DNA of 52,427 nucleotides, from assembly GCA_017484065.1 (NCBI GenBank), contig JAFUTX010000022.1, positions 1-52,427 on the forward strand, in the 5' to 3' direction. The translations under genes were made by a program, and so were the position numbers. A model generated the notes under the pieces. It had not been told where the DNA came from and did no database searches. It saw nothing but the letters and a program-made list of their open reading frames with translations. How positions within the stretch are numbered: position 1 is the stretch's first letter; each line of letters begins with the position of its first letter. Below, piece by piece: positions 1 through 52,427 of the stretch. The DNA comes from Bacilli bacterium. Its GTDB lineage: Bacteria > Bacillota_I > Bacilli_A > RF39 > UBA660.

Positions 1-351
1 CTTCAAGTTATTATACTCTTTTGAAGTTGGTACTTGTTTTAACCATAAACAACATAAATATGTTTTATTTTTTATATCATTTCTTTTATTATCTACTAAA
101 TTAATCTCAATATTAGCAATAAAATCAATATGTTCTAATAAAATATCTGTTTCATTATTTACAACATTAATATTAGGTGCTATTTGGGGATGAGAATACT
201 CTAAATTTTGTTCAAGTATATCTTCATCCATATTAAGTCCTAATGTGTGATTAATTACTTTAGTGGCCAATCTTTTACCAACTCTTTCATTAGTAAAGAT
301 TTTCTTAACTACTACATCATTTAGTATGGCAAATTCTTTTTCTTCAACCAT
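1..351 (-). CDS. Rpn/PDDEXK-type nuclease-transposase family protein (partial)
   Basis: The reading frame stays open from an ATG at 351 to the window edge, giving 117 codons with the C-terminus missing. The N-terminus (MVEEKEFAILNDVVVKKIF, then KVINHTLGL) resembles the start of Rpn-like PD-(D/E)XK proteins, often annotated as putative transposases or recombination-promoting nucleases. A strong ribosome binding site (GGGAGGA) lies just upstream of the ATG. The catalytic D and ExK residues would lie further downstream and some may be outside the window. These proteins are usually accessory and multicopy. The family call rests on N-terminal resemblance only. Confidence 0.55.
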   Translation of the reverse strand, partial: MVEEKEFAILNDVVVKKIFTNERVGKRLATKVINHTLGLNMDEDILEQNLEYSHPQIAPNINVVNNETDILLEHIDFIANIEINLVDNKRNDIKNKTYLCCLWLKQVPTSKEYNNLK

Positions 352-468
352 GTGTTTCCTCCCTTCTAGTAGAATTTTTGCTTCTACAAGAATTTATCCT
401 AACACCTGGCCTTTGAAGAATTTGTCGAACTGTGTAAAAATGGCTATTTTTTTTCAAAAAAAAATAAA

Positions 469-500
469 AAGTGATTAATATTTTTCTTAATTAATCACTT
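469..500 (-). terminator. Intrinsic terminator after the CDF transporter gene
   Basis: Read on the minus strand, AAGTGATTAA pairs with TTAATCACTT across a 12-nt loop and is followed by a T-rich run. The left arm overlaps the stop codon of the transporter gene. Confidence 0.75.
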
Positions 501-1594
501 AAATCTGCATCTATTACTCCAAGATATGTATATTTTGGGTATTTTTTTTGTAATATATTAATTATCTCATCTCTAATTATAAGAGGGTTTTCTTCTTCAA
601 AATCCATAACTATATCAAAATATACTGTATCATTTTCTTTATCAACATAAAAACCATGTATTTGTAATATATGCTTATATTTACTAGCTAATCTAAATAA
701 TTCATCTTTAATACTTTTACTTATCTTATCACTAGTATTAGAAGCGTATACTCCAACTGTTAAAATAATTCCATACTCTTGATATATTTTATATGATATT
801 TGATTGGTTAATTTATGAATATCAGAAGCGGTTAAGTTATCAGGTATTTCTATATGACATGAACCAATCATACGATTAGGTCCATAAGTATTAATATTTA
901 AATCATATGTACCTGCAACAACATCAAATGTATTTATACTTTCTTTAACTTTTTTAGATAACTCACTATCTATTCTAATTCCAATTAAATCATTAACTGT
1001 TTCTTTTAATATCTCAATACTAGATTTAATAATAAATAGTGCTATTACAACACCTACTATACCTTCTAAACTTATATGAAATATTAAACTAATAATAGCA
1101 GTAATAAACGTCGATAATGATAAAACAGAATCAAATATGGCATCTTTCCCACTTGCTATTAAACTGCCAGAGTTAACTTTTTTACCAGTTTTTTCTACAT
1201 ATTTACCAAAGAAAAGTTTAACAAATATAGCAACAAATACAATAAATAAAGAAACATAGCTATAATTAGTATCTTCAGGATGGATAATTTTAACAACTGA
1301 TTCTTTTAAAGCTGTACCACCAGCAAACAAAACAATTATTGCAATAATAATAGATGAAAAATATTCTATTCTACCGTGTCCATAAGGATGTTTTTTATCG
1401 GGTTTCTTACTAGCCAACTTAGTACCAATAATTGTTATTATTGAAGATAAAGCGTCACTTAAGTTATTAACTGCATCTAAAATAATTGCTATAGAATTAG
1501 CTAAAAAACCTACTATTGCTTTAAATGTTACTAATATAATATTAACTACTATTCCTTTAATACTGGTATTAATTATAATTTTTTCTCTATCCAT
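491..1594 (-). CDS. Cation diffusion facilitator (CDF) family transporter
   Basis: A 367-residue membrane protein predicted to export divalent metal ions (Zn, Mn, Fe or Cd) in exchange for protons. The CDF signature is visible: LDAVNNLSDA in the second transmembrane helix carries the N and D metal-site residues, and HPYGHGRIEYF follows in the first cytoplasmic loop. Several hydrophobic segments occupy roughly the first 200 residues, and a soluble C-terminal part contains two repeated ferredoxin-like-sized stretches. The frame could open at a GTG at 1603, but AAGGTG there is the ribosome binding site, so the ATG at 1594 is the likely start. It lies 14 nt downstream of the prs stop codon and is probably cotranscribed. 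The metal cannot be read from the sequence. Confidence 0.88.
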   Translation of the reverse strand: MDREKIIINTSIKGIVVNIILVTFKAIVGFLANSIAIILDAVNNLSDALSSIITIIGTKLASKKPDKKHPYGHGRIEYFSSIIIAIIVLFAGGTALKESVVKIIHPEDTNYSYVSLFIVFVAIFVKLFFGKYVEKTGKKVNSGSLIASGKDAIFDSVLSLSTFITAIISLIFHISLEGIVGVVIALFIIKSSIEILKETVNDLIGIRIDSELSKKVKESINTFDVVAGTYDLNINTYGPNRMIGSCHIEIPDNLTASDIHKLTNQISYKIYQEYGIILTVGVYASNTSDKISKSIKDELFRLASKYKHILQIHGFYVDKENDTVYFDIVMDFEEENPLIIRDEIINILQKKYPKYTYLGVIDADLSD

Positions 1595-1608
1595 AAAGTT
1601 CACCTTTT

Positions 1609-2733
1609 TTATCTATACCCCTCAAACTTCTTAGCTAATACTTTTGCAGTATAACCCTTATCTTGAAGTAATCCAGATATACTTTTATCATTATGTAAAT
1701 TACGTATTATTTTAGCTAAATAGTAGGAACAATCAACTACATTTAACCATTCTTCATTTTTATATTCATCAGGTATATAACTTAAATTAGTCGTATATAT
1801 TCCATCAAATACACCATTGTTATAACTCTCTCTAAACTTATCAATTCCTTCAGTAAATAAAGCAAAAGTACACATTGCATAAATATGCTTTGCTCCTCTT
1901 TCTTTTAATTTTTTCATTGAATCTAGCATTGAACCACCACTTGATATCATATCATCAATAAGTATAGCAGTTCTATCAGTCATATCTCCACCAATATAAC
2001 TATGTTCAATTACAGGATTTTTACCATTTTCAATAATGTTATAATCTCTTCTTTTATAAAATACTCCTACATCTTTTTTGATATGAGGACTATTAAAAGC
2101 ATTCAAGTAAAATTGAGTCCTACCCATTGCACCAAAATCTGGAGCTACAAAAGTTACATTTTCTAACTCACTTATATCAGTATTATTGATAAAGCTTTCT
2201 AATAAATCGTTAGTAGAATAAAAGTTATCAAATTCTGTATCAAACATTGCTTGTTGGACACCTTCATCATGTGCATCAAAAGTTAAAAATCTCTTAACAT
2301 TTTGATTCATATCCAATTCATGTAAAAACCTTGAACAACTTAAACCTTCACGTCCATTTCTTCTATGTTGTCTACCATTATATAATAAAGGCATTATTAT
2401 AGATATTTTATCTGGATGAGAATTACATGCTCCGATTACATCACGAAGTTGTTGAGCTAAATCATTAGGTGAGGCATGATTAATAAAGCCATGCATTTCA
2501 TATTCAAGAGAATAATTACCGATATCTTGTAAAATATAAACATCTTTTTCTCTAACAGACTTACTTAATTTATTCTTTTCGTGCCCATCATTAAACCAAA
2601 TTTCATCAACTGGAACAATAAAAGATTCTTCTTCATTACCATAAAAACTAGTCAAATGTCTATCAATTTTTTGACCTAATTCCAATGCACTTTTAAGTGC
2701 TATTAATCTTAACTTGTTACTTTCTGTACTCAT
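1609..2733 (-). CDS. prs: Ribose-phosphate pyrophosphokinase-like protein
   Basis: Predicted to make phosphoribosyl pyrophosphate from ribose 5-phosphate and ATP, feeding nucleotide, His and Trp synthesis in the cytoplasm. The PRPP-binding loop is clear (AILIDDMISSGGSM, residues ~255-268), and the family fold is visible around MPLLYNGRQHRR, LTFDAHDEGVQ and FVAPDFGAMGR. At 374 residues it is longer than the usual ~315, with an extended N-terminus and tail. This matches a divergent Prs form found in some Firmicutes and Mollicutes, so kinetics or regulation may differ. The start is supported by AAGGAG 7 nt upstream. The CDF transporter gene follows directly. Confidence 0.85.
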   Translation of the reverse strand: MSTESNKLRLIALKSALELGQKIDRHLTSFYGNEEESFIVPVDEIWFNDGHEKNKLSKSVREKDVYILQDIGNYSLEYEMHGFINHASPNDLAQQLRDVIGACNSHPDKISIIMPLLYNGRQHRRNGREGLSCSRFLHELDMNQNVKRFLTFDAHDEGVQQAMFDTEFDNFYSTNDLLESFINNTDISELENVTFVAPDFGAMGRTQFYLNAFNSPHIKKDVGVFYKRRDYNIIENGKNPVIEHSYIGGDMTDRTAILIDDMISSGGSMLDSMKKLKERGAKHIYAMCTFALFTEGIDKFRESYNNGVFDGIYTTNLSYIPDEYKNEEWLNVVDCSYYLAKIIRNLHNDKSISGLLQDKGYTAKVLAKKFEGYR

Positions 2734-2815
2734 TGTTTACTCCTTACTATCTTCAATTTCATTGTATCAATTATTGGTATAAATTGTAAACCTTTTTTAC
2801 GTATATTAGACAAAA

Positions 2816-2838
2816 AAACTAGAGTGATTTTCTAGTTT
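2816..2838 (-). terminator. Intrinsic terminator after the DUF362 gene
   Basis: On the minus strand AAACTAGA and TCTAGTTT form an 8-bp stem around a 7-nt loop, followed by T7. It lies 14 nt past the stop at 2853 and separates this gene from prs. Confidence 0.8.
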
Positions 2839-2852
2839 CTCTTGGAAAATAT

Positions 2853-3740
2853 TTATATTTCAATTAATTCGTAATCAGTTCTACCTAACCCTAATTGTTC
2901 TGCATATTCAGTAATATGTCTGCCTTCTTGTCTGTCAACTCTTTCCATCATTTTTGTATGTCCTGGATCAGTTGAATTCCATAACATATCAATAAATGCT
3001 TGGTCATTAGCTACTGGATCTAGTGATGCAACTATTCCTAAATCATTCATGACAGGATCACCTTGATGAGCATCACAATCACAATCAACACTGATAGCAT
3101 TCATAACAGTAATATATACTATTGGTTTATTATTTTCTTTTAAATAATCTGCTACAGATTTAGCAGCTTCAGCCATTGATTCAATAAAATCTTTTTGTTC
3201 ATAATCAACTTGCCAACAAAGGTTAGGATCCTCAGTTTGTCCACAACTATGAATGTATGCTTTACCATTACGACTAGCAATACCAATTGATTGATTCTTT
3301 AAATTAGCACCAAATCCACCCATTGCATGGCCTTTACCATGAGCTAAATTAAGAATACTATCATAATTTTTAAAGTTCTCTCCTACTAAATCATATTTTA
3401 GATGCTTACCGTTATTAACCGGTATTTTAAATTCTCCTGTTTCATCCATAATATCTACATCTGCAAATGTAGTAAAGCCATGTTCTTTAGCTACTTCTAA
3501 GTGTTCACTAGCAGTATTTCTTGCACCTGGATAAGCAGTATTACATTCAATTATTGTACCATTTAATTTCTTAACTAAAGGTCCAATTAAGTCAGCTTTT
3601 AAATATCCTTTAGATCCTCTTTCTCCTGTTGAAACTTTAACTCCAACTTTTCCAGTTAGTTCTACCCCTAATTTTTCATATATTCTAATTAAACTTTCTG
3701 AATTAATTTCTTTTGTAAAATAAACTTTTGATTTTTCCAT
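2853..3740 (-). CDS. DUF362 domain-containing protein
   Basis: A 295-residue cytoplasmic protein of the DUF362 type, which in other genomes is often fused to ferredoxin domains; no cysteine-rich 4Fe-4S motif is present here. Recognisable blocks are KVGVKVSTGERGSKGYL near residue 33, IIECNTAYPGARNTA, LNLAHGKGHAMGGFGANLKNQSIG, and a cysteine/histidine pair of motifs (HSCGQTEDPNLCW, then VDCDCDAHQGDP) that could bind metal. The ATG is preceded by AGAAAGGAAG. It ends in its own terminator, so it is probably monocistronic or the end of a unit starting at 4233. The biochemical activity of the family is not established. Confidence 0.75.
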   Translation of the reverse strand: MEKSKVYFTKEINSESLIRIYEKLGVELTGKVGVKVSTGERGSKGYLKADLIGPLVKKLNGTIIECNTAYPGARNTASEHLEVAKEHGFTTFADVDIMDETGEFKIPVNNGKHLKYDLVGENFKNYDSILNLAHGKGHAMGGFGANLKNQSIGIASRNGKAYIHSCGQTEDPNLCWQVDYEQKDFIESMAEAAKSVADYLKENNKPIVYITVMNAISVDCDCDAHQGDPVMNDLGIVASLDPVANDQAFIDMLWNSTDPGHTKMMERVDRQEGRHITEYAEQLGLGRTDYELIEI

Positions 3741-3777
3741 TTTAAAATCTTCCTTTCTCTATATTTATTATACTATT

Positions 3778-4233
3778 TTAATCTACAAAAACACAATCTT
3801 TTAATAGTATTATATTACTACATTCTTCATTTACTTTCTTTAATACTAGTGGATCATCGTCTATTAAAACAACTAAACATTCATCTTTTATGTTTTTAAG
3901 ATAATTAGCTTTTAATTCACTACTTTTTAATCCAAGATTCTCTTCTTTAGAAATAATAATTCTATTTTCTTTTTTAAAGAAAGACGCATATTTATCTAAC
4001 CAATTATTTTTATCAATTACTCCTTTATTAGTTCTAGATACTGATAAAATATACAAATCAATATTTTCATTATTACTAATTTCTTTTAATAACTTTATAT
4101 TATTAGTTAATGGTCTTTTATTTGAGTAATCAATTATCTTTTCTACTATATAATCTGCTAATACACCATCCATATCAACAAAAATTTTTACTTTTTTATC
4201 ATTAAAACTATTAATTATATTTTTAAAATTCAT
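3778..4233 (-). CDS. HAD-superfamily phosphatase, 5'(3')-deoxyribonucleotidase-like
   Basis: A 151-residue small HAD hydrolase. Motif I is IFVDMDGVLADY (residues ~17-28), with the nucleophile Asp and the acid/base Asp two residues on. Motif II is the Ser in YILSVS, and motif IV is VVLIDDDPLVL. This arrangement resembles the 5'-nucleotidase type C group that dephosphorylates deoxynucleoside monophosphates, but the substrate is not determined by the motifs. The start ATG follows AAAGAAGG. It is upstream of the DUF362 gene with a 37-nt gap. Confidence 0.7.
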   Translation of the reverse strand: MNFKNIINSFNDKKVKIFVDMDGVLADYIVEKIIDYSNKRPLTNNIKLLKEISNNENIDLYILSVSRTNKGVIDKNNWLDKYASFFKKENRIIISKEENLGLKSSELKANYLKNIKDECLVVLIDDDPLVLKKVNEECSNIILLKDCVFVD

Positions 4234-4374
4234 TTTATACCTTCTTTACTTAAATTTGTTAAGTTAATTGTAACATATTCAGATTATTTAGACATAGAAA
4301 AACATTTAAAGAATTGACTTATGTTTTTTTCTTCAATATAGTGATTTACTTATTTGGTTATTCTAATGAGTTTA

Positions 4375-5373
4375 TTACTTTTTATTTTTGTCTATGAGAT
4401 TTTTTACTTCTTTTAATTTATTTTCGAGCAATTTTTTATCGATTAATCTTAATTTGTATTCAGCTATCATTGTTTGTGTCATATTATTATCTAAAGAATA
4501 TTCAACTATATCTTTATCTTTAGAACTACATAATATAACTCCAACACTAGGATTTTCATTTTCTTTTCTTACATCTTTATCTAACGCTTTTAAATATAAA
4601 TTCATTTTTCCTAAATATTCTGCTTTAAATTCACCTAATTTTAATTCAAACGCAACCAAACAAGATAATTCTCGATTATAAAATAATAAATCAATATAAA
4701 AATCATGTTTGCCTACTTGTATTCTATATTCATCTCCTATAAAAGTGAAATCTTTACCAACTTCTAAAATAAAGTTTTTAAGATTATTAATAATTGATTT
4801 TTTTAAATCATTTTCTGAAAACTCATTAGGTAAATCCAAAAATTCTAAACTATATATATCCAATATTCTAGTATTAGGATAATCATCTTCATCAATTGTT
4901 TTTTTACAAGTTGGTAATTGATTGCCATCAGATAATAAATATCTTTCATAATATGATGATGAAATTTGCCTATCTAATTCTCTTTTAGAATAATTGTTTT
5001 TAATTGATAATTTAAGATAAAAATGTCGTTCTTCCTTCGATTTAGATCCGCTTATTATTAATAAATTATTAGTCCAAGATATTTGCGTCACCAGTGGTGT
5101 CGCAATTTCATCATCTTTGTAAATTTTATAAAATTGAATCATTCTCTCTATATTTCTTTTAGTAAAGCCTTTAATATTTGGATAATTATTTTTCATAAAA
5201 CCTGCAGCTTTTAATGTGATTTTATCACCAAATTTACTGCTTTGTTGTAATTCATATAAATATTTTCCTATATCTAAATATAGTAATATCATTTCTTCAT
5301 TTACTTTTTTATAAGCATTATTCTTTCTAATTTCAATTAATTCAATTATCTTATTAAAACTTGTATCTAACAC
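4375..5373 (-). CDS. YhcG-family (DUF1016) PDDEXK nuclease
   Basis: A 332-residue protein with the two-part YhcG layout: an N-terminal winged-helix-like DUF1016 domain (ILLYLDIGKYLYE, then GFTKRNIERMIQFYKIY and the LVTQISWTNNLLI block) and a C-terminal nuclease domain. The probable catalytic residues are the D in DFYIDLLFYNR and the ExK in VAFELKLGEF, typical of PD-(D/E)XK enzymes. Relatives occur as solitary genes or beside restriction-modification and mobile loci, and a link to defence is suspected but unproven. The start is a GTG with a weak ribosome binding site. A separate promoter lies at 5545-5572. Confidence 0.82.
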   Translation of the reverse strand: MLDTSFNKIIELIEIRKNNAYKKVNEEMILLYLDIGKYLYELQQSSKFGDKITLKAAGFMKNNYPNIKGFTKRNIERMIQFYKIYKDDEIATPLVTQISWTNNLLIISGSKSKEERHFYLKLSIKNNYSKRELDRQISSSYYERYLLSDGNQLPTCKKTIDEDDYPNTRILDIYSLEFLDLPNEFSENDLKKSIINNLKNFILEVGKDFTFIGDEYRIQVGKHDFYIDLLFYNRELSCLVAFELKLGEFKAEYLGKMNLYLKALDKDVRKENENPSVGVILCSSKDKDIVEYSLDNNMTQTMIAEYKLRLIDKKLLENKLKEVKNLIDKNKK

Positions 5374-5544
5374 TATATATCATCTCTAATCTATTTGTCA
5401 TTTATCTTAGACAAGTTTTCTCATTTGGATAGCAAAATACGTTTGTCCTAAAGCAACAATCTTTTTATTCTAGAACTTTTTATAAATCTCTTGCATACCA
5501 TTTATTCATTTTTATCAGCTACCCTAAATTTATTACAAGTAAAC

Positions 5545-5572
5545 ATTATCACACATAATGATTATAAGTCAA
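5545..5572 (-). promoter_or_regulatory. Sigma-70-type promoter for the YhcG gene
   Basis: On the minus strand TTGACT, a 16-bp spacer, then GATAAT. It lies about 170 bp before the YhcG start, leaving a long leader. The rest of the 5374-5662 gap shows only this promoter and the neighbouring terminator. Confidence 0.5.
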
Positions 5573-5593
5573 TAGGATGTTTTGTCGAAAAAA

Positions 5594-5609
5594 AGAGGCT
5601 TATACCTCT
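5594..5609 (-). terminator. Intrinsic terminator after the M16 peptidase pair
   Basis: On the minus strand AGAGG pairs with CCTCT around a 6-nt loop and is followed by a T-run. It sits 54 nt past the stop codon at 5663. Confidence 0.65.
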
Positions 5610-5662
5610 CTTATAAGAAACTTGTAAAAATATAAAACTAAGGAATACCATATGAATAAAGT

Positions 5663-6925
5663 TTAAGAGTTATTTGCCAACTTACTATCTCTAACTAAAC
5701 CTATACTATAATCATCAAATTTTAGTGAATTATAAAACTCCATAAATCTTGTAAAAGTAATATTCTTTATAAAATCAATATCATTAAAATCATCAGTATA
5801 GTATTTATTATAAACAAATCTCATTAACTCTTGATATTTATTATCATAAACTAATATATTATGAGCTAGCTGTACTCTAAAATATAATTCAAAATCTTTT
5901 TCATCAAAATCATTTAATTTAATTTTTTCGATTATTTTACTAATAGCTTCATCACTATTTTTAGCTGTACAATAAATAGTTATAAAGAAATCGTTATCAC
6001 TTATGTTTAGATGATTACAACCATCCATAGAGGTAATAATATTATCTCTCTTTAATTCTTTCGTAAACTCTTTATCCGCCCCATATTTAATGCCATATAA
6101 GTAACCTAAGAAATAAACTATTTCTTTTTTAGAAAAGCCATTATTACATTGTTTAAAGCTAATTGATACTAAGTCATCATTAGTCGCCATATATCTTATT
6201 TCTTTCTCTTTTTTCTTTTTATCTAACCTATATTCATATAGTCTAACTTCTTTTTTATGTGGTTTTAAACCATCATAAACGCTTTCTACATATTCTGTCA
6301 TATCATCTTCATCAAAATTACCTGCTATTAAAAGAGTTTTATTTTCATCATAATAAAAGGCATCATAACACAATTTTAAAGTTTCATAATCAAGACTTTT
6401 AGTAGTTTCTTCATTACCAATATAAGATAAAGAACTATCTAAAATATCTAAATCTTTATATAAATTATATCGAGATAAATTACTAGAAATAGCTTCAGCA
6501 TTATTTAGCCCTCTCTTAGTTTCTTCAATTATAGCTGGTTTAGTCTCTAGAACATCTTCTTTAGTAAAGACTGGATTATCAACAACATTAATTAATTTTT
6601 CAATTGAATCTTTAATATCTTCAACTCCTAAAAAATAATAATGAGTTACATCAATTGAAGTAGTAGCATTTCTTTGATATTTTTTTGTTGTAAAATATTT
6701 ATAAATATTACCATATTTAGAATGTTCTCCTAACATATGTTCTAAAAAATGTGCACATCCTGGTAATACTTCATATAGTTTATCTTGATAATAGAATTTA
6801 AAAAATTTACCATTATGTCCATAATCAACCATGTAATCTACATAAGTTTGAGTCATATTTTTATCAATATATAAATATAATTTAACTCCGTTTTTTAAAG
6901 TTTTCTTAATATAATTATTTCTCAT
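5663..6925 (-). CDS. M16 family zinc peptidase (YmfH-like, catalytic partner)
   Basis: About 420 residues. The inverted zinc motif HxxEH is intact (CAHFLEHMLGEH, near residue 60), and the third metal ligand is likely the Glu in AIIEETKRG about 75 residues on, as in insulinase/pitrilysin-type peptidases. Expected to cut peptides in the cytoplasm as a heterodimer with the protein encoded just upstream. The frame opens at GTG 6934, but AAAGGTG there is the ribosome binding site, so ATG 6925 is preferred. It overlaps the preceding gene by 11 nt, pointing to coupled translation. In Bacillus the YmfF/YmfH pair has the same order. Confidence 0.85.
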   Translation of the reverse strand: MRNNYIKKTLKNGVKLYLYIDKNMTQTYVDYMVDYGHNGKFFKFYYQDKLYEVLPGCAHFLEHMLGEHSKYGNIYKYFTTKKYQRNATTSIDVTHYYFLGVEDIKDSIEKLINVVDNPVFTKEDVLETKPAIIEETKRGLNNAEAISSNLSRYNLYKDLDILDSSLSYIGNEETTKSLDYETLKLCYDAFYYDENKTLLIAGNFDEDDMTEYVESVYDGLKPHKKEVRLYEYRLDKKKKEKEIRYMATNDDLVSISFKQCNNGFSKKEIVYFLGYLYGIKYGADKEFTKELKRDNIITSMDGCNHLNISDNDFFITIYCTAKNSDEAISKIIEKIKLNDFDEKDFELYFRVQLAHNILVYDNKYQELMRFVYNKYYTDDFNDIDFIKNITFTRFMEFYNSLKFDDYSIGLVRDSKLANNS

Positions 6926-8189
6926 CTTTATCACCTTTATAGAAATAAATAAATTTCTTTTCTAAATTATCTAATTGTTTTTCTATATCTTCTACTGTTA
7001 ATTTATTTACTTTATCAACTTTATCTTTAAATTCTTTAGTAGTTTTAAATGTTTTATTACCTACTTCATCAATTTGGTAATTTATCTTATCTTGACAAGT
7101 TATATAGTTTTGATTCATTTTTTCTTTAACATATTGTAATAATTTAGTACAAGTTTCTCTATTTCTTAATTCATTCAAAGCACTTTCTATTCCTTCTATT
7201 GCTTTAGCTTTATTCTTTTTATCTATTTGAGCACATATTATCATAAAACCATATCGTGAAAATATATCTGCATAACAATGATAAACTATACCAAGTTTAG
7301 TTCTTAATGTTTCCATTAATGGCCCTGTAGCAATATTTAACATTCCTTCTAGGGCGTTATAAATATAACTATTCTTAATATATCCATCTACGATTTCATA
7401 GTCTTTAATATCATAAGCTATATATAAATATGATTGAGTAGTATCTTTACTTACTATCTCTTTTTCCCCCTCTGTTAAATTTAACTTAGTAGAATAATTA
7501 TTATCTAACATAATATAATTAAATTTAAAAGTATTTATGATTTTATCTATTTCTTTATTAGATAAATTACCAAAGGCAAAGCCACCTATACAACTACTTA
7601 TAGTCTTGTTATAAAAATCTATAATGTCTTGATCAGTTAGCTTATCTAAAAATTCTTTTAATTCATCTATATCATAACATAGTCGCTTAACAATAATACT
7701 ATTAGGGACTAATTCTTTTAATAACAATCTAGATTGCATAACACTTGGAGTTTTTAAATCATTTATTTGATAATTGATCATATCTTTTTTTATTTCATTA
7801 AGTACATCTTTATCTAACTTGTTATCTTGAAAATTTGGTTGAAATATTAAGTCCTTACAAAATTCTATTGCCTCATCAAAATAATCTATTTCTAAAGCAG
7901 TAGCTGAAGCTAAATTAATGTCAATACATAATATATTTTTATTTCCTAGTGTAGATGAATAACTACTACAACCTAAACCATATAATTCTTTCTTCTTATC
8001 ATTTATTTCTTTTAATGTTTTATACTTTTTATTAGTCTTATTTAAATAAGCACCTAAAATATAATTCTTAACATAATCTTCTTTCGAATCACCAACTAAA
8101 AATTTGAAATGAATTTTAATTGAACCAAATTTATCACTTTGATATGTATAAAAATTATTACTATGTTCTTTTATTTTCTTTAAATCCAT
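6915..8189 (-). CDS. M16-like protein without zinc motif (YmfF-like partner)
   Basis: A 424-residue M16-fold protein. The matching region near residue 60 (LYGLGCSSYSS) has no HxxEH, so it is probably the non-catalytic subunit of a heterodimer, a usual arrangement for M16B pairs. Visible family blocks include DEAIEFCKDLIFQPNF and the C-terminal half around ATGPLMETLRTKLGIVYHCYA. The ATG follows GGGAGG. It is the first gene of a two-gene operon with the catalytic partner. The promoter region contains a large dyad at 8210-8241. Confidence 0.82.
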   Translation of the reverse strand: MDLKKIKEHSNNFYTYQSDKFGSIKIHFKFLVGDSKEDYVKNYILGAYLNKTNKKYKTLKEINDKKKELYGLGCSSYSSTLGNKNILCIDINLASATALEIDYFDEAIEFCKDLIFQPNFQDNKLDKDVLNEIKKDMINYQINDLKTPSVMQSRLLLKELVPNSIIVKRLCYDIDELKEFLDKLTDQDIIDFYNKTISSCIGGFAFGNLSNKEIDKIINTFKFNYIMLDNNYSTKLNLTEGEKEIVSKDTTQSYLYIAYDIKDYEIVDGYIKNSYIYNALEGMLNIATGPLMETLRTKLGIVYHCYADIFSRYGFMIICAQIDKKNKAKAIEGIESALNELRNRETCTKLLQYVKEKMNQNYITCQDKINYQIDEVGNKTFKTTKEFKDKVDKVNKLTVEDIEKQLDNLEKKFIYFYKGDKDEK

Positions 8190-8209
8190 AAACTACCTCC
8201 CAAAATAAA

Positions 8210-8241
8210 ACTGTATAGATATATTATAACATCTATACAGT
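8210..8241 (-). promoter_or_regulatory. Dyad enclosing a -10 box; operator and/or terminator
   Basis: An 11-bp perfect inverted repeat (ACTGTATAGAT and its complement) flanks a 10-bp centre. Read on the minus strand the centre contains TATAAT about 40 bp before the M16 operon start. The hairpin is followed by TTTTATTTT, so it may also terminate the AbiE operon that ends at 8275. No good -35 hexamer is evident. Confidence 0.55.
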
Positions 8242-8274
8242 CACTAATTAATTATTTTCTTTTTATGCGTACTA

Positions 8275-9135
8275 CTAATTTAATCTTTCTGTTATTTTTA
8301 TAAAGAAATCTTTATTCCATAATTTTAAACTATTTACATCCTTAATAAATGGTTTAACATCATCTATAGCATCGTTATAATTAATACCTTTAAATTTATC
8401 AATTAATAGCTGCTTTAAAATATCAATATCAAATTTACTATCTTTCTTTATATATCCAGAATCAATTAATTTATTTTTTATTAATTCTATATTTACAGTT
8501 GTATTATTTGCCAAAAAGAAAATATAATCATATAAATCCCTACCTTTTGTCCTTAAATTCCAATTTCTACATAGTATTGCGTGAATTTTACCGGCAAATA
8601 ATGATTCCTTATCATATAATACTATTTGATGAGGACTTGGCAACAATTTATACTGAATATCATATGTAGCTCCACTTGGTGGATTTATATCAACCTCAAA
8701 TTTAATTTTAATATTTTTAAATAAATGATTATACTCATTATTTTCTTCATTTGGAAAAAACTTCAATATATGTTCTAAAGTATCTCCTTTTAAAAATGCC
8801 GAAGATATATTAGAATCTATTTTTTTTGATTTTGTACTAATTTGCAAATTTAATCCATATGATTTTAGTTCTTTTTCTACATAATCAAAATATTTACTTA
8901 ATTCAAAATCCTTATTGGGAGATATTAATGCAAAATCCAAGTCTTCAGAAAATCTATCTAATTTATAAAAAATTCTTAAAGCAGTTCCGCCATAAAACGC
9001 TGCTTCTTTAAAGAAATCTCCTCTAGATAAACCAGATAAAACAATTTCTTGTATAATTTCTTTTAACGCATTAATTTTATCGTTAATATTATTTACATTA
9101 TAATTATCTAACATTTGACTAATAACATTATTCAT
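8275..9135 (-). CDS. AbiEii/AbiGii nucleotidyltransferase toxin
   Basis: A 286-residue type IV toxin-like nucleotidyltransferase. The DNA polymerase beta-type signature is seen as YGGTALRIFYKLDRFSEDLDFAL (split here as GGTALR then SEDLDFAL), with the conserved GG and the D-x-D acidic pair. Downstream blocks KFEVDINPP and LFAGKIHAILCRN also match the family. AbiEii proteins transfer nucleotides, in studied cases to tRNA, and arrest growth, giving phage abortive infection. The start overlaps the end of the AbiEi gene by 8 nt, typical of the bicistronic toxin/antitoxin order. Confidence 0.88.
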   Translation of the reverse strand: MNNVISQMLDNYNVNNINDKINALKEIIQEIVLSGLSRGDFFKEAAFYGGTALRIFYKLDRFSEDLDFALISPNKDFELSKYFDYVEKELKSYGLNLQISTKSKKIDSNISSAFLKGDTLEHILKFFPNEENNEYNHLFKNIKIKFEVDINPPSGATYDIQYKLLPSPHQIVLYDKESLFAGKIHAILCRNWNLRTKGRDLYDYIFFLANNTTVNIELIKNKLIDSGYIKKDSKFDIDILKQLLIDKFKGINYNDAIDDVKPFIKDVNSLKLWNKDFFIKITERLN

Positions 9136-9718
9136 TTATATTCCTCCTTATGTATTTTGAAAGTAACTTTACATTTGATGAATGATATAATTCGCCTAGC
9201 TTTTCAATTTTTATTTTATCTAATTTATTAAATTCATCCCTATCTATTCTTAAATCATTAAAAAGCATATTTTCCAGTTCTGTGTAGTTTTTTAACGGCG
9301 ATAATATATATAACTTATCACATAACGCCTTTTCTTTCGTTGCAATTTGATAAGAATATTCACCTTCCACTTTTAAAATTAATTCTTCTGGATAAGCTAA
9401 GACTGGAACATCTCTAAAAGTAAATACGCCAAACATTGTATTATATTCTTTTATTTTCTTCTTACTATTTGTTGCACAAGTAATTGTAGTTACTCGTTCA
9501 GGTATCATACCATAAAATGAAAGAGCATAATCAAAAGAAATATATGATGGTCCATAGATACTTCCAGCTAATAAATATCCTGGTGTATTAGGATTTGTTT
9601 CATATACTCCATTAATAATTCTATATAATTCTTTTGTTTTTACATCTCTAGATAGCTTAGTATTCTTATTACCATAATTATTTAATTTTTTCTTATAAAT
9701 ATCATTCGTAATTATCAT
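9128..9718 (-). CDS. AbiEi-type antitoxin / transcriptional regulator
   Basis: About 196 residues from ATG 9718, which has a good AAAAGAGGTG ribosome binding site; the longer frame to 9766 runs through the operator and is unlikely. The N-terminus (residues ~1-55) looks like a winged-helix DNA-binding segment ending in YRIINGVYETN, followed by the AbiEi core (GPSYISFDYALSFYGMIPE, then ATKEKALCDKLY). AbiEi proteins repress their operon and neutralise the downstream AbiEii toxin without direct protein contact. The large inverted repeat over the start region fits autoregulation. Confidence 0.85.
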   Translation of the reverse strand: MIITNDIYKKKLNNYGNKNTKLSRDVKTKELYRIINGVYETNPNTPGYLLAGSIYGPSYISFDYALSFYGMIPERVTTITCATNSKKKIKEYNTMFGVFTFRDVPVLAYPEELILKVEGEYSYQIATKEKALCDKLYILSPLKNYTELENMLFNDLRIDRDEFNKLDKIKIEKLGELYHSSNVKLLSKYIRRNINE

Positions 9719-9763
9719 ATTTTCACCTCTTTTTATCATTATATGATAAAATGTGGTGAAAAT
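9719..9763. promoter_or_regulatory. AbiE operator: long inverted repeat over the start region
   Basis: Two 21-nt arms (9719-9739 and 9743-9763) pair at 19 of 21 positions around a 3-nt centre. The inner core TTTATCAT/ATGATAAA is perfect. The right end touches the antitoxin start codon and covers its ribosome binding site. Known AbiEi proteins bind inverted repeats in their own promoters, so this is a probable operator; an RNA hairpin masking the ribosome binding site is an alternative. Confidence 0.7.
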
Positions 9764-9774
9764 CAATCATTTTT

Positions 9775-10389
9775 TCAACCTGCAACTGAATAAATTAAAC
9801 ATTTAGCAAGTTTACTTTTATAATAACTTTGCTTCATATTATTAATAATTTTCAATATAGCTCCTTCATATTCTCCATCATACTTGTAAAAATCTTGCCA
9901 AATAATAATAACAGCGCCATATACATCAATATTATTCGCTAAATATTTACTATTGAAAATCCAATTAAAATTACCGAAAATGGTAAATTCAGCTTTTTCA
10001 TTGTTATCGCTTACAAAAGCATAATTACCATTTTCATTTATAGAACATATTAAAGGATACTTATCTTTGTAATCTTTGCTTTCATAATCCACTTCAGTTG
10101 GTTTTACATTGTAAAGATCTTCAAATATATATTTAGTTGGAGTAATATATTCCATTTCTTCTAAAAGATCATAAATGTTTTCGTTAATAAAATCTAATTT
10201 TAAATGAAAATCATATCTATTATCAGATTCTACTACATCATATTTGGATGTATCAATAATCTTATTCATTTCCTCAATTATATTTTCATACTGTTCCTTA
10301 ATAGAAAAATTATTATCTGTATACCAATTACTCTTTCTTTTTCTAATAGATATTGTAGTCAATAAACCATTTACTAAAAATCTTCCCAT
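9775..10389 (-). CDS. Hypothetical protein, no family recognised
   Basis: A 204-residue soluble protein rich in Asn, Tyr, Asp and Lys. No signal peptide, membrane segment or catalytic motif is apparent. It begins MGRFLVNGLLTTISIRKRKSNWY and contains an acidic middle (DFINENIYDLLEEMEYITP) and a hydrophobic stretch YGAVIIIWQDFY. It has its own promoter at 10408-10436 and ends 12 nt before the AbiE operator, so it could be cargo of the same accessory island. It might be an effector or immunity protein, but nothing in the sequence shows this. Confidence 0.6.
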   Translation of the reverse strand: MGRFLVNGLLTTISIRKRKSNWYTDNNFSIKEQYENIIEEMNKIIDTSKYDVVESDNRYDFHLKLDFINENIYDLLEEMEYITPTKYIFEDLYNVKPTEVDYESKDYKDKYPLICSINENGNYAFVSDNNEKAEFTIFGNFNWIFNSKYLANNIDVYGAVIIIWQDFYKYDGEYEGAILKIINNMKQSYYKSKLAKCLIYSVAG

Positions 10390-10407
10390 AAATAATCACC
10401 TAAATAC

Positions 10408-10436
10408 ATAATAATGTTATTATGGCTTTTTGTCAA
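10408..10436 (-). promoter_or_regulatory. Sigma-70-type promoter for the 9775-10389 gene
   Basis: On the minus strand TTGACA, a 17-bp spacer, then TATTAT, about 20 bp before the start codon. Confidence 0.6.
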
Positions 10437-10496
10437 TTTATTTTTATTAATGTTTGAATAAAGAAAAGTTGTGTAAAGAAAGCAAATAGAAAAAAC

Positions 10497-11171
10497 TTAA
10501 CTAATAGCTACAAAAGGTGATGCTTTTTTTAATGAACGTACCTTTTCTGTTATTAAATTACTATCATATAAAGTATTATAATTATCATTTAAGAAATGAT
10601 CACAAAAATATCTTTTACCTAAGTTACTTGATGTTTCATAATAGTCAAAAGGTATTATTATTCTATCTAACAAGATACCTTTATTAATTATTGAAATCAT
10701 TATGTTATTACCATAAATAGTATAATAAAAGTTTTGTTTTAAGCTTTCATTATCTATATTATATTTTTCACAGTATCTAAAGAATAAAGCTACTAATTCA
10801 CTTAAACTATTAGTATTATAAGTATTACTAGATATTTCTTTATACCCCATTTTTAATAAATCATTCTTAATATTATCATGATTAATAATTATCTTTTTTT
10901 TATATTTTTTAGCTATACTTATTTTGTCATCTAATACCCCATTATTAATACTAGTATCAAATATAACTAAATCTACCATTTTAATTATTTCTGCAATTTT
11001 AACTATATAATCTTCATTATAGTTTTTTTGTAATACTTCTATATCAGTTATTATAGTAATATTTAAATCTTTTAATTTATCTATTAATATAGCATAACTA
11101 TTATTAATTTCATATATATCATTACGATTACTATCTATTGATGCATCACTACAAATTAATATTTTTCCCAT
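10497..11171 (-). CDS. Hypothetical protein with Rossmann-like N-terminus
   Basis: About 224 residues starting at ATG 11171 (MGKILICSDASID). The longer frame to 11261 is rejected because it would run through the promoter. Alternating beta-strand-like and helical stretches (KILICSD, NITIITDIEVL, VDLVIFDTS, KKIIINHDN) over residues 1-125 suggest an alpha/beta fold, perhaps of the kind seen in nucleoside deoxyribosyltransferases, without clear catalytic residues. The C-terminal part is not recognised. It is a single gene with its own promoter. Confidence 0.5.
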   Translation of the reverse strand: MGKILICSDASIDSNRNDIYEINNSYAILIDKLKDLNITIITDIEVLQKNYNEDYIVKIAEIIKMVDLVIFDTSINNGVLDDKISIAKKYKKKIIINHDNIKNDLLKMGYKEISSNTYNTNSLSELVALFFRYCEKYNIDNESLKQNFYYTIYGNNIMISIINKGILLDRIIIPFDYYETSSNLGKRYFCDHFLNDNYNTLYDSNLITEKVRSLKKASPFVAIS

Positions 11172-11232
11172 TATCTTGCCCTTCTTTAAATAATTGTATT
11201 TATATATCAGTGTTTTAAGACCAACAAGAGAA

Positions 11233-11261
11233 ATATTATAACAAATTAAGTTTATTGTCAA
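11233..11261 (-). promoter_or_regulatory. Sigma-70-type promoter for the 10497-11171 gene
   Basis: On the minus strand TTGACA, a 17-bp spacer, then TAATAT (an overlapping TATAAT has a 15-bp spacer). It lies inside the longest open frame, which argues for the shorter start at 11171. Confidence 0.55.
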
Positions 11262-11326
11262 GTAGTATTTAAAAATAATTATATAAAAAAATTTTCACAG
11301 TAATTAAATCATGAAAACCTTTATTA

Positions 11327-11437
11327 TTATAAACCTAATGTATATGGATTAGAACTTGTACCTGCTCCTCCTGTTATTGTAACTGTTGATTTTAAATATA
11401 GCGCTGGGCGAATTGCAAATACGCTATAGACATTAGT
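11327..11437 (-). pseudogene. Relict 3' end of a DGR-target-like gene
   Basis: About 33 codons ending VYSVFAIRPALYLKSTVTITGG and then AGTSSNPYTLGL align with the C-terminus of the target protein encoded at 17499-19052 (VRPVLYLKS, GTSSNPYQLS). The upstream sequence to about 11640 is AT-rich and stop-laden, with no N-terminal anchor, no body domain and no GC-rich variable segment. The open frame extends upstream to 11569 but that part has no similarity to the family. It is probably a decayed or recombined-away copy; the gap 11438-11644 otherwise shows nothing. Confidence 0.65.
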
Positions 11438-11644
11438 GACAATTATGAATTTTTTTATTTTCAATAATTTATAACAAAAATAAAAAATAGTAAAATACTT
11501 ATTTAAGACGAAATCATAAATAATAACACTTTTTATCATATTTAGATAAAATTCTAATAAAACTGCCACAATGTGCTTACGAAGTATTTTAGCCAGAAAT
11601 TACCCTGCATAAACTATATCTAACACTGCTATTTTCTTTATCGA

Positions 11645-12325
11645 CTACTTATTCTTTAATTCATCTTGCATATACTCAAAGTCTCTATATTTCCTATATT
11701 TATCATAATTAGAGATAATTTTATCAGTATTTCCTATTCGTTTTATTTGTCCTAGCTCTTTATCATTTAATAAAGAATAATCTCTGAATAAATAAAAATA
11801 TTCAAAAAAATCATTTTCTTCAATATTCATTTTATTATTTATTATAAAATCCATATTATTTACAACATCTTCGATTTGTCTATTTGATATTTTTTTATTA
11901 TACTCATCTAAAGACATAATCTTTTTTGCAGGATTACCGCAATATACTGAATTTGATTCAATATTTCCACTAACAATACTCCCAGCACCGATTATAACGT
12001 TATCCCCAATACATGTATTTTTTAACACAATTGAATTCATACCTATAAATACATTATTACCAATAGATACTCTACCAACATTCCCATACATTCTGTCATA
12101 CACAGAAGAAAGGACCGCCCAAGAATAATCATGAGTTAGTATTATAACTCCTCTTGTTATCATTACATTATTTCCAATTTTTATTAATTTAGGATTTTGA
12201 ATATCAATAATAGTGTTATCAGGATCAAATATTCGAAAATTATCACCTATAGTTATTCCTTTTTTCTTATAATATTCGATTTTTTTTAGACGTTTTTTTT
12301 CTTTACTCTGTTTAATAAATCTCAT
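11645..12325 (-). CDS. Left-handed beta-helix O-acetyltransferase (WbbJ-like)
   Basis: A 226-residue hexapeptide-repeat acyltransferase. Repeats run from IDIQNPKLIKIGNNVMI through VSIGNNVFIGMNSIVL, CIGDNVIIGAGSIV and SNSVYCGNPAKKI, the last being the usual end of the coil. HDYSW near residue 75 carries the probable catalytic His. The C-terminal ~70 residues form an extension without repeats. Expected to acetylate a sugar of the surface glycan using acetyl-CoA. It is the last gene of the glycan locus, 59 nt after the flippase gene. Confidence 0.82.
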   Translation of the reverse strand: MRFIKQSKEKKRLKKIEYYKKKGITIGDNFRIFDPDNTIIDIQNPKLIKIGNNVMITRGVIILTHDYSWAVLSSVYDRMYGNVGRVSIGNNVFIGMNSIVLKNTCIGDNVIIGAGSIVSGNIESNSVYCGNPAKKIMSLDEYNKKISNRQIEDVVNNMDFIINNKMNIEENDFFEYFYLFRDYSLLNDKELGQIKRIGNTDKIISNYDKYRKYRDFEYMQDELKNK

Positions 12326-12384
12326 CTACTTATAACCTCACTTTTATTTTTACTATTTTATATATTTTTATTTGCTCAATTAAA

Positions 12385-13932
12385 CTAATTTATAGATTTA
12401 TAATTATTTTGAATAGTCTTTTTATTTATAATTTTTTTTATTAATTTCATATAATATTTAAACTCAGCATTTTTCCTATATAATAAGTACATAGTTAAAT
12501 TAGGTACTATAAGACATATTAATCCATTAATGAAAAGTTGAATAGTTGATGAACTAATTATAAATATATTTGATATAAAATATGTACTTAACATAATAAT
12601 AATCGTCACCAACATATTTAATAATAACTCTTTATAATAATCTGCATAAGTTTTATTAAATAGTTTTTTATATACATATTTGGGATAGCTATAAAACCAT
12701 AGAACTAATCTACTAATTATTGTTCCTAAAAATACTCCTGCTAATCCAATTATTTTTAATAGTATTATTGAACAAAATAAATTTATTAGTATTTGCAGTA
12801 CAGGTATGTATTTATCATCAACCCATATTCCTGCTGCATCTTTAAAAATGTTATAAGAATTTCTCATCATATCTTGATAATAATTAGTAACTAATATTAT
12901 CGATACAAATTCACTAAGCAAATATTTATCACCAATCCATATCGATATAAAAGGCCTTATAAGCATAAATAAACATACTGATGTAAAAGTAGTAATCCAA
13001 AAATTAATAAAACTAATTTTTTTAAAAATTAAATAGTTTTTTTCGCAATCATTTTCTACAAGCAGGTTACCAATACTAGGCATAGTAGCATAGACAAAGT
13101 TTTGAAACAATTTTTTTATAGAAGATATTATATAATTATAATTTGTATATAATCCAACAGTTTTTATTCCGATAAATATTGATATTAATATATTATCTGT
13201 CCCATTAGTAACAGAACTTGATATTTTATGAATCATTAATGCTCTAACTTTATTGAAGATATCACTTTTTAATTCTGCATCAATGTTATAGTTATTTTTT
13301 TCTTTCATATATGGATAATCTTTATTCACTTTAATATTTATTATGATATTTTCTATAATTATACATACTATTTTTATTATTAAATATAAATAATAGTTTT
13401 TAGTAAAATATATTACAAATATTTGTGATATATTTAATACTATTATATATAATATATTAATTATATTTATAAAATAGTTTTTTTGATAAGCAAATAATAA
13501 ATTTCTTTTATAAGAAATAATATATGTTGAAATAGTAGTTAATAAAAATAATAAATATACTATTATTATATTAATATTAACAGTTATATCTTTTACTATA
13601 TATCTTAAAAATGGTATAAATAGTAATCCAATCATAAAAATCATAATAGAAATGATTCTGTAAGCTTTTTTATAAAAAGTCATTATCGATTTTATAGTTT
13701 TTATATCATTAACTTTTATATATTTATATAAATGATAATTAATTGCACTTCCTATTCCTAATTCAAACAAATTTAAAAACGTTAATATGTTTGTAAACAA
13801 TCCATTTAAACCATTGTATTCAATACCTAATATTTTTATAAATAATTTTTGAGCGATGAATAAGAAAACAAAATTTACAATAGTATTAACAAATGACATC
13901 ACAGAATTTTTTATAGAATATTTTGTTCTCAT
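12385..13932 (-). CDS. Polysaccharide flippase (Wzx/MATE-like)
   Basis: A 515-residue polytopic membrane protein with about 12-14 hydrophobic segments. It fits the oligosaccharide flippase family that moves undecaprenyl-linked repeat units across the membrane. The N-terminal block (SVMSFVNTIVNFVFLFIAQK, then GIEYNGLNGLFTNILTFLNL) is characteristic. The region VTNGTDNILISIFIGIKTVGLYTNY is a typical middle segment. It lies 2 nt downstream of the glycosyltransferase gene and is part of the same operon. Confidence 0.85.
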   Translation of the reverse strand: MRTKYSIKNSVMSFVNTIVNFVFLFIAQKLFIKILGIEYNGLNGLFTNILTFLNLFELGIGSAINYHLYKYIKVNDIKTIKSIMTFYKKAYRIISIMIFMIGLLFIPFLRYIVKDITVNINIIIVYLLFLLTTISTYIISYKRNLLFAYQKNYFINIINILYIIVLNISQIFVIYFTKNYYLYLIIKIVCIIIENIIINIKVNKDYPYMKEKNNYNIDAELKSDIFNKVRALMIHKISSSVTNGTDNILISIFIGIKTVGLYTNYNYIISSIKKLFQNFVYATMPSIGNLLVENDCEKNYLIFKKISFINFWITTFTSVCLFMLIRPFISIWIGDKYLLSEFVSIILVTNYYQDMMRNSYNIFKDAAGIWVDDKYIPVLQILINLFCSIILLKIIGLAGVFLGTIISRLVLWFYSYPKYVYKKLFNKTYADYYKELLLNMLVTIIIMLSTYFISNIFIISSSTIQLFINGLICLIVPNLTMYLLYRKNAEFKYYMKLIKKIINKKTIQNNYKSIN

Positions 13933-13934
13933 AT

Positions 13935-15050
13935 CTAATTATCCCAATCAATTTTGTTATATTTTTTAATCAAATTTAACGAATTTGAATTATTATATTT
14001 CTTAGTACCATAATAAATAAAATCTATAATACTATTATTTTCATAAAAATCTACATACCTCTTATATTCAGCACTTCCATTATAATAATTACCTTTATTA
14101 GCAATTTCTTTATATTTATTTAATTCTCCTGGTAAAAATTTATAATGTTTTAATATCAGATTACATTCAGTATTAATATTATTTTTATATGGATAAAGGA
14201 AATGAGATTTAATATAAATGTCTTTCTTTTTAAAATATACAAGTGGATATTTGGTTAAACAAGGAGATATATTAAATAACCTCTTTCTAGGTCCTCCACT
14301 TATATTGTAAAAAAGAGAAGATTTATTTTCAATATAAGAATCCGCATCAAAATAAATACAATTCTTATAATAATCCTTTATTTTTCCATTTGCATAATAA
14401 TCTTTATTGGCATACATATCTACCATAAGAGCTCTAGCTCTTATAATATTTTTTTTCTCACAGTAAGCAATAACATTTTTTATACTCTTATTTTCACATT
14501 CATTATATACTAATAATTCATCTGAATCAGCAATAAAATACCATCTATTATATCCATAATGTGCTATTATTCTATTAATCCATCCAACTCTTCTTGATGA
14601 TGTATAAGTTGTTTTAGTTTGAAGTAAAATTACATCTTTTTGTTTTAATAAATATTCAATACTGCCATCATTAGAATCATTATCTAAAATAATAAATTTA
14701 TCTATACCAAGTTTTCGATGATGAGATATAAATTTTTCTAATTTTATCAAATCATTTTTTTGAACACAAATTGCTATAATATCATTATCATAGACTTTCT
14801 CATTTTTTATTACACTTATATCAGCAGTCATAAAATCTCGAGCAACATTGATATATTCAGGATTAGAACATATTGCTTTATTAAATTTATTAATCCAATT
14901 CTTTTCATCGTTAATAGTTAAAAACTGTTTTTTATTTTGTATTAAAAGATAATTTAAATACTTTTTATAATCATGTATTTTAAAGATATATTTATGTTCT
15001 TTAAGAAAATTCTTTAATTGTTTTGGTATCAGTTTTTGGCATTTTAACAT
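13935..15050 (-). CDS. Glycosyltransferase, family 2-like (Glyco_tranf_2_4 type)
   Basis: A 371-residue protein whose GT-A core starts near residue 85: DIIAICVQKNDLIKLEKFISHH, FIILDNDSNDGS, and the acidic metal site YFIADSDELLVY. This arrangement, with a regular spacing of NDS and DSDE motifs, matches glycosyltransferases of the DUF23/GT92-like and Glyco_tranf_2_4 group. The N-terminal 80 residues are basic and unrecognised. No transmembrane helices. Donor and acceptor are unknown. It lies between a GT4 gene and the flippase, implying a role in building the repeat unit. Confidence 0.78.
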   Translation of the reverse strand: MLKCQKLIPKQLKNFLKEHKYIFKIHDYKKYLNYLLIQNKKQFLTINDEKNWINKFNKAICSNPEYINVARDFMTADISVIKNEKVYDNDIIAICVQKNDLIKLEKFISHHRKLGIDKFIILDNDSNDGSIEYLLKQKDVILLQTKTTYTSSRRVGWINRIIAHYGYNRWYFIADSDELLVYNECENKSIKNVIAYCEKKNIIRARALMVDMYANKDYYANGKIKDYYKNCIYFDADSYIENKSSLFYNISGGPRKRLFNISPCLTKYPLVYFKKKDIYIKSHFLYPYKNNINTECNLILKHYKFLPGELNKYKEIANKGNYYNGSAEYKRYVDFYENNSIIDFIYYGTKKYNNSNSLNLIKKYNKIDWDN

Positions 15051-15067
15051 ATAATATCTAATCCCTT

Positions 15068-16132
15068 CTATACTAAACCCCTATATATCTTTTCTAACTC
15101 TTTAGTAATATCTTTTATATCATAACCATTATTAATAGTATCTTTATAAGCATTTTCTCTTTTATAATATTTGATATTATTAATGGTATTCATCCATTTA
15201 ATAATATCATAATTATCTACTTTATAAAAGTTATTAGATATATTAGCATCACTTGGTACATTATTAGATACAACAACTGGTAAACCATTAGTTTGAGCTT
15301 CTATTGCTACTATTCCAAGTCCTTCATATAATGATGGAAACAAAAATACATCAAATGCATTTAATATTTCATTTATATTATCTCTAAAGCCTAAAAAGAT
15401 TACTTTATCATCTATATTTAATAATTTAACTTTATTTCTAATTGCATCTTCTAATTCACCACTACCAACTAGCAATAGTACTGCCTTATCATCTTTCTTT
15501 TGTATTTCATTAAATAAATCAATTAGAAATTCATGATTCTTTTGTTTAGAAAATCTCCCAACATGACCATATACTTTTTTATCTTCAATATTTAATTCTT
15601 TACGATATTTATTTCTAATTGATTTATTATATTTATATTTATCTATAGCAATACCATTTTTTAATAAGATTACATTATCAGTATTTGTATATAATGATTT
15701 AGTAGCAGCAAGTGAACAAGTTAACTTAATATCAATTAGTTTTAAATATAAAGGACTTAATATTTTCATTATTACTCTTCTTAACTTATTATAATTAATA
15801 GTATTATGAGAATGAGCTATAATATGTTTTATCCCACATAATTTAGCTATTAAAGCTACTTGAAAAGAAAATAAAAAAATAGCTGAATTAATATGAATAA
15901 TATCATATTTATTCTTTTTTAAATGTTTATATAAACGATAGTTATATACAATCTTTCCCTTGATAGATCTTCTATCACTATTAAGATTATAAACATTATC
16001 TTTATTATTAAATATATGTACTTGTGTAATATAATCAAATTTAATATCATTACTAATATTATTATCTATATCAGTTATTAATTTAGTTATACCACCATAA
16101 TTAAATCCATCAATTATTTGCAATACTTTCAT
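15068..16132 (-). CDS. Glycosyltransferase family 4
   Basis: A 354-residue GT-B enzyme. The N-terminal domain begins MKVLQIIDGFNYGGITKLI (acceptor side), and the nucleotide-sugar side shows YGHVGRFSKQKNHEFLIDLF, LLLVGSGELED, and the EX7E motif in FLFPSLYEGLGIVAIEAQ. GT4 enzymes are retaining, using UDP- or GDP-sugars. It shares one base with the preceding gene (16132, TAATG arrangement), indicating translational coupling. Confidence 0.9.
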   Translation of the reverse strand: MKVLQIIDGFNYGGITKLITDIDNNISNDIKFDYITQVHIFNNKDNVYNLNSDRRSIKGKIVYNYRLYKHLKKNKYDIIHINSAIFLFSFQVALIAKLCGIKHIIAHSHNTINYNKLRRVIMKILSPLYLKLIDIKLTCSLAATKSLYTNTDNVILLKNGIAIDKYKYNKSIRNKYRKELNIEDKKVYGHVGRFSKQKNHEFLIDLFNEIQKKDDKAVLLLVGSGELEDAIRNKVKLLNIDDKVIFLGFRDNINEILNAFDVFLFPSLYEGLGIVAIEAQTNGLPVVVSNNVPSDANISNNFYKVDNYDIIKWMNTINNIKYYKRENAYKDTINNGYDIKDITKELEKIYRGLV

Positions 16133-17088
16133 TATCTTTTACCTTTTACTTTCAAATACATATTTATAATAAACTTATATAATTTAGGACTAATTCTAAA
16201 TATAATAAGTCTTATTTTAAGATTTCTTCTCATTTTACATTTTAATATTTTTAAAGAAAATAATTTATTATATATAGTAATTATATTTTTTCTATTTAAA
16301 ACATCAATAACTTTTTTATTATTTCTTAAATATAATCTTGTAGTTAATTCTAAAATGCCAATATTATTTTCTATAAAGTTAGGATATACATTATTAATGT
16401 AATTATATCTTTCTAATGCTGCTTCATACATATCTATATTTCTCTGAACATCTTCTCTTTGCTTTCTACATATTCCAGCATCATTTTTTAAATAATAATA
16501 TTTAATTTGATTAGAATAAATAATATTATCAGTTTTCATAATCACTTTATGAGTTATGGCAATATCATTAACTTTTTTATTTTCAAATCTAATATCATCA
16601 TATAATTCTTTTTTGACAAGTTTATTCCAAGTAGCCACTGCATTATCTTCTACCAAAAAAACTTTTTTTAACATATCTTTAGCAGTTATTATATTAATTT
16701 GTTCTTCTTCATTTGTTACTTCAAATTCATAATTAAATATATCCTTTGACTTACATGTTACAAAATCACTATTATATTCTTTAGATAAATTATATAAGTA
16801 TTCTATTGTATCTAATTCTATAAAGTCATCAGCATCTATAAAATATAAATAATCTCCATTAGCATTATCTATCCCCACATTTCTAGATAAAGCTAGTCCC
16901 ATATTTTCTTGATTTATTATTTTAATTCTTTTATCTTTATAACCTTTACATATAGATAATGTTTTATCAGTTGATCCATCATTAACTATTATTATTTCTA
17001 AATCTTTATATGTTTGATTAACTACACTATCTAAACATTTCTTAATATATTTTTCTCCGTTATATACATTTATTATTACTGATACCAT
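16132..17088 (-). CDS. Glycosyltransferase family 2
   Basis: A 318-residue inverting GT-A enzyme: VSVIINVYNGEKYIKKCLDS, EIIIVNDGSTDKT, and LYFIDADDFIE as the metal-binding DxD region. Similar enzymes build capsule or teichoic-acid-like glycans. The C-terminal third is basic and helical. It is the first gene of the downstream glycan sub-operon (16132 to 11645), and its leader contains the hairpin at 17115-17142. The ATG is preceded by AAAGGAG. Confidence 0.9.
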   Translation of the reverse strand: MVSVIINVYNGEKYIKKCLDSVVNQTYKDLEIIIVNDGSTDKTLSICKGYKDKRIKIINQENMGLALSRNVGIDNANGDYLYFIDADDFIELDTIEYLYNLSKEYNSDFVTCKSKDIFNYEFEVTNEEEQINIITAKDMLKKVFLVEDNAVATWNKLVKKELYDDIRFENKKVNDIAITHKVIMKTDNIIYSNQIKYYYLKNDAGICRKQREDVQRNIDMYEAALERYNYINNVYPNFIENNIGILELTTRLYLRNNKKVIDVLNRKNIITIYNKLFSLKILKCKMRRNLKIRLIIFRISPKLYKFIINMYLKVKGKR

Positions 17089-17114
17089 TTAAATACTCCT
17101 TTATAATTTAGATA

Positions 17115-17142
17115 AAAGACTACTATAGCCATAGTAGTCTTT
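17115..17142 (-). terminator. Conserved CTACTAT hairpin: terminator or attenuator
   Basis: A perfect 12-bp stem around a 4-nt loop, followed on the minus strand by TTTTAT and on the plus strand by a longer T-rich run. It lies 27 bp before the GT2 start and downstream of the template repeat, so it could end the template RNA or attenuate the glycan sub-operon. Near-copies occur at 23301-23335 and 31578-31601. Confidence 0.6.
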
Positions 17143-17172
17143 CCCTTTTTATTTTTATACGCCGATTAACAG

Positions 17173-17221
17173 TTGTACGTATACCCCTGTGTACGTATAT
17201 TTCTTTTAGGGCAAAAGCCCA
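17173..17221 (-). other. Structured segment downstream of the DGR template
   Basis: Two adjacent hairpins: an arm pair at 17177-17184/17189-17196 (8 bp with one wobble, CCCT loop, extendable by three pairs) and GGGC-AAAA-GCCC at 17209-17220 with flanking CTTT/AAAG pairing. They lie between the template repeat and the hairpin at 17115, probably within the same transcript. A role in presenting the template RNA to the reverse transcriptase is speculative. Confidence 0.35.
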
Positions 17222-17282
17222 AAGATATGTTTTGTCCTTTATCCTGTTGACTATATAGCCTTGACCATATAATATCGAAGAC

Positions 17283-17396
17283 ATAAAGGGCTGGCGGACC
17301 GCATTCGCGTTATCGACGTTGTTGTTGTTCACGTTACCATCATTGTTCAGATTGGCAGCATTGTCAGAGTTGTTACCATCATTGGAATTCGGCGAT
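17283..17396 (-). repeat. DGR template repeat (TR)
   Basis: This 114-bp GC-rich segment aligns with the 3' part of the neighbouring target gene (17568-17682) with one indel. In the target's frame it reads SPNSNDGNNSDNAANL then NNDGNVNNNNVDNANAVR, an Asn-rich (AAC/AAT) stretch typical of DGR templates. Of 19 substitutions between the two copies over the aligned coding part, 18 fall at adenines of the template strand and one at a G. The conserved GCGGTCCGCC block at the 3' side corresponds to the homing (IMH-like) region. Short open frames across it are incidental. No promoter of its own is convincing; cotranscription with the target gene is likely. Confidence 0.92.
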
Positions 17397-17460
17397 TAAT
17401 AACAAACATACCTTACATTTATATAATTTTAATAAATGCCTTGTTAGTATAGATACGTCG

Positions 17461-17491
17461 GTGCCGGGACGACCTCGCCGTCCAGCGGCAC
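17461..17491. other. GC-rich hairpin/cruciform just past the DGR target gene
   Basis: GTGCCG and GGACG pair with CGTCC and CGGCAC to give an 11-bp stem with a 2-nt bulge and a 7-nt loop, in otherwise very AT-rich DNA, 7 nt beyond the stop codon at 17499. No T-run follows on the minus strand, so it is unlikely to be a terminator. In characterised DGRs a hairpin/cruciform beyond the variable repeat promotes target recognition, and this one has the right position. Confidence 0.75.
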
Positions 17492-17498
17492 ATATAGA

Positions 17499-19052
17499 TT
17501 ACGCACTTAGTTGATATGGATTAGAGCTTGTACCTTGACCGCCCACGATCTTCGTCGTCGACTTCAGATAAAGGACTGGGCGGACCGCATACGCGAGATC
17601 GACGTTGCTGGTGTACACGAGACCATAACCGTACAGACCGGCAGCACTGTCAGAGTCGTAACCATCATAGGAATCCGGCGATAAGAACCATTCATAATAA
17701 TCCGTATTTGTTGTACTTCCCAAAATCCAACTATTATATTTACATATTCTAGAGCCATACCCAGACAATTTATATGCTAAACATGCTGTTCGACTTGAAC
17801 TTGATTCTGCTGTAGATGTACTTGTTCCTGTTCCAGTTGCTACTGCTACACTAGAATTGCCTATTGAATATCCATAATCACTTGGATACATTAAGCCTAT
17901 ATTACTTGTTATGCTTGTTGGATTGTCATTATATACAGTACTACTTCTCTCAGCTGTATATGCTTGACTTGCTGTTAATTCATACCATCTAGCATCACCT
18001 AAATACCATGTTGCTGTATCTATTAAATTTTTGTTACTTAATGAATTATAATATGTTGTATTTAAATAATTATTTAATGTTGAATGTTCCCAGTTATTAG
18101 CAGCATATGTTGCTGTTTGTACTGATTTTGAACCTGTTGTATCTAATTCTCCTAATCTTACTACTGTATTTTCATTATTTAATAAATTGTTACTTACTCC
18201 ACTTGCACTTGTGTCGTTCCATTTCATTTGTTCTGCTAATGGTTCTGATCTCATTATCTTTATTCTTGTAGCATCATCTCCACTAGTTGTTCCTCCATCG
18301 ACATTATTCATTACTCCGATGATTTGCCATAGTTCATTATTAAATGATACATAGTTATTAGGTGTAGCTCCTACAAATCTTAAGTTATTATCTACTGTTC
18401 CATCAGATAATATATTATCATCAGTTGCTGCTAAATTAGTTATATATTGTGCTGCATTTACTGCTTGTACTGGCTCAGTTGTATTATATGCACTTATTGT
18501 TATCTTTCCACTATAACTTTTACTCATTTGTGTTGCAGGTGCATACTTATCTACCCATAGTCTTAATCTATAAGTTTTTGTATAGCCTTCGCTTCCTGCT
18601 GGTGCTAATACTCCATCTGTTAAAGCTCTTGCATCATCTGCTACATTACTATCTAATACTTGTGTACCGGTTTCATATGCTGATAATAATTGTACTGGAT
18701 TACTATCTAGTACTGCATTAATACTTGATAATGCTATTCTATTATTGTTTATTAAGCTTTCTAGATTTACTGTATATGCTACATATCCACTACATCTATT
18801 TGTTAATGTAAATTGATATCCTTCTAGGCTCATTCCTTCTTCATCACTTATTGGATAAGTCTTTTGTAGCTTTACTCCTGTTTTACTTGCTTCTGTATCT
18901 GTTAAGCTTAAACTTAAACATGTTGTTCCTACTACGTTTTCATCGCTTTGGGTTTGTCTTGTTGTCCAATATGCGTATGACCCACTTACTACTAATAATG
19001 CAACTAGGAACACTGCTGCTATTATGTAGTATTTTTTCTTGTTGTTTTCCAT
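17499..19052 (-). CDS. DGR-diversified surface protein with lectin-like C-terminus
   Basis: A 517-residue protein. Residues ~6-28 form a membrane anchor or signal (YYIIAAVFLVALLVVSGSYAYW). Residues ~30-195 are a beta-rich, Thr/Ser-rich region like camelysin/TasA-type proteins. From ~205 a second domain (NNYVSFNNELWQIIGVM) leads to the C-terminal variable segment at residues ~458-495, ending AVRPVLYLKS. The WFLSP start and VRP end of the variable part match C-type-lectin/FGE-like folds in known DGR targets. The 3' end is GC-rich while the rest is AT-rich. The start follows GAGAGGAAAG. It is predicted to display a hypervariable binding face outside the cell. Confidence 0.88.
   Translation of the reverse strand: MENNKKKYYIIAAVFLVALLVVSGSYAYWTTRQTQSDENVVGTTCLSLSLTDTEASKTGVKLQKTYPISDEEGMSLEGYQFTLTNRCSGYVAYTVNLESLINNNRIALSSINAVLDSNPVQLLSAYETGTQVLDSNVADDARALTDGVLAPAGSEGYTKTYRLRLWVDKYAPATQMSKSYSGKITISAYNTTEPVQAVNAAQYITNLAATDDNILSDGTVDNNLRFVGATPNNYVSFNNELWQIIGVMNNVDGGTTSGDDATRIKIMRSEPLAEQMKWNDTSASGVSNNLLNNENTVVRLGELDTTGSKSVQTATYAANNWEHSTLNNYLNTTYYNSLSNKNLIDTATWYLGDARWYELTASQAYTAERSSTVYNDNPTSITSNIGLMYPSDYGYSIGNSSVAVATGTGTSTSTAESSSSRTACLAYKLSGYGSRICKYNSWILGSTTNTDYYEWFLSPDSYDGYDSDSAAGLYGYGLVYTSNVDLAYAVRPVLYLKSTTKIVGGQGTSSNPYQLSA
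17568..17682 (-). repeat. DGR variable repeat (VR) in the target gene
   Basis: Encodes SPDSYDGYDSDSAAGLYGYG then LVYTSNVDLAYAVR. Compared with the template, Asn codons are replaced by Tyr, Asp, Ser, Gly, Leu and Thr codons through A-to-N changes (for example AAC to CTC, AAT to GGT). The invariant codons (S, P, D, V, A, R) are shared. The homing-like block differs slightly between the copies (one base pair and one indel), as IMH and IMH* differ elsewhere. Confidence 0.92.
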
Positions 19053-19080
19053 ATTACTTTCCTCTCTATTTTACTTCTTT

Positions 19081-19109
19081 AATATAACATATTTTAATCT
19101 TATATACAA
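19081..19109 (-). promoter_or_regulatory. Promoter of the DGR target gene
   Basis: On the minus strand TTGTAT, a 17-bp spacer, then TATATT, about 30 bp before the start codon. It may also drive the template RNA by readthrough, since the template lies about 100 bp past the target stop. Confidence 0.5.
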
Positions 19110-19172
19110 TTATTTTTTTATCTATTTTACAATTAATTAAAAAAATTATTGTGGGAGGTTTTAATATACCCA

Positions 19173-19296
19173 TTGAACATTTTTTCCGAGTTTTATTGAA
19201 CAATATTACTTTTAGGGTACGAAAAAGTTGGGGTATTAACATTTTGACAAGATAGATGTTATCTCGTATTTTCTACCTCATCCCAAAATTTTTTTC
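19173..19296. repeat. Left direct repeat of ATPase cassette A with two 23-bp units
   Basis: Two TTGAAC-type units start at 19173 and 19196 (23 bp apart). They are followed by a segment containing TTTTAGGGTACGAAAAAGTT, TTAACATTTTGACAAGATA and a TATCTCGTA block, ending CCCAAAAT. The same ordered elements in the same orientation recur at 20735-20896 on the other side of the ATPase gene. It occupies most of the gap between the target gene promoter and the ATPase terminator. Confidence 0.8.
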
Positions 19297-19310
19297 TTAT
19301 TGTATAAAAA

Positions 19311-19330
19311 AACTCTAGAAATAATCTAGA
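19311..19330 (-). terminator. Intrinsic terminator after ATPase A
   Basis: On the minus strand two TCTAGA copies pair around a short AT loop and are followed by T7. It sits 12 nt past the stop codon. Confidence 0.7.
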
Positions 19331-19341
19331 ACTTTCTTATA

Positions 19342-20634
19342 TTATGGTTTTAAGGCTGTAATAGGTAATATATAAATATCTGTTTCTGGATCTTTAATAA
19401 TTGCTGACCAAAGTCCACATATTATACATCTGAATTTTGGTTTAACTTTAACTTCATTTAAAAAGTTATTTAAACTAATCTTAGCATCATCTATTTCATT
19501 AGCACCCAACTTAATTTCTATAGCTCCATACTCTCCATCAGGAAGTTCAACAATAGCATCAACTTCTAATCCAGTTTTATTATTTCGATAATGATATATC
19601 TTTCCACCTAGACTTTCAATATATATACGTAAATCTCTTTCTACTAAAGATTCAAACATAAAACCAAAAGTTTTAATATCATTTACAAGTTTATCTTTAG
19701 TTATTCCAAGTGCTGCACAAGCAAGTGAAGGGTCAGTAAAGTGCCTTTTGGCACTTTTTCCGACATTATCTCTTGAGCGTAAATTAGTGGAGTACGCTTC
19801 TTGATTTTCTATTAAATATAATTTAGTAAGAACATTTAAATAATCTAATAAAGTATTTCTGCTTAATTGATAATCTTTATTAGTGGTAAATTCTTCTACA
19901 TCTGATAACAAAGTATTATTATTGACAATAGTACTTTCGTTTCTAGCTAACGATTTAAATAACATATTCATTTTATTAATATCTCTATTAACACCATCTT
20001 TATTAATATCATGATTTATAACAGCATTTAAATAACTTTTTGGTAAAACATGAATAACTTCATCATCTGTATCTAAATTTTCTGGCCATCCTCCACGAAC
20101 AATATATTTAGCTAAATCCTCTAAAACCACTTTATTAGTAGTATAGTTTTTCTGAGTACCATCAAATAATTTTGATAGCGAAGCTTGTCCTGATGATTCT
20201 CCTGATTCATATAAACTCATCGAATACATTTTCATTTTATCAATTCTACCTGCACCTGAATGATGTATTTTTTCCTCATCTTCTTTTTTTCTTAAGGTAG
20301 TAGATTCTGTTAGAATATATTTGCCTCTTATTTTATCTTTGTCGCAACGATGTCTTACTGCATCCCATATCTCTGGTACTTCTCCCCATTCATCAATCAA
20401 TTCTGGATATTCCTCATTTAAAATAATAGATACATCCATTTTAGCTTTTGCTCTAGTATCAAAATTTTCTGTACTATCATCTAAATAAATAGCTGAATTT
20501 GCATGATTTTTAGCCGTCCATGTTTTTCCACACCACTTTGGGCCTTCTAAACTTATTGCGCCAAAAATTTTTAAATATTGTTTTATTTTTTCATCAATAA
20601 TCCTTTTTTTATAACCATCTTCTGTTAATGCCAT
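19342..20634 (-). CDS. AAA ATPase with DUF4143-type C-terminus (cassette A)
   Basis: A 430-residue protein. Walker A is GPKWCGKTWT (residues ~31-40), Walker B-like residues lie in YPELIDEWGEVPEIWD, and an arginine-finger-type GAGRI follows. The C-terminal half has the DUF4143/nuclease-like core, with RDLRIYIESLGG and GLEVDAIVELPDGEYGAIEIKLG giving an E/D...ExK pattern. It is a clear paralog of the protein at 24065-25333, but the sensor segment ILTGSATP of that protein is ILTESTTL here. Function of the family is unknown; toxin, defence and mobile-element roles have been suggested. It sits inside the glycan locus between direct repeats. Confidence 0.8.
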   Translation of the reverse strand: MALTEDGYKKRIIDEKIKQYLKIFGAISLEGPKWCGKTWTAKNHANSAIYLDDSTENFDTRAKAKMDVSIILNEEYPELIDEWGEVPEIWDAVRHRCDKDKIRGKYILTESTTLRKKEDEEKIHHSGAGRIDKMKMYSMSLYESGESSGQASLSKLFDGTQKNYTTNKVVLEDLAKYIVRGGWPENLDTDDEVIHVLPKSYLNAVINHDINKDGVNRDINKMNMLFKSLARNESTIVNNNTLLSDVEEFTTNKDYQLSRNTLLDYLNVLTKLYLIENQEAYSTNLRSRDNVGKSAKRHFTDPSLACAALGITKDKLVNDIKTFGFMFESLVERDLRIYIESLGGKIYHYRNNKTGLEVDAIVELPDGEYGAIEIKLGANEIDDAKISLNNFLNEVKVKPKFRCIICGLWSAIIKDPETDIYILPITALKP

Positions 20635-20688
20635 AGTTAGTCACCTCCATTATAATGTATCATATTTTAAATAAAAGCACAATACCTG

Positions 20689-20763
20689 TTGAACATTTTT
20701 TCTGGGTTTTGTTGAACATTTTTTCCAGATTTTATTGAACATTTTTTCTGGGTTTTGCTGAAC
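20689..20763. repeat. Four 23-bp iterons upstream of ATPase A
   Basis: TTGAACATTTTTTC-type units begin at 20689, 20712, 20735 and 20758 (the last shortened to CTGAAC), an exact 23-bp period. They lie about 55 bp before the ATPase start codon. They are candidate operators, perhaps bound by the ATPase itself. Confidence 0.85.
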
Positions 20764-20896
20764 AAATTAAATGTTAACATTGCTTTTAGGGTATGAAAAA
20801 GTTGGGATATTAACATTTTGACAAGATATTTCTGCTTATTTTTAACGTTTTGACGAGATAGGTACTATCTCGTACTTTCTACACTCTCCCAAAATG
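20735..20896. repeat. Right direct repeat of ATPase cassette A
   Basis: Repeats the ordered elements of 19173-19296 and adds a second TTAACGTTTTGACGAGATA copy plus the palindrome CGAGATAGGTACTATCTCG (arms of 8 bp around a 3-nt centre). The last 30 bp are also the 3' end of the adjacent glycosyltransferase gene and supply its stop codon. Confidence 0.75.
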
Positions 20897-22010
20897 GTTT
20901 ATTTTGGTTTGTTATTTTTTTAAATACTGCTATTAACTGTGCTACTATTAACATACAATAATATAATGAAAAATTAAATAATTTATTATCTATATTAAAT
21001 ATCCATTTTAATATAGCCATTAAATATACTAATATTTGAAATAATAACGGTATATAGTATATTGGATAATAAAATACTAATATACTATTTGTTATTAATA
21101 ATAATAAATGAGCTAACCATAATAAATATCTAGATGTTCTATGACCTAAATAAAAGTATGTAAACCACTTATATTTAAATACATTTAATATTTTAATAGA
21201 TGGTAATATAAATGATAATACTATTCTAGATATTCTAACTTTTCTTTGAAATTCATCTTTTATACTTACGGTAGCTAATTCATATGCAATGGCATTATGA
21301 TTAGCTATAGCTCTCTTACTATTTAATGCATAATATAAAGGCATAGATGAATCATGACAATTAATTGGATTAAAATCATAATAATCTTTAGTTTTAACTG
21401 CATATAATGCCCCATTACCTGCCGTTATAGTTTGAATATTAGATTCAATCTCTCTTACTTTAGTATCAATATCCCAATAAGTATTTTCTACATTATTTTC
21501 ATCAGTAACATACACTAGTTTACCTGTTACATAAGCTACATCTTTAGTAAAAGATGATACTAGTTCTCTTATTGCATCTTCCTTTAACATAGCATTAGCG
21601 TCTGTCATAACTAGTATTTCACTTTTAACTGTTTTAGCTGCTTCATTTTGGGCATTAGTTTTACCCATTCTTTCTTTAACTATAAATAATCTAATATTAT
21701 TCTTTTTATGTTTCTTAATATATTCTAGAACTATTTTATTAGTATCATCTGTACTATTATCAGATGATACTAATATTTCTAACTTATCTTTTGGATAATC
21801 AACTTTTAAAATATTATCTAATTTTTTCTTTATTACTTTTTCTTCATTATGTGCTACTACCATAATAGTAACTGTTGGTTCATAGTCCTTTAATTTATTA
21901 TTCTTTCTTTTTATTATTTTAGCTAATAATAAAACTGATAATGGATATCCTACATTAGCCCATACTATAATAAAAACTGATATCCATAATATTATTTGTA
22001 ATGCAATCAT
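20865..22010 (-). CDS. Membrane glycosyltransferase family 2
   Basis: A 381-residue processive-type GT2. There is an N-terminal transmembrane helix (ALQIILWISVFIIVWANVGY), a GT-A domain with TIMVVAHNEEKVI, ILVSSDNSTDDT and VMTDANAM as the metal-binding motif, a QxxRW-like region at EFQRKVRISRIVL, and three or so C-terminal transmembrane helices. Such enzymes add or polymerise sugars at the inner membrane face. The last residues (FWESVESTR) and the stop codon come from the ATPase cassette repeat, so the C-terminus may have been altered by insertion. It lies 6 nt after the pglD-like gene. Confidence 0.83.
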   Translation of the reverse strand: MIALQIILWISVFIIVWANVGYPLSVLLLAKIIKRKNNKLKDYEPTVTIMVVAHNEEKVIKKKLDNILKVDYPKDKLEILVSSDNSTDDTNKIVLEYIKKHKKNNIRLFIVKERMGKTNAQNEAAKTVKSEILVMTDANAMLKEDAIRELVSSFTKDVAYVTGKLVYVTDENNVENTYWDIDTKVREIESNIQTITAGNGALYAVKTKDYYDFNPINCHDSSMPLYYALNSKRAIANHNAIAYELATVSIKDEFQRKVRISRIVLSFILPSIKILNVFKYKWFTYFYLGHRTSRYLLWLAHLLLLITNSILVFYYPIYYIPLLFQILVYLMAILKWIFNIDNKLFNFSLYYCMLIVAQLIAVFKKITNQNKPFWESVESTR

Positions 22011-22016
22011 ATTAAC

Positions 22017-22649
22017 CTACTTCTGTTTCTTGATACTATTAATAGTATTAATAAATGTACAATTAGTATCATTTATATCCTTTATAATAGTAGCTCCTGC
22101 TGCTATTATATTCCAACTATTTATAGTAATATTATTAATTATTGTAACACCAGTACATATCCATGTACCTTCTTTTATTATAACTGTTCCTGCTAAATGA
22201 GCTCCAGGAGAGATATGAACATAATCTTCTAAATTATTATCATGATCTAAAGATGCACTAGTATTTACTATACAATGTTTACCTATTCTAGCTCCCGGAT
22301 TGATAACTACTCCAGCCATAATTGTAGTACCTGCATCTATTTCTACTTCATTACCAATTACAGCATTTGGATGAATTGCTGTATAATACTTAAGATTAGG
22401 ATATTGATTAGCTATTTTTTTTCTAATCTCGTTATCACCTATTCCAATAATGAAATAGCAATCATTATATTTATTAATAATATCTTGATTAATTGTTCCT
22501 AAAACCTTTTTATTATCAAAAATAACCATATCTTGTTTATCTAGATTATCATCTAAGAATCCAACTAATTGATCATTAGAATTAACAACTATATCAGCAA
22601 TTACTTTAGCATGTCCTCCAGCTCCTATTATAATTACTTTCTTTTGCAT
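22017..22649 (-). CDS. pglD: PglD-like sugar N/O-acetyltransferase
   Basis: A 210-residue NeuD/PglD family enzyme. The N-terminal Rossmann part is KVIIIGAGGHAKVIADIV (residues ~4-21). The C-terminal left-handed beta-helix repeats contain AIHPNAVIGNEVEIDAGTTI, the catalytic His in VNTSASLDHDNNL, and HISPGAHLAGTVII. In the bacillosamine pathway PglD acetylates the 4-amino group of UDP-4-amino-4,6-dideoxy-GlcNAc. The start overlaps the pglC-like gene by 16 nt, so the two are translationally coupled. The symbol is assigned from the neighbouring pathway set, not from experiment. Confidence 0.8.
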   Translation of the reverse strand: MQKKVIIIGAGGHAKVIADIVVNSNDQLVGFLDDNLDKQDMVIFDNKKVLGTINQDIINKYNDCYFIIGIGDNEIRKKIANQYPNLKYYTAIHPNAVIGNEVEIDAGTTIMAGVVINPGARIGKHCIVNTSASLDHDNNLEDYVHISPGAHLAGTVIIKEGTWICTGVTIINNITINSWNIIAAGATIIKDINDTNCTFINTINSIKKQK

Positions 22650-23257
22650 TTATCTTTTCTCACCTCATCCAAGTATGTCATAGCAATATTCCCATTATTA
22701 ATATTTCTTCCTTTAAACATAATTTTAATTGTTTTTAAAATTACGTTTAAATCATTAATAAATGAAATATTATTAACATATTCTAAATCAAGTTTAAACT
22801 TATCATCCCAACTTAGAGAATTTCTACCAGATGATTGAGCAAGTCCAGTAAGACCTGGTCTAACATCATGCCTATGATGTTCCTCTTTTGTATAATAAGG
22901 AAGATATTTAACAAGAAGTGGTCTAGGTCCAATAAAGCTCATAGACCCCATTAATATATTAAACATTTGTGGTAATTCATCTAATGATGTTCTACGTAAA
23001 AAATCTCCAAATTTAGTATGTCTTAATTCATCTGGTAATAAATTACCTTCTTTATCTTTTTTATTAGTCATTGTTCTAAATTTATATATATTAAAAATCT
23101 TTTCATCTTTACCAGGACGTTCTTGTTTAAATAAAATAGGCCTACCAATAAAAACAAGCATTAAAATAGCAATTATTATATATACTGGCAATAAAAGAAT
23201 TAATGCTATTAATGAAAATGTAATATCCAAAATACGTTTAAAATACTTTCTATACAT
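22634..23257 (-). CDS. pglC: PglC-like initiating phosphoglycosyltransferase
   Basis: A 207-residue monotopic phosphoglycosyltransferase. One membrane-entering hairpin helix lies at residues ~10-33 (ITFSLIALILLLPVYIIIAI), followed by KQERPGKDEKIFNIYKFRTM, the catalytic Asp-Glu pair in RRTSLDELPQ, and FIGPRPLLV with RPGLTGLAQ. It transfers a sugar phosphate from a UDP-sugar to undecaprenyl phosphate, the first membrane step. With PglD, PglE and PglF here, di-N-acetylbacillosamine-1-P is a likely donor. The leader contains the hairpin at 23301-23335. Confidence 0.88.
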   Translation of the reverse strand: MYRKYFKRILDITFSLIALILLLPVYIIIAILMLVFIGRPILFKQERPGKDEKIFNIYKFRTMTNKKDKEGNLLPDELRHTKFGDFLRRTSLDELPQMFNILMGSMSFIGPRPLLVKYLPYYTKEEHHRHDVRPGLTGLAQSSGRNSLSWDDKFKLDLEYVNNISFINDLNVILKTIKIMFKGRNINNGNIAMTYLDEVRKDKCKRK

Positions 23258-23300
23258 AATATCCCTACTTCTATATTAATTATAATATATTATTATATAA

Positions 23301-23335
23301 AAAAGCTACTATTATTAATCACAATAGTAGCTTTT
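23301..23335 (-). terminator. Conserved CTACTAT hairpin in the pglC leader
   Basis: A 13-bp perfect stem with a 9-nt loop, followed on the minus strand by a T-run, 44 bp before the pglC start. It shares the CTACTAT/ATAGTAG core with the hairpins at 17115 and 31578. It may end transcription from the truncated ATPase gene or attenuate the pgl unit. Confidence 0.6.
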
Positions 23336-23355
23336 AATATTTTTTTAGATAAATA

Positions 23356-23898
23356 TTAACATAAGTCTTTAATTAAAAATGTTGCATATAATGGTACGGA
23401 TTTTATTTTTGTTTCTGGATTATACCCAAAATCTTTTGTACTTATTCTTATCATATATTTTGGATGATATAATTCATCATATACTTTTAAACTTTTAGAT
23501 TGAGTATTATCATTTGCTTTAACCTCGATTGGTATTATTCCATCGTTGCTTGTAGTTATTAAAAAATCTACTTCTGCTTCCCTACTACCTTTCCAATATA
23601 ATAGGTCAAGACCATTTGATTTCAATTGATTAGCAACATAGTTTTCAGTAATTATTCCTTTATATATTTTCATATCATCTAATAGTATATCCTTAACATC
23701 ATTATTCACTATCCTGTTAAAAATACCGACATCAGAATAATAAGTTTTAAAAGTTTCATTTATATTATTAACATGATTATTCATATCATTTTTATAGTCT
23801 TCTATTATATCATCATAATTATAATATTCATCATTAGTTTTTATTAACTCTTTTACACTTTCTGGTATTCCACCAGTTAATAAATATTTTTTATAATG
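23356..23898 (-). pseudogene. Truncated AAA/DUF4143 ATPase, C-terminal fragment
   Basis: The frame opens after a TAA at 23899-23901 and reads KYLLTGGIPESVKELI, then DVGIFNRIV, and EAEVDFLI...IPIEVKAND with the usual DUF4143 ending SVPLYATFLI. The longest ATG-initiated part starts at 23784 (142 residues). The Walker motifs and about half of the usual ~400 residues are missing. The break lies next to the GCACC repeat array, suggesting deletion of the 5' part. It belongs to a DUF4143 branch different from the two intact ATPases here. Confidence 0.8.
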
Positions 23899-23907
23899 TT
23901 AACACAA

Positions 23908-23980
23908 ATTGCACCTTTTTGCACCCACTTTTACATAAAAATTGCACCTTTTTGCACCCACTTTTTACAATAAGGTGCAC
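23908..23980. repeat. GCACC repeat array beside the truncated ATPase
   Basis: Two copies of ATTGCACCTTTTTGCACCCA begin at 23908 and 23941, each with two GCACC motifs 10 bp apart. An inverted GGTGC copy follows near 23974. Each copy ends in CTTTT(T)ACA. The position, at the 5' border of a broken DUF4143 gene, parallels the repeats at the two intact genes. Confidence 0.75.
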
Positions 23981-24003
23981 ATTTTTACGGGAACTTTTGC
24001 TTT

Positions 24004-24022
24004 TATTGGTAAAAAATCAAAG
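24004..24022. repeat. Left repeat of ATPase cassette B
   Basis: A single TATTGGTAAAAAATCAAAG unit, 41 bp past the ATPase B stop codon, in the same orientation as the two units upstream of the gene at 25363 and 25386. Confidence 0.75.
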
Positions 24023-24064
24023 ATTTAATACTTTCTAAAGCTTAGTTATTAAAATAATAGCCGC

Positions 24065-25333
24065 CTATGGTTTTAAGGCGGTTATTGGAATAACATATAT
24101 TCCATCTTCTCTTTTATAAATAGCATTACTTAATCCACAAATTACACAAAGAAATTTAGGCTTTTTTTCAACTATTTCATTAAATTTTAATAAGTTTGTA
24201 GCAGCTTCATCAATTTTATCAGTTCCCAATTTTATTTCTATTGCCCCATAATCTCCATTAGCTAATTCTAATATTGAATCTATTTCTAAGCCACTTATAT
24301 TATCTCTAAAATGAAATATATTGCCTTTCATACTTTCAATATAAATTCTTAAATCTCTTTCTACTAATGCTTCGAATAAAAATCCTAAAAAGTTAAAATC
24401 GTTTAATAATTTTTCTTCTGTCAAATTAAGGACTGCACAAGCAAGTGATGGATCAGTAAAATGCCTTTTAGCTGATTTTCCAACTCTTCCACTAGAACGC
24501 AGATTAGTACTAAATGCCGGTTGATTTTCAAGAATAGATAATTTTTCTAAAACATCAATATAATCTAAAATAGTATTTTTACTAGCTATGTCTTCAACAT
24601 CATTTACATCATTAATTATTGTACTATCATTTACTATTGTACTTTCATTTCTAGCTAGTGAACGCATAATTCTTCTCATCTTATTTATATCCCTATTTAC
24701 ACCATCAATTGCAGATATATCATGTTTTAAAACATCTTCTAAATAATTATAAGATAAATCTAATGCTTGTTCTTGAGTAAGATTTATAGCCTCCGGCCAC
24801 CCACCACGTATAATGTATTTAATTAAATCTTGTAATTCTACATCAGCAGTTAATTGATTATTAACTGTGTTATTAAACAAATCCTCTACAGTAATTAATC
24901 CTTGTGATTCTCCAGACTCATACAAAGACATTGTATACATTTTTATTCGAGCAATACGCCCTGCACCAGAATGATGAATGTCTTTATCATTAGGAGTAGC
25001 AGAGCCAGTTAAAATATATTTACCTTTTATATTGTCTTCATCACATTTAAATCGAACAGCATCCCATATAGCTGGGACTTCTTGCCATTCATCTATAAGT
25101 TCTGGATATTCTTTATTCATTATCAATTCAACGTTGGCATCGGCTAATCTCTTATCATTAAAATTGTTAGCAGTATTATTTAAATAAACAACTGAATTAG
25201 CATGATTTAAAGCAGTCCATGTTTTACCACACCATTTGGGGCCTTCTATACTTACAGCACCAAAAATTTTTAGATAATCAGCTATTTTCGAATCAATAAT
25301 TCTTTGTTTATAGCCATTCTTTGTTAATTTCAT
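24065..25333 (-). CDS. AAA ATPase with DUF4143-type C-terminus (cassette B)
   Basis: A 422-residue paralog of the ATPase at 19342-20634, colinear along its whole length. Walker A is GPKWCGKTWT, the Walker B region YPELIDEWQEVPAIWD, sensor-like ILTGSATP is intact, and GAGRIARIKMYTMSL follows. The C-terminal domain contains RDLRIYIESM and GLEIDSILELANGDYGAIEIKLG. No transmembrane segment. It interrupts the pgl operon between pglE and pglC and is bordered by TATTGGTAAAAAATC repeats. It has the usual length for the family; the biological role is unknown. Confidence 0.82.
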   Translation of the reverse strand: MKLTKNGYKQRIIDSKIADYLKIFGAVSIEGPKWCGKTWTALNHANSVVYLNNTANNFNDKRLADANVELIMNKEYPELIDEWQEVPAIWDAVRFKCDEDNIKGKYILTGSATPNDKDIHHSGAGRIARIKMYTMSLYESGESQGLITVEDLFNNTVNNQLTADVELQDLIKYIIRGGWPEAINLTQEQALDLSYNYLEDVLKHDISAIDGVNRDINKMRRIMRSLARNESTIVNDSTIINDVNDVEDIASKNTILDYIDVLEKLSILENQPAFSTNLRSSGRVGKSAKRHFTDPSLACAVLNLTEEKLLNDFNFLGFLFEALVERDLRIYIESMKGNIFHFRDNISGLEIDSILELANGDYGAIEIKLGTDKIDEAATNLLKFNEIVEKKPKFLCVICGLSNAIYKREDGIYVIPITALKP

Positions 25334-25362
25334 TATATATCACCACTATAATAATACACTTC

Positions 25363-25404
25363 TATTGGTAAAAAATCAAGGTTTTTATTGGTAAAAAATC
25401 AAGA
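25363..25404. repeat. Two 23-bp-spaced units upstream of ATPase B
   Basis: TATTGGTAAAAAATCAAG occurs at 25363 and 25386, spaced exactly 23 bp, between the ATPase B start and the pglE stop codon. The period equals that of the unrelated iterons at cassette A. Confidence 0.85.
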
Positions 25405-25407
25405 TTA

Positions 25408-26544
25408 TTAAAAACAACTCTTAATAGTTTCAATAATAATTTCTTGTTCATCAATAGTCATTTTAATATCAGAAGGTAGACATATTCCACGTTTAAATAA
25501 ATCAGTTCCAACATCACTATCTTCATTAGAAACAAATATATTATCTTTAAATAATGGTTGAAGATGCATTGGTTTCCAAAGATGTCTACCTTCTGCATTA
25601 ATGTTATTTAAAGCTTCTAATAAACATTGTGGAGTAACATCAACATCACTATTAATAATCATACATGATAACCAATAATTAGGTTCACTATTTACTAAAT
25701 CAATTGGATTCATTTGTATTGGTAAATCTTTAAATCCTTCTTTGTATCTTTCATAAATAGCTTTTTTTAATGCTATGTGTTCTTCAAGGTAATTAAGTTG
25801 TCCTCTTACTACTCCTGCTATGACATTACTCATCCTATAATTGTATCCAATCATAGTATGTTCATACCAATTAACATTTTCTTTAGCTTGAGTTGACCAT
25901 TTTTTAGCTTTTTCCGCTGCTTCTTTAGAATCTGTTAATAACATACCACCGCTAGAACCAGTTATAATTTTATTACCATTAAATGAAATACAATTATAAT
26001 CACCAAAAGTACCTGTTTGTTTTCCTTTATAAGTTGCTCCTAAACTTTCAGCTGCATCTTCAACTAATATGGCATTATGTTTTTTACATATTTCTTTTAT
26101 CTTATCTAATTTAGCTGGAGTTCCATATAGATTAGCAACAACAACTAACTTTACATCAGGATATAATAAAAATGCTTTTTCTAACATATCTGGATCCATA
26201 TTCCAAGTATCATATTCAGTATCTATAAATATAGGAGTTGCATGTTCATATAGTACTGGATTAACAGTTGCTATAAAAGTTAAATCTGAACAAAATACTC
26301 TATCACCTGCTTTTATTCCTGCAAGTTTTATAGCTAAATGAAGAGCACTAGTACCACTAGATAATGCTACTGCATACTTACTACCTGTTTTTTCACAAAC
26401 TATTTTTTCTACTTCATTTATATTAGCTCCAACTGTACTCATCCAATTAGTATTATAAGCTTCCTCCATATACTTTAATTCATCACCATGCATTGTTGGC
26501 GATGATAACCATACCTTTTTTGAAAAAGGTTTAATCTCTTTCAT
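25408..26544 (-). CDS. pglE: PglE-like sugar aminotransferase (DegT/DnrJ/EryC1/StrS)
   Basis: About 378 residues; PLP-dependent. The N-terminus IKPFSKKVWLSSPTMHGDELKY is typical of PglE. ALSSGTSALHLAIKLAG binds the cofactor phosphate, VEDAAESLGATYKGKQTGTFG contains the conserved Asp, and the Schiff-base Lys is in FNGNKIITGSSGG. It would aminate the UDP-4-keto-6-deoxy sugar made by PglF. The frame opens at GTG 26556 but ATG 26544 is better placed; either way the start overlaps pglF. The 3' end is followed directly by ATPase cassette B, which separates it from pglC and pglD. Confidence 0.86.
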   Translation of the reverse strand: MKEIKPFSKKVWLSSPTMHGDELKYMEEAYNTNWMSTVGANINEVEKIVCEKTGSKYAVALSSGTSALHLAIKLAGIKAGDRVFCSDLTFIATVNPVLYEHATPIFIDTEYDTWNMDPDMLEKAFLLYPDVKLVVVANLYGTPAKLDKIKEICKKHNAILVEDAAESLGATYKGKQTGTFGDYNCISFNGNKIITGSSGGMLLTDSKEAAEKAKKWSTQAKENVNWYEHTMIGYNYRMSNVIAGVVRGQLNYLEEHIALKKAIYERYKEGFKDLPIQMNPIDLVNSEPNYWLSCMIINSDVDVTPQCLLEALNNINAEGRHLWKPMHLQPLFKDNIFVSNEDSDVGTDLFKRGICLPSDIKMTIDEQEIIIETIKSCF

Positions 26545-28420
26545 TTTTATGCCCACTTTCTTTATCTATTTTATATGTTGTAACAATACTAGCTACTAAT
26601 TCTTTAATATTATCTACATTTTGATTGGCACTTTTAATAAGATTATCTAAATCTTTAAAAAAGCTTTTTGGTATATTTAATGGCTTACCAATATTGATTA
26701 ACTTATTTGGTGTTCGTTCTAATCCTTCTTCTGCCATTAACCTTTCTTCATATAGCTTTTCTCCAGGTCTTAAACCAATAATCTTAATTGAAATGTCTTT
26801 ATTAGGTATATAACCTTTATACCTAATTAATTTACAAGCTAAATCATATATTTTTACTGGTTTACCCATATCAAGAACAAATATTTCTCCTCCTTTAGCA
26901 AAACACCCAGCTTGCAGGACTAAACTTACTGCTTCAGGTATGGTCATAAAATATCTTGTTATTTCTTTACTAGTAACAGTTACAGGCCCTCCACTATCTA
27001 TTTGTTTTAAAAACAAATTAATTACTGACCCATTAGAACCTAAAACATTTCCAAATCTAACTGCTACATAATCAGTATTTTTATTTTTTTTATCAAATGA
27101 TTGAATAATCATTTCACAGATACGTTTACTAGCACCCATAATATTAGTTGGTCTAACCGCCTTATCAGTGGATATTAATACAAATTTCTTGGTTTTATAA
27201 ATACTAGCTAACTTACATAAATTAAGAGTACCTAAAACATTATTTTTAATAACTTCATTAGGAGAAAATTCCATCAAAGGTACATGTTTATGAGCTGCAG
27301 CATGATAAACATAATCTGGTTTATATTTTTTAAATACTTGTTCTAATCTATCATAATCTCTTATAGAACCTATAATAGTATGTAAATTAATAGTTGGGAA
27401 ATTTCTTAATAATTCTTGTTCGATATCATAGGCATTATTTTCATATATATCAAATATAATTAATGATTTAGGATTAGATGATGCAATTTGCCTACAAAGT
27501 TCTGATCCTATTGAACCTCCCCCACCTGTAACTAGAATAATTTTATTTTTTAAACTATTATTAATTTCAATATCATCTACAACTATTTGATCTCTTCCTA
27601 AAAAATCCTCATAAGATAATGGTCTAATTTGACTAACTATATTAGGTCTATTATCTTTCATAGATAAATATATAGATGGTAATATCTTTATATCACAATT
27701 TGTTTTATGACATTCTGTTACTATCTTATCTATCTTTTTCTTAGATACTGATGGTATAGCAATAATAATACTTTTAGCTTTATATTTATTAGCTAAATAG
27801 CTAATATCTTTTATACTACCTTCTACTTTTATTCCTTTAATATAAGAACCTATTTTACTTTTATCATCATCAACTACACAAACTAATCTTGTATCAAATA
27901 CCGAACCATTATTATTAATTTCATCAATAATTAATCTACCAGCTTCTCCCGCTCCAACTAAGATAGTATTTGTTGTATTCTTCTTATTATTATAATTAAT
28001 ATATATTGTTCTTAACATTCGATACCCTAGCCTTGAAAAGCAAGTTAATGTAATAAGTAAGAATATTTGAATTAAATAATAACTTCTTGGCATATTTATA
28101 TTAAATATATGTTTATATATATACATAACTATTTCAGCAAATGTACAACCCATAATAATATTTATTAATTCTATAACAGATGCATATTTCCACATAGATG
28201 TATATAATCTAAATAATAAGAAAGTAATTAAAACTATTATAAAATCAATAGCTAAATATTGGTATGATCCTACTAAATATTTCTCTGGAACAGTACCAAA
28301 ATCAAATCTTATCCAAACAGCAAATATTGATGAAAATAATAGTACAAATAAATCTATTAAAATAAATAAGAATATATTTGGTATTTTATTTCTTATTATG
28401 CCTTTTACTTTTTTTGTCAT
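26531..28420 (-). CDS. pglF: PglF/CapD-like UDP-sugar 4,6-dehydratase
   Basis: A 629-residue membrane-bound SDR enzyme. Four hydrophobic helices occupy residues ~12-130. Then comes a Rossmann-like domain with NTILVGAGEAGRLIIDEI and the catalytic SDR domain from residue ~292: ILVTGGGGSIGSELCRQI (NAD binding), YHAAAHKHVPLME, ISTDKAVRPTNIMGASKRICE. The usual SDR Tyr is replaced by Met (MGASK), as is normal for this subfamily. It converts UDP-GlcNAc to the 4-keto-6-deoxy sugar. The start overlaps the polymerase gene by 35 nt. Confidence 0.88.
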   Translation of the reverse strand: MTKKVKGIIRNKIPNIFLFILIDLFVLLFSSIFAVWIRFDFGTVPEKYLVGSYQYLAIDFIIVLITFLLFRLYTSMWKYASVIELINIIMGCTFAEIVMYIYKHIFNINMPRSYYLIQIFLLITLTCFSRLGYRMLRTIYINYNNKKNTTNTILVGAGEAGRLIIDEINNNGSVFDTRLVCVVDDDKSKIGSYIKGIKVEGSIKDISYLANKYKAKSIIIAIPSVSKKKIDKIVTECHKTNCDIKILPSIYLSMKDNRPNIVSQIRPLSYEDFLGRDQIVVDDIEINNSLKNKIILVTGGGGSIGSELCRQIASSNPKSLIIFDIYENNAYDIEQELLRNFPTINLHTIIGSIRDYDRLEQVFKKYKPDYVYHAAAHKHVPLMEFSPNEVIKNNVLGTLNLCKLASIYKTKKFVLISTDKAVRPTNIMGASKRICEMIIQSFDKKNKNTDYVAVRFGNVLGSNGSVINLFLKQIDSGGPVTVTSKEITRYFMTIPEAVSLVLQAGCFAKGGEIFVLDMGKPVKIYDLACKLIRYKGYIPNKDISIKIIGLRPGEKLYEERLMAEEGLERTPNKLINIGKPLNIPKSFFKDLDNLIKSANQNVDNIKELVASIVTTYKIDKESGHKNERD

Positions 28421-29717
28421 TATTTACCTCTTTTTTTATTATATTATCTCTATCCACTAACAACCCCAAAGATATATAAAATATAGGTGCTACTTCTATA
28501 ACACTAAAGCTAAAGAAAGCTTGAATTAAATACCCAATTACGGGAAGTATTAAGTAAATACTCTTTTCTTTATAATTATTTTTTATTCCTCTAAATATAA
28601 TTATAAAATAAAATACTAAATAAGATATTAAAGCAAATATTCCTTCACATATAAGTATTTGTAAATACTCATTATGGGCTTTATCATAAAAGTATTTTCC
28701 TTTCCATAAAGGTTTATCTCCAAAAGCATAATAGAAATTATCTATTCCTACACCATTAATAATATTTTTAGGAACTATTTTTAAAGTATTCTTCCAAATA
28801 AACATTCTTGATGAGCCATAATTATCTTTTATATTTCCTTTTATTACTTCTTTAGTTTCATTACTAGTTTTAACAAAATCATTTAATAAATTAGTTTGAT
28901 TATTAAATACAAGTACTTCAGTTATAAAAGCTAATAAAATTAATACTAAAAAGATACGCCAATACTTTTTATTTTTAATAGCATATATTAATGCATAAAT
29001 ATATACACATATTAGTGCTACTAAGCAAGCTAAACAATCACTTATAAGTAATCCAATCATAAATATCGGAATAAGTATACCAAATATTATTTTAGCTACT
29101 ATTTTTTTGGCATCTATAAACAAACCTATTGTATAACCTAGACACATTAGTTCTAAAGCTGCAAAGAAATTTGGATTAGTTATAAAGCCCGTCGCCCATA
29201 GTTTTTTATTATGATATCGTCGAAATATTGTAAGTATTCCTTTAGCTTCTAAAGATTTAGTTATATTAGTAACTTGAAATATTGCATAAAATGTGTTAAT
29301 AAGACCTACTAAAAGAATCGAATAAACAATTACCTTTTTATATTTTTTATCAATAAATGTAGATAAAAAATAGACACTAAAATAATAAAGAATCGTATAT
29401 AAGCCCTCATATCTACCAGGTATACCATGTAATGCTACATCTTTTCTTATAGCATATAAATAAGATATATAAAGAAATATAAGAATAAATATCATAAATA
29501 TATCTATCTTACTAAAATTAAATTTTTGTTTTTTTATTATTCTAATTATAGACATAATAATAATTACAACAATATTTATTATTAATACCTTTTTATAAAC
29601 AGAAAAAAATTTCCAAGCTGATAATTTATTAATTAGATTTAAATAACTACAAACTAATATACATACTATATTAATTATTATATATATTGGTAATACTAAC
29701 TTTCCTATTCTTTTCAT
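28386..29717 (-). CDS. O-antigen polymerase/ligase family protein (Wzy/WaaL-like)
   Basis: A 443-residue polytopic membrane protein with about 10-12 helices. A long extracytoplasmic loop at residues ~265-335 contains NYGSSRMFIWKNTLKIVPKN and GVGIDNFYYAF...DKAHNEYLQILICEG, the hallmark of O-antigen ligase/Wzy proteins. It would polymerise or transfer the lipid-linked glycan on the outer face. Located between the epimerase gene (72-nt gap) and pglF (overlap). Confidence 0.85.
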   Translation of the reverse strand: MKRIGKLVLPIYIIINIVCILVCSYLNLINKLSAWKFFSVYKKVLIINIVVIIIMSIIRIIKKQKFNFSKIDIFMIFILIFLYISYLYAIRKDVALHGIPGRYEGLYTILYYFSVYFLSTFIDKKYKKVIVYSILLVGLINTFYAIFQVTNITKSLEAKGILTIFRRYHNKKLWATGFITNPNFFAALELMCLGYTIGLFIDAKKIVAKIIFGILIPIFMIGLLISDCLACLVALICVYIYALIYAIKNKKYWRIFLVLILLAFITEVLVFNNQTNLLNDFVKTSNETKEVIKGNIKDNYGSSRMFIWKNTLKIVPKNIINGVGIDNFYYAFGDKPLWKGKYFYDKAHNEYLQILICEGIFALISYLVFYFIIIFRGIKNNYKEKSIYLILPVIGYLIQAFFSFSVIEVAPIFYISLGLLVDRDNIIKKEVNNDKKSKRHNKK

Positions 29718-29789
29718 TATACACCTTCTATTTTAATAAAATTATATCATGTATATTATTAAATAGTAAACTAATATGCTTTATTATTT

Positions 29790-30779
29790 TTATATTTTAT
29801 TACTTTTTTCTCCTATTTCATTAGCTTTTATAGAATTTATATATTCTCTTATTCCATCTTCAAAACTAGTTTGAGGATTATATCCTAGTAATTTTTTTGC
29901 TTTAGATATATCTGCATATGTTCCATATACATCCCCCGGTTGCATATCCATCTTCTTTATTAAAGGATTAATATTTAAAGTGTTGCCAATTACATTAATC
30001 ATATCAATTAGCTTTATTGGATTAGAACTACCTAGATTAATAACTTCATAAACTTTATTATTGTTTTCTACATAATTAATAGATTTAATTATTCCTTCTA
30101 CTATATCGTCTATATAAGTATAATCTCTAAATGTTTCGCCATTACCATACATTTCAATCTCTTCGTTATTTAATATTTTATTAATAAATTTATTGATAGC
30201 TAAGTCAGGTCTTTGTCGTTTACCATATACAGTAAATAGTCTTAACATTATAACATTCATTTCATATATATGATGATAAACATGTGTCATTAATTCATTA
30301 CTCTTTTTTGTTTCAGCATATATACTAATTGGATTATTAACACTCATATCTTCTTTTAAAGGGAATATTTTACTATTACCATAAACACTACTACTAGAAG
30401 CCATAACTAAATTATTTATATTATGATTTTTCATTTCTTCTAATAGATTATTAGTACCAATAATATTAACTTCTTGGTAAGTAATAGGATTTTCAAGTGA
30501 TGGCCTTACTCCAGCCATAGCAGCTAAATGAATGACACAATCTATATTATTTTCATCGAATATTCTTTTCAATCCTTCTCTGTTTCTAATATCCTCTTTA
30601 TATATTTTATAATTAATACTTCTTACAGCATTACCAATATTATTCATTTTAATTTCAGGATTATAATAATCATTAAAATTATCAATAACTATAACTTGAT
30701 TATTTAATTCTAATAATCTATCTACTAAATTAGATCCAATAAATCCTGCTCCTCCTGTTACTAAATATGTGCTCATCAT
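29790..30779 (-). CDS. UDP-sugar 4-epimerase, CapI/UDP-glucuronate epimerase-like
   Basis: A 329-residue extended SDR. YLVTGGAGFIGSNLVDRLLE binds NAD, IDNFNDYYNPEIK is the marker of the CapI-type group, HLAAMAGVRPSLENP and ASSSSVYGNS follow, and the catalytic YxxxK is SIYAETKKSNE. It probably interconverts UDP-glucuronate/galacturonate or UDP-Glc/Gal forms; the exact substrate is not certain. The start overlaps the preceding gene by 4 nt (ATGA). Confidence 0.85.
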   Translation of the reverse strand: MMSTYLVTGGAGFIGSNLVDRLLELNNQVIVIDNFNDYYNPEIKMNNIGNAVRSINYKIYKEDIRNREGLKRIFDENNIDCVIHLAAMAGVRPSLENPITYQEVNIIGTNNLLEEMKNHNINNLVMASSSSVYGNSKIFPLKEDMSVNNPISIYAETKKSNELMTHVYHHIYEMNVIMLRLFTVYGKRQRPDLAINKFINKILNNEEIEMYGNGETFRDYTYIDDIVEGIIKSINYVENNNKVYEVINLGSSNPIKLIDMINVIGNTLNINPLIKKMDMQPGDVYGTYADISKAKKLLGYNPQTSFEDGIREYINSIKANEIGEKSNKI

Positions 30780-31549
30780 AATTCTTCTTTCTTTTTTATA
30801 TTTAAATACTCCTTAGATCCTTTTAACATTAATTTATAGGCATTTACTAGTTTTATATCTGTTAACATATATCTATGTCTTAATAAAAACTGTAATATTA
30901 ATAAATGTCTTATTTTAGGATTAACTGCTGTAAACAAAGCTCCTTTATTAAAGAAATATAATTCATTATATCCTTTAAACCAAGTTGAATTATTGTTATA
31001 TACTACACCTAAATATTCTGGACTAGCATATACTTTTAATTTATTTTTATATAAATCAACTATAAACATTGTATCTGAACCATTATTAAATTTAGCCCCT
31101 GGTCCAAACATTGGATTAAATTTGATATTAGCTAAACTGCTTCTTCTAACTGCTATATTATAAGTAGCATAGTTTAAACTATTATATATATGTAATCTCT
31201 TTCTTTTAGTTATTATTCTTTTCTTTCTATTGGGGCTTTCAAAATTAAAAAATATAACATCAGCTTGAGGATTAGCTTTAAATTCATTTATAACTATTTT
31301 ATCATAATCTTTATTATAAACTACATCATTATCACAAAAAAGAAGTATATCTCCATTAGCGTGTTCTAAAGCTCTATTTCTACTATTAGATACCCCTTTT
31401 TCTTTATAAGAATAAATATTAAAATTGTTATATTTAACAAATGTATCTTTATTACATTGATTAATAACTACACATTTACTATTAATATTCATTTTATCTA
31501 AATCTTTTTTATTTAAATTAACTACTGATAATAATACTTCTATTTCCAT
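30776..31549 (-). CDS. Glycosyltransferase family 2-like
   Basis: A 257-residue cytoplasmic protein with a shortened GT-A fold: EVLLSVVNLNKKDL, GVSNSRNRALEHANGDILLFCDNDVVY (the DND is the metal site), and NIAVRRSSLANIKFNPMFGPGAKFNNGSDT as the acceptor/ED-like region. It is the first gene of the glycan locus. The C-terminal KKEEL abuts the epimerase start. Sugar specificity is unknown. Confidence 0.82.
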   Translation of the reverse strand: MEIEVLLSVVNLNKKDLDKMNINSKCVVINQCNKDTFVKYNNFNIYSYKEKGVSNSRNRALEHANGDILLFCDNDVVYNKDYDKIVINEFKANPQADVIFFNFESPNRKKRIITKRKRLHIYNSLNYATYNIAVRRSSLANIKFNPMFGPGAKFNNGSDTMFIVDLYKNKLKVYASPEYLGVVYNNNSTWFKGYNELYFFNKGALFTAVNPKIRHLLILQFLLRHRYMLTDIKLVNAYKLMLKGSKEYLNIKKKEEL

Positions 31550-31565
31550 GATTACCTCTTATATA

Positions 31566-31594
31566 ATTATACAAAAAACTACTATGTTTTTCAA
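31566..31594 (-). promoter_or_regulatory. Candidate glycan-locus promoter
   Basis: On the minus strand TTGAAA, a 17-bp spacer, then TATAAT, ending 17 bp before the first start codon. It overlaps the hairpin at 31578-31601. The implied leader is very short, so an upstream promoter plus attenuation is equally possible. Confidence 0.45.
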
Positions 31595-31601
31595 TAGTAG
31601 T
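31578..31601 (-). terminator. Conserved CTACTAT hairpin in the glycan-locus leader
   Basis: ACTACTAT/ATAGTAGT stem with an 8-nt loop and T6 on the minus strand, 29 bp before the first glycan gene. Preceded by GGAAAG, as is the hairpin at 17115 in similar form. Confidence 0.6.
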
Positions 31602-31705
31602 CTTTCCTATATATATCACTTATCACAACTATTCTACATTTTTAACATATCATCTTTATAAATCATTATAAAGAATAAAGAAGTTAAAAAAATTAATAAA
31701 ACCTA

Positions 31706-31734
31706 TTGATATTCAGTTCTTTTTGTGTTAAAAT
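31706..31734 (+). promoter_or_regulatory. tRNA-Pro promoter
   Basis: TTGATA, a 17-bp spacer, then TAAAAT, ending 25 bp before the tRNA. The gap 31604-31705 shows nothing else. Confidence 0.65.
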
Positions 31735-31759
31735 TCATTATGTACTCAGGAAATATATT

Positions 31760-31836
31760 CGAGAAGTAGCACAGCTTGGTAGTGCACTTGGTTTGGGACC
31801 AAGGGGTCGCAGGTTCGAATCCTGTCTTCTCGACCA
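31760..31836 (+). tRNA. tRNA-Pro (TGG)
   Basis: A 77-nt cloverleaf with acceptor stem CGAGAAG/CTTCTCG, encoded CCA, T-loop GGTTCGAATCC, and anticodon loop TTTGGGA giving TGG. Confidence 0.95.
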
Positions 31837-31848
31837 ATTAAGTTTATT

Positions 31849-31864
31849 AACTCCAAATGGAGTT
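31849..31864 (+). terminator. tRNA-Pro terminator
   Basis: AACTCC-AAAT-GGAGTT followed by T6, 12 nt past the tRNA. Confidence 0.85.
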
Positions 31865-31890
31865 TTTTTTATTTTCTAAAACAAAAGAAA

Positions 31891-31914
31891 AACCCAAACT
31901 ATTAAGTTTGAGTT
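31891..31914 (-). terminator. tRNA-Arg terminator
   Basis: On the minus strand a 10-bp stem (one wobble) around a 4-nt loop followed by T-rich sequence, 13 nt past the CCA end. Confidence 0.75.
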
Positions 31915-31927
31915 AAATACTTAAATA

Positions 31928-32005
31928 TGGTGCGCCCAAAGGGAGTCGAACCCCTAACCTTTAGATCCGTAGTCTAACGCTCTATCCAATTGAGCTATGA
32001 GCGCA
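31928..32005 (-). tRNA. tRNA-Arg (ACG)
   Basis: Cloverleaf with acceptor TGCGCTC/GGGCGCA (one wobble), encoded CCA, T-arm GGGGTTCGACTCCC, and anticodon loop CTACGGA giving ACG, expected to be read as ICG. Confidence 0.95.
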
Positions 32006-32010
32006 AATAA

Positions 32011-32056
32011 TTTCGAATAACGAATACATTATATAACATTATTCGAAATAAATCAA
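32011..32056 (-). promoter_or_regulatory. tRNA-Arg promoter inside an inverted repeat
   Basis: On the minus strand TTGATT, a 17-bp spacer, then TATAAT (32028-32056). The -10 box lies between perfect 10-bp inverted arms TTTCGAATAA (32011-32020) and TTATTCGAAA (32039-32048). The arms could also terminate the preceding gene. Confidence 0.55.
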
Positions 32057-33396
32057 CGAGTTTTTACATCATTTTGTTCATACTCATCATAAATATTGTA
32101 ATAATTATTATTTATTAGTTGTAAATCATTCTCTATAATTGGAGATTTTTTAGTATTTCCATTCTCTTTATAATCTTCTAAATTAACACATTTATCTTCA
32201 ACTAAATCTTTTTGATAATGAAATTCTAGTACTTTCATACACTTATTCATATATTTGAAAGCTTCTGGATTATTCTTAATTAAGTTATCTTTGTCAGTCA
32301 CAAACTCTTTAAATGTATTACTAAAATAAGTACTTGGTGAATCAATTTCTTTTTCGTTTAGTTCTTCTTTATTTTCTTCATAAAGCTTAGTCCATTCTCT
32401 AGAATTAGATGAAAAGAATTTAACACCATTTTCATCTTTAGGAGCATCTGCTAATGTTCCTAAATAATTATCAACAAAATGACCTACTCCGACTAAGAAA
32501 CTTTCTTCAATTTCTTGTTCATCTTTACCACTAAAAGCTAAATATCTAATATCCTTATTGGATTCCATTGGACTAAATAGTGCTGCACCTTTACTTGTTA
32601 CTTTATCGTTATTACTAATTAATATTTTATAGTTTTCTCTATCGATTAAATCTTTTAACCAATCAGGTAACAAATCATATTCGTGGTATGCACATTTTGA
32701 ATTATTCAAACTAACATCTTGCCCAACCATAAACTTATTAGGAGTTCTAACCTTATAATTAATATATTTAATACTATTTTTAAATAATTTATGTTTTAAA
32801 CCAGGAATAATTACAGAAGCAGCTATTAAAATACTTGATAAATTACTACTAGATTTTCTTTCTACAGGCTCTGCTTTTTCTTCTACTATTTTTGTTTCTG
32901 GTATTGGTTCAATAATCGGTTCATGTTCTACAATGGGTTCAACAGCTTCACCAATTACAAAACTACCATTATCAAAATAGAAATCATTTTGAATATCATT
33001 TTGTTCAATAACCTCTTCTTTTGGTTCAATATTATCTGTTGTTACGAGAGGATCTATTTTTATTTCTTTAATATCGTTATTTATAATTAATTCATCTTTA
33101 TGAATATCTTCAGGTATTATATATTCAGGATTTTTATTTTCTACAATATCATAGATAGATAAGGTATGATTAATTTCAGGATAATTATTTACAACATTAT
33201 TATATGTATTAATTTCTAGTTCCTTATTACTATTATAATTTGAATTATATTCATCTTTTACAATATCTTGTTTTTTAACAGTATTATTCTTCTTTGACTT
33301 AGATAAACGATAACTAACTCTATTAGATAACCAATATAAGATAATTACAAAAAATAGTAAAATAGTTAAATATAATGCAATAGTTCTATCATCCAC
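32053..33396 (-). CDS. Membrane-anchored protein with degenerate lethal-factor-like domain
   Basis: About 447 residues from GTG 33396, which has GGGAGTG upstream; the longer frame to 33462 lacks a ribosome binding site. One N-terminal helix (ALYLTILLFFVIILYWL) anchors it. Residues ~30-190 are acidic, low-complexity and Asn/Glu-rich. The C-terminal ~230 residues hold NKFMVGQDVSL, GVGHFVDNYLG and TYFSNTFKEFV, resembling the anthrax-lethal-factor-like (ATLF) peptidase fold. The zinc motif HExxH is not present (VGVGHF), so it is probably inactive. The fold assignment is tentative; an unrecognised family is the alternative. Confidence 0.5.
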   Translation of the reverse strand: MDDRTIALYLTILLFFVIILYWLSNRVSYRLSKSKKNNTVKKQDIVKDEYNSNYNSNKELEINTYNNVVNNYPEINHTLSIYDIVENKNPEYIIPEDIHKDELIINNDIKEIKIDPLVTTDNIEPKEEVIEQNDIQNDFYFDNGSFVIGEAVEPIVEHEPIIEPIPETKIVEEKAEPVERKSSSNLSSILIAASVIIPGLKHKLFKNSIKYINYKVRTPNKFMVGQDVSLNNSKCAYHEYDLLPDWLKDLIDRENYKILISNNDKVTSKGAALFSPMESNKDIRYLAFSGKDEQEIEESFLVGVGHFVDNYLGTLADAPKDENGVKFFSSNSREWTKLYEENKEELNEKEIDSPSTYFSNTFKEFVTDKDNLIKNNPEAFKYMNKCMKVLEFHYQKDLVEDKCVNLEDYKENGNTKKSPIIENDLQLINNNYYNIYDEYEQNDVKTR

Positions 33397-33490
33397 AAAA
33401 ATCACTCCCTTCCAAAGTTGTTTAACAAGACGTATTCTAACACTAAATACTAAATAATACAATATTTTTTACAAAGAAAAAAGTTGTGAT

Positions 33491-34063
33491 TCAACTTAAT
33501 CTTGATCCACAACTTTGACAATAACTATCACCTTGACTGATAGGTGCTCCACAATTTCTACAATTAACTAAAACTTCATTTGTCTTTTCTTCTACCTTTT
33601 CTTCTTTAATAATTTCTGCTTCAATTACCTTCTTATTACCATCAGTATTATTATTACTTTGACTATTTTCTTTAACACTATTGTTGATAGCATCTTTACT
33701 AACTATTTTTATATATTTAGCAATTGCCATACCATATAATACTAAAGTAACAATTGAAACAATGCCTGATACTAAATAACGTACACTACTTGGTAAAAGC
33801 GAATATGTTTTTTCTACTCCATTAATAGTAATGGAATAATTATAAGATATTAAATTAGCTACTATTAATATTATTCCAACTAATTTATTAACTGTTAACT
33901 TACCTAATAAATACAAATTAAGTACAGGTATCCAAGCTATAATACTTTTCTTACCATATATTTGTTTATTTAAATTAGAAAGTAATAATGCTAATAAAAC
34001 ATAAATTATTATAAATACAATTCCAATAATTAAGAACACAGGTGCTAATATTATATACTTCAT
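33491..34063 (-). CDS. Membrane protein with C-terminal zinc ribbon
   Basis: A 190-residue protein with an N-terminal helix pair (IILAPVFLIIGIVFIIIYVLLALLL), two or three more hydrophobic segments to residue ~115, a charged linker and a terminal zinc ribbon (CRNCGAP...CQSCG). Such zinc-ribbon membrane proteins are common in Firmicutes and of unknown role. It lies just after the flippase-like gene (4-nt gap), so both are probably in the pssA-psd unit. Confidence 0.7.
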   Translation of the reverse strand: MKYIILAPVFLIIGIVFIIIYVLLALLLSNLNKQIYGKKSIIAWIPVLNLYLLGKLTVNKLVGIILIVANLISYNYSITINGVEKTYSLLPSSVRYLVSGIVSIVTLVLYGMAIAKYIKIVSKDAINNSVKENSQSNNNTDGNKKVIEAEIIKEEKVEEKTNEVLVNCRNCGAPISQGDSYCQSCGSRLS

Positions 34064-34067
34064 AAAT

Positions 34068-35105
34068 TTACTCCTTTTCTTTTTTCATTTCTTTTTTATT
34101 ACTTATAAAACCGTATATTAATATAATAATTCCGCTAGCTAACAATGGTAGATAGAATGCAAAACTTCTAGTTAAGAACATTCCCATATCAGCAAATGCA
34201 ACACCAAATAAATTGATAAATATAGTATGTAACATATTTTCTTGTAATGCTGTTCCTCCTGGTAATGGAACACATTCACTGGCTATTTGAACTGTTACTT
34301 GAATCATTAATAATTCAAAATATGATAATCTATTAAATCCTAATGCTCTATATATAACATATATAATTGAGAATAAAAATAATCTTTGAATAAATGTTAT
34401 GATAAAGTTTAATACTATTATTCTTTTGTTTTTATTAAAGTATTTTAAATCTTCTTGATATTTATTAAATGATTCATCTAAATCATAATTCTTAGTAAAT
34501 TTACTTAAGAATTTTGTTTTATTACAAAGCTTTAATATTCCTTTTAATATTTTTTTTACATAGTTTTTATGAAATATAAGTAAAAAACCAAATATTACCA
34601 TTAATAGATCAATTATAAATCCTAATATAAAGAAAATAATATAAAATCTAGAAGAATCAAATATATAATCTCTACTAAATATCAAAACAAATAAACCTAA
34701 TACTAATAAAACTAATTTAAAGAAAATAGTATTTAACATTAATGTTATGTAACTTTTTCTAATTGGAATATCATCTTTAGTCATATAGTATAATTGAACT
34801 GGCTGACCTCCTGTTGATGAAGGAGTAATACCACTAAAATAAAATTCTAATAGTGAATAAAATATTCCTGATTTTAAAGATATTTTATGATTTAATGATT
34901 TTAAAATACTTTTCATATATATTCCTTGAAACAAGAAATATAAAAAAATTAATAATGTACAAATAATAATATATATTGGTTTTATATTTTTTAAACCTTC
35001 TAACACTAAATCAAATGATTTTTTATCATAAATACTACTAAGAGTTAAATACATTATAATAATGAAAAATACTAACAGATATAAATATTTCTTTTTATCT
35101 TTCAT
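34068..35105 (-). CDS. Lysylphosphatidylglycerol synthetase/flippase-type (UPF0104) membrane protein
   Basis: About 345 residues and 7-8 transmembrane helices. The family marker is GITPSSTGGQPVQLYYM (residues ~90-107) and PLPGGTALQENML near the C-terminus, as in the flippase part of MprF and related AglD-type proteins. There is no catalytic lysyl-transfer domain. It may translocate phospholipid or lipid-linked sugar. ATG 35105 with AGGTGA is preferred over the frame start at 35123. Downstream of psd, overlapping context. Confidence 0.78.
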   Translation of the reverse strand: MKDKKKYLYLLVFFIIIMYLTLSSIYDKKSFDLVLEGLKNIKPIYIIICTLLIFLYFLFQGIYMKSILKSLNHKISLKSGIFYSLLEFYFSGITPSSTGGQPVQLYYMTKDDIPIRKSYITLMLNTIFFKLVLLVLGLFVLIFSRDYIFDSSRFYIIFFILGFIIDLLMVIFGFLLIFHKNYVKKILKGILKLCNKTKFLSKFTKNYDLDESFNKYQEDLKYFNKNKRIIVLNFIITFIQRLFLFSIIYVIYRALGFNRLSYFELLMIQVTVQIASECVPLPGGTALQENMLHTIFINLFGVAFADMGMFLTRSFAFYLPLLASGIIILIYGFISNKKEMKKEKE

Positions 35106-35112
35106 AATGTAC

Positions 35113-35940
35113 TCACCTACCAATTCGTTGTCCCAATTTAACTATTGTTTCAATATCATTCTTAGTATTTTCTAAAATAATATCATCTATCTTGGTTTTA
35201 TCTTTTTCTACTAACATAATTACCGTAGAACCGCCAAATTCAAAATGTCCTTTTTCTTGTCCTTTTTTAAATGCTTCTACTGGTTCATTAACTATTTTAC
35301 CAACCATTAAAGCTCCAACTTCAATAATACATACATTACCTAAATTTTCACAATCTAAATAAGTTACACACCTACTATTTTCAGTAAATACCTTATATTT
35401 TTTAAAAGCTATTGGTTGAACTGTATGTAAAACACCTGGTATATATTTACTCTTCAAAACTCTACCATTATCAGGAAATACATAGTGATGATAATCATCT
35501 ACACACAATCTAAAAATTAAAGCATATTCATAATTTTTATTATCATCTTGAATCAATTCTTCTACAGTATAAATAGAATTTTTTATTCTAAAATTACTAT
35601 TATCATCTAATTTATAAACACTTAATTTTGAATCACTTATAGCAATTAATCCATCTTCAATTAATCTTTTCCCAGTTTTTACTTTTCGCATAAAGAATTC
35701 ATTAAATGAATTATATTCTTTATCTTCATATTCATCCATATTAATATTATTAGCTTCAATAAACTTTTTTATCTTCTTTTTAGATAACTTAGAATTCATA
35801 TATTTAGCATATATATTAGCTAACCATTTAGTACTAGCTATTTTAAGAATAATTCTTCCAAATGCGGTATTATATAAAAAAGATAAAGCTTTAGACTCTT
35901 CTCTATCTTTATATTCTTTTGTTTTTAAATCATAATACAT
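35113..35940 (-). CDS. psd: Phosphatidylserine decarboxylase proenzyme
   Basis: A 275-residue enzyme making phosphatidylethanolamine from phosphatidylserine at the membrane. The C-terminal self-cleavage motif is FEFGGSTVIML (Ser becomes the pyruvoyl group; GGST replaces the usual LGST). Conserved DDYHHYVFPDNGRV and PGVLHTVQPIA precede it. It directly follows pssA, sharing one base at 35940. Confidence 0.88.
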   Translation of the reverse strand: MYYDLKTKEYKDREESKALSFLYNTAFGRIILKIASTKWLANIYAKYMNSKLSKKKIKKFIEANNINMDEYEDKEYNSFNEFFMRKVKTGKRLIEDGLIAISDSKLSVYKLDDNSNFRIKNSIYTVEELIQDDNKNYEYALIFRLCVDDYHHYVFPDNGRVLKSKYIPGVLHTVQPIAFKKYKVFTENSRCVTYLDCENLGNVCIIEVGALMVGKIVNEPVEAFKKGQEKGHFEFGGSTVIMLVEKDKTKIDDIILENTKNDIETIVKLGQRIGR

Positions 35941-36566
35941 TATCTAATCACCAATAATAATATAACTAAAATAGTAGCTAATAATGGTATAAAGACATAT
36001 GCTTTTCCTTTTAATTTAGGCACCTTTATTTTTAAAACAAATAAGAAAGCAATTATTAATGTAGCTATTAAATATATAAGTTCAAAAGTATTATTAGCTA
36101 TATTACCATGTAGTAATCCTAATATAGGATATACTATGGCTGTTGATGTTACAGGTAAACCATTATAAAAAGGTACTGGTTTATCAGTATCAGCAATAGT
36201 ATTAAAATAACCTAATCTAGTTACACCAAATATTACAAAGAATATATATACTATAATATCTGGTAATGAATACATACCTAAAGATAACATAATAACTACT
36301 GGTAAACAAATAAAACATACTGTATCTGCTAAACTATCTAGTTGGATACCAAATAATTTTTCTTGTTCTGTTCTTTTACACATTCTAGCTACTTTACCAT
36401 CAAACATATCGCATACTCCAGCTAAAACTAAAAAGATTAATGAATATCTTAAATAAGATATTTCTGAAAATGCCATTTTACTAAAGGAAAAATACATAGC
36501 AATAACGCCAAAAATAACTCCTAAATAAGTGATAATTACTGATTTATTAAATTTTACTATAAACAT
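35940..36566 (-). CDS. pssA: CDP-diacylglycerol-serine O-phosphatidyltransferase
   Basis: About 208 residues, a CDP-alcohol phosphotransferase. The motif is DMFDGKVARM...FGIQLDSLADTVCF, with the spacing between AR and G slightly longer than the core pattern. Six or so helices follow. ATG 36566 is chosen because GAGGAG upstream overlaps the first possible ATG. It makes phosphatidylserine, the substrate of the next gene. Confidence 0.88.
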   Translation of the reverse strand: MFIVKFNKSVIITYLGVIFGVIAMYFSFSKMAFSEISYLRYSLIFLVLAGVCDMFDGKVARMCKRTEQEKLFGIQLDSLADTVCFICLPVVIMLSLGMYSLPDIIVYIFFVIFGVTRLGYFNTIADTDKPVPFYNGLPVTSTAIVYPILGLLHGNIANNTFELIYLIATLIIAFLFVLKIKVPKLKGKAYVFIPLLATILVILLLVIR

Positions 36567-36639
36567 ACTTCTCGCACTCCTCATTTGTATCTTAAAAACA
36601 TTTTATCACAAAATATTATTAATATCTAGAAAAAGGATA

Positions 36640-38172
36640 TCAATTAGACACTTTTAATAACATTTTTGCTTTATTAAACTCATATTCATTATTATTTATT
36701 TTTTTATATATATTATTAACGCTTTCTAGTATAGTATTTTTCCAAAATAGTTGTTCTTCTATATTATTAGTTTCTTTATATTCGATATAACATTCTTTTA
36801 AATCTTCTATATCATTACTGATATCAATAAAATTACTATAATATTCTAATTTAGCAATAATTGAAGTAAAATTATCTATTATATTAATCTTTTTATTACA
36901 ATTATTAATAAAACAATTAATTTTACTATCATCTATTTTTAACTTAATTAAAAGACTAATTAAATATAATTGTTTTTCATAATTTACTGGCTTAATAAGT
37001 TGCATAGTTTCTAAATCTACATATTTCTTTAATTCTTTAATAATCAAATTATATTCTTTATTTGATAAATCACATATATTAATTTTTTTACCTACGCTTA
37101 TCTTGCCTAATTTAAAAGGAGTACTAATTGATTCGTTCTTTTTATCAATTTGTTTTAACAATAAACATTTAATCTTATTAATAGAAATATCACTAACATT
37201 TAATTTTTTCAACTCTTCAATAATTACACTAATATCCAACTCATTTAAATTACTTTTATAATAATGTTCATTTAATGAATTATAAATATTACATAAATTT
37301 TCATAATAATTAGAATTATATGTTATATATTTTTCAATAAAATTTTTCAATTCCATATAAGCTTTTTTATTAAAAATAGTTGGAGTTAAATACTTTATTA
37401 TTTTTCCACTTTGAACTAATTTTAATATCTCCTTACCATTAAAATAGCTAAAATTATGTTTAACAATGTCTTCTTCATCAATTGCTATAATATAATCATC
37501 ACTAAAAATTTTGCTATCTATATTTAATTTTAAATAATTAAATATTATATTTTCTTGTACTCTTCCATTTAAATTTAATTCATTCAATAAATTAGATAAA
37601 CTTTGAAAATCATTAAATACAATTTTTTTACTAATCTGATTATTATTTAAAAACTTAATATTATCTATAACACTATATATACAATTATTAATATTACTAT
37701 TATTAACATTATTAATATTATATTCAACTTCATTAATAGATTTATAAAATATGCCTTTTTCTTGTTCTTCATTTGTATATCCTACGATAAACTCTTTGTT
37801 ATTACCATTAATAATATCGTTATACTCTTTAAATATTTTTTTATAATTAGTATTATCTGATAATAATATATTATTATTATTTTCCGTATTGAAGAAGATA
37901 TACTTTATAATTAAATCGTTTATTTCTTTACCTTTAAGATGAACAGCTTTAAAAATATTTTGCAAATTAACATAAAAATGAATAACTGTATACTTTTCAT
38001 TACCAATAAATATCTTATTAAGATTATTCTCTTCATTATGAATTTTATTAATAACATATTTAATTTGTTCTTTGTTATAATTATTCTCAAGTAATAACTT
38101 TATTTTTAAATCTAATAAATCATGTAAATAATTCTTTAAATAATCTTTATGTTGTTTTAAATAATCATTCAT
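36640..38172 (-). CDS. Large hypothetical protein, Asn/Lys/Ile-rich
   Basis: A 510-residue soluble protein with no recognised domain and no membrane segment. Composition is dominated by Asn, Lys, Ile, Glu. The N-terminal ~90 residues are helical (HKDYLKNYLHDLLDLKIKLLLE). Isolated stretches such as FNGKEILKLVQSGKIIKYLTP and ELKKYVDLETMQLI may be small helical domains. It has its own promoter at 38199-38227. Neighbouring ylxM ends in a terminator, so it is transcribed alone. Role unknown. Confidence 0.6.
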   Translation of the reverse strand: MNDYLKQHKDYLKNYLHDLLDLKIKLLLENNYNKEQIKYVINKIHNEENNLNKIFIGNEKYTVIHFYVNLQNIFKAVHLKGKEINDLIIKYIFFNTENNNNILLSDNTNYKKIFKEYNDIINGNNKEFIVGYTNEEQEKGIFYKSINEVEYNINNVNNSNINNCIYSVIDNIKFLNNNQISKKIVFNDFQSLSNLLNELNLNGRVQENIIFNYLKLNIDSKIFSDDYIIAIDEEDIVKHNFSYFNGKEILKLVQSGKIIKYLTPTIFNKKAYMELKNFIEKYITYNSNYYENLCNIYNSLNEHYYKSNLNELDISVIIEELKKLNVSDISINKIKCLLLKQIDKKNESISTPFKLGKISVGKKINICDLSNKEYNLIIKELKKYVDLETMQLIKPVNYEKQLYLISLLIKLKIDDSKINCFINNCNKKINIIDNFTSIIAKLEYYSNFIDISNDIEDLKECYIEYKETNNIEEQLFWKNTILESVNNIYKKINNNEYEFNKAKMLLKVSN

Positions 38173-38198
38173 TTTAGCGCTCCTCTTTCATAAGAGAT

Positions 38199-38227
38199 AG
38201 TATACTCAAATTATATTATAAAGTCAA
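38199..38227 (-). promoter_or_regulatory. Sigma-70-type promoter for the 36640-38172 gene
   Basis: On the minus strand TTGACT, a 17-bp spacer, then TATACT, about 25 bp before the start codon. Confidence 0.65.
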
Positions 38228-38231
38228 AAAA

Positions 38232-38250
38232 AGAAGTATTAACTACTTCT
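38232..38250 (-). terminator. Intrinsic terminator after ylxM
   Basis: A 7-bp stem AGAAGTA/TACTTCT with a 5-nt loop and T7 on the minus strand; the stem overlaps the ylxM stop codon. Confidence 0.75.
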
Positions 38251-38545
38251 CTAATAATATGTTTATTTCATCTTTTATAGTTTTTATATCATTACAATTT
38301 AACAATTCATTTAACTTATTATTAATTTCGCATAAATGTAATTTATTTTCATAATTATCCAATTTTTCTTTAACAACTTTTATTGTTTTATGTATTGCAC
38401 TTCTTGACACCATATTATTCTCTGCTATCTCTTGCATTGATAAATCTTCACTATAATAATCATTAAATACTTGATTTTCTTTATCTGTTAATAAATCTTT
38501 ATAGTATAAATACAAATTATTGTAATATAAAAAATCTTCCATCAC
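38243..38545 (-). CDS. ylxM: YlxM/p13-like DNA-binding protein (UPF0122)
   Basis: A 100-residue sigma-region-4-like helix-turn-helix protein. YKDLLTDKENQVFNDYYSEDLSMQEIAE then MVSRSAIHKTIKVVKEKL is the family HTH. YlxM associates with signal recognition particle genes and modulates SRP GTPases in streptococci. The start overlaps the end of ftsY by 4 nt, so the two are cotranscribed. Confidence 0.88.
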   Translation of the reverse strand: MMEDFLYYNNLYLYYKDLLTDKENQVFNDYYSEDLSMQEIAENNMVSRSAIHKTIKVVKEKLDNYENKLHLCEINNKLNELLNCNDIKTIKDEINILLEK

Positions 38546-39567
38546 ATCATATCCTTAAATAAACCATAAATATATTTTTCAATATCAAAGTTCTGTAAAT
38601 CAGTCATTTTTTCACCAAATCCAATAAACTTAACTGGGATATTAACTTCTTCTTTAATAGCTAGAACTATACCACCTTTTGCAGTACCATCCATTTTAGT
38701 TAATACTAAACCTGTAATATTAGTAATCTCTTTAAATGCCTTAGCTTGCATAATTCCATTTTGTCCAGTTGCACTATCAATTACTAATAAAGTTTCATGA
38801 GGTGCTTTTGGTATTACTCTATCAATAACTTTATTTATTTTTTCTAATTCTTTCATTAAATTAACTTTATTTTGTAATCTACCTGCTGTATCAATTAATA
38901 CTATATCAGCATTTTCATTTTTAGCTTGTTCTAATCCATCATATATAACACTAGCAGGATCAGCATTATCCTTACCGTAGAATAAACTTTTAGTTTTATT
39001 CGCCCAATCTTCTAATTGAGCTACTGCTCCAGCTCTAAAAGTATCACCAGCAATTAACATTACTTTTTTACCATTTTTTTGGTATTTATGAGCCAACTTA
39101 GCTATAGTAGTGGTTTTTCCTACCCCATTAACTCCGACCATTAATATAACAGTTGGACCGTCTTCTTGAATATTAATTTTATCAGAAATGGATTCTCCAT
39201 TAACATAGATTATTAATAACTCATCAACTATTACTTCTGTTAAATATTCAGTATCAGTTATTTTTTCTTTTTTTACTCTGTCTCTTAATCTATCCAAAAA
39301 TTCAAAAGTTGTGTTAACTCCTATATCAGCCATAATAAGTAAGTTTTCTAACTCTTCAAAGTATTCTTCACTTACTTTATGATATTTAATACCTAATAAA
39401 CTTAATTTAGATACAAATTCTTTTCTAGTTTTTTCAAGTCCTTTATCATAAGTTTCTATATTTTCTTGTTCTTCTTTTTGTTCTTCAGTTATTTCATTTT
39501 CTTTTATTTCTTCTATTTCTTCTTTTTTCTTAATAAATTTATTTTTTATTTTATCAAATAGTCCCAT
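38542..39567 (-). CDS. ftsY: Signal recognition particle receptor FtsY
   Basis: A 341-residue SRP GTPase. The acidic, coiled N-terminal region (residues ~1-45) is followed by the N domain and the G domain: GVNGVGKTTTIAKL, DTFRAGAVAQLEDWA, DTAGRLQNK, TKMDGTAKGG. It receives ribosome-SRP complexes at the membrane for co-translational insertion. Downstream of the pilin-like gene by 25 nt and coupled to ylxM. Confidence 0.95.
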   Translation of the reverse strand: MGLFDKIKNKFIKKKEEIEEIKENEITEEQKEEQENIETYDKGLEKTRKEFVSKLSLLGIKYHKVSEEYFEELENLLIMADIGVNTTFEFLDRLRDRVKKEKITDTEYLTEVIVDELLIIYVNGESISDKINIQEDGPTVILMVGVNGVGKTTTIAKLAHKYQKNGKKVMLIAGDTFRAGAVAQLEDWANKTKSLFYGKDNADPASVIYDGLEQAKNENADIVLIDTAGRLQNKVNLMKELEKINKVIDRVIPKAPHETLLVIDSATGQNGIMQAKAFKEITNITGLVLTKMDGTAKGGIVLAIKEEVNIPVKFIGFGEKMTDLQNFDIEKYIYGLFKDMM

Positions 39568-39592
39568 ATCTAAACCCTCCTTATATTATTTT

Positions 39593-40279
39593 TTAATTAC
39601 AATCATCATAATCTAAAAATCTAACATTTGTACAACTTTTTATTTCTACAGCAGAAATAGAAGCAATATATCCAGAATAAGTTTTTGCGACACTCTCTGA
39701 TAAATATCCTTCATTTACCAAATCTGACAATACAATTTCTTCATTAAGATTATAATCTTCATAATTAATATATCTCATTGCTGCCCTAGCAATTACATTA
39801 CAATGTTCCTTTGAGCTAATGTTGACTGTTTTACAACTTATTTTAGAGCCAGATATTTCATATGGATCTACACCATCTCTATCTGAATCATCATCATCTT
39901 CATCTGCTTCTACTTCACTATAATAATCTTTACATTCACTAATACTACTCATATCAACTATTAAATCTTTATTTGTTCCATCGACTCTAAAATCAATTGT
40001 AGCGGATTTTGATGCATCAGATAAAAAGTTTTTTGAATCTTGATAAAAGCCCTTTTTAATTAAATATGAAACGTCGACTCCACTTTGGCCTTCATCTTCA
40101 TCTTCATAATTATAATAATTAATAGCTGCTTCTTTTAATTCAGCACATTGTTGCTTTTTTAATTTTTCTTCATTATCCCTAATAAGTTTTGTTACACCAA
40201 GTGTTGATAAAGCAAGTAGTGCTCCTATTATAACTATAACTGCTAAAAGTTCAACTAAAGTAAAACCTCTTTTATTCAT
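39593..40279 (-). CDS. Prepilin-like protein with two related modules
   Basis: About 228 residues from ATG 40279. The class III signal is MNKRGFTLVELLAVIVIIG (cleavage G|F, Glu at +5), followed by a helix. Two related modules follow: QQCAELKEAAINYYNYEDE...YLIKKGFYQ and EHCNVIARAAMRYINYEDY...DLVNEGYLS, each ending with paired cysteines, separated by an acidic linker (EADEDDDDSDRDG). A prepilin peptidase and pilus ATPase are not in the window. It may be a minor pilin or pseudopilin. Convergent with no neighbour; ftsY follows. Confidence 0.75.
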   Translation of the reverse strand: MNKRGFTLVELLAVIVIIGALLALSTLGVTKLIRDNEEKLKKQQCAELKEAAINYYNYEDEDEGQSGVDVSYLIKKGFYQDSKNFLSDASKSATIDFRVDGTNKDLIVDMSSISECKDYYSEVEADEDDDDSDRDGVDPYEISGSKISCKTVNISSKEHCNVIARAAMRYINYEDYNLNEEIVLSDLVNEGYLSESVAKTYSGYIASISAVEIKSCTNVRFLDYDDCN

Positions 40280-40459
40280 ACTATCACCCATTCTTCATAA
40301 ATTATAGCACATAAAACTAGACAAAAAAAGATTTTTTTAGTATAATCATTTATAGTTATTATTCTTTATTTATAGATTTTTTTATTTCCAAATTATATAT
40401 GTATATATTTATTTTTATGTGTCTTTAAGTAAAGAAATATTTTAGAAAGGATGATTTTT

Positions 40460-42130
40460 ATGGATAATAAAAATAGTACATACGTTGTTGCTTTAGGTGG
40501 ACTTGGCGAAGTTGGTAAGAATATGTACGTAGTAAAACACAATGATGAAATTATTATAATAGATGCTGGAGTTATGTTTCCAGAAGATGAACTTTTAGGA
40601 GTAGATTACGTAATTCAAGATATAACTTATTTAAAACAAAATGAAGATAAAATTAAAGCTTTATTTATAACTCATGGTCATGAAGATCATATAGGTGGCA
40701 TAACCTTTTTACTTCAAAAAGTTAATATACCAGTAATATATGCTTCTAAAATAGCTGCAGATTTAATAAGAAAAAAATTAGATGGTAAAAATATGGGCTA
40801 TGATAAATTAGAAATAATTGATCAAGACTCAGTAATAGAATATAAAAACTTTAAGGTAGAGTTTATTAATACTACCCACTCTATACCTGATAGTTATGCC
40901 CTAGCTATTCATACACCTAATGGAATTATTTTTGAAACTGGAGACTTTAAATTTGATTTAACTCCTATTGGACCAATGGCTAACATTCATCGTATGGCAA
41001 AACTTGGTGCAGAAGGTGTAAGACTTTTAATGAGTGATAGTACTAATTCACTAACTGAAGGATTTAGTAAAAGTGAAAGTAGTGTTGATGAAACATTAAA
41101 CGATATAATAAGCAAACATCATAGTAGAATTATTATTGCTACTTTTGCATCAAATATATATCGTGTTAAACATATAGTTGAAACATGTCGTAAAAATAAT
41201 CGTAAAATAGTCGTTTTTGGTCGTAGTATGGAAACAAGTATTGATATAGCACTTAATAATGGTTTAATTGAAGATCGTACAATATTTATCGATAATAATA
41301 CAGCTAAAAATCTAAAGAAGAATGAAGTTTGTATTTTATGTACCGGTAGCCAAGGTGAACCACTTGCTGCTCTATCAAGAATAGCTAATGGAACTCACAA
41401 ACAAATATCATTAATGCCAGATGATTTAGTAGTATTTTCTTCTTCACCTATTCCAGGTAATGCTGCAAGTATTAATAAAGTAATTAATAAACTTTATTTA
41501 AAAGGAGTTAAAGTATTTACTAACTCAGAATTTAGTGATATTCACACATCAGGACATGCTAAACAAGAAGAATTAAAATGGATGTTAAGAATTATTAAAC
41601 CAGAATACTTTATGCCTATGCATGGAGAATATAGAATGCTAAAAAAACACGCAGAACTTGGAGTAATGTGTGGTATACCAGAAGATAACACTTTTGTCTT
41701 TGAAAATGGTGATGTTTTAGAGTTAACTAAAGACGAAGTAAAGAAAGCTGGACATATTCAAGCCGGAGATGTTTATGTAGATGGTTCTAGAATTGGTGAT
41801 GTTGGTTCTGTAGTAATAAAAGACCGTAAACTAATGAGTAATGATGGTATATTAGTAACAATTTTAAATATAAATCCTTTAACTAAAAAGTTATTGATTA
41901 AACCAAATGTTACTACCAGAGGATTTATCTTAGTAAATGAAAATATTGAATTAATTAATAAAATAGAACATAAAGTTACTGAAATTGTTACCAAGTATTT
42001 AGAAAGTAATAATTATAATTATGTTGATTTGAAGAATCAAATAATTTTAGATTTAAACCCATTTATTAATCAATTAACTGGTAGAAGACCTATTATCTTA
42101 CCAGTAATTATGGAAGTTAAAAGCAACTAG
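40460..42130 (+). CDS. rnj: Ribonuclease J (active form)
   Basis: About 556 residues, a beta-CASP metallo-beta-lactamase RNase with both endonuclease and 5'-3' exonuclease activity on mRNA and rRNA. The zinc motif THGHEDHIG is intact, with NTTHSIPDSY, ETGDFKFD, SDSTN and the C-terminal MHGEYRML His. ATG 40460 follows AAAGGATG; the ATG at 40451 overlaps that ribosome binding site. It is divergent from the pilin-ftsY unit. Confidence 0.93.
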   Translation: MDNKNSTYVVALGGLGEVGKNMYVVKHNDEIIIIDAGVMFPEDELLGVDYVIQDITYLKQNEDKIKALFITHGHEDHIGGITFLLQKVNIPVIYASKIAADLIRKKLDGKNMGYDKLEIIDQDSVIEYKNFKVEFINTTHSIPDSYALAIHTPNGIIFETGDFKFDLTPIGPMANIHRMAKLGAEGVRLLMSDSTNSLTEGFSKSESSVDETLNDIISKHHSRIIIATFASNIYRVKHIVETCRKNNRKIVVFGRSMETSIDIALNNGLIEDRTIFIDNNTAKNLKKNEVCILCTGSQGEPLAALSRIANGTHKQISLMPDDLVVFSSSPIPGNAASINKVINKLYLKGVKVFTNSEFSDIHTSGHAKQEELKWMLRIIKPEYFMPMHGEYRMLKKHAELGVMCGIPEDNTFVFENGDVLELTKDEVKKAGHIQAGDVYVDGSRIGDVGSVVIKDRKLMSNDGILVTILNINPLTKKLLIKPNVTTRGFILVNENIELINKIEHKVTEIVTKYLESNNYNYVDLKNQIILDLNPFINQLTGRRPIILPVIMEVKSN

Positions 42131-42143
42131 AAATCTAGTTGCT
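42122..42143. terminator. Bidirectional terminator between RNase J and the lipoprotein gene
   Basis: AGCAACTAG/CTAGTTGCT stem with an AAAT loop and T6 on the plus strand; the RNase J stop codon lies in the left arm. Confidence 0.85.
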
Positions 42144-42147
42144 TTTT

Positions 42148-42693
42148 TCATTCAAATTCATAATTAAATATACCATGTATTTTTTCTAAAGATGTATCAT
42201 CTAATTGTTCTACTACCCAAACATTATTATTTTTCTTAACATCAAAAGTAATAGAATATGATATTTTATCTTTAGTATCCATTAGCTTTTCTAATCTATA
42301 TTTCATATATTTACTAGCATCGTAATTACCAGATTCATCTAAAAATTCATCTTTATGACTATTTAAATACTCTTCGCTATCTTTATTAGCTTTATAATAA
42401 TCATATACAGTTATTTTAACAGTTACTTTAGCATTATTACCATTATATTCTTCATCATCTATTTCATAAGATAAATCCCTATATTGTCTTTTTAAAGTAT
42501 CACTATAAGCATTTTGATAATCTTCATCTATATTTTCTTTTTTTAATATTTCATTTAAATCAGTTAATACCACTTCATTTAAATTACGATAATTATTTAA
42601 ATAATTTTCTACAGCATCGCTTGGTCTTTTATTAGTAAGAGAACATCCTACTACTAATAATACTAATATAATTAAGCTTAATATTTTTTTCAT
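42148..42693 (-). CDS. Lipoprotein, hypothetical
   Basis: A 181-residue lipoprotein with a lipobox LVVGC at residues ~13-17 after a short hydrophobic signal, so it is lipid-modified at Cys and anchored outside. The mature part is acidic (EIDDEEYNGNNAKVTVKITVYDYY), shaped like DUF4878/NTF2-like domains of surface proteins. It shares one base with the upstream gene (42693). Confidence 0.72.
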   Translation of the reverse strand: MKKILSLIILVLLVVGCSLTNKRPSDAVENYLNNYRNLNEVVLTDLNEILKKENIDEDYQNAYSDTLKRQYRDLSYEIDDEEYNGNNAKVTVKITVYDYYKANKDSEEYLNSHKDEFLDESGNYDASKYMKYRLEKLMDTKDKISYSITFDVKKNNNVWVVEQLDDTSLEKIHGIFNYEFE

Positions 42694-43334
42694 TAATTAG
42701 TCTCCTTATATGATTCTTTTATTATTTCGTATATTTTAAAATGTTTATCACTAATTATTATTAAATCGTTATTCATATCCTCTAACATTTTATCTATACT
42801 ATTATTTGTTATATCAAACCATTCAAAGTAAAGATATTTTAATTTAGTATAATTTTTTTCTTTAACTATGGTTTTTAATTCTAAACTAATCAGTTTACGT
42901 ATTCTTTTTAACTGACGTAGTTCATTATTAATACTTCTTTTGCTTAATAATTCATACTTAATATTTGTATGTTTTAAAGTATATGATATTTCATTAATAT
43001 TGTTTTCATCTTCTATAAGTAATTTACTTACACATAATACTTTTCCTTTACTATCTAACTCTATTGCTAATGAGTTTTTACTATCAGTTAATATACAGGC
43101 ATAAGCAATTGTTTTATTAAGTGCTCTATCTAATATAGTTTTATTTTTTATTTGCTTTAAGAATTCACTATCAACTTGTAAATGATACTCTAACAAATCT
43201 TTAATTAATTCATTATCTACTTTAAATATAGGGATTTTTTTAACATTATCAAAAGGATCATTACTCTCCCATTCATAGAAATCATATATATTGTCTTCAC
43301 AAAAATTTAATAGTACATCATAGTAGAAATTCAT
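42693..43334 (-). CDS. DUF3603-like hypothetical protein
   Basis: A 213-residue cytoplasmic protein beginning NFYYDVLLNFCEDNIYDFYEWESND, with IPIFKVDNELIKDLLEY and AYACILTDSKNSLAIELDSKGK, reminiscent of the DUF3603 family of Bacilli. The C-terminal third is helical (KRIRKLISLELKTIVKEKN). Function unknown. It overlaps the following small membrane protein by 4 nt. The family match is by pattern only. Confidence 0.5.
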   Translation of the reverse strand: MNFYYDVLLNFCEDNIYDFYEWESNDPFDNVKKIPIFKVDNELIKDLLEYHLQVDSEFLKQIKNKTILDRALNKTIAYACILTDSKNSLAIELDSKGKVLCVSKLLIEDENNINEISYTLKHTNIKYELLSKRSINNELRQLKRIRKLISLELKTIVKEKNYTKLKYLYFEWFDITNNSIDKMLEDMNNDLIIISDKHFKIYEIIKESYKETN

Positions 43335-43540
43335 TTAACCATCCTCTCTATTGTTTTAACATTAACTATAATTCCCACTACTAAACATAAACATTCTGCT
43401 TTCATTATTATAAATTTAACAAATTCTAAAAAACTATACCCCATAGTTAATACATTTAAATAAATAATTATATAAAATACGCCTATCATCATAAAAAAAG
43501 TGCCAAGTAATAGTAAAAATATATTCTTCAATAGAATCAC
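43331..43540 (-). CDS. Small membrane protein
   Basis: 69 residues with two hydrophobic helices (KNIFLLLLGTFFMMIGVFYIIIY and FVKFIIMKAECLCLVVGIIV) joined by a short loop. No family recognised. First gene of the three-gene unit ending with the lipoprotein; ATG placed with AAGGTGA nearby. Supported mainly by its overlap with the next gene. Confidence 0.55.
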   Translation of the reverse strand: MILLKNIFLLLLGTFFMMIGVFYIIIYLNVLTMGYSFLEFVKFIIMKAECLCLVVGIIVNVKTIERMVK

Positions 43541-43600
43541 CTTACTACATTTTATTTATTTTTTAATACTTTTATTATATAATTTAATAGGTGATTGAAA

Positions 43601-44410
43601 ATGAATATAATAAAATATATATTACTTGGAATATTACAAGGTATAACAGAACCACTTCCAATATCAAGTAGTGGCCATTTATTCTTATTTAAGACTTTAT
43701 TTAATACTAAGATGTTTAATGATTTAAACTTTGAAATAGTAGTCAACTTTGGTTCATTCTTAGCTATATTATTTATATTTAGAAAAGAAGTAATTGAATT
43801 AGTAACTAGTTTCTTTAAATTTATTTTTAAGAAAGATACTAGAAAAAAAGAAGCTAATAATTTTAAATATTGTTTACAAGTAATTATTAGTACTATACCT
43901 GCTGGTATCATTGGTTTACTATTTAAAGATGCTATTGAAAATAAATTAGAAAACATCAAAGTAGTTGGTGGAGCATTCTTAATTACAGCATTAGCTTTAT
44001 TCATTGTTAAAAATATAAGTGGTACTAAAGATGATAAAGATATAACTTATAAAGATGCTTTAATAATTGGTTTATGTCAAGCTATTGCCCTGCTTCCTGG
44101 AATAAGTCGTAGTGGTGCTGTATTAGTTGGCTGCTTACTATGTAAATTCAAAAGAGAAACTGCTTTAAAATATACATTTATTCTATATTTTCCAATAAGC
44201 GTTGCGACAATGATTTTAGGTATTAAAGATATGATTGGAGCTAACATGAGTGGTTTATTCATGCCTTATACTCTAGGATTAATAGCAAGTGGTATAGTAA
44301 CATACTTCACATATAGTTGGATGAGTGAACTTGTAAAAAAAGGAAAACTATGGAAGTTTTCAATTTACTGTCTAGCCTTAGCAATATTCATATTTATATA
44401 TTTTAGATAA
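43601..44410 (+). CDS. uppP: Undecaprenyl-diphosphate phosphatase
   Basis: About 269 residues and 7-8 helices. It recycles undecaprenyl pyrophosphate to the phosphate carrier used for peptidoglycan and the surface glycan made above. Both motifs are present: QGITEPLPISSSGHL (residues ~14-28) and PGISRSGAVLVG. Family member of BacA/UppP; over-production gives bacitracin resistance. ATG 43601 with AGGTGA is preferred to the upstream TTG. Confidence 0.92.
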   Translation: MNIIKYILLGILQGITEPLPISSSGHLFLFKTLFNTKMFNDLNFEIVVNFGSFLAILFIFRKEVIELVTSFFKFIFKKDTRKKEANNFKYCLQVIISTIPAGIIGLLFKDAIENKLENIKVVGGAFLITALALFIVKNISGTKDDKDITYKDALIIGLCQAIALLPGISRSGAVLVGCLLCKFKRETALKYTFILYFPISVATMILGIKDMIGANMSGLFMPYTLGLIASGIVTYFTYSWMSELVKKGKLWKFSIYCLALAIFIFIYFR

Positions 44411-44430
44411 GAGTTAATAAAAACACTCTT
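44409..44430 (+). terminator. uppP terminator
   Basis: AAGAGT/ACTCTT stem around a 10-nt loop followed by a T9 run; the left arm starts in the stop codon. Confidence 0.75.
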
Positions 44431-44449
44431 ATTTTTTTTTGACATGAAA

Positions 44450-44476
44450 AAACCTAGTTTTATTATTACTAGGTTT
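44450..44476 (-). terminator. Terminator of the degenerate RNase J gene
   Basis: AAACCTAG/CTAGGTTT stem with an 11-nt loop, minus-strand T-run; immediately past the stop codon at 44478. Confidence 0.75.
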
Positions 44477-44477
44477 A

Positions 44478-46112
44478 TTAAACTTCTTGTACAACTGCTA
44501 TAATCATTGGTTTACATTCAGTTTCATTGTATAGATATTTACTTAATTCTTCTCTTATTTCTACTTTTATCTTATTATAATCAACATATTTTGGAGTTAT
44601 ATTTCTTTCAATAATAGTTTCACATATTCTCTTAATTTCTTCAATCATTTCGGTGGAATCTTTAACATAGATAAATCCTCTTGTTGTTATTTCAGGCCCT
44701 ACTAAAAGTACTTTTTTCTTTTTACTAATAGTAGCACTTACTAAAACAATACCATTTTCACTTAACATTTCTCTATCTTTCATGACTAGTTCACCAACAT
44801 CATCATTACTTTTTCCATCGATAAAAACATCATTAATCTTAATATGTTCATACTTATCAAGTAATTTACCATCTTCAAATGTAACTACATCACCATTTTG
44901 TTTTAAGATAATATTATCTCTATCATAGCCTAAATCACTGGCAATATTACCATTACCTACTAAATAACGATATTCTCCTTTAACTGGCATATAATATTTA
45001 GGATTCATTAATTTTAACATTAACATTAAATCTTCACTTGATGCATGTAATAAAATATTCTTATCCTTAGGTAGCGATACTATTTTACAACCTTTCATAG
45101 CTAAATCATTTTCTATTTTTACAAGCATTTTTTCATTGCTATCATATCTTGGCTCAGCAAATACAATTGTATCAGTTGGTTTTAATGTAATATATTTATC
45201 ATATCCACTAATAATTTTATTTAAACTAGCATACGGATTAGCTTTATCATCACAAATAAGTAGAATACTATTATTATCATCTATATTAGATAAATCCCCT
45301 ATTTGATCATTACTAAATTGTAAATAGCCTTCATTCTTACTAAAATTAACTATATTTTGTAATTTTTTACCCATAGGTATTATTTTACGATGTAAGTCTT
45401 TAGCGCCATTAAATATTTCCTGTAAGGTATGTAAATGAGTTGGCAAAACAGAAAACATCATTCTATTATCAGCCCTATTAATTACATCTTTAAAAAAGTC
45501 ACTTAATTTATGGCTAGGACTGGTATGTCCAATATGTTCAGAAAAAACTGATTCACTAAGTAAACATAACACTCCTTGTTTACCAACATAGGCTATCTTA
45601 CCTAAATCCATATCATAGCAATCCCTCATAGATGGATCAATTATAAAGTCTCCAGTATAACAAATAGCTCCATCTTTAGTATTTAAAACATACATAACGC
45701 TATCAGGTGTACTATGACTAACCTTAATTGGAAATACGCTATTATTACCAAAATTTATTTTCTTATGAGGTTGTATTTCAACAATAACATTATCTTTAAC
45801 TCCCTCTTCTAATAATATAAATTTAGTAAACTTAGTAGCATATACATTTACATCTTTTAAATCTCTTAATAAATCTGCTACACTACCCATATTTTCATAA
45901 TGACCATGAGTTAAAAAGATGCCTTTAATTCTTTTTTGATTCTTAATTAAATAAGAGAAATCTGGAATAATATAATCTATACCATATAAATTACCAGTTG
46001 CATACTTTAACCCACAATCAAACACAAATATATCTTTATCTACTTCAACTATATAGCAGTTTTTACCCATTTCATCTAGTCCGCCAAGACCAAATATTTT
46101 TATTTTACTCAT
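44478..46112 (-). CDS. RNase J paralog lacking metal-site residues (J2-like)
   Basis: About 544 residues and colinear with the RNase J at 40460-42130. The first motif is THGHYENMG in place of THGHEDHIG, so the Asp and last His are lost. The C-terminal MPVKGEYRYL has Lys instead of the His of MHGEYR. The phosphodiesterase motif TGDFIID is kept. It is thus probably a non-catalytic partner that pairs with RNase J1, as J2 does in Staphylococcus and Bacillus. ATG 46112 follows TAGGAG. Confidence 0.85.
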   Translation of the reverse strand: MSKIKIFGLGGLDEMGKNCYIVEVDKDIFVFDCGLKYATGNLYGIDYIIPDFSYLIKNQKRIKGIFLTHGHYENMGSVADLLRDLKDVNVYATKFTKFILLEEGVKDNVIVEIQPHKKINFGNNSVFPIKVSHSTPDSVMYVLNTKDGAICYTGDFIIDPSMRDCYDMDLGKIAYVGKQGVLCLLSESVFSEHIGHTSPSHKLSDFFKDVINRADNRMMFSVLPTHLHTLQEIFNGAKDLHRKIIPMGKKLQNIVNFSKNEGYLQFSNDQIGDLSNIDDNNSILLICDDKANPYASLNKIISGYDKYITLKPTDTIVFAEPRYDSNEKMLVKIENDLAMKGCKIVSLPKDKNILLHASSEDLMLMLKLMNPKYYMPVKGEYRYLVGNGNIASDLGYDRDNIILKQNGDVVTFEDGKLLDKYEHIKINDVFIDGKSNDDVGELVMKDREMLSENGIVLVSATISKKKKVLLVGPEITTRGFIYVKDSTEMIEEIKRICETIIERNITPKYVDYNKIKVEIREELSKYLYNETECKPMIIAVVQEV

Positions 46113-46212
46113 AAATTTCATCTCCTAATTTCTAATATAATTTTAATTAATAAAGTTCAGTAGCTAGTTAATTATATCAAAAAATTAGATAATATGCAAA
46201 TTGTTATTTATG

Positions 46213-46497
46213 ATTACAAATTGTAATATTTACTATTGATAAACAGCACTGTAGTTGATATATATTAAAACATTAAAAATCATATCAACCATAATCCTGC
46301 GACTTGCCTTTCTAGGTATAGTTATAAAGCTGTTAATCAACAAATAAAAAAGACACTTAATTCTATTTAGAATTTAATGTCATATCCATTTTTTCGGGTA
46401 GGCATTCAGCATGCGAATACTAAATACTTCCTTTTTTATTTTATTCAAATCTCTTTGATAAATACATATTATCATGATATTTATAGTTTGTCAATTA
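46213..46497 (+). pseudogene. Degenerate first unit of a tandem type I toxin-antitoxin locus
   Basis: It begins with the operator-like palindrome ATTACAAATTGTAAT (46213-46227), then TTGATA (46236), a 17-bp spacer and TATATA. The toxin-like frame reads LRLAFLGIVIKLLINK before its stop but has no start codon or ribosome binding site. The antisense promoter (minus strand TTGACA, 17 bp, TAATAT at 46466-46494) and the terminator hairpin at 46352-46381 are kept. Layout matches the second unit. Confidence 0.65.
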
Positions 46498-46502
46498 GTA
46501 TA

Positions 46503-46517
46503 ATTACAATTTGTAAT
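46503..46517. promoter_or_regulatory. Palindromic operator upstream of the toxin promoter
   Basis: ATTACAATTTGTAAT, a 7-1-7 perfect dyad 8 bp before the -35 box. The same dyad with a different centre stands at 46213-46227. Confidence 0.6.
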
Positions 46518-46525
46518 ATTTACTA

Positions 46526-46554
46526 TTGATAAACAATAATATGATTGATATAAT
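46526..46554 (+). promoter_or_regulatory. Toxin promoter
   Basis: TTGATA, a 17-bp spacer, then TATAAT, with transcription expected to start near 46561; the leader to the toxin start is about 60 nt. Confidence 0.7.
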
Positions 46555-46619
46555 GTTAATAGGAATTATTTAGTAGCTGGGTGTCTACCTTCTATCCTAT
46601 ACGGAGAGGAGGTGATGTG

Positions 46620-46709
46620 GTGAAAAGACGTGAATACATTTGTAAATTCATGATTCTGCTTGCCATTAATTTATTCCTTCTATTAAAGATAATAGCAGAA
46701 ATAAAAAAA
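46620..46709 (+). CDS. Small hydrophobic type I toxin-like peptide
   Basis: 30 codons from a GTG start 7 nt after a perfect AGGAGG (46607-46612); a GTG at 46617 is a second option. The peptide is VKRREYICKFMILLAINLFL, then LLKIIAEIKK: a basic start, a single membrane helix and a basic end, as in Bacilli holin-like/TxpA-BsrG-type toxins. The antisense RNA from 46827 overlaps its 3' end. Expected to damage the membrane when antisense is lost. Too short for most annotation tools. Confidence 0.65.
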
Positions 46710-46710
46710 T

Positions 46711-46827
46711 GACACTTTGGACTATATCAAATTGATATAATCTAAAATGTCTACCCAAATAATGGTGGGCATTCAGCACGACAATACTGAATACTTCCTT
46801 TTTTTATTTTATTCAAATTTCTTTGAT
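46711..46827 (-). ncRNA. Antisense RNA (type I antitoxin) with terminator
   Basis: The predicted minus-strand RNA starts near 46827 and ends with a 19-bp stem (46711-46729/46733-46751, several wobbles) plus T7. Its 3' terminator stem overlaps the toxin stop codon, so it is complementary to the toxin mRNA 3' part, as in TxpA/RatA. Confidence 0.55.
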
Positions 46828-46833
46828 AAATAC

Positions 46834-46862
46834 ATATTAGCATAATATTTATAATTTGTCAA
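46834..46862 (-). promoter_or_regulatory. Antisense RNA promoter
   Basis: On the minus strand TTGACA (consensus), a 17-bp spacer, then TAATAT. It lies just past the 3' end of the second DGR-type target gene. Confidence 0.7.
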
Positions 46863-46945
46863 ATTGTTATAATGCAATGACGAACGGATTCGATTGGCTA
46901 CCAACTCCACGAAGAACTTTAACAGATGACTTAAGGTATGCTACT

Positions 46946-47056
46946 GGCCGCACGCCGAAACCGTTATTCGTGCCGCCGCTGTCGACACTGCCGTTAGGGT
47001 ACACACGAGCCACACTGTACGTATCACCAGCACGCGGAGTCATTGTCCATTGCCAG
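46946..47056 (-). repeat. Second variable repeat (VR2), template not in window
   Basis: The GC-rich 3' segment encodes MTPRAGDTYSVARVYPNG then SVDSGGTNNGFGVRP, in the same place as the variable repeat of the first target. It does not match the template at 17283-17396 at many non-adenine positions, so it needs a different template. Boundaries are approximate. Confidence 0.6.
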
Positions 47057-48462
47057 AATGCGTCATTAAATAACCAGTCGTTATTTCGGCAAGGGGCATT
47101 GGCTGTTGTATTCCATGTATAAAGGGCTATATTTCTACAGCTACTACCTGATACTGTTCCACTTGAGGCATAACCATAATCACTTGGATACATTAAGCCT
47201 AAATTACCTGTCCAGGTTAACTCGTTATTATTTCCTTGATTAGTTCTTTCTGCTGTATAGTACTCTTTATCAGTCATTGTTTGACCATCATAAGTTCCAC
47301 TACCCCATGTATATCTGCCTAAATAATATGTAGCAGGTTCCATCATATTTTGATAAACTTTTTTTAGTCCACTATTTCTAAAATCTAAGCTTTCGGTTTT
47401 ATAATCTTGCCATGTAAAGTCTGTTTGATCTCCTGTTTTTAAATAAATCCATCCATTATATGGAACATGAGTTTTACGATTCCAATACAAATCATTTAAT
47501 ATTTCATTAGCTGTACTATTTGGCCAATTATTATTGTATCTTCTACTTGAACATGTCCATTTATCGGTTGTGCTATCATAAGTCATATTTTCTTCTAAAC
47601 AATCTTCATAGTAAGGAAAATGGCCGATATCAGTAGCTTTGATTATCTTAACTCTAGTAGCATTATCACCACTAACAGTACCACCATCTACATCTTTCAT
47701 AACCCCTATTACTCGCCATAACTCGCCATTAAATGATACATAGTTATTAGGGTCTTTACCAACATATCTTAAATTGTTGTTTTCTTCTACTTCACTATCT
47801 ATAGCATCATCATACACAAGCTCATCACTATTTAAATTAGTTAAATATGTCACAAAGTTTTGTGGGTTATAATTGCTGATTTCCCCATATACAGTTACTT
47901 TAGCTTCGTATTCATGTTCCATATAATCTTTAGGCGTATTTTCATCTAACCATAGTTTTAATGTGAACTCCCTACTTTCATTAGCTGCTAAATATCCTTC
48001 ATCAATCGTTCTAGCATCATAAGAAGCACCACTATCTAATAATGATGTTGTAGTATCATAATAGTTTAAAGTATATGCTGGATTGCCAATAATCATTGCT
48101 TTTATATGTTCAATCGGTATTCTATCCCCAACAGCAACACTTGTTAAACTCTCTAAATTAATTTTATAAGCTATGTAATTAGGGCATCCATTTACAATAG
48201 TAAAATTATAACCATCTAATAAATCTGCATCTTCATCGATTATAGGAAATGCATCTTCTAAGGTTATAGCATCTCCTTCAGTTTCTCTATCTATTTCTAA
48301 AGATATACAAGTTGATGCTATTTCATTCTTACCATTTTGAACTCTTATTCTTATCCATAAGGCTAAAGACGATCCTACAACTATTAAAATCAATACAAGA
48401 ACTATTAAAAAAAATCTTTTCTTATTAAAGTTAGAAGAAAGGCTTATTTTATTATGACAAAG

Positions 48463-48471
48463 CCCCCCCCC
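48463..48471 (-). repeat. Homopolymeric tract (G9 on the coding strand)
   Basis: Nine consecutive Gs between the start codon and the anchor of the second target gene. Deleting one (or adding two) restores the frame. Long G runs are very rare in this AT-rich window. Confidence 0.9.
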
Positions 48472-48583
48472 GATTTTGATTTTCGGTCATATATAACAAC
48501 ACCTTTCATTATTGTAATTTGGTAAAAACTTTACCAGATTATATTCTCTCTAACATAATATTAACATACATTTAATATCTTTT

Positions 48584-49168
48584 TCAATGTTTTTTCATTA
48601 ATCTTTCAACTTCTTTTGCTAATTTTTCATTAGCTTCTTCTAAAGACATTTTACCTACTTTAAATGGTTTACCAAATCTAATAGTTAAATCTTTACTTCT
48701 AAATTTATAAGTACCACTAGTTCCAAAAGGTACTATATAGGAATCAGTTTTACTTGCCATAGATACTGCTCCAAATCTAAAAGGTAATAAAGTTTTATCT
48801 GTTCTATTTCTTGTTCCTTCTGGGAAAATACCAATAGCGCCATCATCTTTTAATACATTAAGAGCAATATTAACTGATTCAGGATTTTTATTTTTTCTAT
48901 CCACAGGAATACATCCTGTACCTTTAAAGAACCAAGCTACTTTTTTATTATCGAAGTATTCTTTTTTAGCCATGTAATGAATATCTCTTTTAGTTGATAT
49001 TATTACCATACATTGATCCATTAAATGCCTATGATTACCAGCTATTATAATACTTCCGCTTTTTGGAATATTTTCTTTACCTATAATAGTTGGATTATAC
49101 CATAATTTAAATAATGGACTTAATGTAAATCTAAAGAATCTAAACAAAAATGGTGATTTACTATTCAT
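48584..49168 (-). CDS. plsC: 1-acyl-sn-glycerol-3-phosphate acyltransferase (PlsC-like)
   Basis: A 194-residue membrane-associated acyltransferase. The catalytic HX4D is NHRHLMDQ, with GCIPVDRKN and FPEGTRNRTD further on. It forms phosphatidic acid from lysophosphatidic acid and acyl-CoA/ACP. It overlaps the acyl-activating gene by 8 nt. Family also includes other lysophospholipid acyltransferases. The gap 48491-48583 holds the leader of the target gene with a TGGTAAA/TTTACCA hairpin (48520-48536). Confidence 0.88.
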   Translation of the reverse strand: MNSKSPFLFRFFRFTLSPLFKLWYNPTIIGKENIPKSGSIIIAGNHRHLMDQCMVIISTKRDIHYMAKKEYFDNKKVAWFFKGTGCIPVDRKNKNPESVNIALNVLKDDGAIGIFPEGTRNRTDKTLLPFRFGAVSMASKTDSYIVPFGTSGTYKFRSKDLTIRFGKPFKVGKMSLEEANEKLAKEVERLMKKH

Positions 49169-50867
49169 GATTACTTGCCTCTTTTTCTAATTTTGCTATA
49201 TCTATTTTACCTACTTTTGTAGTTGGTAATTCTTTTCTAAATTCATATTCATATGGAAGAGAAAACTTACTAATATTCTTAATACATATTTCTTGAATTT
49301 CTTTTTTTATTTTATTTGATTCATTCACTCCATCTTTTAAAACAATGATGGCTTTAGCCACCTCTCCTTTATAAGAATGCGGTATTCCTATAACTGCACA
49401 ACGTAAAACAGCTGGATGACTACATATTATATTTTCAATATATGATGGATAAATATTATAACCACTAGATACTATCATTCTCTTTAATCTTTGTTTAAAT
49501 ACTATTGTACCATCTTCTTGCATACAACCAATATCTCCAGTATGTAGCCATACCTTACGATCTTTATGTTTTTGGAGTACTTTACTTGTCTCTAACTCAT
49601 TATTTAAATAACCCAACATAGTAGTAGGTCCACTTATACATATTTCGCCGTCTTCATTGAAATCAACTTGTTCTTTAGTGCCTATTTTAACTATTTTAAA
49701 GTATGTATCAGGAAAAGGTATTCCAATTGTTCCATCTATTCCCTCTACTCCTTCATTAGTTAAACAAGTAGCAGCAGTAGCTTCAGTTAAGCCATAACCT
49801 GGTCTAATAGAAGCTCTAGAGCCATGTTCATGTAAATAATTATCTACTTTTTTCTTTAATTCTATAGATAAAACATCTCCACCACTAATAACAGCATCTA
49901 TACAATTTAAATCATTTTTCTTTAATTTTTGATTTAATAAAGCTTCATAAAGTGTAGGAACTCCTACTAAAAAGTTAGGTCGAGTTTTTCTTATAATATC
50001 GCCAAACTTTTTAGCATTAAATTTAGGCAAGAAAATACATTTCATACCACAAAGAAGTGGTGTATGAATTGATACAGCTAAGCCAAAGCCATGAAATATT
50101 GGAAGTAACGATAATACTGAATTACCAGGTATAGTTTGTTCAATCATTTCATGAGCTTCTAGCGCTAAAGCATTAAAATTCATATTAGATAACATTATAC
50201 CTTTAGGTGAGCCAGTTGTTCCACCACTATATAAAATAACTGCTAAATCATCCGCTCTTTTAGGAGTAAAATAATTACCCATAAAATTATCAACTGTACT
50301 AATAAATTGTTGCCAAAGTACTATATCTTCATCATTAGTTGGTATTTTTACTCTTTTCTTATAATTAGAAACTTTATATAAATAATGTTTTAATGGCGGA
50401 AGAGATGAATCAGGACTTGCTACAATTATCTTATATAATTTAGTGTTTTGTTTAATATTAAGAGCTTTATATAATGATACGTCCAATATAATTAGTAACT
50501 TAGAATCCGTTTCATTAATAGCATCTTCTAATTCTTGTTCACTTGCAAGTGGATGAACCATATTCGAAACAGCTCCAACTAAGTTAATAGCATAAACACA
50601 ACAAATAGCTTCTGGAGTTGATGGCATGCAAACTGTTACCACATCATCTTGACCTATACCATAATTTTTTAAACATTTTGCTACTGCTTCAATTTGTTTA
50701 ATAAATTGTCTATAAGTTACTTTTTTTCCAAAGTATTCATAAGCATAAAACTCTGGATATGTGCTGGCAACATCAATTAATGCTTCAACCATACTACCTT
50801 GCGGATATTCTAAATTTGCCCTAGCGTTTTTATATTGATTCAACCATAATCTATTATCTTTTCTCAT
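49161..50867 (-). CDS. AMP-binding acyl-CoA/ACP synthetase
   Basis: A 568-residue adenylate-forming enzyme that activates fatty acids with ATP. The P-loop-like motif is ILYSGGTTGSPKGIML, with GYGLTEATAATCL, LHTGDIGCMQEDGTI and KRMIVSSGYNIYPSYIE in order, and the C-terminal Lys in PTTKVGKIDIAKLE. Given plsC and the lipid kinase on either side, it probably supplies exogenous fatty acids to phospholipid synthesis. It overlaps plsC by 8 nt. Confidence 0.88.
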   Translation of the reverse strand: MRKDNRLWLNQYKNARANLEYPQGSMVEALIDVASTYPEFYAYEYFGKKVTYRQFIKQIEAVAKCLKNYGIGQDDVVTVCMPSTPEAICCVYAINLVGAVSNMVHPLASEQELEDAINETDSKLLIILDVSLYKALNIKQNTKLYKIIVASPDSSLPPLKHYLYKVSNYKKRVKIPTNDEDIVLWQQFISTVDNFMGNYFTPKRADDLAVILYSGGTTGSPKGIMLSNMNFNALALEAHEMIEQTIPGNSVLSLLPIFHGFGLAVSIHTPLLCGMKCIFLPKFNAKKFGDIIRKTRPNFLVGVPTLYEALLNQKLKKNDLNCIDAVISGGDVLSIELKKKVDNYLHEHGSRASIRPGYGLTEATAATCLTNEGVEGIDGTIGIPFPDTYFKIVKIGTKEQVDFNEDGEICISGPTTMLGYLNNELETSKVLQKHKDRKVWLHTGDIGCMQEDGTIVFKQRLKRMIVSSGYNIYPSYIENIICSHPAVLRCAVIGIPHSYKGEVAKAIIVLKDGVNESNKIKKEIQEICIKNISKFSLPYEYEFRKELPTTKVGKIDIAKLEKEASNHE

Positions 50868-50875
50868 TATTTCAC

Positions 50876-51730
50876 CTAACTCTTTTTAATTCTTGTTTTA
50901 ACTTTATATTCATTAATGTTTAAAAATGTTTCACCATCTATTTGTAATGCTGTTGGTCTATCAAATTCAACTTTTATTTCATTTCCCTCAAATATTTTAA
51001 TATTATGATTTTTATTTACATGGTTGCCAGTAAAAATCAAAGGAAAATAAATTAAAGGAATAAGTCTTGTTTTACTATAAACTACCACAGTAGTGACAGT
51101 TCTTTCTTTATTTAATCTATCTTGGTTAGGAGCTATCTTCATACCTCCACCATAAAACTTACCATTCATTGTTGGAGATAACCAAACATTTTTAAATTTA
51201 TAAACTACTCCATCAACTGTTACTTTAGCATTTACTCTTCTATACTTATATAGTAATCCCTTTAAAGCTATAAGTGTATAATTAACTGGCTTATTTTTTT
51301 TTGCATATAATCTATCTTTTTCTTCACAGCAAAAACCATCTATACCGTATCCTATACCATTTAAGAAGTAGTAATCTTTATCATTAACTGTAGCAATTGG
51401 CAAATCATCTAAATATTCATTTATTCTAAAAGGCATTTCAGTATTATTGCCAACTTCATTATAAAAATCATTTCCAGTACCTGTCGAATAATACAAAATA
51501 TTATTCTTATATTTTATGTTTTTGGTATGATTAATAAAATAATTTAATGTACCATCACCACCGCATATTATTATATCATCTTTGTTCTCTTCAAAAAAAC
51601 TGTTAAAATCGTTTATTTCAACCATATTAAAAAATTCAAAATCACCTTGAATACTATCTTTTACTTTTAAAGCTAAATCAGCTCCTGTTCCATTAGCTGA
51701 ATATGGATTATATAACACATTATACTTCAC
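50876..51730 (-). CDS. Diacylglycerol/lipid kinase family protein
   Basis: A 284-residue DAGK-catalytic-type kinase. Nucleotide site IICGGDGTLNYFINH (residues ~54-68), YYSTGTGNDFYNEVG, and the C-terminal LQIDGETF are conserved. It phosphorylates diacylglycerol (DgkB-like) or related lipids. The start is GTG with TAGGTGA. First gene of the lipid operon; a TATAAT with a weak TTGTTA (16-bp spacer) lies just upstream. Confidence 0.87.
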   Translation of the reverse strand: MKYNVLYNPYSANGTGADLALKVKDSIQGDFEFFNMVEINDFNSFFEENKDDIIICGGDGTLNYFINHTKNIKYKNNILYYSTGTGNDFYNEVGNNTEMPFRINEYLDDLPIATVNDKDYYFLNGIGYGIDGFCCEEKDRLYAKKNKPVNYTLIALKGLLYKYRRVNAKVTVDGVVYKFKNVWLSPTMNGKFYGGGMKIAPNQDRLNKERTVTTVVVYSKTRLIPLIYFPLIFTGNHVNKNHNIKIFEGNEIKVEFDRPTALQIDGETFLNINEYKVKTRIKKS

Positions 51731-51816
51731 TGCTTAATCACCTAAACTTATTATTTACATTATTATATCAAAAGTAACCAAAATAACAAAATATAATCGT
51801 TATATTAAAAGAAAAA

Positions 51817-51838
51817 AGTAAGATTGTCTTTTCTTACT
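51817..51838 (-). terminator. Terminator after the RhuM/Fic gene
   Basis: AGTAAGA/TCTTACT stem with an 8-nt loop followed by T6 on the minus strand; the stem overlaps the stop codon. Confidence 0.75.
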
Positions 51839-52427
51839 AACATAAGAAATTCATAATTAAATCAATTATGATATTTTTTTCTTTGGGATTAGATTCTGCT
51901 ATTAAAAGTGTTAATGCTACTAAAGTATTATTTTCTATTACCTTTTTATCATCTTTATAAAGAATATCATAATAAAATAAAAAATATATAAATAAAGTAG
52001 CAGCTATTCTTTTATTTCCATCAATAAAGACATGATTCTTAACTATAAAATATAAAAAGTTAGCAGCTTTTTCTTCTACTGATTTATAAATATCTAATCC
52101 ATCGTATGTTTGATAAATATTATTTATTATTGATTCTAACCCTTTATCTCTTTGTAATCCAAATAAATCACTCTTCTCATTAAATTTTAAAGTATAAATA
52201 ATACCCAAACAATCTTCATAAGTTATTTTTTCACAGCTTTCAAACCCATCTATCTTTTTTATTTTTCGATGGTCATAATCATCTAATAAAGTTAAAGCAT
52301 CATCAAATTCATTTATAACATTTAATATATCTTTAGTTTCAGATGGTGTATATCTATCCCTACCACGAGTAGCTATATCTAATAGTTTTACCTTCTTTTC
52401 TAAGAACTCTAATCTCTTTTCATTAAC
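51837..52427 (-). CDS. RhuM/Fic-DOC family protein (partial, N-terminus missing)
   Basis: The frame is open through the right edge, giving 196 residues of a protein whose N-terminal RhuM part lies outside. KLLDIATRGRDRYTPSETKDILNVI, DDYDHRKI and SDLFGLQRDKGLESII are typical linkers of RhuM/Fic fusions. The Fic motif is HVFIDGNKRIAA (H, D, G, N, R), a Doc-like variant of HPFxxGNGR. Fic enzymes AMPylate or phosphorylate targets; Doc-type relatives are toxins. The TTG at 52208 is internal and not the start. Confidence 0.85.
   Translation of the reverse strand, partial: VNEKRLEFLEKKVKLLDIATRGRDRYTPSETKDILNVINEFDDALTLLDDYDHRKIKKIDGFESCEKITYEDCLGIIYTLKFNEKSDLFGLQRDKGLESIINNIYQTYDGLDIYKSVEEKAANFLYFIVKNHVFIDGNKRIAATLFIYFLFYYDILYKDDKKVIENNTLVALTLLIAESNPKEKNIIIDLIMNFLC

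Follow-up and report, generated by a model that had tools for sequence, protein, structure and literature searches.

The diversity-generating retroelement (DGR) of Bordetella phage BPP-1 brings together adenine mutagenesis between a template repeat (TR) and a variable repeat (VR), an Avd protein, a DGR reverse transcriptase (RT), a C-type-lectin-like target and a hairpin downstream of VR, the role of the hairpin in that system having been described (PMC3240598). The locus considered here is like the BPP-1 element in each of these respects. Unlike it, the present locus belongs to a cellular host, a gut bacterium, its RT does not adjoin TR, the RT gene contains a group II intron, and the hairpin lies 89 nt from the VR core as opposed to 4-34 nt in the phage element.

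Dispersal of DGR parts in a genome has precedents. In Thiohalocapsa PB-PSB1 the parts are scattered, some loci are incomplete and trans action has been proposed (PMC10907252), and in cyanobacteria remote DGR targets are known (PMC7517822). The dispersal seen here is similar, but those genomes combine remote targets or incomplete loci with intact cassettes, and PMC10907252 nowhere uses the word "intron". Group II introns, for their part, can home to sites within other group II introns or within the ORFs of these, according to the portion of PMC4424553 that cites Dai and Zimmerly 2003, and introns so placed are described in Thermosynechococcus (PMC2882425). In those cases, as is inferred here, site-specific homing puts an intron inside an RT-bearing element; their hosts, however, are other group II introns, themselves selfish, whereas here the intron occupies the active site of a DGR RT, an enzyme in the service of the cell. 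The closest maturases in a plasmid collection (about 50% identity) belong to group II introns of Bacillaceae plasmids such as NZ_CP011009, and the one record of that type examined has an annotated maturase gene without a DGR RT around it, unlike the present case.

Trans action, incomplete DGR loci and group II introns within group II introns or their ORFs are already known. A search of open papers, which did not extend to preprints or to most subscription papers, gave no earlier report of an intron inside a DGR RT. DGRs are commonly imagined as compact cassettes whose RT is intact. In the present case the template is apart from the RT, which would be made only by splicing, so that systems of this kind would be overlooked or wrongly classified by pipelines that look for a TR with an intact RT next to it.

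An adenine-specific repeat pair and its target gene

The stretch of DNA analysed, hereafter the window, is the complete contig C24 of 52,427 bases. The features of the repeat pair and its surroundings are as follows.

17499-19052, minus strand: target gene, an open reading frame of 517 amino acids with VR near its 3' end
17581-17680, minus strand: VR core
17568-17580, minus strand: 3' end of the VR homology, likely the homing (IMH) block, with its TR counterpart at about 17283-17294
17461-17491, minus strand: GC-rich hairpin after the target stop codon (17450-17505 folds at -22.2 kcal/mol)
17295-17394, minus strand: TR core, the homology running on to about 17283 beyond a 1-nt indel
17115-17294, minus strand: 3' part of the TR RNA with a terminator hairpin (about 17115-17142), similar to a segment in the sister species G001

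The two cores align without gaps over 100 nt at an offset of 286 and differ at 19 positions, 18 of which are template adenines; 18 of the 34 template adenines are changed as against 1 of the 66 other positions (Fisher p = 1.1e-9). The substitutions comprise eight A>G, seven A>T, three A>C and a single G>T. When VR is taken as the template none of its 16 adenines differs, which makes the direction from TR to VR unambiguous. TR is the downstream, non-coding copy. VR precedes it by 286 nt in the direction of coding and is the coding copy, in which AAY (Asn) codons of TR have become codons for Tyr, Asp, Ser, Gly, Leu and Thr. A 1-nt indel falls immediately 3' of the core, within a CCGCC/CCGCCC block. 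A preliminary description of this DNA had listed the same 19 differences with 18 at template adenines, one G>T change and one indel in a homing-like block as the only others, and the same replacements of Asn codons; recounting the minus-strand core and comparing the codons reproduced all of these, and its repeat boundaries (17283-17396 and 17568-17682) are right to within a few bases.

In a repeat search the pair was the longest direct repeat of the window, and a scan confined to non-adenine positions gave no further match in the window or in the related loci then in hand. Given its substitution pattern, the pair at 17295-17394 and 17581-17680 is a genuine TR/VR pair of a DGR, and this TR is the only one found in the assembly. 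The single non-adenine difference suggests that some time has elapsed since the last homing. The likely IMH block, CCGCC-AG-CCTTTAT with the indel, is common to VR and TR, and genes at C30, C15:36044 and C19 share the stretch that runs from this block to beyond the stop codon.

The target protein begins with a hydrophobic segment, read as a membrane anchor, and ends in a DUF6273-type domain (E=6.5e-5, slightly below the curated cut-off). An AlphaFold model built on 19 paralogues from the same genome (pLDDT 76.6) resembles in fold the N-terminal portion of the Thomasclavelia ramosa IgA peptidase (IgAse), with a Z of 15.6 over 205 residues at 3.1 A, after which nearly all fold matches are to C-type lectins and to Treponema denticola variable protein 1, with Z of about 5. 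A Z of 5 alone is weak, but the consistency of the matches supports a C-type-lectin-like fold. The DGR criterion of a VR at the 3' end of a C-type-lectin-like target is thus met, with only moderate support for the fold. In the coding direction the target stop codon is followed by the GC-rich hairpin, TR and the terminator, and the hairpin is found again behind three paralogous target genes and in G001. The TR RNA had no match in Rfam, and the exact TR string was absent from viral contigs.

A reverse transcriptase gene split at its catalytic motif

The preliminary description had also read the repeats as a DGR. That reading is borne out by the adenine-specific pair, by a DGR-type RT and Avd homologue in the genome, by the layout in G001 and by 38 related loci, but it was incomplete, as the whole 52,427-base contig contains no RT and the RT gene found elsewhere is cut by a group II intron. 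In the whole assembly an RVT_1 search had matches at a single place, the end of contig C15, where a DGR RT encloses an intron RT. The operon there encodes a MutS-I-like protein and an Avd homologue, both upstream of the RT. The Avd assignment rests on the PHROG family 'Avd protein of DGR' (E=1.7e-9), Pfam bAvd (5.6e-6) and NCBIfam DivGenRetAVD (2.1e-8, below its cut-off), while the MutS_I match is marginal (E=0.0017). As a criterion for DGRs Avd is common although not universal, and it is met here. TR and RT are at least 17 kb apart, and the criterion of a canonical contiguous cassette, with the RT within a few kb of TR, is not met. Judged by its sequence the system is nonetheless a DGR, though not a canonical contiguous cassette.

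The reading frame of the C15 RT ends directly after ...YYIRYMD; a 1.9-kb group II intron splits the gene there, before the last D of the catalytic YMDD motif. Rfam matches to domains D1-D4 (RF02005, 139.9 bits) and DV-DVI (RF00029, 53.3 bits), both above gathering, flank a 431-aa maturase/RT on either side (TIGR04416, 329 bits; cut-off 300). Excision of 1,914 nt, from GUGCG to CUACUCGAU, joins TATATGGATG to ACTTTATTTT and restores YMDDF, and this exact removal yields a DGR RT of 361 aa. The predicted spliced product carries IGNMTSQ and YMDD, the DGR-clade RT motif being (I/V/L)GxxxSQ (PMC3521204). The intron ends fit the group II rule of GUGYG at the 5' and AY at the 3' end. Each of the four introns available in full has, at the corresponding place, an EBS1 (C[AG]UCCA) that pairs along its whole length with IBS1 UGGAUG, the sequence of the Met-Asp codons of the YMDD motif. 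The best solved relative of the spliced RT is a reverse transcriptase, 8ub7 (5e-22), presumably that of the BPP-1 DGR. Ribozyme domains, maturase, ends, EBS1-IBS1 pairing and the empty sites described below together identify the insertion as a group II intron; its splicing is inferred.

One intron lineage and the proposed working of the split element

A search for the exon-intron junction found this intron lineage in 5 of 385 genomes of the order, belonging to four genera (G000, G364, G216, G430 and G399), at the same nucleotide of the DGR RT in all five. The whole element is readable in four of them, with both RT exons open and an in-frame join between YMD and D each time. The maturases are 65-86% identical and the host RTs only 28-51%; for G216 and G430 the values are 86% and 33%, an indication that the intron has moved between DGR RTs and has not only been inherited. 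Intron-bearing hosts are scattered in the RT tree, and close relatives carry precise empty sites: G149 has an uninterrupted RT (88% identity over 700 nt) whose sequence is the same as that of G399 for the 40 nt leading up to the junction. Two further, fragmentary copies occur in G001 as the last 29 nt of the intron followed by exon 2 at contig ends, the exon halves being on different contigs. Long intron similarity was not found in G001, where both contigs that carry exon 2 break off within the intron, leaving only these pieces visible.

The search by junction carries a bias, since introns at any other site escape it. In an unbiased maturase search of 193 genomes the C15 copy itself was the sole close match, the others being at most 47% identical. 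Other maturases of the family (44-47% identity) were considered and had no matching intron junction in a DGR RT. Elsewhere in the class the junction was found only in G000 among 395 sampled genomes, and viral contigs held neither junction strings nor a maturase relative. RTs broken at similar places in G178, G184 and G052, examined for introns, appear instead to be decayed or deleted copies. One of them, in G178 (L108, 8400-9500), is a DGR RT with an internal deletion across the catalytic motif, still beside a TR, and represents a decayed DGR.

The window and C15 probably form a working split DGR, with template and target in the window, the RT on C15 and splicing required before the RT can act. 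In copying the TR RNA (17115 to about 17410) the DGR RT would place random bases at the adenines, and the resulting cDNA would take the place of VR in the gene for the lectin-like surface protein. The RT, Avd and MutS-I-like proteins would act in trans, from genes at least 17 kb away on C15. Given that the RT gene is interrupted between YMD and D by a group II intron that carries its own maturase/RT, the mRNA would encode an active DGR RT only once exactly spliced, and diversification would depend on group II splicing. The intron lineage may persist by homing to the conserved codons of the DGR RT active site, a place where the host enzyme would not survive an inexact removal of the intron. The TR/VR pattern, operon content, intron boundaries and domains, EBS1-IBS1 pairing, conserved exons and empty sites can be read directly from the DNA; transcription, splicing, trans action, the pairing of this TR with the C15 RT, homing and present activity are inferred only, in the absence of RNA data. 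It is conceivable, if rather unlikely, that the lineage is specialised for the active-site codons of DGR RTs and that regulated splicing provides on/off control of diversification; if so, one retroelement would gate another.

Whether the split RT is still used bears on another reading, that the DGR was active in the past, that insertion of the intron inactivated its RT and that the TR/VR pair is a fossil beside decaying exons. The one non-adenine difference between the repeats would fit such a history, as would the existence of decayed DGR RT copies in related genomes and the ameliorated look of several paralogous VR-like regions. Against it, both exons are open and in frame, the exon halves are intact in all four genomes with a fully readable element, and omega, compared between G000, G364 and the two G001 copies, is 0.26 and 0.40 for exon 1 and 0.28-0.48 for exon 2, reaching 1 in at most 0.7% of bootstrap resamples. 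As Nei-Gojobori estimates made on AT-rich codons that are partly saturated, these values are to be trusted for direction more than for size, and on this measure the exons flanking the intron are under purifying selection. Further, intron-bearing RTs with an Avd homologue stand beside TR/VR pairs that are adenine-only in their best windows in G216 (19 adenine changes), G399 (15) and G430 (8), with no other change. Constrained exons and such pairs together favour a spliced, working RT over a dead one, which leaves inactivation by the intron quite unlikely, although in single cases a recent insertion after the last homing is possible.

That TR is served instead by some other RT, unassembled or on a mobile element, with the C15 RT unrelated to it, is distinctly improbable. 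Only one DGR RT was found in the genome, and both it and the TR flank match a single cassette in G001, where one contig holds target, hairpin, TR, MutS-I-like gene, Avd and RT. The 3' segment of the TR RNA is 80% identical over 144 nt to the segment adjoining the RT operon in G001, and RT exon 1 of C15 is 71% identical to that of G001, which supports pairing this TR with the C15 RT. The genome is, however, a draft, 93% complete in 32 contigs that break near repeats; no TR was seen beside the C15 operon up to the contig end, and as C15 ends 156 nt upstream of the operon there remains room for a second TR close to the RT. In 37 of the 38 related loci that have a TR/VR pair, no more than about 2.3 kb separates TR from RT, so that on the preferred reading of a split DGR the present arrangement, with TR and RT separated, is an outlier.

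An ordinary duplication of a gene fragment with a base bias arising by chance, to which two near-identical stretches 286 nt apart might point, merits virtually no credence and is already contradicted by the data, since 18 of 19 changes are at template adenines, none is at a VR adenine (p=1e-9) and the same signature recurs at 38 related RT loci, where pairs are adenine-only or nearly so and the selected windows hold 577 adenine against 9 other changes. In all, 80 related RT loci were scanned and 39 had matches, with adenine as the template base in 43 pairs, T (on the opposite strand) in one and G in four, three of the latter being real pairs read backwards. Four contigs titled Candidatus Saccharibacteria from ruminant gut (L220, L223, L227 and L232) also carry related DGR RTs at 39-42% identity, with TR/VR pairs that are adenine-only or nearly so; their titles suggest exchange across phyla or a binning error.

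For a split DGR that depends on splicing, the presence of one and the same intron at the catalytic site of DGR RTs that share only about 30-50% identity amounts to a natural experiment in whether diversification tolerates the intron or is controlled by it. As spliced mRNA would be readable in metatranscriptomes, a clear test is possible.

Paralogous target-type genes and neighbouring elements

The target-type C-terminal domain occurs at 31 places in the genome, one of them elsewhere in the window.

46867-48393, minus strand: paralogous target-type gene, its VR-like region with a GC of 0.58 as against 0.33 in the rest of the domain

The VR-like region of this gene is GC-rich with C-ending codons and has no matching TR in the assembly. 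Among 19 domains compared, the VR-like regions range from a GC of 0.60 with many C-ending codons down to 0.24, the rest of the domains being at about 0.3 with few C-ending codons. Perhaps recent and long-retired DGR targets coexist, to judge by this gradient. The window gene at 17499-19052 alone matches the only TR found, and no second TR for the paralogous VR-like genes was detected by an A-masked pattern, by comparison of VR DNA with the genome itself or by local scans.

Several minor features of the surroundings deserve mention. From about 11600 to 31500 the target lies among many genes of glycosyltransferase and sugar-nucleotide type, named by reading their sequences, in what resembles a surface polysaccharide cluster. 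A remnant of a target-type C-terminus (RPALYLKS...GTSSNPYTL) is present at 11327-11569, the rest of the gene being absent. Repeated intergenic blocks at 19166-19294 and 20682-20900, about 70-92% alike, flank a gene at 19342-20634 that has a similar copy at 24065-25333, and the whole is possibly a mobile unit. Outside the window, a similar element of about 80 nt (CAGTTTTAG..AACGATTTTTA) lies directly behind two target-type genes, in L023 (about 230-330) and in L021 (after 1344), and in L023 a transposase-like gene is found nearby (2521-3630).
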